DNA from: Pseudomonadota bacterium | GTDB taxonomy: Bacteria; Pseudomonadota; Gammaproteobacteria; Burkholderiales; Chitinibacteraceae | Assembly: GCA_026399755.1 (NCBI GenBank) | Contig: JAPLQI010000036.1 | Coordinates: 1 to 50,873 of the forward strand | Direction of reading: 5' to 3' | Length of the DNA: 50,873 nucleotides | Shown: positions 1-50,873 of the stretch, one piece after another | Numbering within the stretch: the first letter of the stretch is position 1 | Layout of the letters: each line of letters opens with the position of its first letter | The notes under the pieces: model-generated | What the model was told of the DNA's origin: nothing | Databases searched by the model: none | The model's input: only the letters and a program-made list of their open reading frames with translations | Position numbers and translations under genes: made by a program

Positions 1-1
1 A

Positions 2-118
2 AAACTGGCACTGAATGAGCTATGCAAAGCAGTGATTTACTTCGACCCTCATGCAAAAAAAGATCGCCCCAAACACCCTAAGCCGCATGATTTTACAGCC
101 TATAAATCAGGGGTTTGA
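2..118 (+). CDS. C-terminal fragment of an unidentified protein at the window edge
   Basis: An open frame enters from the left edge and ends at TGA 116-118, giving 38 residues that finish in YKSGV. The peptide is basic and rich in Lys, His and Pro. I do not recognise the family. It stops two bases before the stop codon of the convergent secreted-protein gene, which appears cut short, so a transposase is a reasonable guess for this fragment but no motif confirms it. Confidence 0.4.
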   Translation, partial: KLALNELCKAVIYFDPHAKKDRPKHPKPHDFTAYKSGV

Positions 119-120
119 GC

Positions 121-639
121 TTAAGTTGATAGGATTGGGGATAAGAGGGGATCGGCGCCGTTCGAATTGAGTGCGCTGAAGCTGCCACTGAGTCCTCCGT
201 TATTACTGGCGCTTTCCATAAAGACATTTGCCATGGGCGAAGGCTGATTTGCGGTTGTTAGATAGGCGATATATTCTTGGCCGCTTGCTAATGATAGATT
301 GATGTTATTGGCCCCAAGGTGCTGTGATCCTGCGTCGTACAATATATTGGATAGGCTAAATAAAGCAGGGCCGATCGCTTTCTGCCCATCCCACTGGGCA
401 ATTACAAAGCTCACATTCCCTCGGTCGCCTTCTGAGGCATAAAAATTAAAACTCTGAAGCAGTGAATCACTTGGTGCAACAAAATGCTGTCCAAAACTTG
501 TGACACCTAGCGTTCCCAATGGGGAGATTAGGCCTGATCCTGCTGTGACATTAGTATAGATACTGGCTTGCGCTGCATTGATAAGGGCAAACATGCTGAA
601 TGAAGCGAGTATGTTTTTTGCTGAGAATAAGGGGTTCAT
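121..639 (-). CDS. secreted choice-of-anchor protein of PEP-CTERM type, C-terminally truncated
   Basis: The 172-residue product has a Sec signal peptide of about 26 residues (charged start, hydrophobic core, cleavage after AQA). The body resembles extracellular beta-sandwich proteins that usually carry a PEP-CTERM sorting tail; the part reading FVIAQWDGQKAIGP and then GQEYIAYLT is typical. From memory, such proteins continue past NGADPL for another 30-60 residues with an aromatic motif and a VPEP anchor. This one ends five residues later in SPILST. The stop lies next to the end of a convergent gene fragment, so the tail was probably lost to an insertion. The start has a good AAGGAAAA ribosome site. 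No sorting signal remains, so the protein may be released or non-functional. Confidence 0.55.
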   Translation of the reverse strand: MNPLFSAKNILASFSMFALINAAQASIYTNVTAGSGLISPLGTLGVTSFGQHFVAPSDSLLQSFNFYASEGDRGNVSFVIAQWDGQKAIGPALFSLSNILYDAGSQHLGANNINLSLASGQEYIAYLTTANQPSPMANVFMESASNNGGLSGSFSALNSNGADPLLSPILST

Positions 640-1225
640 GGTTTTTCCTTTTAGATGTGGGCACTGCTAAGGAAAATATATTCAGCTTGCCGATCATATT
701 AAAAAAGACATTGATATTTTGATTCGTATATATTGCGTCACGTATTTCTTGTGCTAAATATTTAAATAAAAATCAACGAAACCATATGTCGTTTTTTTGC
801 TTTTTACTTCCTAGGTCTGTATTTTTACTTAGAATTAAACCCGGCATCAATTTGTTTTTTTTAGTGCCTATTGAGTTGGTATTTGATGGTGATTTAAAAT
901 AAATACAATTTTTTAGCCCCACGCCCGCTTTGTTACGCCAAATGGATTTTTTGTCCATTTAGTGCAGGAATGGCTCCTTTTGTCGCCGTATTTTTTGCGA
1001 ATAACGGCATTGGCTTGTTTTTGTTTATGCTTTTGTAATAAAGGTGCGATTCTGTGACGTTTGGATTGGTATTGGGAATAAATAGAGATTAGTGATTGCT
1101 ATCACAGTATGAGCGATAGTAGGGACGGCATGTGGGGGATGTTTTGAATTAGGAATGGGGGAATAAATAGAAGGGAATCACTGCGGCAATAGTCTCTTGC
1201 CGCAGTGTATGGTGCAGAGTGGTGA
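640..1225. other. gene-free stretch, 586 bp
   Basis: This A+T-rich region holds the promoter side of the secreted-protein gene on its left and the mtnN terminator hairpin at 1179-1207 on its right. Short open frames are present (for example 61 codons at 773-958 on the minus strand), but they lack ribosome sites and recognisable sequence. I see no RNA gene or repeat. Confidence 0.5.
1179..1207 (-). terminator. intrinsic terminator downstream of mtnN
   Basis: A perfect 11-bp stem (CACTGCGGCAA at 1179-1189 against TTGCCGCAGTG at 1197-1207) closes a 7-nt loop 19 nt beyond the mtnN stop. On the minus strand it is followed by a T-rich tract, although not a pure T run. Confidence 0.7.
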
Positions 1226-1978
1226 TTAATGCAGTGATGGGGCGATTTGTTTACTGTGTTTTGGCTCAATAGAGCCGCCAATATGGCTAAGTTCATTCAA
1301 TAGCGCAATCACCATCAGTGCAGAGTGGTAGCCCGCTTTGATGATGTACTGATCAAAATCGATCGGTGAATCGTTGTTTGCGTTGTCTGATAGCGATCTA
1401 ATAATCACAAAAGGCAGATCATGCTGGTGGCAAACTTGCGCAATGGCTGCGGCTTCCATTTCGCAGGCGGCCATAGTAGGGAAGTTTTTGAGCATAGTGG
1501 CGGTGCGGGTGCTGTCGCAAATAAAGCTATCGCCAGTGCAAATCAATCCGTCGATAGCACGTACCTGACCCAAGCTGGCTACGGCGCGGTGTGCTGCGGC
1601 TACTAAGCTTGCATCAGGCGTAAAAGCGGCTGGTTGCTGGGCCATCTGGCCAATTTCATAACCAAAAGCGGTGACGTCTACATCGTGGTGACGCACTTCT
1701 GATGAAATCACAATATCGCCAATCGATAAATGATCGACAAAGCCGCCCGCAGAGCCCGTGTTGATAATGGCTTCGGGCTGATATTTAGCGATTAAAAGCG
1801 TGGTGGCGATGCTGGCTGCAACTTTGCCTATGCCTGAGCGAGTGACGATCACTTGGTGATCCGCGAGTGTGCCGCTGTAAAAATCGATACCGGCGACAGT
1901 TTCCTTGCTGCTATTTTCTAGAGTGGCAATCAGGTGGGCCACTTCAGGCTCCATCGCTCCGATGATTCCGATTTTCAT
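1226..1978 (-). CDS. mtnN: 5'-methylthioadenosine/S-adenosylhomocysteine nucleosidase
   Basis: It hydrolyses methylthioadenosine and S-adenosylhomocysteine to adenine plus the thioribose or ribosylhomocysteine, serving methionine salvage and the activated-methyl cycle in the cytoplasm. The 250-residue protein starts with the family signature [13 protein letters not shown] (Glu12), carries the phosphate-binding NTGSAGG loop near residue 75, the substrate-binding Met174-Glu175 of CEMEAAA and the catalytic Asp198 of SLSDNA. It is about 18 residues longer than the E. coli enzyme because of a polar C-terminal tail. AGGAAAA precedes the ATG. It is transcribed alone, divergently from the phosphodiesterase-like gene at 2188. 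Confidence 0.95.
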
Positions 1979-2187
1979 TTTTTTCCTAGCTTACAAAGTG
2001 TACAGGGTAAGGAGGCGGATGATGCCTTAGCTGTGAGGCTATGCCAAATGAAATAATCACTTTTTAGGGGTTAATAACCAACACTTCTAAAGCGAGGTGT
2101 TGATGTGCAAGTTAACTCGTGACCATTCTTTCACTCTCTTGTCATTTAAGGGTTTTAGTCTGAGTGATTTAAGGATCGTCAACGCTT

Positions 2188-3102
2188 ATGACTCAGCCCT
2201 TTTTGCAAAAGAAAATAGCCCTCGTTTTTTGTGCCTTATGGATGATGACGGTGGCCCACGCAGCACCCCAGCTGGTTGCTCATCGGGGCGGCACGGCAGA
2301 CGCGCCAGAAAACACCCTGCTGGCCTTGCAGGGTGCTTTGGAAAACGGCGCAGATATGCTGTGGATTACGGTGCAAATCTCAAGTGATGGCGTACCTGTG
2401 CTGTATCGCCCTACAGATGCATCTGCATTGACTGATGGCCGTGGTCCCTTGAATACTTTGAGTGCCGCTCAGTTGGCGGGCCTTAATGCAGGCTATGCCT
2501 TTAGCCAGAGTGATGCCACAGGCCATAAAATATTCCTCTATCGCCTACAACCCTTGCGTATTCCTACGCTTAAAGAGGCTTTACGCGCAATTCCAAAATC
2601 AGTGCCTATTTTACTGGATATGAAGCAATTGCCCGCTGCGCCCTTGGTAGCTAGCGTGGCAAAAGTATTGGATGAGGAAAAAGCATGGCAGCGAGTGCGT
2701 ATTTACTCGACTGAAAAAGAAGTCTTAAGCCTGCTTGCTGATTATCGTGAAGCAAGGGTGTTTGAATCCAGAGATGCAACACGGCAGCGTCTAAGTGCTG
2801 TGGCATTAAGCGGTAGCTGCGATACCCCGCCAGCGGCAGGCGCATGGGTAGGGATGGAGCTAGAGCGAACGGTGACGGTAGTAGAGAAATTTACCCTAGG
2901 TGAGGGGCGCTCAGAGGTGAAGGCGCGCTGGTGGACGCCCGCAGCGGTGAGCTGCTTTAAAACCAATCCTGATGTAAAAATTGTTGTCTTTGGTGTGGAT
3001 ACACCGGCAGCCTATCAGGCAGCAGAAAAATTAGGTGTCGATCATGTGATGAGTGATTCGCCGCTCAAAATGAAGGCGATTCGGCAGAGTATTAAGCCTT
3101 AG
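2188..3102 (+). CDS. secreted glycerophosphodiester phosphodiesterase-like protein lacking metal ligands
   Basis: The 304-residue protein has a signal peptide (cleavage after AHA, about residue 26) and the GDPD TIM-barrel opening AHRGG (His32-Arg33) and PENT (Glu41). Active GDPDs then have an E-x-D pair and a second catalytic His-Asp. Here those positions read Trp59-Ile-Thr61 and Tyr73-Arg74, so the expected Ca2+ ligands and the second catalytic His are missing. The later LLDMK strand corresponds to the usual EIK and the final HVMSDSP to the family's substrate loop. The frame is intact and long, so it is not obviously a decaying gene. It is more likely a binding or repurposed periplasmic member. 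AAGGA lies a long 12-13 nt before the start. Confidence 0.75.
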   Translation: MTQPFLQKKIALVFCALWMMTVAHAAPQLVAHRGGTADAPENTLLALQGALENGADMLWITVQISSDGVPVLYRPTDASALTDGRGPLNTLSAAQLAGLNAGYAFSQSDATGHKIFLYRLQPLRIPTLKEALRAIPKSVPILLDMKQLPAAPLVASVAKVLDEEKAWQRVRIYSTEKEVLSLLADYREARVFESRDATRQRLSAVALSGSCDTPPAAGAWVGMELERTVTVVEKFTLGEGRSEVKARWWTPAAVSCFKTNPDVKIVVFGVDTPAAYQAAEKLGVDHVMSDSPLKMKAIRQSIKP

Positions 3103-3112
3103 TGATATTGCC

Positions 3113-3134
3113 AGCTCAGGCTTAAGGCTTGAGC
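3113..3134. terminator. possible bidirectional terminator between convergent genes
   Basis: GCTCAGGCTT faces AAGGCTTGAGC, an imperfect palindrome between the stops at 3102 and 3146, followed by a weak T-rich stretch. The match is imperfect and the position is the main support. Confidence 0.4.
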
Positions 3135-3145
3135 GGGCCTTAGTC

Positions 3146-3817
3146 TTATCCTAGGCTCTGGCGAATGAACTGCCCAATCGCTTGGATTTCTGGCATGCAC
3201 ACCGAATGCTGCATCGGCCATGTTTGCCAGCTAATGGTGAAGCCTAGCTCGCTTAGCTTGTCTTTGGCAGCTTCACCAAGGGCAAGACCAACAACAGGGT
3301 CGGCGCTGCCGTGTGCGGCAAAGATGGGAGTATCTTGGTTGGCAAGCCCAGCTTGAATCAACTCAGACGCAGGCAGGTAGGTCGATAGCGCTACAATCCC
3401 AGCTAGTTTTTCTGGGTGCAATGTACCTGCCGTGTAGGCAATCGCGCCGCCTTGTGAAAAGCCAGCCAGAATAATGCGATCACTGGGTACGCCACGCTGG
3501 TTTTCACGCGCAATCAGGGCGCGGATCATTTCAACCGAAGCTTTTACGCCTGCCACATCGGCCTGACGGCTAATTTGATCAAAATGTAAAATATCGTACC
3601 AAGCTCGCATCACATAGCCGTTATTGCAGCTGATGGGCATATGTGGTGCATGCGGGAATATAAAACGCACTGCTAATTGAGCCGGTAGCTGTAAATCAGG
3701 AACCATGCCCGCAAAATCGTTGCCGTCTGCGCCAAGGCCGTGCAGCCAAATTACGCTGGCGTTGGGTTGATCTGCGGTTTCAATTTCTACGCATTGTAGT
3801 AACTCAGCATTGCTCAT
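3146..3817 (-). CDS. carboxylesterase/lysophospholipase-like alpha/beta hydrolase
   Basis: A 223-residue serine esterase of the carboxylesterase type 2 (EstB/YpfH) family that hydrolyses short-chain esters or lysophospholipids in the cytoplasm. Visible are the oxyanion-loop WLHGLGADG, the nucleophile elbow GFSQGG (Ser121), Asp173 in GSADPVV and His204 in MQHSVC. The start is set at 3817, where AGGAAC lies 7 nt upstream. A longer frame begins at 3856, but its extra 13 residues are not like the family. It is the last gene of the darP-HAD-mogA-esterase run, 58 nt after mogA. The exact substrate cannot be read from the sequence. Confidence 0.9.
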   Translation of the reverse strand: MSNAELLQCVEIETADQPNASVIWLHGLGADGNDFAGMVPDLQLPAQLAVRFIFPHAPHMPISCNNGYVMRAWYDILHFDQISRQADVAGVKASVEMIRALIARENQRGVPSDRIILAGFSQGGAIAYTAGTLHPEKLAGIVALSTYLPASELIQAGLANQDTPIFAAHGSADPVVGLALGEAAKDKLSELGFTISWQTWPMQHSVCMPEIQAIGQFIRQSLG

Positions 3818-3875
3818 GATTAGTTCCTGATGGGTTTTGTGGCGGGTGCATGGCACCGTTCAAATAGAGATGGCG

Positions 3876-4454
3876 TTAACTTTTAATGGCAGATTTAGGT
3901 CTGAAACTCGCAACGATGGCCGCGTGGGTTTCAATATATGGGCCGTCTAAGAGTTGAATGCAGTAGGGTACGGCTGCAAAGATGCCATTGACTAATACTT
4001 TGCCATTTTCATCTTTTACGCCTTCCAGCGTTTCTTTAATCGATTTAGGCTGGCCGGGCAGATTTAAAATCAAACACTGCTTACGAATCACACCGACCTG
4101 GCGGCTAAGAATTGCCGTGGGCACATAATGCAGGCTGATTTGCCTCATTTGCTCGCCAAAGCCGGGCATTACGCGGTCTGCAATGGCTAGTGTGGCGTCT
4201 GGCGTCACATCGCGCAGCGCAGGGCCGGTGCCTCCCGTAGTCAGAATGAGGTGGCAACCCTCTGTATCGACCAAGTCTTTCAGCGTGCCTTCGATCAACG
4301 CTTGCTCGTCAGCAATCAAGCGGCTAATGGTGTGATGCGGGCTGCTTAGCGCGCGTCCCAGCCATTCTTCCAAGGCGGGAATGCCGAGGTCTTGATATAC
4401 ACCGCTAGAGGCGCGATCAGAAATAGAAACAAGGCCGATTTTTAGTGTATTCAT
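3876..4454 (-). CDS. mogA: molybdopterin adenylyltransferase
   Basis: It adenylates molybdopterin before molybdate insertion during molybdenum cofactor synthesis. The 192-residue sequence is close to E. coli MogA from end to end: MNTLKIGLVSISDRASSGVY at the start, the TTGGTGPA substrate loop near residue 73, DVTPDAT, the MPGFGEQMRQISL helix and LNLPGQPKSIKE. The ATG overlaps the stop of the upstream HAD phosphatase gene by 4 nt (ATGA), so the two are translationally coupled. No other moco genes lie in the window. Confidence 0.95.
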   Translation of the reverse strand: MNTLKIGLVSISDRASSGVYQDLGIPALEEWLGRALSSPHHTISRLIADEQALIEGTLKDLVDTEGCHLILTTGGTGPALRDVTPDATLAIADRVMPGFGEQMRQISLHYVPTAILSRQVGVIRKQCLILNLPGQPKSIKETLEGVKDENGKVLVNGIFAAVPYCIQLLDGPYIETHAAIVASFRPKSAIKS

Positions 4455-5107
4455 TGCGGGCTAAGTCCTGAAATTACAATACGCTCGCCTACTTTAAGGG
4501 TGAGCGAATGGTAATTAGTAATGATGTGCTCGGCGTGGCAGAGTGCTTGGGTATCATGCGATGAGGTGAGCGCAATCACCGGGATGCCCGCTGCTTGCGC
4601 CGATTGCACGCCGCTGAGCGCGTCTTCAAATGCCACGCATTGCTGGGGATCTAAGCCAAACAGCGCCGCGCCTTTTAGAAAAGCCTCAGGGTGCGGTTTG
4701 CCATGCGTGACATCATCTGCAGAAATAATTTGCGCGGGTGTAGGCAATCCTGCATAAGCCAATTTGGCTAAGGCGATTTCGCGCGGTGCGGAGGTTACAA
4801 CAGCCCACTGATCGGGGCGAAGTTGAGCTAAGAAATCGGCCGCACCTTCAATGGCGACAGTGCCATCTAAAGTACGCGCCTCTTCTTTAAGTAATTCGGC
4901 TACTTCGGCCGCTGCATCAAAGTGCGGGGCGACGTGGGCGATGGTTTCTACGCCGCGCCGCCCGTGCACATGCTGCATGACAAAATCTGGATCTAAATGT
5001 TGGCGAACAGCCCATCGTCGCCACAGCCCTTCAATACAGGGCGTTGAATCAACTAAGGTGCCGTCCATATCGAACAGCAGTGCAGTGCATTCGATTTGCC
5101 AAGTCAT
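4451..5107 (-). CDS. HAD-superfamily sugar-phosphatase-like hydrolase (YfbT/HxpA type)
   Basis: A 218-residue haloacid-dehalogenase phosphatase of subfamily IA. Motif I is FDMDGTLVDS (nucleophile Asp14 and acid/base Asp16), followed by an alpha-helical cap. Motif II is the VVTSAP Thr/Ser, and motifs III and IV are GKPHPEAF and FEDALSGVQSA. The overall pattern resembles the hexitol/hexose-phosphate phosphatases YfbT and YniC of E. coli; the precise substrate is not visible. Its ATG directly follows the darP stop (TAAATG) and its end overlaps mogA, so it is a middle operon gene. Confidence 0.88.
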   Translation of the reverse strand: MTWQIECTALLFDMDGTLVDSTPCIEGLWRRWAVRQHLDPDFVMQHVHGRRGVETIAHVAPHFDAAAEVAELLKEEARTLDGTVAIEGAADFLAQLRPDQWAVVTSAPREIALAKLAYAGLPTPAQIISADDVTHGKPHPEAFLKGAALFGLDPQQCVAFEDALSGVQSAQAAGIPVIALTSSHDTQALCHAEHIITNYHSLTLKVGERIVISGLSPQ

Positions 5108-5671
5108 TTATTCTTCGTCTTCTTCTTCGGTGTTGGATACTTCAAGACCGGGTAGGGCTGGTTCTGGAATGTATTGCTTAATCAGCTTAAATAATTCACG
5201 GAATGCTTTGGCTGGTTTTTGCAGTTCGCGTTCTTTTAAAGCATTACGAACCAGTTGGCGCAATTGCTGAATTTCTACCGTTGGATGCTCGGTTACGAAA
5301 TTTTCAATGACTTTAGGGTCGGTCAACATGCTTTCACGTAAACGCTCTAAGCGATGCAACCAAGCACTGTGCTTGTCAGAAAGACCTGCTAATTTAGCCA
5401 GTAGCTCGTTAATTGGCTCTGGATCTACATCGCGCATCAGCTTGCCAATAAATTGCTTTTGTCTAGCCGTCGCGCCATTTGCAGTGATTTTTTTCGCTGC
5501 AATAATGGCGTCATAAAGCCGTTCTGGTAGCTTGAGCGTGGCTAGTTGCTTTTTATCGAGCGGGATCAGTTTCTCGCCGAGTTTTTGCAGGGCGGTCATT
5601 TCTGACTTCATTTCTGTTTTGCTGACGTACTCGATATCGTCGTCAGGAAGGTCGTGTTTTGGTCTTGCCAT
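5108..5671 (-). CDS. darP: ribosome-associated protein DarP (YjgA family)
   Basis: DarP/YjgA helps assemble the large ribosomal subunit. The 187-residue product has the family pattern: an acidic start, YVSKTEMKSEMTALQKLGEKL, the RQKQFIGKLMRDVDPEPI helix, then QQLRQLVRNALKERE and an acidic tail (EEEDEE). I chose the start at 5671 (MARPKHD) because homologues begin near there. An upstream extension to 5806 adds residues unlike the family, although the ribosome site before 5671 is weak. It heads a minus-strand operon and is divergent from pmbA, a common betaproteobacterial pairing. Confidence 0.9.
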   Translation of the reverse strand: MARPKHDLPDDDIEYVSKTEMKSEMTALQKLGEKLIPLDKKQLATLKLPERLYDAIIAAKKITANGATARQKQFIGKLMRDVDPEPINELLAKLAGLSDKHSAWLHRLERLRESMLTDPKVIENFVTEHPTVEIQQLRQLVRNALKERELQKPAKAFRELFKLIKQYIPEPALPGLEVSNTEEEDEE

Positions 5672-5819
5672 GATAGGGCTACTTGCTTGCAAAACCGGTA
5701 TGATACCAAAGACTGCCTCTTTTTCTGTCATAGAGTGCATAGAAAAAAGAACAGAGGCCAACGCTTTGAGTATAAAAGTCATGTAAAAGTGAGCGCTTGG
5801 GGCCACTCAGAATATTTAT

Positions 5820-5843
5820 TTCGACGCCCTTAACGGCGTCGAA
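5820..5843. promoter_or_regulatory. perfect palindrome in the darP-pmbA divergent region
   Basis: TTCGACGCC (5820-5828) and GGCGTCGAA (5835-5843) form a perfect 9-bp inverted repeat around a 6-nt spacer. It lies 38 nt before the pmbA GTG start. It could be a dimeric repressor site or an mRNA hairpin in the leader. No T run follows, so it is not a standard terminator. Confidence 0.45.
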
Positions 5844-5881
5844 TGCCTTATAAACAACGAATCGCTAAACAGGAAATCAAC

Positions 5882-7213
5882 GTGTCCGAATTTAGTTTTG
5901 ATCAGCAAGAATTATGTGATTTAGCCACTATGGTGCTAGAGCAAGCGGCCAGCCAAGGTGCCAGCGCTTGTGATGTCGATGTGTCCGAAGGCTACGGGCA
6001 AAGCGTTTCGGTGCGTTTGGGTGAAGTGGAAACCATCGAATACAACCGCGATAAAGGCGTGGGCGTTACTGTTTATCTGGGTCAGCAAAAAGGCCATGCT
6101 AGTAGTAGTGATTTTTCACCTAATGCCATTAAAGAAACCGTAAAAGCTGCGCTAGCCATTGCTCGTTTTACCGCGGCAGACTCTTTTGCAGGTTTGCCAG
6201 ATGCGGATCGACTGGCCACCTCTTTTCCTGATTTTGATTTGTACCACCCATGGGATTTGTCCGTAGAGGGGGCTATTGCCCTAGCTACTGAATGTGAAGA
6301 TGCGGCTCGCGGCGTGGATAAGCGCATTAGTAACTCGGAAGGCGCGTCCGTTTCAACCGGGGCGAGCCGCTTTGTGTATGCCAATTCCTTGGGCTTTATG
6401 GGGGCGGAATGTAGCTCGCGCTATAGCTTGTCTGCGGCGGTGATTGCCGAGGATGAATCGGGCATGCAACGCGATTACTGGTATAGCTCGGCCAGGTCGC
6501 ACTTAGATTTAGATTCGGCCGCAGCAGTGGGCCAGCGAGCAGGCGAGCGATCCTTACGCCGCCTTGGCGCTCGACGCGTCAAAACAGGCGAATATCCGGT
6601 GCTGTTTGAAGCGCCGGTGGCTTCTGGCTTGATCGGCACCTTTGTGCAAGCCGTCAGCGGCAGCAGTCTTTACCGTAAATCAAGCTTTCTGCCCGACAGC
6701 CTAGGGCAAACCATTTTTGCGCCTTGTGTCAGTATTAAAGAAGACCCTTTCCTGAAAAAAGGCATGAGCAGCGGCGCATTTGATGCCGAAGGCGTGGCCA
6801 CCGTGGCGCGTGATGTGGTTAGCCAAGGTGTGTTGAATGGCTATTTCTTATCCAGTTATTCGGCCCGCAAATTAGGCATGAGCACCACCGGTAATGCGGG
6901 CGGCTCGCACAATCTGATTGTTGCAGCTACGCATACCTTTGCACAATTGCTGGCAGAGTTAGGTACAGGCTTGTTTGTAACAGAATTGCTTGGTCATGGC
7001 ACCAATATGGTCACGGGTGATTATTCCCGTGGTGCTGCAGGCTTTTGGGTGGAAAACGGCGTGATTCAATACGCGGTAGAAGAAATTACCATCGCCGGTA
7101 ATTTGCGTGACATCTTTAAAAATATCGTCGGCATTGGCGACGATAGCCAGCCTTGGTCTAGCCGCAAAGTCGGTTCGATTTTAGTGAGTAAGATGACGGT
7201 TGCTGGCGAGTAA
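5882..7213 (+). CDS. pmbA: TldE/PmbA metalloprotease subunit
   Basis: PmbA (TldE) pairs with TldD to form the cytoplasmic peptidase that trims peptides such as microcin B17 precursor and the CcdA antitoxin. The 443-residue protein has the U62 family layout: the N-terminal SVRLGEVETIEYNRDKGVG block, PVLFEAPVASGLIGTFVQAVSG in the middle and a C-terminal glycine-rich core ending in VGSILVSKMTVAGE. As expected for PmbA, the HExxxH zinc motif of TldD is absent. I chose GTG 5882 because AGGAAA lies 8 nt before it; an ATG at 5843 would add 13 residues and overlap the palindrome. tldD is not in the window. Confidence 0.93.
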   Translation: MSEFSFDQQELCDLATMVLEQAASQGASACDVDVSEGYGQSVSVRLGEVETIEYNRDKGVGVTVYLGQQKGHASSSDFSPNAIKETVKAALAIARFTAADSFAGLPDADRLATSFPDFDLYHPWDLSVEGAIALATECEDAARGVDKRISNSEGASVSTGASRFVYANSLGFMGAECSSRYSLSAAVIAEDESGMQRDYWYSSARSHLDLDSAAAVGQRAGERSLRRLGARRVKTGEYPVLFEAPVASGLIGTFVQAVSGSSLYRKSSFLPDSLGQTIFAPCVSIKEDPFLKKGMSSGAFDAEGVATVARDVVSQGVLNGYFLSSYSARKLGMSTTGNAGGSHNLIVAATHTFAQLLAELGTGLFVTELLGHGTNMVTGDYSRGAAGFWVENGVIQYAVEEITIAGNLRDIFKNIVGIGDDSQPWSSRKVGSILVSKMTVAGE

Positions 7214-7317
7214 ATCCGTGTAATGCAGGGCGGAAGTGGGAATGAGCAAAGTTCAAACCCCAGCTTCCGCCATTTTTTTGCCTGCCGATTTACAAGCCCA
7301 TACATTGAGGGGATCAA

Positions 7318-7950
7318 ATGAGCGCTATTTACGGTAAGCCTGATTACTGGGACCTAGCCACGCAAGAGCTGGCAGCAGTCGATCCTGTGATGGCGGAGCT
7401 AATTGCCAGCTACCCCAATGTCAGCCTAGAAGGGCGCGGCGAAGTGTTTCATACGCTGGCTCGCGCCATTGTCGGCCAGCAAATTTCCGTAAAAGCGGCT
7501 GATTCGGTATGGGCTCGCTTTGCTGCGCATCTACAAAAAATTGAAGCTCAACGCGTATTGGACAGCAGCGTAGAAGAATTACGCGTCTGCGGCTTATCGG
7601 CCCGTAAAGTGGAATACCTCTACGATTTAGCCAAGCACCAGCAAGCAGGTCTTTTGGACGTTGCGCTTTGGCATGATCTGGATGACGAAGCGGTGATTGC
7701 TAAGTTGGTGGATATTCGCGGCATAGGCCGCTGGACCGCCGAAATGTTTTTAATCTTCTACCTGCTACGCCCCAATGTGTTGCCGCTAGACGATATCGGT
7801 CTACTTAAAGCCATTGCGCTGCTTTACCACGATGGAGAGCGCCTACCTCTTGGTGATATTCGTGCCTTGGCGCAAAAATGGCAGCCTTGGTGCACCGTCG
7901 CCACATGGTATCTATGGCGCAGCCTTGATCCGGTGCCGGTGGAGTACTAG
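7318..7950 (+). CDS. DNA-3-methyladenine glycosylase II (AlkA-like, HhH-GPD)
   Basis: A base-excision repair enzyme that removes alkylated purines. The 210-residue protein holds the catalytic HhH-GPD core only, without the N-terminal AlkA subdomain. GQQISVKAA near residue 53 is the family helix, VDIRGIGRWTAEMF (131-144) is the helix-hairpin-helix, and PLDD (Asp158-Asp159) carries the catalytic aspartate. The conserved WYLWR block closes the domain. It sits 104 nt after pmbA with GAGGGGATCAA just upstream, probably in the same transcription unit or on its own promoter. Confidence 0.9.
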   Translation: MSAIYGKPDYWDLATQELAAVDPVMAELIASYPNVSLEGRGEVFHTLARAIVGQQISVKAADSVWARFAAHLQKIEAQRVLDSSVEELRVCGLSARKVEYLYDLAKHQQAGLLDVALWHDLDDEAVIAKLVDIRGIGRWTAEMFLIFYLLRPNVLPLDDIGLLKAIALLYHDGERLPLGDIRALAQKWQPWCTVATWYLWRSLDPVPVEY

Positions 7951-8276
7951 GGGGAGATCGAAAAGCTCTGTGGACACAGAGATCGGTAAGTTCGTAGGGC
8001 GTAATAAAGCCAAGCGTTTTTTGCTTGACTGCATTACGCCGCATTGTAGTTTGCACGCATACGGCGCAATGCGTCTGGATAAAGCTTCAGACTTATTGCG
8101 CCCTACGGATTGCTGTATGGCATCGGCTTATGTTGATATGCATAGGTCGCGCGGGCACAAAAACGTGCCCACCCTACTTTGTGACGCTCTGAGAAGAATG
8201 GATTTTCTCCGTGTTCTGCCTTTAAACTCTGTGTTCTCTGTGTCTACAGATCTTTCTGCCTTTACCTAAACAAGCC
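7951..8276. repeat. nested inverted-repeat cluster, 326 bp, no gene
   Basis: Three hairpin layers are stacked here. Outer arms 7962-7982 and 8235-8255 are inverted copies matching at 19 of 21 positions (core TCTGTRGACACAGAG). Inside, 7993-8007 and 8093-8107 match at 14 of 15 (CGTAGGGCGTAATAA), enclosing further complementary segments around 8030 and 8065. A third hairpin, GGGCAC/GTGCCC at 8153-8170, ends in the common CCACCCTAC flank. The layout resembles short non-autonomous repeats inserted into each other between convergent genes. No coding frame in it is credible. Confidence 0.75.
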
Positions 8277-9062
8277 TCACTCAAACGGCAAATCTAGCGA
8301 TAGCGAGATGAGGTTCGATTCGATCAGCTCATCCAGCAAGAAAGTAAAATCTGCTGCCGCGCCAGAAGTGGGGGCGAAGTCGAAGATGTTTGCGCCGCTG
8401 CCCACAGCAGCAGAGAGCGCTTCTTGCTCCCTGATCCGCGTTTTAAGCACTTCACCAGGGAAGTTTTTAATTAGCTGGCCTGCTACGGTTTCGGCGGTGA
8501 TTTGCCCCGGTGTGTAGCGGTTAATCAGAAAGCGTCTTGGTTTTCTGGCTTGAAACTTCTCTAGCCCTTTAAGGGTTTGCGCGAGTTGCACTGCACCGTT
8601 TAGGGCCAAATATTCGGCAGCAACGGGGGCCAGAATGATGTCGGCGGCAAACATGGCCGAAAAGGACAGCACACCCAGCGTAGGGGTGCAGTCGATAATG
8701 ATGGGCAGGCCATAGCCCGAGAGCATTTCTGCAGTCAATGCCAGCTTCAAGCGCCAGACGTGATCTTTATGGCGTGTAAGCTGCGCGTCTACTTTTCCTA
8801 GCTCTAAATGTGATGGCACAAAATTGATGCCATCATCTCTTGTAATAATTAAATCAGATAGTGTGCTTGCGCCCTGAAAAAAGCGATAAATGCTTTGGCT
8901 GCTTTTGGGCTTGATACCGTAGAGAGAGGTGAGGTGGGCTTGCGGGTCTAGGTCAATCACGAGCGGCTCTACGCCATTTTTGGCGATGGCGGCGGCAAGG
9001 TTGGCACTGACTGTGGTTTTGCCTACGCCACCTTTCTGATTAAAAACAACAATAACCGTCAT
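8277..9062 (-). CDS. ParA/Soj-family ATPase, orphan
   Basis: A 261-residue P-loop ATPase of the ParA/MinD group with a deviant Walker A KGGVGKTT (residues 10-17), the DLDPQAH A' motif near 40 and a Walker B-like IIIDCTPTLG. Such proteins position DNA or protein cargo in the cell. No parB follows and the neighbours are unrelated, so it is not the chromosomal parAB pair. Likely roles are chemoreceptor or other cargo positioning, or a relic of a plasmid or phage system. RFLINRYTPGQITAETV is the usual nucleotide-sandwich region. Confidence 0.88.
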   Translation of the reverse strand: MTVIVVFNQKGGVGKTTVSANLAAAIAKNGVEPLVIDLDPQAHLTSLYGIKPKSSQSIYRFFQGASTLSDLIITRDDGINFVPSHLELGKVDAQLTRHKDHVWRLKLALTAEMLSGYGLPIIIDCTPTLGVLSFSAMFAADIILAPVAAEYLALNGAVQLAQTLKGLEKFQARKPRRFLINRYTPGQITAETVAGQLIKNFPGEVLKTRIREQEALSAAVGSGANIFDFAPTSGAAADFTFLLDELIESNLISLSLDLPFE

Positions 9063-9483
9063 GGCCCCACCTAGGGTTGTGAGTTGAGGATTTTAGATTC
9101 AATGTTGCGGCTTGTTTTGCCCCAGCCGCTGTGATTCTAACTCGATTTGATGCTGCAATGCGGGGGCGATCCCTACTTAAAGGTGGGTTTTTATTCTTAC
9201 AAGGTTTGCTACTGGTCAGAGAGGTGGACCAAGCTTTGCCCTAGTATTGTTTTTTTGTGTCTAAACTCATTAAGTTGAGCGGTCTAGCTGCCTTAGCCGC
9301 GTTTTTTATGATTTGGAACAATATTCCTGCGGGGTGTGTGAAAGTTGCCGACCTAAAAGCGACGCAATGTTCTACATTGGCGGCCTTTACAGCACTCCGA
9401 CGTCATGTGCTGTATGCGATATACCTTTAAATTAAGTTTCTAAGTGGCAAGTTGTTGAGCTTGCTGCGCGTTGAGGATGAATA
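9063..9483. other. gene-poor stretch, 421 bp, between divergent parA-like gene and pta
   Basis: It must contain both divergent promoters. A short perfect palindrome CAATGT-tct-ACATTG lies at 9365-9379. A small open frame (9257-9430) is listed separately. I see no RNA gene. GCGG-t-CTA facing TAG-CCGC and followed by GTTTTTT (about 9279-9306) resembles a weak plus-strand terminator, but no certain gene precedes it. Confidence 0.4.
9257..9430 (+). CDS. possible small membrane-associated protein, 57 residues
   Basis: GTG at 9257 opens a 57-codon frame ending at TAA 9428-9430. The start is Lys-rich (SKLIKLSG), followed by a hydrophobic stretch (LAALAAFFMIWNNI) and two cysteines (AGC and QCS). That layout suits a small membrane or exported protein, but the bases before the start are a T run with no ribosome site and I recognise no family. 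It may be chance. Confidence 0.2.
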   Translation: MSKLIKLSGLAALAAFFMIWNNIPAGCVKVADLKATQCSTLAAFTALRRHVLYAIYL

Positions 9484-11529
9484 ATGCAAACCTTTTTTGT
9501 GGCACCAACCCGACAAAACGTCGGCCTTACTTCGGTTTCTTTAGGCGTGGTTCGCGCTTTACAGCATCAAGGTTTGAAAGTGGGCTTTGTAAAGCCGGTT
9601 TCACAAGAAACACAGGGCGTTGAACGCTCCTCCCATTTCGCTTCACAAATTTGCCAGATTGAATGTCCAAAATCATTATCGATTGAACACGTCCATGCGC
9701 GTGTGTCTGCGGGCAAAAATGATGAGTTATTAGAAGATATTGTGAGCCTTTGTATGGGCTCGGCTCAAGATATTGATGTGTTGGTTGTAGAGGGCATGCA
9801 TCTAGACCCAAGCAGTGCCTTTGTGGCCCGCTTAAATATTGAAGTGGCGCGTAGCTTGCAAGCGGAAGTGATTCTGGTAGCGAACGCTCGCGCCGTGGGC
9901 GCTGTTGCAGAAGCACGCCTTGCTGCAAGCCAGTTGAAAAATGAAGGCTGCCAAGTGGCTGGTGTTATTTTCAATAAGGCTGGCCCACAGTTTGATGCGG
10001 CCTCGGTGCAATACGAGCTCGATGGTATTGCGCTCTGGGGCGTGATTAAATTTGAGGCGGCGCTGCTTGCGCCACGCACCTTGGATATCGCGCGTCATCT
10101 GAATGCAGATGTATTGATCGAAGGGGATATTGCCAATCGCCGTGTATTAGAAACCGTGATTGCCGCTCGTTCGGTGTCTGAAGTGATTGAGCGTTTGAAA
10201 GCGGGTGCCTTGGTGGTGAGTGCGGGGGACCGAGATGATGTGATGCTGGCAACAGCATTGGCGGCCAGTCAAGGCGTGCAATTGGCGGGCTTGCTGCTTA
10301 CACATTCTAGTAAGCCCGATGAGCGTATTTTGGATTTGGCTCGACAGGCGCTCACCAGCGGGATTCCGGTGCTCCGTACCGATAGCGATAGTTTTAATAC
10401 TGCGATTCGTATTACTCAATTGCCGCCTGCCGTTGCAGAAGACGATTGCGAGCGGATGAATCAGGTATTGGATGCGGTGGCTGAGCAAATTGATATGGCA
10501 ATGTTGATGAATGCGGTGCAAGTGCCGCCATCGACTCGCATGTCACCGCCTTCATTCCGTTATCAGCTTATTCAGAAAGCACGCTCCATTCGCAAAACCG
10601 TGGTCTTGCCCGAGGGTGAAGAGCCGCGCACCATTCGTGCTGCCATTATTTGCGAAGAAAAAGGCATTGCGCATTGTGTGTTGCTGGGTAAACGCGCCAC
10701 GATTGAAGCTACTGCAGCCGCACAGGGTGTGAGCTTGCCAGCGAGCCTTGAGATTTTGGATCCCGATGTTATTCGCACTGAATATGTTGATGCGATGGTT
10801 GAATTGCGTAAGAGCAAAGGCTTAACTCAGGGCCAAGCTTTACAGCAGCTAGAAGACACCGTGGTGTTGGGAACAATGATGCTGGCGGTTGATCGCGTGG
10901 ATGGCCTTGTCTCTGGCGCGATTCATACTACAGCTAGCACCGTGCGCCCTGCATTGCAGCTGATCAAAACAGCGCCAGGCTCGTCGATTGTGTCATCAGT
11001 CTTCTTTATGTTGATGCCAGAGCAAGTCTTGGTTTATGGCGATTGCGCAATTAATCCTAATCCTACTGCCGAGCAGCTGGCTGAAATCGCTAAGCAAAGT
11101 AGCGATAGCGCCCGTGCTTTTGGGGTGGATCCTAAGGTGGCGATGATTAGCTACAGCACCGGCATTTCTGGCGCAGGTGTTGAAGTCGACAAAGTGCGCG
11201 CCGCCACTGAGCTAGCACGTAGCCGTTATCCTGATTTGGTCTTGGATGGCCCGCTCCAATATGACGCTGCATCGGTATCCGAAGTGGCCGCACAAAAAGC
11301 GCCAAGTAGCGCGGTAGCGGGTAAGGCGACGGTATTTGTGTTCCCAGACCTGAATACCGGCAATACCACTTACAAAGCCGTACAGCGTAGCGCCCATGTG
11401 GTCAGCGTTGGCCCTATGTTGCAAGGCTTGCGTAAACCTGTGAATGATTTGTCGCGCGGTGCTCTGGTGGACGATATTGTCTTTACCATCGCGCTAACCG
11501 TTATTCAGGCGCAGGATTTAGCGGCGTAA
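9484..11529 (+). CDS. pta: phosphate acetyltransferase, long multidomain form
   Basis: It interconverts acetyl-CoA and acetyl phosphate, the second step of acetate formation with AckA (not in the window). The 681-residue protein has the long proteobacterial layout: an N-terminal P-loop-like CobB/BioD-type domain starting MQTFFVAPTRQNVGLTSVS, a DRTGG domain around 215-330 and the catalytic PTA domain from about 360 (KTVVLPEGEEPRTIRAA) to the end, including SGAIHTTASTVRPALQ and the terminal GPMLQGLRKPVNDLSRGA. GAGGATGA lies just before the ATG. A strong terminator follows, so it is monocistronic. Confidence 0.96.
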   Translation: MQTFFVAPTRQNVGLTSVSLGVVRALQHQGLKVGFVKPVSQETQGVERSSHFASQICQIECPKSLSIEHVHARVSAGKNDELLEDIVSLCMGSAQDIDVLVVEGMHLDPSSAFVARLNIEVARSLQAEVILVANARAVGAVAEARLAASQLKNEGCQVAGVIFNKAGPQFDAASVQYELDGIALWGVIKFEAALLAPRTLDIARHLNADVLIEGDIANRRVLETVIAARSVSEVIERLKAGALVVSAGDRDDVMLATALAASQGVQLAGLLLTHSSKPDERILDLARQALTSGIPVLRTDSDSFNTAIRITQLPPAVAEDDCERMNQVLDAVAEQIDMAMLMNAVQVPPSTRMSPPSFRYQLIQKARSIRKTVVLPEGEEPRTIRAAIICEEKGIAHCVLLGKRATIEATAAAQGVSLPASLEILDPDVIRTEYVDAMVELRKSKGLTQGQALQQLEDTVVLGTMMLAVDRVDGLVSGAIHTTASTVRPALQLIKTAPGSSIVSSVFFMLMPEQVLVYGDCAINPNPTAEQLAEIAKQSSDSARAFGVDPKVAMISYSTGISGAGVEVDKVRAATELARSRYPDLVLDGPLQYDAASVSEVAAQKAPSSAVAGKATVFVFPDLNTGNTTYKAVQRSAHVVSVGPMLQGLRKPVNDLSRGALVDDIVFTIALTVIQAQDLAA

Positions 11530-11541
11530 TTGCATTTTTTC

Positions 11542-11573
11542 AAAAAAACCGAGCTTTTGCTCGGTTTTTTTTT
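11542..11573 (+). terminator. intrinsic terminator of pta
   Basis: ACCGAGC and GCTCGGT pair around TTTT, extended by an A run before and a T run after (11565-11573), 12 nt past the pta stop. Confidence 0.93.
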
Positions 11574-11864
11574 GGTCTAAATAGAGGGCGCTTACTTAGC
11601 CTCCCTAACAACTTATTGTATCGCTGGGTGAGTCAGAATTTATAGGGGACACAAGGACTTGTGCTCCCTGTATCAAATCACCCCTAGGTCTTGCAGGGGA
11701 CTGTATTCTCTTTTTTAGATTTATTTGAACTGCTTGCATGTGATCAAGTCAGAACCTTGAATTTCAACAAAAGAAGATAAATGTAATCTACTTAAAAGTA
11801 GAATGTATACGCTAGAAAGATTCGTTCCTTATGTACTTCAATAAAAAAAGCTGGAGACGCCAAT
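11574..11864. other. gene-free leader region of amn with a near-palindrome
   Basis: With the preceding pta terminator this makes a 335-bp stretch without genes. GGGACACAAG (11646-11655) faces CTTGTGCTCCC (11658-11668), a near-perfect palindrome about 200 nt before amn that could be an operator. No known riboswitch pattern is apparent. Confidence 0.35.
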
Positions 11865-13360
11865 ATGAGCCGTCGACGTATGCCTTACCTACCTGAATTT
11901 ATTGCCCCGACCCGTCATACAGATCCACTTGATGCCCTTGCGCAGGTGCGCTTAATTTATGAAAGCAGCGTGGCGCATTTGCGCGATGCCATGCAGCGCT
12001 TTGTGGCTGGCGAAGTCTTGCCCGGCCATGTTCGCGCCTATTATCCTTTTGTAAGAATTCAAACCGATACCGTTGCAAGGCTCACCAATGAAAGTGCGCA
12101 TCTAAGCTATGGCTTTGTGGCGGGGCCGGGTAGCTTTGAAACCACCTTAACCCGCCCCGATCTTTACGATCGATATTATCTTGAGCAATTTACTCTGCTC
12201 TTACAAAGCCATCAGAATGAGCTGGAAGTCGGAGTAAGCACCCAGCCTATGCCGGTGCATTTTTCCTTTGCCGAGCACGATCATATTGAAGGCACGCTCA
12301 CGGCCGAGCGCCGCCAGCTGATGCGCGATATGTTTGATTTGCCGGATTTGTCCGCAATGGATGATGGCATTGCCAACGGCACTTACGAGCCTAAACCGGG
12401 CGAGCCGGAACCACTGTCTTTGTTTACCGCAGCTACTCCCTGCACCGTTTGCGCCATTACACCGGAACTGTGCCCGAGCATTTTCAGAATTTTGTGCTGT
12501 TTACCAATTACCAGTTCTATATCGACGAATTCGTGCGCCTTGGGCATGAAAGTATGGAAGACCCGAATAGCGAATATATCGCCTTTGTAGAGCCAGGTAA
12601 TGTCATCACTCGCCGCGTTGGTCTGAGTGCCGAGGCCATCGATGCGCTGGGTGCAGCGCCACCGCGCCTGCCGCAAATGCCTGCTTACCATTTGATCCGT
12701 GCAGATAACGCGGGGATCAGCATGGTGAATATCGGCGTAGGCCCCGCCAATGCCAAAACCATTACCGACCATATCGCCGTGTTGCGCCCTCATGCGTGGA
12801 TTATGCTGGGCCATTGCGCGGGCCTGCGTAATTCGCAGCAAATGGGTGATTATGTTTTGGCGCACGGCTATGTGCGTGAAGATCATGTGCTCGACGAAGA
12901 TTTACCACTCTGGGTGCCGGTGCCTGCCTTGGCAGAAATCCAGCTCGCACTGGAGGCCGCCGTATCGCAAATCACCGAAATGAAAGGGGCCGAACTCAAA
13001 CGCATTATGCGCACCGGTACCGTGGCAAGTACCGATAACCGCAATTGGGAGCTGCTTCCTGACAATCGCCCGCAAAGACGCTTCAGCCAAAGCCGTGCCA
13101 TCGCGCTAGATATGGAAAGCGCCACCATCGCCGCCAACGGCTTCAGATTCCGCGTGCCTTACGGAACGCTGCTCTGCGTGAGTGATAAACCCCTGCACGG
13201 CGAGATCAAACTCCCCGGCATGGCGAATCACTTCTACCGCGAGCGGGTTGATCAGCATTTACGGATTGGTATTCGAGCGATGGAGTTACTGCGCGATCAG
13301 GGTGAAGGGCAGTTGCATAGCCGTAAGTTAAGGAGTTTTGCTGAGGTGGCGTTTCAGTAG
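11865..13360 (+). pseudogene. amn: AMP nucleosidase gene disrupted by a frameshift
   Basis: Amn splits AMP into adenine and ribose 5-phosphate. Two frames together give a full-length protein. Codons from 11865 read the N-terminal domain as far as SLFTAA near 12433; homology then resumes one frame over as SLHRLRHYTGT and runs to 13360, including the catalytic block HGEIKLPG and ALDMESATIAA. By comparison with E. coli Amn (LFTAxRVDYSL) about ten bases are missing at the junction, removing Arg-Val-Asp and shifting the frame. The N-terminal half alone stops at 12590. GGAGA precedes the start. A sequencing error is less likely than for a single-base indel but cannot be excluded. Confidence 0.85.
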
Positions 13361-13712
13361 GTGTTTTTGTAAGGAAAAAAATGTGTTGGGGCATTCGTAG
13401 GGCGGGTGCAACCCGCGAGCAGTGCTGAAAAGTACGCGGGTTGCACCCGCCCTACGATGATTCAATGCTTGTAATTGCACGGTGTGCGCCATGCACAGCA
13501 AGTTAAGCTTTGTCATGGCGCAAGTTGGGGCTTCTGGAGTGTACTTACATAGGGTGCAAAACGCCTTAGGCGTTACGCACCGCAACAAGCCGGTGCGCAA
13601 GAAAAGCGACTTGCATACCCTATAAAAATTGGCTGTTTTTCTCCGTGAAACTCCGTACTCTCTGAGGCCGAAGTGGTTCAAGATTTGGGTTTTCCTTGCG
13701 TAACATCAGGCA
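13361..13712. repeat. intergenic inverted-repeat region between amn and phoH
   Basis: No gene is present. Three hairpins occur in series. The first is a perfect 23-bp inverted repeat, 13395-13417 against 13435-13457, with termini TCGTAGGGCGGGTGC. The second is GCGCCATG/CATGGCGC at 13486-13493 and 13514-13521. The third is a bulged stem 13553-13581 (GGTGC, AACGCC, GGCGTT, GCACC). A CTCCGTG/CTCTGAGG stretch near 13641-13667 resembles the segment at 8206-8250. The CGTAGGGCG termini match those of the repeat at 7993. Confidence 0.75.
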
Positions 13713-13742
13713 ATAAAAAAGGGTCTGCCAACGCAGACCCTT
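13713..13742 (-). terminator. intrinsic terminator of phoH
   Basis: AAGGGTCTGC and GCAGACCCTT form a perfect 10-bp stem with a 4-nt loop. On the minus strand it is followed by TTTTTTATTG, and it starts 23 nt beyond the phoH stop. Confidence 0.95.
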
Positions 13743-13764
13743 ATCCTTTCACCCCCCCAAAAAA

Positions 13765-15174
13765 CTACAAAGCCTCAGCCGCGTAATCCGCTAGTCTGGA
13801 TCGCTCGCCTCGGGTAAGTGTGATGTGGCCGGAGTGCTCCCACGTTTTAAAGCGATCGACCACATAAGTCAGCCCCGAGCTGCCTTCGGTAAGGTAGGGG
13901 GTGTCGATCTGGCTGATATTACCTAAGCACACCACCTTGGTGCCGGGGCCGGCGCGGGTGATGAGGGTTTTCATTTGCTTAGGTGTTAAGTTTTGCGCCT
14001 CGTCGATAATCAGAAATTTCTTGAGGAAGGTGCGGCCGCGCATAAAGTTTAGCGATTTTACTTTGATGCGTGAGCGAATTAAATCGCGTGTGGCGGCGCG
14101 GCCCCAGTCGCCGGCTTCGGCATCCGATTGGTTGAGCACATCCAGATTGTCTTCGAGTGCGCCCATCCACGGCATCATTTTCTCTTCTTCGGTGCCAGGC
14201 AGAAAGCCGATGTCTTCCCCGACCGGAACCGTGACGCGGGTCATGATGATTTCGCTGTAAATCTTGGATTCCAGCGTTTGCGCAAGGCTGGCCGCAAGCG
14301 TGAGCAGGGTTTTACCTGTACCCGCCTGCCCAAGGAGAGAGACAAAATCGACATCAGGGTTCATGAGTAGGTTGAGCGCGAAGTTTTGCTCGCGATTGCG
14401 GGCGACGATGCCCCAGATGGCATTTTTGTTGTGACTGTAGTCTTTTAGGCTTTCAATCAGCGCCGTTTTGCCTTCTATATTAATGACTCGGGCTGATAAA
14501 GGCGTGTCACCCGCCTGATAAAGCAGTTGGTTGACATATAGTTCGCTGCAATCTGGGCCTTTGATTTTCCAGTAGCTGCGGCCACCTTCTTGCCAGCTTT
14601 GCAGATCTTTACCGTTGCGCTCCCAAAACTTTTGGTTGATTTCGCGCATGCCGGTGTAAAGCAGATCGGTGTCTTCTAAAACTTTATCGTTAAAGTAGTC
14701 TTCCGCCGCCAAACCCATCGCTCGCGCTTTGATGCGCATATTGATGTCTTTGGAAACCAAGATCACTTGGCGGGTGGTGTGCATTTGTTGCAGGTGGTGA
14801 ACGACGCCCAGTATCTGGTTGTCGGCTTTGCCCATAGGGAGTTGGGCGGGTAGGACGCTGGTAATGGCTTCGGTTTGCATAAACAACCGGCCTAGCGCTT
14901 GGCCCTTGCTGGCGAGGTTGAGTAAAACACCGCCGTGCAGATCAAGCTCTTTGCCTGAAATCAGCTCTTCCAAAAATCGGCTGGCTTGCCGAGCATTGCG
15001 GGCGACTTCGGATGTGCCTTTCTTGTTGTTGTCGAGCTCTTCTAAAGTCATCATCGGTAGAAAGAGATCGTGCTCCTCAAATCGAAAGAGGGAGGTGGGG
15101 TCGTGCATTAAAACATTGGTATCCAGAACGAAGAGCTTGGTGATACTCGCGGCTTTTGTCTTGCGGCTTGCCAT
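13765..15174 (-). CDS. phoH: PhoH-family protein with N-terminal PIN domain (PhoH2 type)
   Basis: The 469-residue protein joins a PIN nuclease-like domain (FVLDTNVLMHDP near residue 15, LEELDNNKKG, the acidic DINMR region around 145) to a PhoH ATPase/helicase domain with Walker A GQAGTGKT and Walker B FLIIDEAQN. PhoH2 proteins of this build are described as RNA helicase/RNases, so RNA turnover is the likely role. The exact substrate is unknown. GGAGT lies upstream of the ATG. It follows bcp on the same strand with a 93-nt gap and ends in a strong terminator. Confidence 0.92.
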   Translation of the reverse strand: MASRKTKAASITKLFVLDTNVLMHDPTSLFRFEEHDLFLPMMTLEELDNNKKGTSEVARNARQASRFLEELISGKELDLHGGVLLNLASKGQALGRLFMQTEAITSVLPAQLPMGKADNQILGVVHHLQQMHTTRQVILVSKDINMRIKARAMGLAAEDYFNDKVLEDTDLLYTGMREINQKFWERNGKDLQSWQEGGRSYWKIKGPDCSELYVNQLLYQAGDTPLSARVINIEGKTALIESLKDYSHNKNAIWGIVARNREQNFALNLLMNPDVDFVSLLGQAGTGKTLLTLAASLAQTLESKIYSEIIMTRVTVPVGEDIGFLPGTEEEKMMPWMGALEDNLDVLNQSDAEAGDWGRAATRDLIRSRIKVKSLNFMRGRTFLKKFLIIDEAQNLTPKQMKTLITRAGPGTKVVCLGNISQIDTPYLTEGSSGLTYVVDRFKTWEHSGHITLTRGERSRLADYAAEAL

Positions 15175-15267
15175 GATGTAACTCCTAGAACGGAAAAAGA
15201 TGGGCTTGGGGTGAGTGCGCCGTATAAATGCTGAGGTTTATTGAGGCGGCTCACCCTGCATTGCAAC

Positions 15268-15723
15268 TTACAACGTTTTTACAAACTCCAGCACTTCTAC
15301 GACATGGCCCGGCACTTTAACGCCGCGCCATTCTTTCGCGATTTCTCCCTCCTTATTGATCACAAAGGTGCTGCGCTCAATACCTCTTACATCCTTACCA
15401 TACATCTTCTTTTGCTTCATGACATCAAAAGCAAGGCAAGCTGTCTCTTCCGGGTCAGAAACTAGCTCGAAAGGGTATTCTTGTTTGGCTTTGAAGTTTT
15501 CATGGCTTTTAAGACTGTCTCTGGAAATACCGAAAACGGTGCATTGGGCAGCAAGGAATTCGGCATGATGATCGCGAAAATCACCGCCTTCTGTGGTGCA
15601 ACCGGGGGTGCTGTCCTTGGGGTAGAAGTAGAGCACAAAGGCTCGGCCTTTCAGTGCGGTGGTATCAAAGTGCAGATTGGATGTGGTGGCGAGGTTTAAT
15701 TCTGGACAAAGCTTGTTGTGCAT
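15268..15723 (-). CDS. bcp: thiol peroxidase Bcp/PrxQ-type peroxiredoxin
   Basis: A 151-residue peroxiredoxin that reduces hydroperoxides with thiols. The peroxidatic cysteine is Cys42 in DSTPGCTTEG, with Thr39 and the later Arg (RGIERSTFVI) completing the active site. Many Bcp/PrxQ enzymes have a resolving cysteine five residues on; here that position is Gly47. Other cysteines (Cys6, and those in AAQC and ETAC) remain, so it may act as a 1-Cys enzyme or use an atypical partner. The start is ATG 15723, with GGAG about 9 nt upstream. It probably shares a transcript with phoH. Confidence 0.93.
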   Translation of the reverse strand: MHNKLCPELNLATTSNLHFDTTALKGRAFVLYFYPKDSTPGCTTEGGDFRDHHAEFLAAQCTVFGISRDSLKSHENFKAKQEYPFELVSDPEETACLAFDVMKQKKMYGKDVRGIERSTFVINKEGEIAKEWRGVKVPGHVVEVLEFVKTL

Positions 15724-15816
15724 CAAGAGAATCTCCGTGGTTGTGATGATTATAGATGCGTGGCAGATGAGCCGCAGCTACAATAGCGCTAAATATGTGA
15801 TAGGGATGTGACAGTA

Positions 15817-16392
15817 ATGAGTATCAAATCTGATAAGTGGATTCGCCGTATGGCCAGTGAACACGGCATGATCGAGCCGTTTGTGCCCGGCCAAGTCAAG
15901 GAGGTAAATGGCGAACGTATTGTTTCTTATGGTACTTCTAGCTACGGCTACGATATTCGCTGTGCCGACGAGTTTAAAGTTTTTACCAATATTAACTCGA
16001 CGATTGTTGACCCAAAAAACTTTGATGAAGGCAGCTTTGTGAATGTTTCTGGTAAGGGATATTGCATTATCCCGCCAAATTCTTTCGCATTGGCGCGTAC
16101 TGTGGAATATTTCCGTATTCCGCGTAATGCCTTGACGGTGTGTTTGGGTAAATCGACTTACGCGCGTTGCGGCATTATTGTGAATGTCACCCCGTTTGAA
16201 CCTGAGTGGGAAGGCTATGTGACGCTGGAGTTTTCTAACACCACGCCGCTACCTGCAAAAATTTACGCCAACGAAGGCGTAGCGCAGGTCTTGTTCTTTG
16301 AGGCCGATGCGGATGATGTCTGCGAAACATCCTACCGCGATCGCGGTGGCAAGTATCAAGGCCAAAGTGGCGTAACACTGCCTAAGACCTAA
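15817..16392 (+). CDS. dcd: dCTP deaminase
   Basis: It deaminates dCTP to dUTP, feeding dTMP synthesis through Dut. The 191-residue protein matches Dcd throughout: [13 protein letters not shown] at the start, [15 protein letters not shown], the [32 protein letters not shown] active-site region and the terminal SGVTLPKT. I start at ATG 15817; a GTG nine bases upstream is in frame but less typical. It is divergent from bcp and followed by a strong terminator. Confidence 0.96.
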
Positions 16393-16411
16393 GCTTTATA
16401 TTTCTTTTCTG

Positions 16412-16441
16412 CAGGCCCGTATCCGTACGGGCCTGTTTTTT
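16412..16441 (+). terminator. intrinsic terminator of dcd
   Basis: CAGGCCCGTA and TACGGGCCTG form a perfect 10-bp stem with a 4-nt loop, followed by six Ts. Confidence 0.95.
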
Positions 16442-16464
16442 GATTAATACCCCAAGGATTGCCG

Positions 16465-17308
16465 ATGACCCCGCTTATTTCTGCTTCGCAATTACAAGAA
16501 CAGCTGGCTGATGTGCTGCTGATCGATTGCCGCCATGATTTGGCTAATCCGCAGGCGGGGCGATTGGCCTATGCAGAAGGCCATTTGCCGGGCGCGCATT
16601 TCTTGCCTCTGGACGATGATCTTTCTGGCTTTAAAACAGGGACGAATGGCCGTCATCCTTTGCCTGATCCGCAAGTTTTGGCGGATAAGCTTGGCGGATA
16701 AGCTGGCGAGTCTTGGAGTAAGTCGTAATCGCCACGTGGTGGCTTACGATGCGCAGGGTGGGATGTACGCAGCCAGATTGTGGTGGCTGCTGCGCTGGCT
16801 GGGGCACGATCAGGTGCAGGTTTTGGATGGTGGGATGGCGGCCTGGCAGGGCGGGGTGGTTAAAGACTTACCCGTGCCAGTTGCTGCCAAATGGGTTCCG
16901 GAACTGCGCCCTGAGTTAAAGGTGGATGTGAAAGAGGTACTGGAAAACATCCAAAGTGCCATTTTTACCGTGGTGGACGCGCGTTCACCTGCCCGCTTTA
17001 TGGGAGAGGGCGAAACGCTGGATCCGGTAGCTGGGCATATCCTCGGTGCCATTAACCGTTTCTTTCAAAATAATTTACAGGAAGACGGCCGCTTTAAACC
17101 GGCCGAAGTACTTAAGGCTGAATGGCTGGTGGTGCTGGCAGGAGTCGAGGCGGGCCAAACAGTGCAGCAATGTGGCTCTGGTGTGACCGCCTGCCACAAT
17201 TTACTGGCGCTAGAAGTGGCAGGCTTAGCTGGGGCAAGGCTCTATGCAGGCTCTTGGAGTGAGTGGTGCGCAGATGCGGCCAGACCCGTGGTTAGATATC
17301 TTGGCTAA
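16465..17308 (+). pseudogene. rhodanese-type (3-mercaptopyruvate) sulfurtransferase, frameshifted
   Basis: Two rhodanese domains are encoded in two frames. The first runs from ATG 16465 (AAGGA upstream) to a stop at about 16701. Homology continues one frame over from DKLASLGVSRNRHVVAYD to 17308. The second domain keeps the CGSGVTA active-site loop typical of 3-mercaptopyruvate sulfurtransferases. The break is a perfect 13-bp tandem duplication at 16678-16703; deleting one copy restores a continuous frame of about 277 residues. As read, the product stops inside the first domain and lacks the catalytic cysteine. Reversion by slippage is possible. Confidence 0.88.
16678..16703 (+). repeat. 13-bp perfect tandem duplication breaking the sulfurtransferase frame
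   Basis: TTGGCGGATAAGC occurs twice head to tail (16678-16690 and 16691-16703). Thirteen is not a multiple of three, so the second copy shifts the frame. Confidence 0.97.
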
Positions 17309-17337
17309 CGCTTAGCACAAGACAAGTTAGTGAACAG

Positions 17338-17368
17338 CCCGCTTGGTAAAAACACCTGCGGGTTTTTT
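17338..17368 (+). terminator. intrinsic terminator after the sulfurtransferase gene
   Basis: CCCGC pairs with GCGGG and GGT with ACC within the loop. Six Ts follow. It starts 30 nt after the stop at 17308. Confidence 0.75.
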
Positions 17369-17428
17369 CTTGCCGTATTTTATATAAAAATATATTATGT
17401 ATTTATATATTTCAAAAGGAAGAATAAA

Positions 17429-17782
17429 ATGAGTCAGAACTACAAGGAAGTCGTGAGCGACATCAGTGCCCAACTCGCCCAAATGAATAAAGCCATTCCG
17501 ACTACGATGGCCGGTTTCGGGCAAATGGCCAAAGCCACGCATAGCGATGGCGCCTTGGATAAAAAAACCAAGGAATTGATGGCAATGGCCATTGGCATCG
17601 CCGCGCGTTGCCAAGGCTGCTTGGGCTTTCATGCTAAAGCCTGTGTCAGCATGGGCGTAACCCGCGCCGAGTTTATGGAAATGCTACAAGTTGCCATTTA
17701 TATGGGCGGCGGGCCAAGCGTGATGACAGGAGCCGAGGCTTTGCAGGCTTATGAAGAGTTTGGTGGGGAAAAGGCGGCTTAA
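17429..17782 (+). CDS. carboxymuconolactone decarboxylase-family (AhpD-like) protein
   Basis: A 117-residue all-helical protein. Cys61-x-x-Cys64 followed by His68 (CQGCLGFH) is the AhpD redox motif, so an alkylhydroperoxidase or disulfide-reductase activity is more likely than decarboxylation. ARC-GC-FH and the closing MGGGPSVMTGAEAL are typical of the family. I start at ATG 17429 because AAGGAAG lies just before it; an upstream frame from 17330 only covers the preceding terminator and an A+T-rich promoter. It is monocistronic. Confidence 0.9.
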   Translation: MSQNYKEVVSDISAQLAQMNKAIPTTMAGFGQMAKATHSDGALDKKTKELMAMAIGIAARCQGCLGFHAKACVSMGVTRAEFMEMLQVAIYMGGGPSVMTGAEALQAYEEFGGEKAA

Positions 17783-17913
17783 AGGGGGATAGGCTTGATA
17801 CCGTTTGGATCGCTGCTCGGGGCGTATTTGGGGTGAAAGCGCGTGCTTTTCCACTATGAATCTGCCGTTCGTGCTCTTTGTAAAAATGCTCGAAAAGGAA
17901 CGAATCCCACTAA

Positions 17914-17945
17914 AAATGCCGATCAAGCAAGCTTGATCGGCATTT
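17914..17945 (-). terminator. strong hairpin, probably the terminator of a displaced tRNA end
   Basis: AAATGCCGATCAAGC and GCTTGATCGGCATTT form a perfect 15-bp stem with a 2-nt spacer. On the minus strand it lies a few bases beyond the tRNA-Gly-like 3' end at 17951-17966 and is followed by a T-rich tract (TTTTTAGTGG). It may also serve the AhpD-like gene from the other side. Confidence 0.7.
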
Positions 17946-17950
17946 GAATT

Positions 17951-17966
17951 TGGAGCGGGCGATGAG
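17951..17966 (-). other. tRNA-Gly-like 3' end, candidate attachment-site remnant
   Basis: On the minus strand these 16 bases read CTCATCGCCCGCTCCA. CGCCCGCTCCA is the acceptor strand plus CCA of many bacterial tRNA-Gly genes whose 5' end is GCGGGCG. No tRNA body lies upstream (to the right). Together with the adjacent terminator and the integrase remnant, this fits the displaced half of an att site left by integration into a tRNA-Gly gene. Short matches can be chance. Confidence 0.5.
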
Positions 17967-18074
17967 CTCCACAGGAGTGTGTAATAAAGTTTAACTACGT
18001 TTGTTTTGTCGTTGATAAATAAGGATTTTATTGTTTTTATTGCGTTACTTCATTCAACGATGTTTTATGGAGTT

Positions 18075-18524
18075 TGGTCAATTCCGGCTGAGAAGATGAA
18101 GGTCGATAAACCGCTTAGAGTGCCTCTTTCCACAGGCGTTTTGGCTATTCTCGAACGTCAGCGCGGATTACATCCTGTTTTGGTTTATCTATCCCCTCGG
18201 GAACTCGTACTGAGTAACATGGCGATGACGAGTTTCTTACGCAAGCACAACGCACCTTCAGACGTTGAAGGCCGAACAGCAACTGCACACGGGTTTCGAT
18301 CATCGTTCAAAGTATGGGCGGTGGAGGCCGGCTATCTGGATGAATTGAGTGAAATTGCATTGGGGCATTCCGTTGGCAACAAGGTTTCGCGTGCATATCG
18401 TAGAACTGATCAATTAGACCAGCGCCGACCAATGATGCAGGCATGGTCGTATTTTGTGGTTGGTAAGCCGAAAGGAAGATCGATGGCCGATTCAATTAAG
18501 CAACACCTCAGAAATGGCTCGTAG
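18075..18524 (+). pseudogene. C-terminal remnant of a P4-type tyrosine recombinase
   Basis: From WSIPAEKMK onward the frame matches the catalytic domain of P4/prophage integrases: VPLS near the start, TAHGFRSSF (His-x-x-Arg), LGHSVGNKVSRAYRR (His and nucleophile Tyr) and the closing QRRPMMQAWSYFV. The N-terminal arm-binding domain, core-binding domain and first catalytic Arg are missing. Residues encoded from 18006 to 18074 do not fit the family, so the 5' part was lost. It cannot be an active integrase. It lies beside the tRNA-Gly-like end and just outside the polysaccharide locus. Confidence 0.85.
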
Positions 18525-18636
18525 TCATTTAGTACTCTGGTCTCAGGGGTGAAATAGCGTTTTCAGCAGGCTTTGGTTTTCGATTGGTTGCAAGTTGGGC
18601 ATTTTTTGCTAGATATTTGCCCGTGACTTTAAAAGA

Positions 18637-19257
18637 TTAGACTGTGCCATGCAAGATAAATTGAACGCAGCAAAATGGCTTTGCCCATGCCAGTTTACCT
18701 ACCCAGCGCCATAATCGTGCAGGGGCCCATTGCTCTCCCGACCCTGTGCATTGTTCAAGGCGAAACCCGGCTTGTATGAGTAGGTCTTGCGCTGTTTCTT
18801 GGGTAAAAAAACGAAGGTGTGTTCGATCAAGAATGCCCGCCGCTTGGTATTGCCATTGCCCGCGAAATAATAAAGGCAGCAAAATGCTATGGTGGCGGAT
18901 ATTGGGGACGCTGATGATTATTTGCCCCTGCGGGCGGAGTTGTTGTTTGAGCTTTTTAAGCATCTGCCATGGGTCGCGTAAGTGTTCTAGTACATCCAAG
19001 CAAAGGATAAGGTCAAATTGGCCAAGGGTTTGCAGATCAAATTGCTCCGCATCCGCTTCGATTACATGATCGAGGTGTGTTCGGGCAATTTCGCTTGCTT
19101 CATGGTTGTATTCAAGCTCGATGGCTTCTTGGCAGCTGCCAGTGGCTTTAAGCCAAGCGAGGGTGGCTCCTTGACCGCAGCCCACCTCCAGAACCCGGGA
19201 GGCTTGTTTTGGAAGCATGGGGGCGATTTCTTGTCTGACAAAGCCGTAGTATTGCAT
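18637..19257 (-). CDS. class I SAM-dependent methyltransferase
   Basis: A 206-residue methyltransferase of the type-11/23 group. Motif I is VLEVGCGQG (residues 22-30), the acidic loop is IELEYN, and LILCLDVLEHLRDP carries motif IV. The second half (ISVPNIRHHS, DRTHLRFFT) resembles enzymes often found in glycan clusters that methylate sugars. It is the last gene of the polysaccharide run, 9 nt after the GT25 gene. The substrate is not visible. Confidence 0.85.
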   Translation of the reverse strand: MQYYGFVRQEIAPMLPKQASRVLEVGCGQGATLAWLKATGSCQEAIELEYNHEASEIARTHLDHVIEADAEQFDLQTLGQFDLILCLDVLEHLRDPWQMLKKLKQQLRPQGQIIISVPNIRHHSILLPLLFRGQWQYQAAGILDRTHLRFFTQETAQDLLIQAGFRLEQCTGSGEQWAPARLWRWVGKLAWAKPFCCVQFILHGTV

Positions 19258-19266
19258 GGTGTTCCC

Positions 19267-19995
19267 CTAGAGTTTGCTCGTGCTATGGCGCTGATGCTGT
19301 TTAAACTGTCTGGCCCAAGCGGCGAGCTGGCGGATAAGCGGCCATTGGTCATACCACCAGTGGGGCTGAATATCGCTGCGGGAAAACCGCTGTTCCACAA
19401 GGTTGTGTTGTGCAAGCCAAGTGCGGCATGTTGGGTTAAATTGCCGATATAAACTTAATGCACCATCAAAGTGTAAGCGCCCACCTAGTGGATGCCCTGC
19501 TGGGCGAGTCAGGCAGGCCTGTAAATAGGGAATAAGGTCGTTTAAAAAAGGGCGTGACACCATATAGGCATGCGCGCCGAGGATGGGGTGTTGGCTTAGG
19601 GAAAATAAATCCGGGTTAGCTGATGTTTCATGATGCTGACAACTACCTAAGTAAATTAAGTCGGCTTGTTCAAGTGTCAATAGCTTGGATAGCTTGGGGA
19701 GTGCTGCTAATAAATGGGGAAGAAACACGGCATCGTCTTCAAGGATAAGTACCCAGCCTTTACTTAGGCTGAGCGCATCTTGTAGTGCGGCCAGATGGCT
19801 CAGAAAGCAACCATGCGTACCCAGTGTTGGAAAGCCAGCTGCTGATTCAGGGCGTATGGCTGGCCAACAAATTACCTGGCTTGGATTCCAGTCAATTCCT
19901 TGTGATTTTAATTCATTGCTGATTTGTGCTTTGCGATCAAGACGCTCGGGCAAATTAATCACATAGATTCGATCGATAAGGTCAGTGAGTTTCAT
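19267..19995 (-). CDS. glycosyltransferase family 25
   Basis: A 242-residue GT25 (LPS galactosyltransferase-type) enzyme. The start MKLTDLIDRIYVINLPERLDRK, then THGCFLSHLAALQDA and the LILEDDAVFLPHL acidic motif are diagnostic. It transfers a sugar from a nucleotide donor to the growing repeat unit or lipid-linked glycan on the cytoplasmic side. ATG 19995 overlaps the end of the chain-length gene by 14 nt, so coupling is likely; a longer frame from 20064 is not family-like. Confidence 0.85.
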   Translation of the reverse strand: MKLTDLIDRIYVINLPERLDRKAQISNELKSQGIDWNPSQVICWPAIRPESAAGFPTLGTHGCFLSHLAALQDALSLSKGWVLILEDDAVFLPHLLAALPKLSKLLTLEQADLIYLGSCQHHETSANPDLFSLSQHPILGAHAYMVSRPFLNDLIPYLQACLTRPAGHPLGGRLHFDGALSLYRQFNPTCRTWLAQHNLVEQRFSRSDIQPHWWYDQWPLIRQLAAWARQFKQHQRHSTSKL

Positions 19996-22120
19996 TTTGA
20001 ATACTCTCTTTTCGGCGCAAAAGTTTAGCAAAATCTGTACATAGGCTGATGCTGGCCTTTCCAATGATTTTGGCCGTCAGCCAAAGTTCGGTGAGTAGGT
20101 TGGTTTTGGCTGCTTTTCGCCCCTCGGTAAATTCAGTCATTAAGTCACGGATATAGCCACCGCCGTCGAGTGGGCGGACTTGATTCACTACCACGCCGAT
20201 TGATGAGGGGTCGATGCCTTGTAGCAGGCGTGCTGCGCGCGAGACTTCACCGCGGCTTTGTGCTTCGGCTTCGACGATGGCCAAAATGGCAGGCGTAGCG
20301 CGCAGTGTCAGTTCGGCGTCGCCACTGACGAGTAATGGCGGTACATCAACTAAAACGAAACGGAATGTTTCGGCGATTTTTTGTAATGTTTCACCTAGTT
20401 TGTCTACGGTTTGCAAGTGCCGGCCATTGGCCTTGAGACGTAAGCTTTGCAGTTGTGGCAATTGATCGGGTAGGGGGTCGCCAATGGTATATTGCAGGCT
20501 CTGATCAAAATACGGATCGCGACTAAAGGCGTTGGCATCAATAGCCAAAGCCGAAATACCCATGCTACGGAAAGTTTGCGTCAGTCTTTGTGTCAGCATG
20601 CTGCTGCCCCCCCCGGGTTGCAGTGCTGTAATGCCGAAGACGCGAATGTCGGTTCGATCTTGATCGCGAATTAAAGCACTGGCCAAGCGTCTCACCTGAT
20701 CTTCAAAGAATTCGGCACTTTGCGTGTTTTGACTGTGGATTAACCAACCTATTGGCGCAAACCCAAAGCTGCCGATGACATCATTAGGGCTATGAATCAT
20801 ACGATCAACGAGGTCTCGTAGCATGGGGGCCAGAATCCCTGCTGTGAGAGCCGCGGCAAGCGCAAGTAGTAACAGCTTTTTGTGTCCTGCTCCCTGAGGG
20901 ATTTCAGGTACAAGGGCTGCACTGACTAATCTGACAAAACCTAATGAACTGGTTTCACCGGCAAAGAAATTAAGCCTATCTTGGATTGTTTCGACTTCTT
21001 TGCGCGTTTGATCGATTTGGCCAGAGATATCGTTGGCTTCTTTAAATTGTGTGGCGTAATGACTTCGGTATTTTTCTTGTTCACTCAGTTCGTTTTGCAA
21101 TTGGGACTCAAGCTGCTTGGCTTGTGTGCTGGCGGTTGCAAAACGGCTTTCGATATTGCTGCGGACGGAGCGGGTGAGTTTGTCGGTTTGCTGTTTGAGT
21201 TCATGGTCAATGTCACTGAGCTCGCTTTGGCTTTGTTCGTAGCCTGGGTGCTTAGTGGTTAAACCCGCCATGCCTGAAACCAGCACGGCACGACGATTAT
21301 TCAGACTGGCTTTCAGGCTGTTGAGTCCAGGGTCGACGGAGACACTCTCCATGATCGAGCGAACGTTAGGATCGGTATCACCGTGCTTTAGGAATGCTTT
21401 TTCATTGGCTTCGACCGTAAACCGTTTGATTTTGGCTTCGGCGAGTGCTTCGCGTAATCGCTCAATGGCTTTGTCGTAGGGGTTTCCTGCTTCGGCGGAG
21501 AAAGTGGCTACGCCCAACTCTCCCGCTATTTGGTTGCGGCGTTCTGATTTCTCATCAATGAGCTGAAGTAACTCGTTTTGGCGTTGTTGCAATTTGCTGA
21601 TTCGCTCATCCCGGCCAAAAACCTGTTCAGTGCGCGCCCGCTCTAGGTAAACACTGACCACACTATTGATCAGTGGCGCCATCTGTGTTTTATCCATGCC
21701 ATACATGGCAACACGGACCATATATGTATCAGGTACTGCAGACACTTGTATTAAGTTACGCAGACGATTTACTGCATATTGCTCGGATTCCTTGGGTTTG
21801 CGAAAGGAAACTTTTGCGCGCTTTATGCCGTCGGACAAAATGTCAAATCGCAGTATGGTGCTCATTTGCTGCTGCACAAACTGGCGATATTGTGAGTTGG
21901 ATTGAAAGTCTAGTTCATTGTCATCTTTTAATGTTTTCATGTAGCGCGGTGTAATCTGAACCACGGCTTCGCTGCTAAAAGCAGGTTTACCCTTGGTCCA
22001 AACGAGTGGCAGGCAGGCTATAAATACCAGTAGGCAGCTCAGCACCGCTAGTTTGGGGTGTTGGCGCAGGCTTACAAGCGGCTTGATGCCTATGCCTGCA
22101 GCAGTCAGATGAGTGGGCAT
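19982..22120 (-). CDS. polysaccharide co-polymerase fused to a degenerate BY-kinase domain
   Basis: The 712-residue protein has the Wzc/GNVR layout. TM1 is at about 24-40, followed by a periplasmic Wzz domain with long coiled coils (170-390), TM2 at about 415-432 and a cytoplasmic P-loop-type domain. It should set chain length and contact the export channel. The kinase part is degenerate: Walker A reads PGGGSSM (503-508 region) with Ser where Lys is required. A' (ALAIDANAF) and B (FVLVDVPPLL) are recognisable. There is no C-terminal tyrosine cluster. It is therefore probably a scaffold rather than a kinase. It lies 22 nt after the nucleotidyltransferase gene. Confidence 0.88.
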   Translation of the reverse strand: MPTHLTAAGIGIKPLVSLRQHPKLAVLSCLLVFIACLPLVWTKGKPAFSSEAVVQITPRYMKTLKDDNELDFQSNSQYRQFVQQQMSTILRFDILSDGIKRAKVSFRKPKESEQYAVNRLRNLIQVSAVPDTYMVRVAMYGMDKTQMAPLINSVVSVYLERARTEQVFGRDERISKLQQRQNELLQLIDEKSERRNQIAGELGVATFSAEAGNPYDKAIERLREALAEAKIKRFTVEANEKAFLKHGDTDPNVRSIMESVSVDPGLNSLKASLNNRRAVLVSGMAGLTTKHPGYEQSQSELSDIDHELKQQTDKLTRSVRSNIESRFATASTQAKQLESQLQNELSEQEKYRSHYATQFKEANDISGQIDQTRKEVETIQDRLNFFAGETSSLGFVRLVSAALVPEIPQGAGHKKLLLLALAAALTAGILAPMLRDLVDRMIHSPNDVIGSFGFAPIGWLIHSQNTQSAEFFEDQVRRLASALIRDQDRTDIRVFGITALQPGGGSSMLTQRLTQTFRSMGISALAIDANAFSRDPYFDQSLQYTIGDPLPDQLPQLQSLRLKANGRHLQTVDKLGETLQKIAETFRFVLVDVPPLLVSGDAELTLRATPAILAIVEAEAQSRGEVSRAARLLQGIDPSSIGVVVNQVRPLDGGGYIRDLMTEFTEGRKAAKTNLLTELWLTAKIIGKASISLCTDFAKLLRRKESIQNETH

Positions 22121-22142
22121 GGTGCATTAGCCTTGAGTTGCT

Positions 22143-23360
22143 TTACCACGGCCGTGAATAGGCGTATTCACGGTTCATTCTCTTCATCAATTCAATGGTG
22201 GGGGGTAAGTCATTGATTTGTTCTAAAAAGAACTGCTCTTGTTGATGGATTTTTTTGTTTGGTGTGCGGCTGTCGGCTAGAATCCAGCTAATACCCGTTT
22301 GTTGAGGGTCGACGGTAAGCCCATCTGGCTGTGCGCACCAACGGCCACTTGCCAGCATTTTGCTTAGCATTGCCTGTGCACCGACCCGGGTATATTCAAA
22401 GATAAGACTCTGCTCAATGTGCGCTCCGCGTTCAATGACTGAGCCGCGCCCAATGTAAAGTGGGCCGATTAAATTTGCACCGTCTTCAATCGTGACACTA
22501 TCGGCGATGACCATTGGGCCTTGGATGTGACAGCGAAGCGGGTTAAAGCGCGTGTTTGCACCTACAAAAATACCTGGCATGATTTCTTTGCCAGGGCGGG
22601 TAATATAAGGCAGGTCGCCATTAATCGCGCTTATTTGGACTGAGTAGTAATCTGCAACTCTGCCGATGTCGATCCAGTTGAAGTCCATTTCAACTCCGTA
22701 AATGGCCTGACCATCATGCGCTAAGGCAGGGAATACTTCGCTGCCTAGGTCGTAAGGAGTCTGTTCTGGAATGTATTTGATGATTTCAGGTTCAAAGACA
22801 TATACCCCAGTGTTGACGAGATTACTCAGGGCTTCGGCGGGTTTGGGTTTTTCTTGAAATGACATAATTCGCCCCAAATCATCCAAGACGGCCACACCAT
22901 ATTGGGCTACTTTTTCAGGGTCAACACGGCTAAGCGCTAAGGTTGCCAGTGCGTTGCTTTGATGATGTGCTGCAACCAATGCTCGTAAATCCAGATCTAA
23001 CAGTGCATCGCCGCAGAGCACGATAAACGTGTCATCAAAAAAACCTGAGTGCTGTTGAATGCGGCGTATTGTCCCTGCTGAGCCCAGTGGCTCGTCATGC
23101 AATTGGCCCGCTTCTTCATAGCCTTCATAGCTAAATGCCAGCTGAACGCCCCAGCGGCGGCCGCTGGAAAAGTAGTTTTCAATTTCGTCAGACAGATAGC
23201 TGGTGTTGATAATGATTTGATCCACGCCTTGGCTGGCCAAGTGTTCGATTAAGCACTCAAGCACGGGTTTATCCAAGATGGGGAGCATGGGTTTGGGGCA
23301 GTCACGGCTTAAAGGCATTAGCCGAGTTCCCTTGCCTGCAGCCAGAATCAGCGCTTTCAT
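22143..23360 (-). CDS. sugar-nucleotide pyrophosphorylase-like NTP transferase with beta-helix
   Basis: The 405-residue protein opens with the nucleotidyltransferase signature LILAAGKGTRLMPLS, then KPMLPI, GDALLDLDL (metal-binding Asp) and FNWIDIGRVADYY. A left-handed beta-helix follows (about 245-330). It activates a sugar 1-phosphate to an NDP-sugar, most likely GDP-mannose or dNDP-glucose type, for the polysaccharide. A polar C-terminal extension of about 70 residues is unusual. Its start overlaps the STAS gene by 4 nt. Confidence 0.85.
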   Translation of the reverse strand: MKALILAAGKGTRLMPLSRDCPKPMLPILDKPVLECLIEHLASQGVDQIIINTSYLSDEIENYFSSGRRWGVQLAFSYEGYEEAGQLHDEPLGSAGTIRRIQQHSGFFDDTFIVLCGDALLDLDLRALVAAHHQSNALATLALSRVDPEKVAQYGVAVLDDLGRIMSFQEKPKPAEALSNLVNTGVYVFEPEIIKYIPEQTPYDLGSEVFPALAHDGQAIYGVEMDFNWIDIGRVADYYSVQISAINGDLPYITRPGKEIMPGIFVGANTRFNPLRCHIQGPMVIADSVTIEDGANLIGPLYIGRGSVIERGAHIEQSLIFEYTRVGAQAMLSKMLASGRWCAQPDGLTVDPQQTGISWILADSRTPNKKIHQQEQFFLEQINDLPPTIELMKRMNREYAYSRPW

Positions 23361-23695
23361 GATGTTGCTCCGATGATTTCCTCAACGGAACTAAATAAAT
23401 TAAATACGCGGTGCATACGCATTAATTCAAACAGGGCTGTGACAGTTCGCTGCAGGCCAAATAGCACAAGGCTGCTTTCTTGTTCATTGCAAAAGCGTAA
23501 GCAGGATAGTAAGGCTCCCAAGCCTGAGCTATCGACAAATTGCAATGTTGACATATCAATCGCAATTTTTTTGTTTTTTTCCAGAATAGGGCGGATTTGC
23601 TTACGAAATGCCTCGGCATTGCTGGCATCCAAGTTATTCATATTGAATGAAATGATGGTCAGCTGGTTTTTTTCGTGGGTGTTAATAAGATTCAT
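23357..23695 (-). CDS. STAS-domain anti-sigma-factor antagonist
   Basis: A 112-residue single STAS domain. FVDSSGLGAL (Ser56/Ser57) is the phosphorylation site of SpoIIAA/RsbV-type antagonists. In partner switches it is phosphorylated by an RsbW-like kinase and dephosphorylated by a PP2C phosphatase; the dephospho form binds and releases a target. The only kinase and phosphatase domains of this type in the window are fused in the protein at 45245-47251. It overlaps the nucleotidyltransferase gene by 4 nt and heads its own transcription unit with the shared upstream element. In Vibrio fischeri, SypA (STAS) plays a comparable role in polysaccharide control. Confidence 0.9.
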   Translation of the reverse strand: MNLINTHEKNQLTIISFNMNNLDASNAEAFRKQIRPILEKNKKIAIDMSTLQFVDSSGLGALLSCLRFCNEQESSLVLFGLQRTVTALFELMRMHRVFNLFSSVEEIIGATS

Positions 23696-23760
23696 GATTT
23701 TTTCCTTAGCAAAAATACACCGTGAGGCTGTATTGATATTAAAGCTGAGGTCAGGCGAGG

Positions 23761-23786
23761 AATTGTGACGGGAGTGTAAAACTTGA
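23761..23786 (-). promoter_or_regulatory. shared locus operator, copy 1 (STAS operon)
   Basis: On the minus strand it reads TTTACA-N5-GTCACA followed by ATT. TAATAT lies 19 nt downstream. The inner edge is 66 nt from the STAS start. It is identical to copy 4 over TCAAGTTTTACA and TCACAATT, at the same spacing. Confidence 0.65.
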
Positions 23787-23802
23787 ACGTGTACGATATG
23801 AG

Positions 23803-23814
23803 TTAAGCGCTTAA
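23803..23814. promoter_or_regulatory. 12-bp perfect palindrome
   Basis: TTAAGCGCTTAA lies upstream of the STAS operon. A near copy, TTAAGCGCTAA, occurs at 29161-29171 upstream of another operon of the locus. It may be a second operator type; alternatively the palindrome is chance. Confidence 0.3.
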
Positions 23815-23820
23815 TTAAGA

Positions 23821-24558
23821 TTAATGGCGAGATTGAAGTTGCAAAAGTATTTTCCTAAGTTTTGCTTGTTCTTGGGGGGCTATATGGGTGAAGGCGAACC
23901 CAATGCGCATAGCTAAGTTGGCATCACGGCTTGTTTGATTGCAAATACTGACCTGCGTGATGAGGTGATGGCCTGCTAATAAGATAATCACTTCGTGGTC
24001 GCTTAATTCTTGGAAATAAGCGTGATCGCTGGCCGATATTCTTATGCCAATCCCACCCTCGCTGAGGTCATACAAGTGGCCATTTAGCTGCTTTGTTGGT
24101 GTCTTAACGAGCACGGGAAATTTGTTTTTAGGGTGTATTCGATAATATTCGCGCCCACTGGTGTGAATGATTTCCGATGGCCACGTTAAGCTAAGACGAT
24201 GCGGGGATGATTGCATCAAGACCTTGCCTGAAAACGCAATTCGATATTCATGGCAATTGCCAATAAAGGTTAGGTATTTGCCAATCATATTGGCTTGCAG
24301 CTCAAAGGTTTCAATTTCGATGGTTTGTTTTTCAATATCCAGGTCAAAAGATTTAAGGGGAGATCCCCGGGTGTCCCCCTCAATCAGAAACAATAGCCGC
24401 CCAAGATCGGCCTGATGCGCTAGTTCTTTAAGTTGCTTGAGGATTTGGTACGGATCACTGATTAAATCTGGGCAGGGTAATGCGCTAGTCGCCCTGTTTG
24501 TTTTGCTGTTGCTGGCCGGGCTGTATTCTGAGCGGAAAAAATGGGCAAGATTAAGCAT
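23821..24558 (-). CDS. YcgR-like PilZ-domain c-di-GMP receptor
   Basis: The 245-residue cytoplasmic protein has a YcgR-N-like beta domain (about 65-130) followed by a PilZ domain. The c-di-GMP motifs are Arg136-x-x-x-Arg140 (REYYR) and Asp164-x-Ser166-x-x-Gly169 (DLSEGG), both intact. It should bind c-di-GMP and adjust polysaccharide output or motility. It lies 12 nt after the acetyltransferase gene, so it is part of the biosynthetic operon. Confidence 0.88.
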   Translation of the reverse strand: MLNLAHFFRSEYSPASNSKTNRATSALPCPDLISDPYQILKQLKELAHQADLGRLLFLIEGDTRGSPLKSFDLDIEKQTIEIETFELQANMIGKYLTFIGNCHEYRIAFSGKVLMQSSPHRLSLTWPSEIIHTSGREYYRIHPKNKFPVLVKTPTKQLNGHLYDLSEGGIGIRISASDHAYFQELSDHEVIILLAGHHLITQVSICNQTSRDANLAMRIGFAFTHIAPQEQAKLRKILLQLQSRH

Positions 24559-24570
24559 GGTTCGGCTCCT

Positions 24571-25080
24571 TTAATTTGAATGTTTTTTTCGAATGATTCT
24601 AGCGGGAATCCCGACGGCAATTGCACCTGCGGGAACATCCATTAAAACTACCGCATTCGCTCCAATTTTGGCATCATTCCCAATATTGATCTTGCCTAGT
24701 ATTTTCGCGCCAGCACCTACTTCCACACGATGCCCCAAGCGCGGTGCACCGCGTTCGCCTTCATTTTTTAATCCTAAAGTCACGCCATGGCGCAAAACAA
24801 CGTCATCGCCAATAATGGTATCGCCGCTGATGATTACGCCCCCAAAATGGTCGATGCGTAAGCGGCGACCAATCTCGGTTTCACAAGGCAAGTCGATGCC
24901 AGTGAGAATTTGGCAGAGGATCTTAAGCCACTTATAAATGATGGAGCATATTTTGCGCAGTAAGCGATTTTTAATGCCATAACGCCAGCGACCAAAGCGA
25001 TACACCATCATCACCCACAGCCCTTGCCGCCAAGGATCACGTTGATAGGTTTGCCAGTCTTCTCGGATCAACTCAAACAT
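24571..25080 (-). CDS. serine-acetyltransferase-like hexapeptide acyltransferase
   Basis: A 169-residue left-handed beta-helix enzyme of the CysE/WcaB group: IDHFGGVIISGDTIIGDDVVLRHGVTLG, then GAGAKILGKINIGNDAKIGANAVVLMDVPAGAIAVGIPARII. His in the IDHFGG region is the usual catalytic base. Within a glycan cluster it more likely O-acetylates a sugar than makes O-acetylserine. I start at 25080, where GGGGAGGTAAAG precedes the ATG; a longer frame to 25251 overlaps the upstream gene and is not family-like. Confidence 0.85.
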   Translation of the reverse strand: MFELIREDWQTYQRDPWRQGLWVMMVYRFGRWRYGIKNRLLRKICSIIYKWLKILCQILTGIDLPCETEIGRRLRIDHFGGVIISGDTIIGDDVVLRHGVTLGLKNEGERGAPRLGHRVEVGAGAKILGKINIGNDAKIGANAVVLMDVPAGAIAVGIPARIIRKKHSN

Positions 25081-25102
25081 GACTTTACCTCCCCAAAAAA
25101 AA

Positions 25103-26101
25103 TCACCAAGGCGTGGGGGGAGAGCGGCGTCCGCCTGCGGTGTCCCCCCATGCCTGCTGTAATAAACGGCGTAAAACACTGGATTCTTGGGCTTTTTCGA
25201 CGGCATTTTGCCGATCTGGGAATAGCTGATTACGCTGCTGGCGCATTGCATGCCAGCTTTGCTCTAGTAGACTATCCAATTTGGTAATGAGCCAGCCATG
25301 ATGTTTACGGTAGTAAAGCAAAGTACTGCGCATACGCCATAAAGACAGTTGACTGCCGTGTCGGTTAAAATGGGCACCGGGTACACGAGCTGAAGAAACG
25401 CCACCAATATGCACCGCACGCCATGCTGGTTGATACCAAACTTCAAAGCCGTTTTTCTTCATGCGTCGACACAGGTCGACTTCTTCGTAATATAAGAAGA
25501 AACGCTCATCAAAACAGCCTACGTGTGCAAGCGCTTGCTGTTTGATCAGCATAAATGCTCCCGGAACCCAATCCACTTGAGCCGCATGCTCTGGATTAGC
25601 CCAAGTCCGGTCACAGCGGCCAAAAAATCGATTCCGGGCAAAGCGGGAAGAAAGCCCGCTGATGGCTAGAAAATCGTTGAGTAAGGATGGAAATCCTCGT
25701 GCAGAAGGCTGATCACGTCCATCTTCGCTCACTAAACGGCCCCCAGCCAATCCCACTTGTGGATGTTCTGTCATCCATGCCACGGCTTTGTACAGGGAGT
25801 CGGCTTCAGGGCGGGCATCTGGGTTAACTAGGGCGATATAACGCCCACGAGTCTGAACCATGGCCAGATTATTCCCTGCAGCAAAACCAAGATTTGCCAT
25901 GCTTTGAATGAGCATCACCTCGGGGCAATGCTGCGCAACTTGCGCGCCACAATCGTCTTGGCTAGCATTGTCGACGACAAAAATTTCAAACTGCAAGCAT
26001 GAGCAGGCGGCTTGAATGCTTCTTAGGCACTGTAAAATTTCCGGGGCATTGTTGTAGCTCACTACAATGACACTCAAATCGAGAGGCGGTGCGGGTTTCA
26101 T
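25103..26101 (-). CDS. glycosyltransferase family 2 (rhamnosyltransferase-like)
   Basis: A 332-residue soluble GT-A enzyme: SVIVVSYNNAPEILQCLRS at the start, VVDNASQDD, NLGFAAGNN, LVNPDARPE (DxD-like) and WVPGAFMLIKQQAL with FFLYYEEVDLCRR, a pattern typical of WbbL-type rhamnosyltransferases. It adds a sugar to the lipid-linked repeat unit. It overlaps the upstream GT2 gene by 4 nt. Confidence 0.88.
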   Translation of the reverse strand: MKPAPPLDLSVIVVSYNNAPEILQCLRSIQAACSCLQFEIFVVDNASQDDCGAQVAQHCPEVMLIQSMANLGFAAGNNLAMVQTRGRYIALVNPDARPEADSLYKAVAWMTEHPQVGLAGGRLVSEDGRDQPSARGFPSLLNDFLAISGLSSRFARNRFFGRCDRTWANPEHAAQVDWVPGAFMLIKQQALAHVGCFDERFFLYYEEVDLCRRMKKNGFEVWYQPAWRAVHIGGVSSARVPGAHFNRHGSQLSLWRMRSTLLYYRKHHGWLITKLDSLLEQSWHAMRQQRNQLFPDRQNAVEKAQESSVLRRLLQQAWGDTAGGRRSPPTPW

Positions 26102-27279
26102 GGTGTTGTTCTCCTTTCGGCTTGGCGCTCAGAGCGCAGCCAGGGGCTGTTTTTTGCGCTGCCGCGTAAGATGGCGGGGAGTTGTGTCAGTTTCCATAGC
26201 ATATAGCGGGGGAGGCCAATTAAAGCGCCGCGCCTTTGGCTAGGTTTGAGCTCCAATAGGGCTTGCGCGGCATGGGCTATTAAAATCAAAAAGCCCAAAA
26301 TGCCAAGCACAGTACTGAAATTCCCTCCTAGGCAAGCTAAGCCCAATAAGAGGGAATGAAAACTCAATGGCAGCAGTAGTAATTCTTGCAGGGCCGGCCA
26401 TGCCATGCGATGGTTATGGAAAAGCTGTAGGCTAAAGTAGCCGCCAAATTGGCGTAGCATCGCAATACGTCCTCCTTCCCAGCGGACTCTTTGAGTGCTT
26501 TCACTCTGGCCGTAGGGCATCTCACCATGGACTGCGACCTCTTCTAACCACCTGATTTTCAAATTTGCAGCCTGAAGTCTGAGTTGATACTCGAAATCTT
26601 CGACGTTAGATCCAGCTTGGTAGGGAACTTTGGCCAAGGTGTCCGCAGAAATTGCAAATCCATTGCCAAGCAAGCTCACGCTCTCGCCCAGATGAGCACG
26701 ACCACGTTGTCGGTTGACATTAAAAGCATGTAAAGCCCATTGTTTTAAATTGGCGAGCGGGTCATCAACCGCGCAGTCCGGCTCGTAGCGGGTTTGTACG
26801 GCATCGGGTTGCTCGCTTAATTTTTGCCGTAAACACGATAAAAATTGATCATCAAGCCTGCTGTCGGCATCGACAATTAAATACCAAGGAAAATCAGGAA
26901 AAGAGTGGAAGGCATGGGCTAATGCATGTCCTTTGCCGCGTGCAGTATCATCATTGCGGCACAGCGTTATTGCGCCTAATTGTTGGGCTATTTCAGCGGT
27001 ATTGTCGCTACAATTATCAGCAATCAGCACGACAGTACAGCGCCCATCTTGCGCTGCTTGCTCGATGATGGGAGGGAGGGTACGGGGAAGAGTGGCTGCT
27101 TCGTTATGTGCAGGGATTAAAATTAAAATATGGGCGTTTGATTCTGAATTGCGCTGTGCGATATGAACGGTGCGTGCTGCCCAACTCCAGCGTGCTAAAG
27201 CCCAACTGCCGGGCAAGGTGTAGATCGCTGCCATGCCGCTGATCATGCTCAGCAAAGTGTGTAGTGGTTCAATGAACAT
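26098..27279 (-). CDS. membrane-bound glycosyltransferase family 2
   Basis: The 393-residue protein has an N-terminal hydrophobic anchor, a GT-A domain (ILILIPAHNEAATLP, IADNCSDNT, VDADSRLD, then the NVEDFEYQLR and QRVRWEGGR acceptor/processivity region resembling Q-x-x-RW) and C-terminal membrane helices (about 290-345). The layout resembles membrane-embedded beta-glycosyltransferases. Start 27279 has AAGGAGAG before it and overlaps the acetyltransferase end by 11 nt. Confidence 0.85.
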   Translation of the reverse strand: MFIEPLHTLLSMISGMAAIYTLPGSWALARWSWAARTVHIAQRNSESNAHILILIPAHNEAATLPRTLPPIIEQAAQDGRCTVVLIADNCSDNTAEIAQQLGAITLCRNDDTARGKGHALAHAFHSFPDFPWYLIVDADSRLDDQFLSCLRQKLSEQPDAVQTRYEPDCAVDDPLANLKQWALHAFNVNRQRGRAHLGESVSLLGNGFAISADTLAKVPYQAGSNVEDFEYQLRLQAANLKIRWLEEVAVHGEMPYGQSESTQRVRWEGGRIAMLRQFGGYFSLQLFHNHRMAWPALQELLLLPLSFHSLLLGLACLGGNFSTVLGILGFLILIAHAAQALLELKPSQRRGALIGLPRYMLWKLTQLPAILRGSAKNSPWLRSERQAERRTTP

Positions 27280-27901
27280 GCTGCTCTCCTTCACCAAAAA
27301 AAGCCTGTATCCGGGCCAGACGCAGGGCCGGGCTTTCGGGTTCCAGTACGTGTTGTCGTTGGGCAAATTCATTGGCCCAGGGTAGTTTTTGGTTCGCAGC
27401 TTGGGCGCGTTGTACCCACTCCTCTAGGCTGCAAATTTCTTTGGCGGGGATGCCGCCCACCACTGTGTTGGCGGGAATATCCCTGGTTACAACTGAATTA
27501 GCAGCAATGATTGCGTTGGGCCCGATGGTGACTCCTGGTAATACAATTGCTTGATGACCAATAAAAACATTGTCACGAATGTCGATTTTGCCAACATGAT
27601 CTAAATTTAGGCCCAAAGCTTGGTTGACCATATTGACCGATCCATCGTGCCCGAAGAGGGTGCAACCACTGAGGTGGACGTTATTGCCCAGTCTGACGTA
27701 ACTGGGGTCGGTGATGGTGACGTTCGTATTGATGACACAATGTTCTCCCATCGCATAAAAACCACCCCAGCGCTTGAGGTAGGCAGCCCATTCTGAGCCA
27801 AAAGGGCGGCACATTCGGCGGTATAGGCCTACACATCTTTTGTGATCATGAGCCTGGCGATATACAAAGTGGCGTATGAGCTGCAGGGCAAGCTTAAGCA
27901 T
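27269..27901 (-). CDS. hexapeptide-repeat acetyltransferase (WbbJ/maltose acetyltransferase type)
   Basis: A 210-residue left-handed beta-helix protein: TDPSYVRLGNNVHLSGCTLFGHDG, IDIRDNVFIGHQAIVLPGVTIGPNAIIAANSVVTRDIPANTVVGGIPAKEI. The latter block is diagnostic of sugar O-acetyltransferases. It probably acetylates the exopolysaccharide precursor. Start 27901 follows AGGAAC and overlaps the GT4 gene by 8 nt. Confidence 0.87.
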   Translation of the reverse strand: MLKLALQLIRHFVYRQAHDHKRCVGLYRRMCRPFGSEWAAYLKRWGGFYAMGEHCVINTNVTITDPSYVRLGNNVHLSGCTLFGHDGSVNMVNQALGLNLDHVGKIDIRDNVFIGHQAIVLPGVTIGPNAIIAANSVVTRDIPANTVVGGIPAKEICSLEEWVQRAQAANQKLPWANEFAQRQHVLEPESPALRLARIQAFFGEGEQHVH

Positions 27902-29129
27902 GATCGGGTTCCTGATGGATTGCGCCAAATGATCGGGCGAGTTGATCCAAATTGCGTTCTAGATTGTAGGTTTGGACAACTTGCATCTTGGCCTTGCGGG
28001 CTAATTCTTGGGCGTATTGGGGATTGTCGATTAAGGCTTTGATTGCCATACATAACCCAGTCGCATCGCCCGCACTCACTAAAAGCCCGCTTTGGCCATG
28101 CTCGATTAGCTCTGGGATGCCGGTAATTTGGCTACTAATGCAGGGGAGCCCACTGGCCATGGCTTCCATTAACACCACCGGAATCCCTTCCGCAAAGCTA
28201 GGTAAGACAAAAATATCGGCGTCCAGATAGAGTGATCGGACTGCTTCGCTATTGAGTGCACCTAAAAATTGCACCTGATCGCTTAGCTTTAGCGCAAGCA
28301 CCATATTTCTTAATTGCGCCTCGTCTTCACCTGCTCCTGCCAGGAGTAAGCGTGGGCGCAAGCCAAGCTCTCCCAATCGTTGCATTGCTTGTAGTAAGAC
28401 GCGTTGCCCTTTGGCTGGTGTTAGGCGGCCAACACAGAGCAAGGTGGGGGGGGTATGAGCGCTGGAGCTGCCAGCTAATGCATAGCCAGTATTTATTCCT
28501 AGGCGGATGACTTGGATTTTTGCCCATTCGGATACGCGGGAAATCAGCATCAGTTGGCTACGTGCAAATTGGCTGATGCAAATGATTAAGTCTGCTGCGG
28601 CCACCTTGGCTGAAAGTTGCTGAGTGCGTACCTCATAAAACTCATCAGGCCCGTGAATGGTGTAGCTTAGCTGGCAGTGACAAATCGATTTACACAGCAC
28701 GCCCACCATGGCCGCTTCATTGCCAAAGTGGACATGAAGATGCTTGATTTGTTGAGTGTGCAGGCTTCTTGTCACCAAAACGGCTTCGAGCCAATAAGCC
28801 AGTGCCAATGCATGACCTCGGAGCCCAGGCTTCGCAAGTTTCCAGCTTTGTATTAGCGCCACCCAGCACGCGCAGCGATATTGGCTGCAGACACTGAAGA
28901 CATCACGAATCATTTGCAAACGTGGCCAATTTTTAATCACGATGGTTTGGCTTTGCTCATCGCGTTCTTGTTTGGACAGGCTGGTCGGTTGACGAGCGTC
29001 AGCGTTAATGCTGATGGTGTGCACCACAAAACCTCTTGCTCTAAGGCCCAGTACTTCGCGCAAAATAAATACATGTGAAGTGGCAGGGTAGGCACTGACT
29101 AAATATGCGATGCGATGTGGGCCGGGCAT
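27894..29129 (-). CDS. glycosyltransferase family 4
   Basis: A 411-residue GT-B enzyme: IAYLVSAYPATSHVFILREV (colanic acid WcaL-like start), HFGNEAAMVG, LLCVGRLTPAKGQ, and the C-terminal EGIPVVLMEAMASGLPCISSQITGIPELI with the E-x7-E motif. It retains the sugar-donor configuration. It is the first gene of its transcription unit, 153 nt beyond the terminator of the lipoprotein gene and preceded by copy 2 of the shared upstream element. Confidence 0.9.
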   Translation of the reverse strand: MPGPHRIAYLVSAYPATSHVFILREVLGLRARGFVVHTISINADARQPTSLSKQERDEQSQTIVIKNWPRLQMIRDVFSVCSQYRCACWVALIQSWKLAKPGLRGHALALAYWLEAVLVTRSLHTQQIKHLHVHFGNEAAMVGVLCKSICHCQLSYTIHGPDEFYEVRTQQLSAKVAAADLIICISQFARSQLMLISRVSEWAKIQVIRLGINTGYALAGSSSAHTPPTLLCVGRLTPAKGQRVLLQAMQRLGELGLRPRLLLAGAGEDEAQLRNMVLALKLSDQVQFLGALNSEAVRSLYLDADIFVLPSFAEGIPVVLMEAMASGLPCISSQITGIPELIEHGQSGLLVSAGDATGLCMAIKALIDNPQYAQELARKAKMQVVQTYNLERNLDQLARSFGAIHQEPDHA

Positions 29130-29181
29130 GTTGCGCTCCTCATTAAGTCTATGAGCTTATTTAAGCGCTAAGCTGAGATGA

Positions 29182-29207
29182 AGTTGTGTCCAGATTGCAA
29201 ATTCCAT
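29182..29207 (-). promoter_or_regulatory. shared locus operator, copy 2 (GT4 operon)
   Basis: On the minus strand it reads TTTGCA-N5-GACACA followed by ACT. TAAATA lies 18 nt downstream. The inner edge is 53 nt from the GT4 start. Confidence 0.55.
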
Positions 29208-29232
29208 CAATTCAATCGCTAATTAAGAGCAG

Positions 29233-29264
29233 TAAAAAAAATGGCGACCATCGAGGTCGCCAAA
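29233..29264 (-). terminator. intrinsic terminator after the lipoprotein gene
   Basis: TGGCGACC and GGTCGCCA pair around a 5-nt loop. On the minus strand eight Ts follow. It separates the surface-protein pair from the next operon. Confidence 0.93.
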
Positions 29265-29282
29265 GCTAATATTCCGCTGTAA

Positions 29283-29843
29283 TTACAAGGTGAGATTAAT
29301 CGGCCCTGCCTGATTGAGCTGAATGATTTGCGTACTGGTTTGAGTACCATCACTGATGATGGCTAGTACGCTGGTTTGTGCGTTGGCAAGCACGACCTCC
29401 CAGCTCGCTTGTCCGTTGCTATCGGTAAAAACACTGTCAATCAAGGCCAGTGCAACAGGCTCACTGGGCGTGCTCGTCACTGTCGATGGCGCAGTGTTTG
29501 CATGTGGATCTTCTGTTGTATAGGTAAACAGCTTAATGACGACCCCGGCGGCAATGCTGTTATTGCTGTATTTGACTGTGAATGGGAAGAGCTTACGGCT
29601 GCTGAGTTGCCACTTCATTGTGCCAGCTACTTTGACTTCAGTCAGCGATTTGTAATTACCCGGTGATGCTTCGGGTGTTGTATTAGTGGGGATGGAAGGG
29701 GTGCCAGTTGGAGCCGGCAGATTACCTACATTAACGCTGCTGTTGGTCGGATTGTTTCCACCTTCAGCCCCACCACCACTGCCGCCACCACAAGCACTGA
29801 GAAGAATGAGTGTGCTTAGGCTTACTAATGATAATTGCTTCAT
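29283..29843 (-). CDS. exported lipoprotein of unknown function
   Basis: A 186-residue protein with a lipoprotein signal (lipobox LSAC, Cys18), a Gly/Asn/Pro/Thr-rich linker to about residue 60, and a beta-rich domain (KVAGTMKWQLSSRKLFPFTVKYSN, then DSNGQASWEVVLANAQ) that resembles a bacterial Ig-like/Big fold. AAGGAGACC precedes ATG 29843; a longer frame from 30032 is the antisense-like tail of the LruC gene and is rejected. It lies 10 nt after the LruC gene, so the two products probably act together at the cell surface. Confidence 0.8.
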   Translation of the reverse strand: MKQLSLVSLSTLILLSACGGGSGGGAEGGNNPTNSSVNVGNLPAPTGTPSIPTNTTPEASPGNYKSLTEVKVAGTMKWQLSSRKLFPFTVKYSNNSIAAGVVIKLFTYTTEDPHANTAPSTVTSTPSEPVALALIDSVFTDSNGQASWEVVLANAQTSVLAIISDGTQTSTQIIQLNQAGPINLTL

Positions 29844-29853
29844 GATGGTCTCC

Positions 29854-31578
29854 TTATTGGCCTCGATACAGCAAGTTGCTGACCAAATTATTGAAGTACC
29901 AGTCGGTATCGCTGCTGCCTGCAGAAATAGCCCAATTAGCGATTTTGGGGTGACTGAGTACAATATTGGTTTGCTCTTTCGGATACTCCCATTCACTCGG
30001 AATATCGAGTGCCCAAGGTAGTTTGTTTGCATCTAAGTAGGTATTGCTGGTGCCAATAATGGATCGATCATCTTGGCTAGAAAATAGCGAAGCATCAGCT
30101 TTATTGGTGGCGGGTTTTCCGGGTAAGTGGGTTTCTTGCCCTCGATTGTCACTGCGGAAGATGAAGGGGTTATAAGGCGAGCTAAACAGCGTAGAAGCTA
30201 GTGGGCTGTTAAAATCGATCGTCATTTTGAAGCTCGTGCCTGTGAGACGTGCACAGCCAGCTTCGGTGTTAAAGAATTTGCAGTTTGCTTGAGTTTGGAC
30301 GGCGTAGGGCTCGATATTGTTATAAAGCAATAGTACGGCTTCGTTTTGTCCATTTTCTGGTGTAATGACCTGGGGTGCTGCCTGATTAATTTGCAGCTTG
30401 GCGCTGGACACATTACTGGCCGCAATACCTGGGAAGTGCACGCCAAACCCCGTTGCCAGTATCCCTCCGTGCGCATCGAGCCGATATTCCATGTCGATCG
30501 AGACTACCTGTCTTGATGCATTCATGATTTCACGTGTGCGATAACGCATGATCAAATCATTCAGATCAAAATCTCCTTTGGCTGGCCATTTGTCTTCGTA
30601 GGCCAGAGTGCCCCAGCCATTTTGGTTGGGGTACCAACGACTAAAGGCTTTGTTTGCATCGTTAGGAAATTCATCGAGTGCATCTTTAACGCCATCACCA
30701 TCGGTGTCTGGGTCGGTATTTGCGACCAGTGTATTGAGGTTGCCAATATTACTGATGGCCGTTTTGGGTGTGACATGAATGGCAAGAACAACGTCATTAA
30801 AGTCATGGTCGCCACCTACCACGCGGTTAATGTCTTCAAACCCGATGACGAGTCGTTGATAACTTGGTGAGCTGTCACTGAGATCTTTTAGCATCAGCGT
30901 ATGGGTGTTCAAATTTCGTGAGTCAGCAACTTCTGGATTGAGTTTTCTTAGCGTGTAAAAAATCGCATTGGGATCTGCATAGTCTTTAACCCCCGGCACC
31001 CTTACACCATTCAGACTACGCCCGGTACTTGACCAGCCATTGGCGACGATCATAAATCCTAAAGATTGCCCTGCTTGAAAAGTGCCTAGATAGACGGTAT
31101 TGCCTGTCGTGCTTGCCGTACTCAGGGGTGAAGGCATCGAAGCATTGGGTAAGATCATTTTTTCGTTGACTTGGCTGCGTAATTGCGGCGGGTTAGCGGT
31201 GTCATAGCTAAAATATCCAACTGAATTTGAATACCCAGCACCTTCAGTCAGAAATGTGACCCAGACTTCGGCTGTTTGTGTGAAGTGAATATTGGTTTTG
31301 TCATCCGTATCGGGCATTAAGCCTTGTGGATTGAGGCGAATATCTTTGCCCTCGGGTAAGGTGTAGTTGACTTTGCTCACCAGATTGCTTGGCAGTAAAG
31401 GTAAGCCTCCTGGGAGTGTGGAAGTAAATTCGGTGATGGTAGGCTTGCCACTGCTATTGAAGTATTGATTAGAAATGGGCGTGCCATGATATGGCCACTG
31501 GATTGTGTTGTTTACTATCGTGTAGCCAGCCAGTAGCTGTGTAGCAATCAGCAAAGCCAGCTTGTAAGAGCGTTTCAT
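29854..31578 (-). CDS. LruC-domain exported protein with DUF4114-like region
   Basis: The 574-residue exported protein has an N-terminal hydrophobic signal (KLALLIATQLLAGY). A DUF4114-like segment reads VIGFEDINRVVGGDHDFNDVVLAI. A calcium-type acidic loop follows (DPDTDGDGVKDALDEFPND), and then the LruC domain (FSRWYPNQNGWGTLAYEDKWP, KGDFDLNDLIMRYR). LruC proteins are surface proteins of unclear function. AAGGAGG lies 6 nt before the second of two ATGs, so I start at 31578 rather than 31581. It has its own copy of the shared upstream element and lies between polysaccharide genes, suggesting a matrix or adhesin role. Confidence 0.85.
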   Translation of the reverse strand: MKRSYKLALLIATQLLAGYTIVNNTIQWPYHGTPISNQYFNSSGKPTITEFTSTLPGGLPLLPSNLVSKVNYTLPEGKDIRLNPQGLMPDTDDKTNIHFTQTAEVWVTFLTEGAGYSNSVGYFSYDTANPPQLRSQVNEKMILPNASMPSPLSTASTTGNTVYLGTFQAGQSLGFMIVANGWSSTGRSLNGVRVPGVKDYADPNAIFYTLRKLNPEVADSRNLNTHTLMLKDLSDSSPSYQRLVIGFEDINRVVGGDHDFNDVVLAIHVTPKTAISNIGNLNTLVANTDPDTDGDGVKDALDEFPNDANKAFSRWYPNQNGWGTLAYEDKWPAKGDFDLNDLIMRYRTREIMNASRQVVSIDMEYRLDAHGGILATGFGVHFPGIAASNVSSAKLQINQAAPQVITPENGQNEAVLLLYNNIEPYAVQTQANCKFFNTEAGCARLTGTSFKMTIDFNSPLASTLFSSPYNPFIFRSDNRGQETHLPGKPATNKADASLFSSQDDRSIIGTSNTYLDANKLPWALDIPSEWEYPKEQTNIVLSHPKIANWAISAGSSDTDWYFNNLVSNLLYRGQ

Positions 31579-31628
31579 CATGCACCTCCTTAGCGCGTTA
31601 AAATCATTATTGCGGGCAAAGGACAGGC

Positions 31629-31654
31629 AATTGTGTATGAACTGTAAAGCTTAT
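31629..31654 (-). promoter_or_regulatory. shared locus operator, copy 3 (LruC operon)
   Basis: On the minus strand it reads TTTACA-N5-TACACA followed by ATT. AATAAT lies 17 nt downstream. The inner edge is 51 nt from the LruC start. Confidence 0.6.
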
Positions 31655-31663
31655 GTTGAAAAA

Positions 31664-33028
31664 CTAATGCATAACATGGCGGAAAGATTTAGCTACTTTT
31701 TGACTGACATTCAGCGGATCGGAATGGGGCGGCTTGAGAGGTTTTCGCTGTAAATAAGCTTCAGCCCAGCCGAGGATAAAGAAAAACGCCGGCATCGGTT
31801 GTTCGCCCAAATACACTGTACCCAAAGAGACAAACATCATTGCGATAATGCCGGCAAAGGTAAAAGGCAGGGATGCCCGCCCTACAGGCTCGCTTAGTCC
31901 TCGGGTGCTCAGTCGTATCGTCATCCAGGCCATGATGCTGAGCAAAAAAATCAGTGCAATTACGCCATGCATCAGCGCTAATAACAGGTAGTAATTGTCG
32001 ATGGACTCCATGCCGCCAACTTTAGGCCAGGTATTGCGTCCCCAGCCTAAAACTGCGTGCTCCAGTGCAATGGCCTCGTATTTGTCCATCAGTTCTTTGC
32101 GATACATCGCGGACTCTTGTGATTGAGTCATGATCGCGCCCGGCTTGATAGTTAGATACTGGTCGAGTAGCGTGTACCCTAACAGGCCCCCGACTAAAAA
32201 CAGGGCCAGCACCCATTGCATGCGCTTTTTGCGATCTTGTGCGTGAGACACCCACATTAATACGCCACCGACTAAACCACCAAGCCAAGGCCCGCGAGCA
32301 ATGGTCATGACAATCCCCAGTATTAGTAGGCCATTAATCCATTGGGTTTTTGTACCGGGTAGATGAAAGGGTGGGATGTTGTCTTTCCAGTAGCCTCCCC
32401 ACTGAAGCCAACGAGCCATACGCCAAGCCATTGCCAGCATAATGCCGGCCAGAATGGCGTGAGAATAAGGGCCTGCAATGCGTGCAAAACCGTGTCGGAA
32501 GGTTGTGACCCAACCATCGCCTTGACCTGGGAAAAATGGGCCAAACATCAAATGCCATAAATTGATGCCAAAGCGAAATTGGTAAATTGAGATCGCTGAT
32601 ACGGCAACACAAGAAATGACAAAGATGCGGGCGGTGTCAATATCATGCTCTTGTGAACACAAACACCAGCGCGCGCAAAAATAAGGCGCAATGACTGAGG
32701 CCAGCATAGCAAACATCAGATTTTGTGCTTCGGCATAACCGGCGTTACTGAACTCCGAATAGGCAACGCAGCTGGCAAAGCCGATGACGAGTAAGTCGGT
32801 GATGGATAGGCGCCAGTCTTTACGCTGGGTAAATATCGCAGCTAAGAATAATGGCAAGATTGCCGCTTGATTAAAACTGGGATCTGGCAAGCCCGGCGTC
32901 ATTGCGTGATAGCAATCGGGTAGCAGTAGCAAAATGGGCAAATAGCCTCGAATCACGCCATCTGTCACGCCGCGCCGCAGGAGTAAATAGAGGGTAATCA
33001 GCGGGGCGATGTAGATGATAAATTGCAT
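31664..33028 (-). CDS. O-antigen ligase/polymerase-family membrane protein (Wzy-like)
   Basis: The 454-residue polytopic membrane protein has about ten hydrophobic segments and a large loop between 290 and 360 containing LGWGRNTWPKVGG, the Wzy_C/WaaL-type region. In this locus it is the best candidate for the polymerase joining repeat units in the periplasm. Start 33028 has GGAG upstream and lies 2 nt after the hydrolase stop; the longer frame to 33100 overlaps that gene. Confidence 0.82.
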   Translation of the reverse strand: MQFIIYIAPLITLYLLLRRGVTDGVIRGYLPILLLLPDCYHAMTPGLPDPSFNQAAILPLFLAAIFTQRKDWRLSITDLLVIGFASCVAYSEFSNAGYAEAQNLMFAMLASVIAPYFCARWCLCSQEHDIDTARIFVISCVAVSAISIYQFRFGINLWHLMFGPFFPGQGDGWVTTFRHGFARIAGPYSHAILAGIMLAMAWRMARWLQWGGYWKDNIPPFHLPGTKTQWINGLLILGIVMTIARGPWLGGLVGGVLMWVSHAQDRKKRMQWVLALFLVGGLLGYTLLDQYLTIKPGAIMTQSQESAMYRKELMDKYEAIALEHAVLGWGRNTWPKVGGMESIDNYYLLLALMHGVIALIFLLSIMAWMTIRLSTRGLSEPVGRASLPFTFAGIIAMMFVSLGTVYLGEQPMPAFFFILGWAEAYLQRKPLKPPHSDPLNVSQKVAKSFRHVMH

Positions 33029-33030
33029 CT

Positions 33031-35160
33031 TCAGCGCTCCGTGCTTGCAACCAGCAGGCTTTGTGCGGGGAGTGAGATCGAGGCAGCACCATTCGTGCAA
33101 TGGCTTTGCCGACGTTGAATCAGACGAGCACCTGTTAGCTCATAATTACCAGCTTGATGTCCATCGAGTATTGCCCATTTTATTTGGCGCTGACAAGGGA
33201 TTTGCAGGGAGTGCGCGGCTTCGCTGGCATTGACAATGGCAAACTGCTGTTTTTGGGGCTGGCTAAACATAATGGCAGAAAAAGCGCTGCACGCATCCGT
33301 ATCGCCCTGACAGCGAAGCGCGTTCAGCTGACCCCCTGCGACTTCATTTAATAATGCCAGTGCCAGCCCGGTTGGACGTAAACGGTTTGCTTCACTTAGG
33401 TCGCGGCTAATCCCAAACAAAGGGACATCACCTAAATTTTTGTCGAGCTTTACGCTGTATCCCGCCAAACTATAAACGGCTTGTTCTCGGATACCTGTGA
33501 GTGAAGCATCGATAAGCTGGCGAGCCAATGCAACGCCGGCGATGCCATTGTTTAACACTAAGTTGCGCAGGGTTGCCGGTGCATTGCCCATATTGCTATG
33601 AAAATTGATTTCATAAATGGCGAGCGGCTTGTTTTGGGCTTTGCTCAATTTTTGCTGCTTGAGTAATAGTGGCAGTTGGCTTGCCAGCGCACGCTGGCGC
33701 AGTTTTTTTTCGGTTTCATCGCTGGCCATTTCATACAAGAAATAGGGAGCAACGGCGACACGATCAGCGGCCTTGCTATGGACAATGGCGCCGGGGCTGC
33801 CCCCCCACAAAAAGGGCGCATTGACCACGGTAATGAGTTTGTTGCCTTGACCAAATCCCTTCTTGGCCGCGGCTAAAGCAGCATCAGCAATGATTTGATG
33901 CTGCTGCACATTGCTTAGGCCGGCGGGACGGAATAAGGCATTCCAGTTTTCATTGCCAAATTCGAGTATGACTTCCCGTAATTGGGCTTTATCGGCGTGG
34001 ATTCTGAGTTGCTGTCCAAAATTAAACCACTCAGCGCTCGATAGCGTTGTTGGACCAACTACCCAAGGGTTCGCTTGGATTTGGGCGCATAAAGCAAAAA
34101 AATCAGGAATGCTATAGGCAAAAAAACTTTCATTGTCACCCGGCCTGTAGCGAATGGGCTGACGTGTCATGTCGCTGGTGTAGCGGTTGGGTACATTGTC
34201 GCCAAGCTGTCCTTGCCAGTCGCGCAAATAGCCAGGGCGCAGCGTTTTGAGTGTTTCAACCACGGCTTGCCGAAATCCGCCAGCGCCAGGCACTTTTTCA
34301 CCGAGATAGACCTCATCGAGCCAGATTTCTCCTTCACCTTCGGCGTGAAAGGTGAGCGAGAGTGCGGCGGCATCGCTGGAGATACTTTCGCGACCTTGCC
34401 AGTTGAGCTCTATCGTTTGCCATTGCGGGCTTGGTTCGATGATTTGTTGTACAAAAGCGTTTTGCTTATCACGGGCAAAGCGAACGTGCAGCTTGGCTCC
34501 AGTGCGCTCGCTGCGGATTTTAAATTTTAATTGCCAATCACCGGCAATGGGTAATAAGCGTCCTGCTGTGCCGCCTAAGGTGTCAAAGTAGCTGGCTAAT
34601 TGCGCTGGACTTTGGGGGCTGGGCTGCAGTCTGGCGGCAAAACCGCCTTCTTTTTGTGCCACTAGGCTGGTGCGGCCTGAGCTCCACCACTGTGGAATGG
34701 TTTGGCTACGGCTGGATTTTTCAACGCTGATTGCATCGCCCACGCGCAGTTCATTAAAAGTTTGATCAAGCCAAAACAGGCCGTTCTCTTGTGCTTTACG
34801 GCGATAATCATAGATGCGTCCTTGTGAATTAACGTGGGCACCACTCAGGATTTGATAGCCTCCACCAGTCCAAAAACCATCAGGGCGGGCTACCCAAGCA
34901 TCTTGGTCTTTAATTTGTCGCCCCTCGATCTGTTCAACCAATACAATGCTGCGATCAAGCAGAGGCATGAATCCAGGGTTGCGTACAATATTGGCGCGCA
35001 ACTGCTCGGCTCCCCAATAGGATGGTCCCCCCAGATTGAGGCCATAGCGTGGAAAAACTTGTGGGTCGATTTGCCGATCAATACTGAATGTGAGATTCGC
35101 TGCTTCACAGAAAGCATAGGGGGCATTGATCAAGGCAAGTACTAGGAGAATTTTTGGCAT
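33031..35160 (-). CDS. secreted clan-A glycoside hydrolase (arabinofuranosidase/GH39-51-like)
   Basis: The 709-residue exported protein has a signal peptide (cleavage near residue 19). A beta-sandwich carbohydrate-binding-like domain lies around 180-290 (GDWQLKFKIRSE, EGEIWLDEVYLGE). The TIM-barrel that follows has acid/base Glu404 in EFGNENWN and probable nucleophile Glu517 in IYEINFH, giving the clan GH-A pattern. A C-terminal beta domain follows. Its operon position suggests it trims or releases the polysaccharide made here. The sugar specificity is unknown. Confidence 0.8.
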   Translation of the reverse strand: MPKILLVLALINAPYAFCEAANLTFSIDRQIDPQVFPRYGLNLGGPSYWGAEQLRANIVRNPGFMPLLDRSIVLVEQIEGRQIKDQDAWVARPDGFWTGGGYQILSGAHVNSQGRIYDYRRKAQENGLFWLDQTFNELRVGDAISVEKSSRSQTIPQWWSSGRTSLVAQKEGGFAARLQPSPQSPAQLASYFDTLGGTAGRLLPIAGDWQLKFKIRSERTGAKLHVRFARDKQNAFVQQIIEPSPQWQTIELNWQGRESISSDAAALSLTFHAEGEGEIWLDEVYLGEKVPGAGGFRQAVVETLKTLRPGYLRDWQGQLGDNVPNRYTSDMTRQPIRYRPGDNESFFAYSIPDFFALCAQIQANPWVVGPTTLSSAEWFNFGQQLRIHADKAQLREVILEFGNENWNALFRPAGLSNVQQHQIIADAALAAAKKGFGQGNKLITVVNAPFLWGGSPGAIVHSKAADRVAVAPYFLYEMASDETEKKLRQRALASQLPLLLKQQKLSKAQNKPLAIYEINFHSNMGNAPATLRNLVLNNGIAGVALARQLIDASLTGIREQAVYSLAGYSVKLDKNLGDVPLFGISRDLSEANRLRPTGLALALLNEVAGGQLNALRCQGDTDACSAFSAIMFSQPQKQQFAIVNASEAAHSLQIPCQRQIKWAILDGHQAGNYELTGARLIQRRQSHCTNGAASISLPAQSLLVASTER

Positions 35161-35187
35161 GATGCCCCCGGATGTATTTACCTCATT

Positions 35188-36498
35188 TTAGTGATAGCGC
35201 TCTCGCAAATTGTGGCAAGAAGGTAAACCTTCATAGCCTTGCATTTGTGCGTACAACTGCTCGACGATATCTAGCTTGTGCTCCCAGTCAAACCCCATTG
35301 GGTGAGGTTGATGCAATATTTGAGCGGCCCTTGCACCCATTGCCGCCCAATGCGCTGGGCGGCAATGGCAATCGAGTAAGGTCGTTTTAAGTTGAGCAGT
35401 GAGTTCGGTGCCTGAGTGCGCATCAAGTAATATCCCCGTTTCTTTGCTTAGCAATTCAGCGGGTCCGCCAAAACGATAGGCAATGACCGGCCTTCCGCAA
35501 GCCATCGCTTCAAGAATTACCGCTCCTCCTGACTCCCTAATCGATGGCAGGCAAAACACATGACATTGCTGCATGAGTAAAGGCACGTCAGCTAAGGGGG
35601 CACGACCCGTAAAGTGGCAGTGCTGGCCAATACCTAGCTCGGCGGCTTCGGCTTCCCATACTGAGCGTTTAACGCCATCACCTACGAGGGTGAGATCGAT
35701 TGGATAGCCCGCTTTGATTAACTGTGCACAGGCTTGAAGGAGATAATTGACACCTTTGACGGGTAGCATTCGGCCCACAAACAAGACATTCAGTACGTCG
35801 CTACTGCTACGTTCGGGCACGGGATGGGCGGTGAACTTTAAGTGGTCAATGCCATTTTCCAGTAGTGGGCGTGTGCGTTGTTTGGGGGGGAGCGTAGCTC
35901 GTGTGGCTGCTGTTGCGGTTAGGGTGATTTGCTGGTGGCTGGATTTTTCTAACCTTGCTGAAAACCATTGCCCAAGCCGTCGGCCATGATTGAGCCACTG
36001 GGATTCCTGCTGTAATACCTCATCAAAACCGATTGGATTACCTAAGCCGCAATTGAGAGGCCCACGAATCAGCGGCAAGCCAAGCTGATGAAGTCGTGTC
36101 CCTGCGGCCGAGCTTACTGGGGTAGGGACGTGGACAGCCACCCAGCGAGCACCTTGTTTGCGTAGCAGGCGTGAGCGCCGCAAAGCTAGAAAATCAAACA
36201 AATAATAATCGACAGAACTGAGTAGAAAAATGGCATGCTCTTTGCCGGGAAACAGGTAGGAGGCGGTGCGATAGAGTGGGCCAGCCAGCCATTCGGTATT
36301 GATGTACTCAATCTGGCTGCCTTTGAATGGTGCACCAGCGGCTTCAATTGCAGTGCGATTTCGGCTATGGGTGATCAAGGTGACGGGGCGACGCTTGGCC
36401 ATGCGTTGATACCATTCCCAGCCAATTTGAGAGACGGAGCCCATATCGGGCCCGCATTGGTAGGCAACCAGTAAAATAGGGCTTTTGCTAGGGTTCAT
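35188..36498 (-). CDS. glycosyltransferase family 4
   Basis: A 436-residue GT-B enzyme: ILLVAYQCGPDMGSVSQIGWEW at the start, VLFVGRMLPVKGVNYLL, FCLPSIRESGGAVILEAMACGRPVIAYRFGGPAEL with the E-x7-E motif. I start at 36498 with AAGGAA about 8 nt upstream, 2 nt after the acetyltransferase stop. The frame extends to 36645 only as an antisense-like overlap of the upstream gene. Confidence 0.9.
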   Translation of the reverse strand: MNPSKSPILLVAYQCGPDMGSVSQIGWEWYQRMAKRRPVTLITHSRNRTAIEAAGAPFKGSQIEYINTEWLAGPLYRTASYLFPGKEHAIFLLSSVDYYLFDFLALRRSRLLRKQGARWVAVHVPTPVSSAAGTRLHQLGLPLIRGPLNCGLGNPIGFDEVLQQESQWLNHGRRLGQWFSARLEKSSHQQITLTATAATRATLPPKQRTRPLLENGIDHLKFTAHPVPERSSSDVLNVLFVGRMLPVKGVNYLLQACAQLIKAGYPIDLTLVGDGVKRSVWEAEAAELGIGQHCHFTGRAPLADVPLLMQQCHVFCLPSIRESGGAVILEAMACGRPVIAYRFGGPAELLSKETGILLDAHSGTELTAQLKTTLLDCHCRPAHWAAMGARAAQILHQPHPMGFDWEHKLDIVEQLYAQMQGYEGLPSCHNLRERYH

Positions 36499-36500
36499 TT

Positions 36501-37067
36501 TCATTTCCTTGACAGCGGCTTGGCGGGAATCCCGCCGAAAGTGGCGCCGCTTGGTACATCGCGGGTCACCACGGCATTGGCAGCAATGGTTGCGCCATCC
36601 CCGATGCAAACACCGGGTAAGATGATCACCCCTCTGCCGATCCAAACTTCTTTGCCAATCCTAATTGGCGCGCAGTTGTAACCTGCATCCCGCAGCGGGA
36701 TGGATGGATTCCGGCGATGATTTGCATCGCGCACACTGCTGTATTCCCCTAGCATCGAGCCTGAGCCAATGCTGATTTGGCAATGGGAAACTAAGTGCAC
36801 GCCACGGGAAATAACAACATCGTCGCCTAGGGTGATGCTCCCAGAACCTTGGGTTTCAAGGTAAAGTCCTGGGTAAATAAACGCCCCCAAGCCAAAATGG
36901 ATGGTTCGTGAGCCCTGTAGTTCAACGGCTCCTAAAATGACATTGCTCGGGTCCAGCGGAATACGACAAGCCAGGCACAACCATGCCATGCCTCGTTGAT
37001 ATGAAGCTAAGGCATCGAGCAGTTGGCCTAGCCACGGTGAGCAACATCTGTAGAGGAGCCGTTTCAT
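36501..37067 (-). CDS. hexapeptide-repeat sugar acetyltransferase
   Basis: A 188-residue left-handed beta-helix enzyme: [41 protein letters not shown] (catalytic His region) and the standard closing block [31 protein letters not shown]. It is the third acyltransferase of the locus. Its start overlaps the upstream GT2 gene by 4 nt. Confidence 0.87.
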
Positions 37068-38053
37068 TTTGGTGTTGCTTTGTAATTAGCAAAAGAGGCG
37101 CGTTTCTTTGTTGCTTGATCGCGCAAGCAACGCCAGATGCCCAGCGTGATTGGAATTTGAGCCAACCAGCTATGAATGCCATAGAGCAATAAGCTTGGCC
37201 AATGCGGGCTGCGCCAGCGAGCCCGCCAACTGCTGCGCAGCATCAAGAGTGTGAGTGTAAGAAATGCGGCTGCGCTGAGCAGCGGATACGTCACCAAGCC
37301 AAGTAGTATGAGCAGTAGCAAGGTGAGTAAAACGCTACTTTGTCGATAGTTGTGTCGCACTTCTTTGACCCAAAAGGTATGTGTCAGCGAGCTCACCGCC
37401 GCATAGGCGTAACCTGCTCGGCTGGTGCGTTGCCAATATTGCTTAAAGTGAGTAATGGCCAGGTCATGCTGAGTCATTGGGATATCCAAGTGCATAATTT
37501 TCCATCCCTGTTTGCGTAGCCAAAAACACATTTCAGGTTCTTCCCCGGCCAATAACTTTGGGTTAAAGCCGTTGACCTGGCGCAGCGCTTCACGCCGAAA
37601 TAAGGCATCTCCGCCGCAAAATGCGGTTTCGCCTGGCGGGTAGCGCCAATCCAGATCAAGCACTTGTACATAAACCGATTGATTTGGATAGCGCTCAACG
37701 CGGTGTCCCCAGATGCAGGCCAGTTTTGATTGAGCTTGCAAAGCGGCCAGAGCGTGCGATAAAAAATGCGGTGCTAGGGTGGTGTCGCCATCTAAAAACA
37801 TGATCCAATCCCCCTTAGCTTGTGCTAAGCCCGTATTGCGTGCCGCTGCTGCGCCTCTTTGTTTGGCTAAAAAGACGTGGTCGGCGAGCAACCTCGCCTT
37901 GGCAGGGCTATCGTCGCTTGAGTGAGAATCGATATATAGCAGTTCGATGTTGGAGTAAGCATTTTCTCGGACTGAGTTTAGGCAGCGTATTAAGCGCTCT
38001 CCTTCGTTATGGCCGATGACAATCAGTGTAATTAATGGATCGCTATTCATCAT
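37064..38053 (-). CDS. glycosyltransferase family 2 with C-terminal membrane helices
   Basis: A 329-residue GT-A enzyme: [53 protein letters not shown] (DxD), [20 protein letters not shown]. Two or three hydrophobic segments (about 240-275) anchor it in the inner membrane. It overlaps the upstream GT4 gene by 11 nt. Confidence 0.88.
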
Positions 38054-39083
38054 TTATCCCCTTAATGCCACACAAGCAGGCATAGCTGGCGATCTGTTGT
38101 GGTGCTGAGAAGCGTTGGATGAGCTGCTGCCGTGCATTGGCAACGATGGTATTAAGTTCACTGGCAGGTAATTGGTTAATCCAATGAATTTTCTGTGCTA
38201 AATCATGGCTATCACCTGCCTGATAATAAAACCCCGTTTCGCCATGTTTAACTAAGTCAGCTGCACCTCCGCGATTGGGCACCAGAACAGGAACCCCAGC
38301 ATCCATGGCTTCTAGAACCGCCAGCCCGAAAGGCTCATTAGCGCAGCTATGCACGTATAGATCACATTGGGTCAGTTCTTGATTGGGGTGCTCGACAAAG
38401 CCAAGCCATTTGATTTGCTTAAGGTGAGCGCTGTGTGCTTGTAATTCTTTGCTTTGCCAGCCCGTGCCGCAAATCCGCAGCGCGGGTAGTGAGGGGTCAT
38501 TACACCAAGCCCTGATGGCCACACTGACTTGCTTGATGGGGTCGATACGCGTGATCATGGCCACTTGCGTAATGCCGGGCTTTGTAAATACGTCCCGACG
38601 GTTTTGTTGGGTGGTGAGGAAATTTTCAATTACCGTGATGTGTTTGTCACTGCAGCCATGCGCTAATAAGCGTGTTCTGACAAACTCGGAGACTGCGATC
38701 AGCTCAATGCCTAAATATTGCAGCCAGTGTTTGCGGCCATAACTTAAATATTCATCCGTGCCCCCATGCACGATATGGATCTGGCGAGGCCATTTTCCAC
38801 GCAGTAGAGCTAGAACACTCACCATGAGCGCTTGGCTTACCCCAGTGCTGCAAACGCACAGCTCGGGGTGGGCAAGATAGCGCCACAACTGGCGGGCAAG
38901 CTCGAGCCAACTGTTAAAGCCATAAAATAAAACATCCTGCTCCTTGGCCAGTTGCTGTACTGGACCTTGGGGGGCAAACAGCACCGTGTTGGCTTTAAAT
39001 TTCAAGTGGGCCAGCGTGGCCAGCGCCATTCTTTCTGTTCCATAGCGCTGGCCACTGTGCAAAATATAGAGCAGGGTTTTCAT
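38043..39083 (-). CDS. glycosyltransferase family 4
   Basis: A 346-residue GT-B enzyme: LLYILHSGQRYGTERMALATL (N-terminal GT4 start), HIVHGGTDEY, IAVSEFVRTRLLAHG, ITRIDPIKQVSVAI and EPFGLAVLEAMDAGVPVLVPNRGGAADLV with the E-x7-E motif. It lies 27 nt after the WecG fusion gene. Confidence 0.9.
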   Translation of the reverse strand: MKTLLYILHSGQRYGTERMALATLAHLKFKANTVLFAPQGPVQQLAKEQDVLFYGFNSWLELARQLWRYLAHPELCVCSTGVSQALMVSVLALLRGKWPRQIHIVHGGTDEYLSYGRKHWLQYLGIELIAVSEFVRTRLLAHGCSDKHITVIENFLTTQQNRRDVFTKPGITQVAMITRIDPIKQVSVAIRAWCNDPSLPALRICGTGWQSKELQAHSAHLKQIKWLGFVEHPNQELTQCDLYVHSCANEPFGLAVLEAMDAGVPVLVPNRGGAADLVKHGETGFYYQAGDSHDLAQKIHWINQLPASELNTIVANARQQLIQRFSAPQQIASYACLCGIKGINDE

Positions 39084-39110
39084 TGGCGTGCCTCTTGCTG
39101 TCAGTTGTTA

Positions 39111-41537
39111 TTACAATGCATTGGGAGGCGAAATGATGTCCGATTTGTAAAATCTAGCCTGTGAGCCATGCTTTAATGATTGGGCTAGATGTTGTAATTT
39201 TTTCCAACTTAAATGCTGCGGTACTGCTGCGCCATATAGATCGGTTATGCAATCTTGTTCTTCGCGGCTTAGGCCTTGCGCGGGTAATGTTTGAGCTTGT
39301 AATTCAGAGAGCCTGATCGCGCCTAGCCGCAGGCTTTTTCTTTCGTAAGTGCTATTTTGCTTTTGCGATAAGACAGGTAAGCCAATCAGGTGGCACTCGC
39401 CGTGAAGCACTTTTTTTAATCGATTGGCTAGGTTTTGTCTGCGATAAGTATCGAGTTGCTTTTGATGCCAGTACAGCCAAACTAAAGTGATTAAGGCTTG
39501 CAAGCGCTCACCTAGGCTTGGCCTGCTTAGTCGCTCGTCCATTTCATCAATTAAGCATTCCTCTGCCTTGAAGTGCAAAATGGTTTTATCCCGCACTAAA
39601 TACAATTTTCGATTGCCGACCAAGCTGTGCCCGATACTCATTTCTTCTGCGATATAGCTAAAGGGTTTGAGTAAGCTATTGTGGATGCTTACTTGCCGAT
39701 CCAGTACGCAGCCTTCGCCAATCACAGTATTAGGGCCTATCTGGCTTCCTTGCCGAATTAAGCAGTTGCGGCCAATGAGCAAAGGGCCAATGAGTGTGAC
39801 GTTTTTTTCGCAAATCACCCCAGGGGCCAGCCAAACCTGATGTTTGACTTCCTGGTATTCTGGAATATAAGGCGGTGCTTTTTGTAAGAGTTCGGGCAGT
39901 GCTGCGTTAAGCTCTTGTGCGTTGCATAAGCTAATGCCATCAAAACGCTTGGTTTGTGCGGGTAATGGGAGTTTGTTTTGATCCGGCGCTAATTTTAGCT
40001 GTTCCGATTTGATATAAGCCCAGCCAGCCCAGATACCCTGAGCCAATTCCCATTGGCATGCTGCAGTACTTAATAGATTAGCGTTAGGCAGGCAGCCTGG
40101 GGCGACCAGCCAAACGTGCTCAGGCAAGGGCAAGGCGGCAAGGCGAAGGCGGGTTTGTCGCTGCTGTCCAGATAGATAATAGCGAATCTCAATTCCCCAG
40201 CGCTCACCCTTCCCTAATTGCGCCGCAATGGCAGAGTAACCCTGATCGGCAAAAACATGCACTAATTTTACCCCTTGCTCCACCAGTCGAATCATGCTCA
40301 GCTCAAGCAGGCTATGACCCACCAGTGGAGATAAGAGGGTGCCGATTGGATCATCCCCTTGCCAGAGCGTATAATCAGTCAGCAGCAGAGCCTGTGGACG
40401 CGGATCAACTTCATGGCGTGGTGAGTATGCGCTGGGCAATAGTTTGGGGGCTGCTTGGAGTTTTTGCCTGAATACACGGGCAAGAAAAGTGAAGTTGCCA
40501 ATTAAATATCGCTGCCACATTCTTCCTGGCTCTTGTAATAAGCGCCAGCACCATTCCAGGCCCAGTTCACGTAACCAAAGCGGTGCACGAGGAATACGGC
40601 CAGATATAAAATCAAACAAGCCCCCAACGCCTATCGCTAAAGGTACGGCCGTGGCCTGCTGATTGCAGGCAATCCAGTTGTCTTGCAGGGGGGCACCCAT
40701 GGCGACTACTAAAACATCCGCTTTGCTTTGTTTGATTTCTTTGATGAGGGCCGGGGTATCTTTACTGGGGCTATAGCCATGGTATGTGCCCGCGATATGT
40801 AAGCCAGGATATTTTTTTAACAGGCGCCGTGCTACCTCTTCTGCTACCCCGTGGCGGCCACCAAGTAAATACAAGCGAGCGCCGGCCTGTTGCCATTGCT
40901 TACATAAAATCGGGAATAAATCTGTGCCGTTAGTGTTTTCTTGCAAAGGTGTTTTCAATATGCGGCTGGCAAGTAAGACGCCGCTGCCATCGGGTAATAA
41001 CAGATCTGCCGAATTGAGCACGCCGCGATATAAGGGGTCTTTGCTGGCCAGATTTGCGCAATGCGGATTGACAAAGGCTATGCGGCGTTGGTGAGCTTGC
41101 TCGCGCCATATTTTGAGCTGTGACTCAATCTGTGCATGTTGCAAATTATCCAGCCATAAACCAAGTAAAGGCCAACGCTCTTCGGTTGGGCTGACGGTAT
41201 GCCCAATAAGCATGCTCCAGCTATATCGCAGTAGTAGGGCTATATCAAAGCGCCAGCTGCGAGAATGTTGATCATGGCTATCCCATTCTGCTTCATCGTT
41301 GAGGGCCAGGGCCATGCGTTGATGTAGGCGGTAACTTGAGAGTAGCCCAGGTGTGTTGCCCGCTGTGGAGCCTATCCACTGTAAGCGGCTTTGAGCGATA
41401 TCTTGCAGTTGCTGTAGCAATACTGTGCCGAACCCGAGCTGTGCTGCAGGCCAGAGCAATAGTTTCAGTATCTTAGCGATGACTCTGCCCAGTGTTAGGG
41501 CGTATCGCTGATAGCTGGACTGTGAAAATGAAGCCAT
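39111..41537 (-). CDS. WecG/TagA/CpsF glycosyltransferase fused to nucleotidyltransferase-like and beta-helix modules
   Basis: The 808-residue fusion has a helical N-terminal region (1-140) and then a WecG/TagA domain (about 150-355) with LPDGSGVLLA (Asp183), GAPLQDNW, GVGGLFDFISG and RELGLEWCWRLLQEPGRMWQRYL. Residues 382-560 follow the fold pattern of sugar nucleotidyltransferases but lack the GxGxR/K signature (ALLLTDYTLWQGDD instead). A left-handed beta-helix follows (about 585-650). The tail (700-808) contains VLHGECHLIGLP, reminiscent of the GEMSLVGPRP region of phosphoglycosyltransferases. The WecG part should add the second sugar after the priming enzyme encoded upstream. Start 41537 follows AAGGAT and overlaps that gene by a few... 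0 nt (13-nt gap). Confidence 0.83.
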   Translation of the reverse strand: MASFSQSSYQRYALTLGRVIAKILKLLLWPAAQLGFGTVLLQQLQDIAQSRLQWIGSTAGNTPGLLSSYRLHQRMALALNDEAEWDSHDQHSRSWRFDIALLLRYSWSMLIGHTVSPTEERWPLLGLWLDNLQHAQIESQLKIWREQAHQRRIAFVNPHCANLASKDPLYRGVLNSADLLLPDGSGVLLASRILKTPLQENTNGTDLFPILCKQWQQAGARLYLLGGRHGVAEEVARRLLKKYPGLHIAGTYHGYSPSKDTPALIKEIKQSKADVLVVAMGAPLQDNWIACNQQATAVPLAIGVGGLFDFISGRIPRAPLWLRELGLEWCWRLLQEPGRMWQRYLIGNFTFLARVFRQKLQAAPKLLPSAYSPRHEVDPRPQALLLTDYTLWQGDDPIGTLLSPLVGHSLLELSMIRLVEQGVKLVHVFADQGYSAIAAQLGKGERWGIEIRYYLSGQQRQTRLRLAALPLPEHVWLVAPGCLPNANLLSTAACQWELAQGIWAGWAYIKSEQLKLAPDQNKLPLPAQTKRFDGISLCNAQELNAALPELLQKAPPYIPEYQEVKHQVWLAPGVICEKNVTLIGPLLIGRNCLIRQGSQIGPNTVIGEGCVLDRQVSIHNSLLKPFSYIAEEMSIGHSLVGNRKLYLVRDKTILHFKAEECLIDEMDERLSRPSLGERLQALITLVWLYWHQKQLDTYRRQNLANRLKKVLHGECHLIGLPVLSQKQNSTYERKSLRLGAIRLSELQAQTLPAQGLSREEQDCITDLYGAAVPQHLSWKKLQHLAQSLKHGSQARFYKSDIISPPNAL

Positions 41538-41550
41538 GATCTGAATCCTT

Positions 41551-42264
41551 TTAATATGCACCACGCCCAAGGAAAACGGCTGGCAAAGTCAGCAATAAAA
41601 TGCGCAGATCCAGCGCGATACTGCGCTCGCGAATATATTGAAGATCCATCGCTAATTGGCCATCAAATGCAATGTTAGAGCGGCCACTGACTTGCCAAAT
41701 GCAGGTCAGTCCAGGGGTGATTTCAAGGCGTTGTCTGGCATGTAAGCCATATTGGCTGACCTCACGGGGGAGTGGTGGTCTAGGGCCAACTAGAGTCATC
41801 TGGCCAATCAGTACACACCAAAGCTGGGGAATTTCATCTAAGCTAAAACGACGCATCCAACGGCCGATATACGTCACTCGAGGGTCATTTTTGAGTTTAA
41901 AAGTGCGTTGATCTGCATGTTGGTTTTCTAAAGCGTGTTGGTATTGATCTGCATTGATGCGCATGCTGCGGAATTTAGGAAATGCAAATAGTTGCCCACG
42001 ATAGCCCACGCGATCTTGCCAATACAAAATCGGGCCGCCATCGGTGAACTTGATTAATAGAGCTAATAAGGCCCAGAGTGGCCAGCCCAGCCCTAGTGCT
42101 ACGAGTGCCGAAGTAATATCCCAAATCCGCCGAACAGAGCTGGTGAGCTTTAGTTTGATGAATAGAGTTAGGCGAAGTGCTGTCATGGCTTTACGTCTGC
42201 GTGCCGGGTGACTAAATCTTTTTTCAAGTTTACGTAAGTTGGGTTCAATAACTTTTGAAAGCAT
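41551..42264 (-). CDS. priming phosphoglycosyltransferase (bacterial sugar transferase, C-terminal-type)
   Basis: The 237-residue monotopic enzyme transfers a sugar phosphate to undecaprenyl phosphate and so starts repeat-unit assembly. A hydrophobic segment (about 50-72) is followed by GGPILYWQDRVGYRGQLF, FPKFRSM, RRFSLDEIPQLWCVLIGQMTLVGPRPPLP and ITPGLTCIWQVSGRSN, the PglC/WbaP catalytic core. The N-terminal multi-span region of WbaP is absent. It heads the largest minus-strand operon and is preceded by the shared upstream element. Confidence 0.93.
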   Translation of the reverse strand: MLSKVIEPNLRKLEKRFSHPARRRKAMTALRLTLFIKLKLTSSVRRIWDITSALVALGLGWPLWALLALLIKFTDGGPILYWQDRVGYRGQLFAFPKFRSMRINADQYQHALENQHADQRTFKLKNDPRVTYIGRWMRRFSLDEIPQLWCVLIGQMTLVGPRPPLPREVSQYGLHARQRLEITPGLTCIWQVSGRSNIAFDGQLAMDLQYIRERSIALDLRILLLTLPAVFLGRGAY

Positions 42265-42323
42265 TTTGCATTTCCTTTTAAGGACTTCGACTATGCTGTT
42301 ATTGAAGCATTGACCCTGCTCAT

Positions 42324-42349
42324 AATTGTGATCAACTTGTAAAACTTGA
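42324..42349 (-). promoter_or_regulatory. shared locus operator, copy 4 (priming transferase operon)
   Basis: On the minus strand it reads TTTACA-N5-ATCACA followed by ATT. TCAATA lies 18 nt downstream. The inner edge is 60 nt from the transferase start. The other edge is only 9 nt from the divergent kinase ATG, so occupancy could also block the kinase gene. Confidence 0.65.
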
Positions 42350-42358
42350 GTGCTGCTT

Positions 42359-43810
42359 ATGCCTTTTAACGATTTGCCGGCTGGAGTGTTAACGGTCTTG
42401 GTGGTCGATGATATTGCGGCTACACGGCGCAGATTGTGTAATCTGGTTCAAAAATTGGGCTATTGCGTGATTTCTGCAAAGGAGGGTAAATCGGCTTTAG
42501 CGTTATTTGAGCAAGCGCAGCCAGACATCGTCCTACTGGATTTACTTATGCCTGGCCTAGATGGTTGTGAAGTTGCCCTACGCATCAAGGCGCTAGCTGG
42601 GAAAAAGTGGGTGCCCGTTATTGTCTTATCAGGCTTGGAGGGAGAGCACCATTTGCTTGCTGCCCTTGAGGCGGGTGCAGATGACTTCTTACGTAAACCA
42701 ACTGAACCGGCAATCTTAGCCAGTAAGCTTAAAAATCTAGCAAGGGTTTTAGTGTTGCAGCAGCAACATGCTGCGCTGCTGAGTAAATCTTTAGCTGTGA
42801 GTGAAAATAGTTTTGACGCTATTTTGGTTCTCGGCAGTGATGAAACGATCCAGGGGCTCAATTTAGCGGCAGAGCGGTTATTGCAGGCGGATCGGGGCGT
42901 TATGCTGGGGCGGGCAGTAAGGGGAATCCTACCCAATTTGGCCTTTGGTCAAGCAAAGCATGCGCCGTCGCAAGGCCGGCTTCAGCAGCTTGAGGTGCTT
43001 CCTTTGTCCGGGGAATCTATTCCTGTGGAGTTGGGCTTAACGTGTTTTCATCAGGCTGGCGAGCAATTTTGGTTGCTGATTTTGCGCGATGTGAGTGAGC
43101 GGCAGCGGGTAGACCAACTTAAACAGCAATTTATTGCCACCCTAAGTCATGAGCTGCGTACCCCATTAACCTCGATCATTGGTTCATTAAAGATGCTGCA
43201 AAGTCCACAGTTTGCATTTGTCGATGAGCGAGCGTCACCTTTGCTGGAGATGGCCGATCGGAACGCTTCGCGCTTATTGCATATGGTGAATGAGTTATTA
43301 GATTTAAATAAAGCGGCTGCAGGTGCTTTGCAGCTGGAGTTACGCCCTTACTCAGTGGCTAATTTGCTGGGAGAGGTTGTGCAAGTCAATCTGGGGTATG
43401 CGGCCAAATATGGGGTTTCCTTGCAATTATTTTGTGAGTTGGATGAGTCGTTAGTGATTTGTACGGACAAAATGCGTTTTGGGCAAATTATGTCAAATTT
43501 GATTTCCAATGCTTGTAAGTATTCGCCCGCGCATTCTACTGTGGATGTGGATGCAAGTATCACCTCATCTGCGTTGCGAATCATCGTGCGGGATCGTGGG
43601 GCAGGCATTGCGGAAGATTTCGTGCCTCACTTATTTGAGCCTTTTACCCAAGCCGATGCGAGTGATTCAAGGCTGTATGGCGGTACAGGTTTAGGGTTGG
43701 CGATCTCTCGACAGCTGTGTTCGGCTTTAGGTGGCAGCATTTCTTACCAAGCTGCTCAAGATAGTGGTAGTGAATTTACGGTTACATTACCTTGGGGGGG
43801 GAGGGGATGA
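42359..43810 (+). CDS. hybrid histidine kinase, REC-PAS-HisKA-HATPase
   Basis: The 483-residue cytoplasmic kinase has an N-terminal receiver (phospho-Asp61 in VLLDLLMPG), a PAS-like region (about 145-245), HisKA with His264 in TLSHELRTPL and an HATPase domain with NLISNACKY, DRGAGIAEDF and GGTGLGLAIS. It has no membrane segment, so the signal is intracellular or arrives by the receiver. ATG 42359 is chosen; GTG 42350 is an alternative, and neither has a clear ribosome site. It overlaps the next gene by 4 nt and is the only plus-strand unit in the locus. Confidence 0.9.
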   Translation: MPFNDLPAGVLTVLVVDDIAATRRRLCNLVQKLGYCVISAKEGKSALALFEQAQPDIVLLDLLMPGLDGCEVALRIKALAGKKWVPVIVLSGLEGEHHLLAALEAGADDFLRKPTEPAILASKLKNLARVLVLQQQHAALLSKSLAVSENSFDAILVLGSDETIQGLNLAAERLLQADRGVMLGRAVRGILPNLAFGQAKHAPSQGRLQQLEVLPLSGESIPVELGLTCFHQAGEQFWLLILRDVSERQRVDQLKQQFIATLSHELRTPLTSIIGSLKMLQSPQFAFVDERASPLLEMADRNASRLLHMVNELLDLNKAAAGALQLELRPYSVANLLGEVVQVNLGYAAKYGVSLQLFCELDESLVICTDKMRFGQIMSNLISNACKYSPAHSTVDVDASITSSALRIIVRDRGAGIAEDFVPHLFEPFTQADASDSRLYGGTGLGLAISRQLCSALGGSISYQAAQDSGSEFTVTLPWGGRG

Positions 43811-44202
43811 GTGAATTACGTCAGATTACTGTGATTGAAGACGATGATGATATTCGGCATTTGATTCATTTATGCTTGAGTACTTTGGGTGTTTTTAATG
43901 TTCAGCCGTACCCACTCGCAAGCCTTGCAATTAAAGAGATGCATGAAAATTCTTTACCGCAGATGATTTTGTTGGATGTGATGATGCCTGAAATGAGTGG
44001 AATAGAGTTCATTCCATTGCTGCGAAAACTCAAAGGCGGCGATACAGTATGTGTCGTAATGTTGACTGCAAAAGCATCTCAGGCAGATTTGTCTAGCCTA
44101 CTGGATGCGGGGGCAGATTTTGTGGCTCAGAAGCCTTTTGATCCCCTTTTGTTGCCGCAACTCTTGCTGGAGTATTGGGAGATTTATCATGCCCGACTTT
44201 AA
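43807..44202 (+). CDS. single-domain response regulator (REC only)
   Basis: A 131-residue receiver with acidic pocket EDDDD, phospho-Asp57 in LLDVMMPEMSG, MLTAKA and Lys in QKPFD. No output domain follows. GGGAGGGG precedes the ATG, which overlaps the kinase stop (ATGA). It probably shuttles phosphate between the kinase and the Hpt protein encoded next. Confidence 0.9.
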   Translation: MSELRQITVIEDDDDIRHLIHLCLSTLGVFNVQPYPLASLAIKEMHENSLPQMILLDVMMPEMSGIEFIPLLRKLKGGDTVCVVMLTAKASQADLSSLLDAGADFVAQKPFDPLLLPQLLLEYWEIYHARL

Positions 44203-44506
44203 CCACGCATTGTTTGCAGTGGGGATGATTGAGTTAAAGGCTAAATTTGTTACTGGTTTGCCAGAGCGTATGAAAATTATTGAACAATCACGGCAGATGC
44301 CCGCTGCGATATGGCAGCCTGATGATGAGATACTGAATGAGTTACATCGTTTGGCAGGCGCATCAGGCTCCTTGGGGTTTGAACAATTAGCCACTGCGGC
44401 ACGGCAGCTAGAGCAACGGCTCCAGTCTTTGGTGGGGGGATCTCCATTTCCGGTGCAAGACTACGAAATGCTGGAGCAAGCAGCTGCAGTAGTGATGGCG
44501 GATTAA
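44189..44506 (+). CDS. Hpt-domain phosphotransfer protein
   Basis: A 105-residue helical protein with LHRLAGASGSLGF, phospho-His53, the Hpt signature. GGAG lies 7 nt before ATG 44189 and the gene overlaps the receiver gene by 14 nt. Its natural acceptor would be a further response regulator, possibly the OmpR-type product of the convergent neighbour. The two stops overlap by 4 nt. Confidence 0.85.
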   Translation: MPDFNHALFAVGMIELKAKFVTGLPERMKIIEQSRQMPAAIWQPDDEILNELHRLAGASGSLGFEQLATAARQLEQRLQSLVGGSPFPVQDYEMLEQAAAVVMAD

Positions 44507-45195
44507 GGGGTGACTAGCATCATGTTTTCTAAGCGATAACCATAGCCGTAAACTGAGGTGAGCTGCCATTGCAGGTGCCCATTGAGCGATAATTTTTTGC
44601 GCAAACGGCTAATGTGCGTGTCAACGGTCCGAGTATCAATTTCAACATTTAACCCCCATATTTTTTCGAGTAAATTCATTCGGGAAAATAACTTTCCGGG
44701 GTGCTGAAATAAATACAAAGCGAGATCAAATTCTTTTTGTGTGAGTTCCACTTCGCTGCCCGATTTTCGAATGAGCCGCTGGCTGGTGTCTATTTCATAC
44801 GAGCCAAGGTGTAATACCAGAGGAGCGATTGATTTAAAACGGCGGGCTAAGACTTCAATACGCGCTAGTATTTCCAAGGGTTTAATTGGTTTGACTAAAT
44901 AGTCATCCGCCCCTGCTTTAAGTGCTGCGACTACATTCTTCTCATCATCGATTGAGGTTGCGACCATGATCGGTATTTGCCAGCCGATGTTTTCACGCAC
45001 CCATTTGATGATCATTCCTCCTGAGTAGTCAGGCAGATTCCAATCCAATAGCAATAAATCAAAATGGGTTTCTTTGAGCATCGCAAAGAAAGCGACGCTG
45101 GTATGAAATACTTTGCTGGAATGGCCTCCGCTATTGAGCGTCAAGGCGAGCATCTCTGCTTGTATGGGATCATCTTCGACAATGGCAATGAGCAT
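44503..45195 (-). CDS. OmpR/PhoB-family response regulator
   Basis: A 230-residue two-domain regulator: receiver with Asp51 in LLLLDWNLPD and Lys in LVKP, then a winged-helix domain (about 128-225) with LTQKEFDLALYLFQHPGK, IDTRTVDTHISRLRKKL and SVYGYGYRL. OmpR-family proteins bind direct repeats with about 11-bp periodicity, which matches the shared upstream elements of this locus, so it is the prime candidate to bind them. It is the last gene of the Wzx-Wza-H-NOX-phosphatase operon, 49 nt after the phosphatase gene. Confidence 0.92.
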   Translation of the reverse strand: MLIAIVEDDPIQAEMLALTLNSGGHSSKVFHTSVAFFAMLKETHFDLLLLDWNLPDYSGGMIIKWVRENIGWQIPIMVATSIDDEKNVVAALKAGADDYLVKPIKPLEILARIEVLARRFKSIAPLVLHLGSYEIDTSQRLIRKSGSEVELTQKEFDLALYLFQHPGKLFSRMNLLEKIWGLNVEIDTRTVDTHISRLRKKLSLNGHLQWQLTSVYGYGYRLENMMLVTP

Positions 45196-45244
45196 GGTAA
45201 GTGTGCAAAGAGGCTAAAGACAATTGATTTATAGCTGCTCCCGC

Positions 45245-47251
45245 CTAGATTTTCCCGCGAATCTGTAATCGAACTCGGTTTACGTCGCTGGCCGGGGTGC
45301 TGTATTGCACGTCATCAACACAATGTCGGATGATATAGAGGCCAAAGCCACCTTCCTGCTCTCCGCTAAAATCAGGTGCAGGCACTTGGGTTGGATCAAA
45401 AGTGTGCCCTACATAATAGAAATCAATCCAAAATACTTCATTTTGCTCGCGGATATGCACCACAAATGGTGTATCGGCCAAGGTGATTGCAACGTGTCGA
45501 ATGATATTGGTCGCTACTTCAACGGCCGCCAGCTCGATCGCTCCCATTTGGATTTCATCCAATGAAATTTGAGCCCGTAGCCAGTGCCGTAAAGGGGTTA
45601 ACTCGCTCATTTTGCGCATAAACTCTCTACTACAGGGGGATCTATCTTTATGTCGGAAAATACCTATCGCGGTAAAGTCATCGGAGCGCCGGTTTGATGA
45701 TTCATGCAAGTCAACCAGTTGTCGTAATTTTTGTAAAATAATGGCTGGCGGGATAGCCACGCGGATGAGTTGGGTTACATGTTCGATAAGGCTGGCAATT
45801 CCCAGTAATTCAAAACGCTCATTTCGTGCTTCGCTCACACCATCTGAAAACAATAATAAAAAGTCTCCCGGCATAAAAGGGGCATCCATAGATTCGTATT
45901 GCTCGCGGTGATCGACTCCAATGGGTAAAAAATTGCTAGAAAGTGAAATGATTTCACCTGCTGCGGTAAAGATTAAGCCCTCGGGGTGCCCAGCGTTAAT
46001 ATAGTGGATGCGATTGTGAGTTAAATCGATGCGAGAAAAAATGAGCGTCACAAAGGATTCTAGCCGCAGTAATTCGGGAGTCACTTTGGTATGAACACGA
46101 TTAATAATAAGGTTGATGTCGGGAGGCTCCCCATGACCACTGCCCAGTAGCTCTGCCATGGTCCTGTTATATTGGCTTTTTAAAGCGGCACCAATCATTG
46201 CAGCGGCTACGCCTTTGCCCATCACGTCGCCAGTGAATACATCGAGGCAATCTTCGCCTAGTGTAAAGAAGTCGAAAAAATCGCCGTCAATCCCTTGCGA
46301 TGGCTGGGTGAAGGCCGAAATCTCAAGCCCACGTAGACTTCGTGGGGTACCAAATAACAAGGACTGTTGAATCTCATTGCCGAGCTGTAATTCGCGCTCG
46401 CGGGATGCTGCCAGTGCCATTTGCTGTGCTTTGCGTTCGCTAATATCTCTAACAATAGCGGTAAAGTGTATTTCATCACCTACTTGCAGGCTGCTTAATG
46501 AAATTTCAGCGGGAAACTCCTCGTTGTTGCGACGGCGCGCTATGACCTCGCGGCGGCGATTAAATTGAGGCGTAAATGCACGCTGGGACGCAGAAGCTAA
46601 GGACTCGTTGTGACTCGATGTGGATGGAGCTGCAGTTAAAATAGCAACATCTTTACCTAATACTTCATATTCATCCCAGCCAAACATGGCTTGAGCTGCT
46701 GGATTAAAGCTTTCAATATATCCTTTGGAATTACTGGTGATAATGGCATCGGGCGCAGTTTTTAAAATATTTTGCAAAAGAGCGCGCTGTTTTTGAAATT
46801 GAGTGGCGATTTCCCGGCTTTCTTGTAATGAAGTTTTTAAGTCTTGGATCAGTTGTAATAAATCAGTACTGGCGTCATGAACGGCGAAATCGTTGAGTGT
46901 TAAACCGTAAGTGTGTAGTTGCTCTGGATCATTGAGCCATGGAGAGCCCAAAAAAAGCAGTGAGTCGCTATTTTCGTCAAATAGGACTTGGCCCCGTAGT
47001 AATAGATTATTGCTGAGAACTTTAAATATATACAAAGTACGAGCTTGCATCTCTGGGGTGCTGCTCCAAACATTTTCAATGGGCGTGCTTGGCCGTAATT
47101 GGTGGATTAATGCTTTTAATTGCTGCCCAAGCAAGAGATCAGGAACAACACGCGGGAGAGCTTGGCCAAATTCAATGAATTTGAGTGTTCTATCAAGGCG
47201 GAAATAAAAGGGGAATGCACTGCTAGGTAGTTGTAGATGCACTGCTTGCAT
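45245..47251 (-). CDS. HNOBA-PAS-SpoIIE phosphatase-RsbW-like ATPase fusion
   Basis: The 668-residue cytoplasmic protein has four modules. Residues 10-125 match the heme-NO-binding-associated domain (FPFYFRLDRTLKFIEFGQAL, LRGQVLF, LLFLGSPWLNDPEQL, GLTLNDFAVHD). PAS spans about 155-270. A PP2C/SpoIIE domain (about 295-520) has all metal motifs: GDFFDFF, GDVMGKG, LFSDGVSEARN and SDDFTAIG. The last part (about 535-668) is an RsbW-like HATPase with VEVATNIIRH and GGFGLYIIRH, but the DxGxGFD box reads YVGHTFD. It should switch phosphorylation of a STAS antagonist under H-NOX control. ATG 47251 lies 2 nt after the H-NOX stop; GTG 47263 is an alternative. Confidence 0.9.
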   Translation of the reverse strand: MQAVHLQLPSSAFPFYFRLDRTLKFIEFGQALPRVVPDLLLGQQLKALIHQLRPSTPIENVWSSTPEMQARTLYIFKVLSNNLLLRGQVLFDENSDSLLFLGSPWLNDPEQLHTYGLTLNDFAVHDASTDLLQLIQDLKTSLQESREIATQFQKQRALLQNILKTAPDAIITSNSKGYIESFNPAAQAMFGWDEYEVLGKDVAILTAAPSTSSHNESLASASQRAFTPQFNRRREVIARRRNNEEFPAEISLSSLQVGDEIHFTAIVRDISERKAQQMALAASRERELQLGNEIQQSLLFGTPRSLRGLEISAFTQPSQGIDGDFFDFFTLGEDCLDVFTGDVMGKGVAAAMIGAALKSQYNRTMAELLGSGHGEPPDINLIINRVHTKVTPELLRLESFVTLIFSRIDLTHNRIHYINAGHPEGLIFTAAGEIISLSSNFLPIGVDHREQYESMDAPFMPGDFLLLFSDGVSEARNERFELLGIASLIEHVTQLIRVAIPPAIILQKLRQLVDLHESSNRRSDDFTAIGIFRHKDRSPCSREFMRKMSELTPLRHWLRAQISLDEIQMGAIELAAVEVATNIIRHVAITLADTPFVVHIREQNEVFWIDFYYVGHTFDPTQVPAPDFSGEQEGGFGLYIIRHCVDDVQYSTPASDVNRVRLQIRGKI

Positions 47252-47253
47252 AC

Positions 47254-47799
47254 TTATTCCCACACCACTAAAAATTCATCGAAGTCATTTGCTGCCGCGC
47301 GAGTTTTAGTTTGCTCTACAGTCACTGTGGTTTCAAATAGCTCGCCTATGCCGAAGAGTAAGCCGACGACAAAGGGGGCTAATCCTGCACGGTGAGAAAA
47401 ATATTTCACCTTGATGCTATGCGCTCCAACGGGCTGGCATTGAAATTCAGGTGGCTGTAAATTCGGGTAGATTAAGAAAATCTTGGCATGAAAATTTGGC
47501 AGGTTAATTAAAAAATCTTGTAAGTTTTCTCCTCCTGACTTAAGCAAATGGCCATAGCTACGCCTTCCTGTTTCGAGTACCCAGTAGCGTCCAAATTTTT
47601 GTAATAACTGCTCTGCAGGAAGTCCCGTCAGGGTCGATGTGGCACCTACTATTGAATAGGTTGTGGAATCGGGGTATGGCTCGTTAGACAAAAATACTTC
47701 TTCCATCATGCCCGCTTTAAGCAGGATTTTTTGCCACGTCTCGCTACCGTACTCAGCGCACACCATTTCTTGTAGTGCTTTATTGACAATGCCATACAT
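47254..47799 (-). CDS. H-NOX (heme nitric oxide/oxygen-binding) sensor
   Basis: A 181-residue stand-alone heme sensor. MYGIVNKALQEMV is the usual start. His104 in LPNFHAKI is the proximal heme ligand, Pro117-Pro118 in LQPPEF matches the conserved proline at the heme, and Tyr133-x-Ser135-x-Arg137 (YFSHR) is the propionate-binding signature. Known bacterial H-NOX proteins sense NO and regulate a neighbouring kinase or cyclic-di-GMP enzyme. Here the next gene encodes a phosphatase with the matching associated domain. AGGGAG precedes the ATG, 10 nt after the export lipoprotein gene. Confidence 0.95.
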   Translation of the reverse strand: MYGIVNKALQEMVCAEYGSETWQKILLKAGMMEEVFLSNEPYPDSTTYSIVGATSTLTGLPAEQLLQKFGRYWVLETGRRSYGHLLKSGGENLQDFLINLPNFHAKIFLIYPNLQPPEFQCQPVGAHSIKVKYFSHRAGLAPFVVGLLFGIGELFETTVTVEQTKTRAAANDFDEFLVVWE

Positions 47800-47809
47800 G
47801 CTGATCTCC

Positions 47810-48796
47810 CTAAAAATTACTTAAACCTAAGGTCAGTATTGACAATCCAGGAATAAGTTGCCGAACTACATAGCCTGTTTCTGCAACGCCACTTTTAGGA
47901 ACGTAAATGACGTCCCCTTCTTCAAGAGAGAAATTGACCATTTTTTCTCGGTTGAGCAATGTCTTAAGTGGAGTTGTTTCATTGGCTTGTTTGCTGGGCC
48001 GGTAAATGGCAATTTGTTCGGGAGCGGCATCATCGTTTGGGCCGCCTGCTTGGGAAAGCGCATCCATTAAAGACATGTCAGGCGTTAATCGATAGGCTCC
48101 TGGCTTGTGAACTGCGCCTAAAACATACACCAAGGTATCGAAGGAATCCGGGATATACACTAAATCATTGGGTTTGAGGCGAATGTTATAGGCGAGCTCG
48201 CCACGATTAAGTAATTTTTTAAGGTCAACCCAGATGATGCGATCTCGTCCACGAAACACGGCGACCCGAGTCAACGTGGCTTGTTTGTCGATGACAGGCA
48301 GGGAGCCTGCGCGGGCTAATGCTTCTAATAGATAGGGTTGGCGATCAAATTGTTGAACACCAGGGTTTTGTACCCGTCCTAAAATAGTGACGCGATTGCC
48401 CGTATATTGCTCAACACCGACAAAGACCGCAGGTTTACGAATATATGCAGAAAGCGACTCACTAATTTGTTTGGCCGCGGTTTCTCTGGTTTCTCCATTG
48501 AGTTTCATTGTGCCAGCCAATGCAATGGTGAGGCGGCCATCCGGCCCGAGCAGTTGCTTGCCCGATAGTTCTGGACGGTTCCAAACGGTGATTTGCAAGG
48601 AATCTCCTTCGGCAAGGCGATATATATCGTCGCCCCCTCGCTCTAATTCCGCTAATGCTTCGGGGCTGGCGTAATTGATTTGTTCTGATTTTTGTGCGGG
48701 TTGAAATGTTTGTGTGTTGCTTGGAATATTGCTGGGCATTTGGCTACAGGCCATCAAAGCGGCACACATGAGGATATTCGCAATAGGCTTAAGCAT
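47810..48796 (-). CDS. polysaccharide export outer-membrane lipoprotein (Wza/OPX family)
   Basis: A 328-residue lipoprotein with lipobox LMAC (Cys17), a poly_export domain (YRLAEGDSLQITVWNRPELSG at about 55) and SLBB-type repeats (VTILGRVQNPGVQ, VYVLGAVHKPGAYRL). It forms the outer-membrane exit for the polysaccharide together with the co-polymerase at 19982. Start 48796 has GAGG 7 nt upstream and overlaps the flippase gene by 8 nt. Confidence 0.92.
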   Translation of the reverse strand: MLKPIANILMCAALMACSQMPSNIPSNTQTFQPAQKSEQINYASPEALAELERGGDDIYRLAEGDSLQITVWNRPELSGKQLLGPDGRLTIALAGTMKLNGETRETAAKQISESLSAYIRKPAVFVGVEQYTGNRVTILGRVQNPGVQQFDRQPYLLEALARAGSLPVIDKQATLTRVAVFRGRDRIIWVDLKKLLNRGELAYNIRLKPNDLVYIPDSFDTLVYVLGAVHKPGAYRLTPDMSLMDALSQAGGPNDDAAPEQIAIYRPSKQANETTPLKTLLNREKMVNFSLEEGDVIYVPKSGVAETGYVVRQLIPGLSILTLGLSNF

Positions 48797-50300
48797 GATG
48801 AACCTCATGTTTCAACAATTTTGTCCATTGATAGATAAGCCACGATTTTTCTGCAGAAGTTAAAGCAAATTTCCAAATAACCACTGATAAACAGAGTGTA
48901 AACAAGCTGCTTGTCTGAAGTAGTTCAACTAAGGCTAAGCTGCGGCTGGTGAGTTGCCATGGCCAAAGCCAGGTAAAGCTATAAGCAAGGCAATAGCCAA
49001 GGAGCAGTGGCAATAGGGTTTGCCGGAAAACGAGGGTAGGAGACATGGAAAGCCGCTGGCTTGCGAGGAATAAATATGCGAGTGCGGCGAGCCCATTGCC
49101 AATTGCAAAGTAAGTAATAAATTGCAGCAGGCTACTGCTGCAGAAATAAGTAATGGCGCAGGAAAAAAAACGCATCAGATGATAGATAAACTCCAGACGT
49201 AACTCAGCTTGCCCGCGTAAAGCACTGGATGCGCATCCGGTTAATGTGTGTAATTGCCAGGCTGGCGTCAGCCAAAGGAGTGTTTGCAAGATCATCGCAG
49301 ATTCTGGTCTGAATCCAAGCCAGGCTAAATGAAGGGCTGGAGCACAGGCCACCATGACGGGCATAACCCACAACAAAGAAAGCATTGATAGTCGTAATAC
49401 TTTGGGATAAAACTCGGCTAATTGCTGGGGATTCATACAGGCCGCACGCGGCAAAACAATCGCACTGATTCCTGATGAAATTGAAATCGCAGTTGCGGGT
49501 AATTTACTGCCTAAGTCGACGATGGCAGCCGATGCGCTGCCAAAGCTTACGCTCGTTAAAATACGATCGGCAGAATGTAAAATGATTGCACAAGCATCAC
49601 TGATTTGGCTTTTGATGCCCAAATGGAGAAAAGGCTGCAAGTAGGTTTTGCGGACGAAGCTGGGTTTTAGCTGGAGTGCTGGCCATATTTGATGTACGCG
49701 CCACCATGCACAAGCGATCGAAAAAACATAGCGCAGTACAAAGCCACCTAACAGCGCAGTGATGCCCCAATTGAAGTAGAGTAAGCTCACCATAATGAGC
49801 CATTCAAGTATAAAGCTTGCTACCCAAATCCGTTGTTGTTCATGGACACGATTTAAACCGTGTAACACATAACCCCAAGCCCCCAGTGTTAAATCAGCCA
49901 AAAAGACCAAGGTGGTGGTGAGTAAGAGTAAGGTCGCTAGGGATTGGAGAGGCGGGCTGATGGCAAAGACGCGTAAAAACCAGGGCATAAACAGCACTAA
50001 ACCCAAGCAAAATCCGCCTCCGATGAGCAAGGCGAGGGCCACGCCCGTGCTAAGCATGCCGCTGGCATGGTGTGGGTCGTCGCTTTCAAAAGCTTGGGCA
50101 ATTTCGCGCACATAGACTGTAGCAATACCAGAAACAGAAAGCCCTAAATACCCCACTAATACAAAAGCAATTGACCAAAGGCCATACTCCTGAAGCCCCA
50201 CTTGGCTCAGGACCATGGGTGGTATGGCTAGTCTTGTCAATAAATAGAGTATCTTGGCCAAGATCCCCTCTAGTGCGGCACGCTGAAATCCGTTTGGCAT
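48789..50300 (-). CDS. Wzx-type polysaccharide flippase
   Basis: The 503-residue integral membrane protein has about 12-14 hydrophobic segments and a MOP/polysaccharide_synt start (GFQRAALEGILAKILYLLTRLAIPPMVL). It moves lipid-linked repeat units across the inner membrane. I start at 50300 because GAGGTG lies 6 nt before it; an in-frame ATG at 50327 would add 9 residues. It heads the operon that also encodes the export lipoprotein, H-NOX, the phosphatase and the OmpR-type regulator. Confidence 0.88.
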   Translation of the reverse strand: MPNGFQRAALEGILAKILYLLTRLAIPPMVLSQVGLQEYGLWSIAFVLVGYLGLSVSGIATVYVREIAQAFESDDPHHASGMLSTGVALALLIGGGFCLGLVLFMPWFLRVFAISPPLQSLATLLLLTTTLVFLADLTLGAWGYVLHGLNRVHEQQRIWVASFILEWLIMVSLLYFNWGITALLGGFVLRYVFSIACAWWRVHQIWPALQLKPSFVRKTYLQPFLHLGIKSQISDACAIILHSADRILTSVSFGSASAAIVDLGSKLPATAISISSGISAIVLPRAACMNPQQLAEFYPKVLRLSMLSLLWVMPVMVACAPALHLAWLGFRPESAMILQTLLWLTPAWQLHTLTGCASSALRGQAELRLEFIYHLMRFFSCAITYFCSSSLLQFITYFAIGNGLAALAYLFLASQRLSMSPTLVFRQTLLPLLLGYCLAYSFTWLWPWQLTSRSLALVELLQTSSLFTLCLSVVIWKFALTSAEKSWLIYQWTKLLKHEVHHA

Positions 50301-50348
50301 AATGCACCTCGATGAGTCATAACTCATTTAAATACAAGAGTGCAATGC

Positions 50349-50374
50349 AATGATGGCGAGAATGTAAAAGGACG
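50349..50374 (-). promoter_or_regulatory. shared locus operator, copy 5 (Wzx operon), weaker
   Basis: On the minus strand it reads TTTACA-N5-GCCATC followed by ATT, with the first half-site intact and the second degenerate. TTAAAT lies 17 nt downstream. The inner edge is 49 nt from the flippase start. Confidence 0.45.
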
Positions 50375-50448
50375 GAGGCGCACCAGCATTTCATTTCCAA
50401 TAGGTGCAACGAGCTTCCTCTGAGTTAAAGTCTTTGTACTTTTTGTTT

Positions 50449-50730
50449 TTACACCCCTCTATTCAAGCCTATAAAATGTTGTAATTTAGCCAGAATCCCC
50501 GAGCGGGCGACGGTGGCCGAGGTATTATCGTTGCTGAGGAGTGTTTGTTCTTCAGCCTGGCGTTTGACCAGAACTTCGGTGAACACGCCCGCCAATTCGG
50601 GGCAGGAAAGCAACTTTGCCGAAGTTGTAATTTCGACTTCAATCAAAGGGTAATCCCCCCTTAAATACACCCATTTATTTTTTAATGTCATCCAATAAGT
50701 CAATGTTAAGGTCTCCCCAAGATTGAACAA
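50449..50730 (-). CDS. unknown small protein, possibly 5'-truncated by IS66
   Basis: The frame gives 93 residues from a TTG at 50730, or 79 from ATG at about 50688 (MTLKNKWVYLRGDYPLIEVEI). I do not recognise it. It is soluble, with an ARSGILAKLQHFIGLNRGV amphipathic end. The TTG is only 3 bp from the IS66 end at 50733, so either the gene starts at the inner ATG or its 5' end was cut by the insertion. Confidence 0.45.
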   Translation of the reverse strand: MFNLGETLTLTYWMTLKNKWVYLRGDYPLIEVEITTSAKLLSCPELAGVFTEVLVKRQAEEQTLLSNDNTSATVARSGILAKLQHFIGLNRGV

Positions 50731-50732
50731 CT

Positions 50733-50873
50733 GTAAAGGCTCAGCCGCTCCACCGCCTTGACGCTTAAGTTTCTGCTAGCAGTCGTAGCGGCAGTAATTC
50801 ATCGATGCGGCTGTTCGGCCAAGTGGGGAGCTTTTCTAGGGTGTCGGTTAGCCAGGCCATTGGGTCGAGGTCG
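50733..50873 (-). mobile_element. end of an IS66-family insertion sequence
   Basis: The element enters from the right edge. Its terminal bases GTAAAGGCTCAGCC resemble the GTAAGCG-type IS66 ends. It contains the transposase stop, 32 nt from the tip. The other end and the target duplication are outside the window or not verifiable. Confidence 0.75.
50765..50873 (-). CDS. IS66-family transposase, C-terminal end only
   Basis: The minus-strand frame reads DLDPMAWLTDTLEKLPTWPN and then SRIDELLPLRLLAET before the stop, the well-known C-terminal element of IS66 TnpC transposases. The rest of the gene is beyond the window. Confidence 0.9.
   Translation of the reverse strand, partial: DLDPMAWLTDTLEKLPTWPNSRIDELLPLRLLAET

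Follow-up and report, generated by a model that had tools for sequence, protein, structure and literature searches.

The window, by which we mean the whole 50,873-nucleotide stretch of Chitinibacteraceae DNA analysed, contains an exopolysaccharide cluster in which an H-NOX gene lies beside a gene for a multidomain phosphatase fusion (Table 1). The H-NOX protein matched the Pfam HNOB profile at 163 bits against a cut-off of 25.5, and its translation contains the haem residue His104 and the motif Y133-F-S135-H-R137; His104, Tyr133, Ser135 and Arg137 were unchanged across 8/8 orthologues, confirming the intact H-NOX with YxSxR described in an earlier note on this DNA. No NCBIfam family was found for it at E 0.001; the same held for a 709-aa protein and the Wzy-like protein. 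All eight loci, that of the window and seven others, share the gene order Wzx–Wza–H-NOX–fusion–response regulator. The flippase candidate at the head of this row matched MatE at 17.5 bits, under the Pfam cut-off of 24.9.

Table 1. Features of the H-NOX locus and its surrounding cluster (positions in the window).
Feature	Position	Strand	Basis
Exopolysaccharide biosynthesis genes (sugar transferase, WecG, glycosyltransferases, Wzy, PilZ, nucleotidyltransferase, others)	18637..42264	-	Pfam, NCBIfam
Single-domain STAS protein, anti-sigma-antagonist type, candidate phospho-acceptor Ser56	23357..23695	-	Pfam, NCBIfam TIGR00377, orthologues
Hybrid histidine kinase, receiver and Hpt genes, same cluster	42350..44506	+	Pfam, conserved order
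OmpR/PhoB-type response regulator, directly downstream of fusion in 8/8 loci	44503..45195	-	Pfam, conserved order
Fusion HNOBA–PAS–SpoIIE–HATPase_c_2, likely start ATG 47251	45245..47263	-	Pfam, PDB profile, Foldseek, orthologues
RsbW-like HATPase domain; Glu582/Asn586 N-box and G2 box kept, G1 Asp replaced by Tyr617	45248..45655	-	Pfam, alignment
SpoIIE/PPM phosphatase domain, about residues 338-536, acidic motifs complete	45656..46252	-	Pfam, alignment
HNOBA region: PAS-like portion and a helix, about residues 5-155	46799..47251	-	Pfam, PDB profile, model
H-NOX (haem NO-binding) protein, 181 aa	47254..47799	-	Pfam HNOB 163 bits; His104 and YxSxR
Polysaccharide export protein, Wza-like; its gene immediately precedes H-NOX in 8/8 loci	47810..48808	-	Pfam, conserved order
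Wzx/MATE-like flippase candidate, first of conserved five-gene row	48789..50327	-	conserved position; MatE sub-cut-off

The fusion frame opens with a GTG at 47263, and Met5 (ATG, 47251), invariant in 8/8, begins 2 nt past the H-NOX stop; with this conserved start the 2-nt spacing claimed earlier holds. All four domains exceeded their Pfam cut-offs, at 72 bits for HNOBA (cut-off 23.4), 51 for PAS_9, 109 for SpoIIE and 47 for HATPase_c_2. In a profile search against the PDB, residues 5-120 aligned with 2p04 (E 2.5e-20) and residues 10-150 with soluble guanylate cyclase (sGC) beta-1; 2p08 was also matched, and 2p04 and 2p08 are histidine-kinase chains that we take to be the Nostoc HNOBA structures. 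The SpoIIE acidic motifs around D326/D328, D346, D474 and D528/D529, which serve as metal ligands in this family, were invariant in 8/8 fusions. The predicted structure places helical linkers on both sides of the PAS domain, and the top Foldseek match was 3ke6, the RsbU-RsbW domains of Rv1364c (E 4.9e-19). The best PDB relatives of the PAS domain itself were FixL proteins, and we considered it as a second haem sensor; this was rejected, as what we take to be the place of the FixL proximal haem histidine is occupied by Q in the window and unconserved across the eight sequences, G019 alone having a His nearby.

The lone STAS gene reported from the same locus proved to be a clear family member (Pfam 71 bits, NCBIfam TIGR00377 above cut-off) inside the exopolysaccharide cluster, where it shares a 4-nt overlap with the following gene. 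Its D55-S56-S57-G motif was kept in 8/8, and its orthologues, at 65-84%, occur in the other seven of the eight fusion-carrying genomes. In favour of a functional link, four of the eight genomes have STAS and fusion in a single co-directional run; against it, 19-22 kb separate the two genes in the window and in G005, G009 and G019. The search proposed in the earlier note for HNOBA–SpoIIE fusions beside H-NOX recovered the full-length fusion in 8 of 43 family genomes, the window included, always behind H-NOX. The co-occurrence with STAS that the note had also proposed to look for was present, in the same 8/43, yet it is not independent evidence: a cluster marker (19982-22120) occurs in these same eight and in no further family genome (399 genomes searched), so that the pairing within the family is explained by linkage in one inherited cluster and was discarded as a separate argument.

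Better evidence comes from outside the family. In G1305 and G1424, from another family, a related cluster has a STAS gene (42%) ending 15-16 nt before a SpoIIE–HATPase relative (36-37%). In G1305 this relative is, by Pfam and reading, REC–PAS–PAS–SpoIIE–HATPase, and its input domain therefore differs from that of the fusion. Two Acidobacteria-type MAGs, L006 and L007, carry a different H-NOX, followed by a PAS–SpoIIE–HATPase protein without HNOBA and then by STAS. Including the cut STAS of L007, ten of the 11 non-family members have a STAS gene beside the relative. Against the switch proposed below, profiles found no STAS within 31 kb for the Vitreoscilla filiformis relative, and neither STAS nor SpoIIE in 15-20 kb at the three loci of G1296, G1331 and G1444 that have a distant relative of the cluster marker (21-24%). 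Among HNOBA proteins of 22 other genomes the output was a histidine kinase or kinase-like domain in 10, GGDEF-type in 12 and SpoIIE in none. Comparison thus supports a wiring in which the H-NOX/HNOBA pair would feed the SpoIIE phosphatase, with the cluster STAS protein as its likely substrate, because the gene order is kept in eight genomes, the related cluster has STAS adjacent, and the Acidobacteria-type loci repeat the row H-NOX–SpoIIE–STAS.

We propose that the module is an NO-responsive serine-phosphatase switch of the exopolysaccharide cluster, a reading that we put at a probability of roughly 0.6 from sequence comparison. NO-loaded H-NOX would alter its contact with HNOBA; the change would travel via the helices around PAS (about residues 131-167 and 275-303) to a phosphatase dimer and alter dephosphorylation of STAS Ser56. 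In favour of this reading, these modelled helices fit the coiled-coil mechanism that the consulted part of PMC12143880 proposes for PPM phosphatases. Unphosphorylated STAS protein would then permit polysaccharide production post-transcriptionally, as SypA does, which according to excerpts of PMC10120452 acts below transcription when unphosphorylated at Ser56. By analogy with V. fischeri, and with a slight preference for this sign, NO would lower polysaccharide output.

The first alternative is a full SypE-like bifunctional switch, in which an active HATPase kinase opposes the SpoIIE phosphatase and NO sets the balance. The N-box Glu and Asn are present in 19/19 sequences (8 fusions, 11 relatives), the G2-box glycines are invariant in nine aligned sequences, and among solved structures the nine-sequence profile matched RsbW best (E 1.4e-13); the domain alone gave no convincing match by phmmer against the PDB (best E 0.12). 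The G1-box Asp, however, is absent from all 19. Tyr617, which aligns with the Asp of RsbW and SpoIIAB, replaces it in 8/8 fusions, and over the whole set the position holds Tyr 15 times, His twice and Cys and Phe once each, while the C8 and C26 kinases of the same genome retain Asp. The Tyr is not drifting, which suggests a working site, but because the Asp is missing in fusions and relatives alike kinase activity is doubtful, and with this substitution the full switch is disfavoured, a possibility that we regard as unlikely. The domain assignment made earlier accordingly stands for HNOBA, PAS and the acidic-complete SpoIIE domain, and for the RsbW-like ATPase by profile, N box and G2 box, though not at the G1 Asp; the idea that NO acts on STAS serine phosphorylation keeps its H-NOX/HNOBA-to-SpoIIE-to-STAS wiring, by comparison, and loses the kinase half that it had assumed to be active. 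Most likely, the RsbW-like domain docks the STAS protein.

A second alternative, somewhat less probable again, is that the fusion works in a sigma/anti-sigma pathway, or in another general STAS pathway, and that its position among polysaccharide genes is incidental. In its favour, the classical type of STAS partner switch acts in the end on sigma factors, and the genome has further STAS genes. Counting against our mechanism, there are 11 STAS matches in the genome in total, so that other STAS proteins could be targets of the fusion. Against a general pathway, related polysaccharide clusters of two families both contain the module; in one it adjoins STAS, and in some loci of the other STAS belongs to the same gene row. 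Pfam recognised no sigma factor among 29 window proteins scanned, nearly all from 18.6-50.3 kb. There was no sign of carriage by a phage or plasmid: no phage match was obtained at E 1e-20, no viral-contig relative was confirmed, and the one plasmid record matched at E 1e-40 covered only residues 267-666.

The phosphatase switch that we favour would take NO as its input, and a response of H-NOX to O2, redox state or another ligand seems improbable. The nearest solved relative was the Alr2278 H-NOX (E 1.2e-51, full length), followed by sGC beta-1. Phe143, present in 8/8, aligns with the Met following the conserved GLAP of Alr2278, a position at which, we assume, O2-binding H-NOX proteins have Tyr. 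Haem-free redox sensing has been reported for V. cholerae H-NOX (PMC8738867, consulted in part); a three-Cys motif was not seen by eye in the eight sequences. That H-NOX and the fusion are mere neighbours has no point in its favour that we found and is very improbable, given that they adjoin in 8/8 loci, separated or overlapping by no more than about 10 nt, and that the fusion carries HNOBA, which lies beside H-NOX in sGC and in the majority of the HNOBA loci read.

Soluble guanylate cyclase likewise joins H-NOX to HNOBA (PAS-like plus coil) as input, but has a cyclase output and all domains in one chain, unlike the phosphatase and separate H-NOX gene here. H-NOX/HNOBA histidine kinases and GGDEF proteins have this input pair too, mostly encoded by adjacent genes, and differ in output from the serine phosphatase of the fusion. 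HsbR of Pseudomonas aeruginosa is a receiver–phosphatase–kinase protein; HsbR/HsbA resembles our system, in the excerpted description, in its STAS partner and biofilm link and differs in having receiver input in place of HNOBA. The genome encodes a REC–SpoIIE–HATPase-type protein of its own beside a STAS gene at C8, and that protein is distant from the fusion. Rv1364c has PAS in front of a phosphatase followed by an RsbW-like domain, but its STAS-type domain is fused rather than encoded separately and the consulted part of PMC12143880 names no H-NOX or HNOBA for it; the domains are placed differently in our fusion model (rmsd 15.1).

A close functional parallel is V. fischeri, where excerpts describe an NO sensor leading through a SpoIIE/RsbW-type protein to STAS phosphorylation at a polysaccharide locus (PMC12369376, PMC10120452, PMC3843225), as predicted here. 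In the published model NO control runs HnoX–HahK–SypF–SypE/SypG (PMC12369376, in part), through a histidine kinase relay onto the REC domain of SypE, whereas here HNOBA is fused to the phosphatase and the wiring looks direct. SypE is ordered kinase–REC–phosphatase (PMC10120452, as excerpted), and the fusion has no REC. The likeness to SypE/SypA drawn earlier therefore extends to a single-domain STAS partner with DSSG Ser56 in a polysaccharide locus, but the NO input that was added to this likeness has a V. fischeri precedent (PMC12369376, same excerpt); the direct HNOBA–phosphatase fusion is what looks new. Reviews, in the parts consulted, list mainly histidine kinases, diguanylate cyclases or phosphodiesterases as H-NOX outputs (PMC8738867, PMC8846402). 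In line with the earlier note, which knew of no characterised system of this build, our literature search, with most subscription journals outside its scope, listed no described system joining H-NOX/HNOBA to SpoIIE/STAS partner switching. The four co-mentions that looked closest were rejected on their available parts: PMC6473078 has H-NOX beside a cyclase and SpoIIE only in a reference title, PMC5847659 treats the paired subjects as separate topics, PMC4976288 has the co-mention in references only, and PMC3843225 covers H-NOX and SypE/SypA in separate sections.

If the proposed switch is correct, NO would act directly on serine dephosphorylation, a new output for H-NOX. The coupling would bear on the proposal, in the consulted part of PMC12143880, that phosphatases, histidine kinases and cyclases can exchange their sensor domains, and two proteins plus a substrate would make a small system for studying the control of a coiled PPM phosphatase by H-NOX. 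The module would also offer a way to approach the effect of a SypA-like STAS protein on polysaccharide synthesis. More tentatively, STAS serine dephosphorylation may constitute a third H-NOX output class with at least two origins, the Chitinibacteraceae HNOBA fusion and the Acidobacteria-type H-NOX beside an HNOBA-less PAS–SpoIIE–HATPase protein, in which the RsbW ATP site, lacking the G1 Asp and mostly bearing Tyr, would have been remodelled for docking or sensing and not for phosphorylating.

The domain make-up first read from this sequence (HNOBA, PAS, SpoIIE and an RsbW-like ATPase) held, with all four domains of the fusion protein (the last as HATPase_c_2) scoring over the Pfam cut-offs. 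The H-NOX likewise proved intact: His104, Y133, S135 and R137 are kept in 8/8 orthologues, and its nearest solved relative is Alr2278 (E 1.2e-51), with sGC beta-1 second. The two genes lie 2 nt apart, as the earlier note had it, provided that the fusion starts at the invariant Met5. A profile built from the eight fusion orthologues and searched against solved structures matched the histidine-kinase chains 2p04/2p08, which we take to be Nostoc HNOBA structures, at residues 5-120, sGC beta-1 at residues 10-150, FixL PAS at residues 145-285, and RssB- and SpoIIE-type phosphatases. The AlphaFold model (mean pLDDT 74.9, pTM 0.55; residues 127-169 mostly below 50) has long helices at residues 131-167 and 275-303, and its predicted secondary structure fits two PAS-like parts. 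In Foldseek, Rv1364c came out on top with its RsbU-RsbW pair (E 4.9e-19), which resembles the phosphatase–RsbW-like part of the fusion; the rmsd of 15.1 indicates that domain placement differs.

Features of the putative switch, its relatives and neighbouring genes
Feature	Position	Strand	Remark
H-NOX	47799 to 47254	minus	Pfam HNOB 163 bits
Fusion gene	47263 or, more likely, 47251 to 45245	minus	Met5 invariant among orthologues
STAS gene	23695 to 23357	minus	
Polysaccharide cluster	18637-50327		
Cluster marker	19982-22120		712 aa, no Pfam match; weak EpsF and EpsG matches
DUF4114 + DUF4842 protein	29854-31581		inside polysaccharide cluster
819-aa protein	39111-41570		WecG/TagA glycosyltransferase + hexapeptide-type C-terminal part
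Second H-NOX of the genome	G000:C125:17257-17730 (L035 9725-11609)		precedes histidine-kinase-like gene
STAS, RsbT-like, SpoIIE-type row	G000:C26:32847-34629 (L120)		
G1305/G1424 switch loci	L213 3087-5967; L215 3831-6710		STAS directly before SpoIIE–HATPase protein; receiver in G1305

Among 43 Chitinibacteraceae genomes, HNOBA was present in nine and the full-length fusion in eight, the window counted, the other seven being 51-81% identical; in the ninth (G010), an HNOBA histidine kinase adjoins the H-NOX. Its relatives place the window's genome in this family, three contigs matched by the fusion belonging to Deefgea or Chitinilyticum. All eight loci share the order Wzx–Wza–H-NOX–fusion–response regulator, and STAS orthologues (65-84% identity) occur in the seven other fusion genomes, with none in the remaining 35, where matches reached at most 28%. 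In four genomes (G012, G021, G023 and G024), STAS, a nucleotidyltransferase and the marker homologue begin a co-directional row that leads on to Wzx–Wza–H-NOX–fusion–regulator, placing STAS about 7 kb ahead of H-NOX; in the window, G005, G009 and G019, 19-22 kb separate the fusion from STAS, which sits at the opposite end of the cluster. The parts, order, motifs and linkage of H-NOX, fusion and STAS are established from the sequence, and the three are real and conserved. The co-occurrence that the earlier note had suggested searching for was found, fusion and STAS sharing the same 8/43 genomes, but it is not independent: the marker matched these eight and no other family genome (399 genomes searched), so that within the family the genes travel as a single inherited block. 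Spread over four genera of two lineages, the cluster has a rearranged gene order; its presence in 8/43 genomes and the absence of the fusion from the other eight species of the window's own genus suggest horizontal mobility or frequent loss. The marker protein itself looks like a Wzc-type chain-length/tyrosine kinase fusion.

Beyond the Chitinibacteraceae, marker matches came from G1305 and G1424, of another family in the same order (35-36%). In their related polysaccharide cluster, a STAS gene (42% to the window STAS) stops 15-16 nt short of the gene for an 834-aa protein that resembles the fusion at 36-37%, an arrangement which argues that phosphatase and STAS belong together. The G1305 protein reads as REC–PAS–PAS–SpoIIE–HATPase (first PAS by position and reading; Pfam gives one), the same switch with another input, a receiver instead of HNOBA. 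Four more distant marker matches (21-24%) were found in G1296, G1331, G1444 and G1390, and profiles detected no STAS or SpoIIE in 15-20 kb around the first three. Overall, STAS adjoins the relative in 10/11 non-family members, the truncated STAS of L007 included. In L008-L013 it lies directly upstream, with frame gaps from a 238-nt overlap to 385 nt, and the six genomes have no H-NOX; for the Vitreoscilla filiformis plasmid relative, no STAS was found by profile in 31 kb around the gene. In two loci from MAGs (L006, and L007, titled Acidobacteria), an HNOBA-less PAS–SpoIIE–HATPase protein directly follows H-NOX and directly precedes STAS, the L006 H-NOX being cut by the contig start and the L007 STAS by the contig end and read by eye.

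A single origin of both H-NOX–SpoIIE couplings is the less likely history. When 19 phosphatase–HATPase regions were placed in a tree (the G023 row beginning earlier, at residue 166), the eight fusions formed one group (92/81) and L006/L007 grouped with Armatimonadota and the Spirochaete (98/98); several long branches leave the deep joins unsure. The L007 H-NOX scored 45.6 bits to the window-family profile against 164-231 bits for five H-NOX that adjoin HNOBA proteins in that phylum's sample, and appears to be of another type; two separate couplings are therefore likelier. Such couplings are rare: H-NOX occurred in 28/396 genomes of that sample, and SpoIIE near it only in G412, L007's own genome, among loci of up to 1.5 kb each side (one G488 H-NOX had no locus).

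The search for HNOBA covered 369 genomes of the class and 398 of the phylum. The 22 HNOBA genomes beyond the eight, found by our own profile or Pfam and including G010 and four from the Acidobacteria sample, carried histidine kinase or kinase-like outputs in 10 cases (that of G944 looks degenerate) and GGDEF-type outputs in 12, most of the latter called by motif scan of 3-kb loci. HNOBA joined to SpoIIE occurred in 0/22, these genomes being samples beyond which further fusions may exist. Twelve loci matching only the end of the Pfam HNOBA model (positions 149-216; six over cut-off) gave no HNOBA by our own profile and were excluded. The serine phosphatase sets the window fusion apart. With its second H-NOX preceding a histidine-kinase-like gene, the window's genome may hold two coexisting NO pathways.

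The "RsbW-like ATPase" fared less well as a kinase. All 19 aligned sequences (eight fusions and 11 relatives) have the N-box Glu and Asn, and the G2 box is kept, but the G1-box Asp is found in 0/19. In a profile alignment, the Asp of RsbW (6m36) and SpoIIAB aligns with Tyr (Tyr617 in the window; A3 column 80), which occupies the position in 15/19: the eight fusions, both G1305/G1424-family proteins and five of Armatimonadota type. The others have His (L006 and L007), Cys (Vitreoscilla) or Phe (Spirochaete). The genome's own RsbT-like (C26) and HsbR-like (C8) kinases retain the Asp. Its loss, judging from the alignment, is a subfamily trait across phyla and not local decay. A remodelled yet active ATP site is possible; kinase activity nevertheless seems doubtful, with the STAS-docking fold apparently retained.

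Taken together, these parts probably form a functioning path from NO through the phosphatase to a STAS switch of polysaccharide. H-NOX would bind NO and contact the HNOBA of the fusion, and helices would relay the signal to a dimeric phosphatase, in the manner put forward for PPM phosphatases generally (excerpts of PMC12143880); the phosphatase would act on STAS Ser56, whose state would affect polysaccharide. In V. fischeri, SypA with unphosphorylated Ser56 promotes biofilm at a level below transcription (excerpts of PMC10120452), and the window STAS has D55-S56-S57-G in the same numbering. NO input to SypE/SypA logic is already known in indirect form: HnoX inhibits HahK, which via SypF sets SypG and SypE (model in excerpts of PMC12369376). 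Named H-NOX neighbours include HK/RR, GGDEF/EAL, FIST and Nudix proteins (excerpts of PMC8738867 and PMC8846402). We likewise found no characterised H-NOX–SpoIIE system in the literature searched, which lay mainly outside the subscription journals; the system recombines known modules.

Elsewhere in the cluster, the DUF4114/DUF4842 protein is missing from the corresponding place in G009. At C26 of the same genome, the row of STAS, RsbT-like and SpoIIE-type genes, one of whose STAS proteins has a long N-terminal part that looks globin-like by eye, is possibly a stressosome-like cluster.
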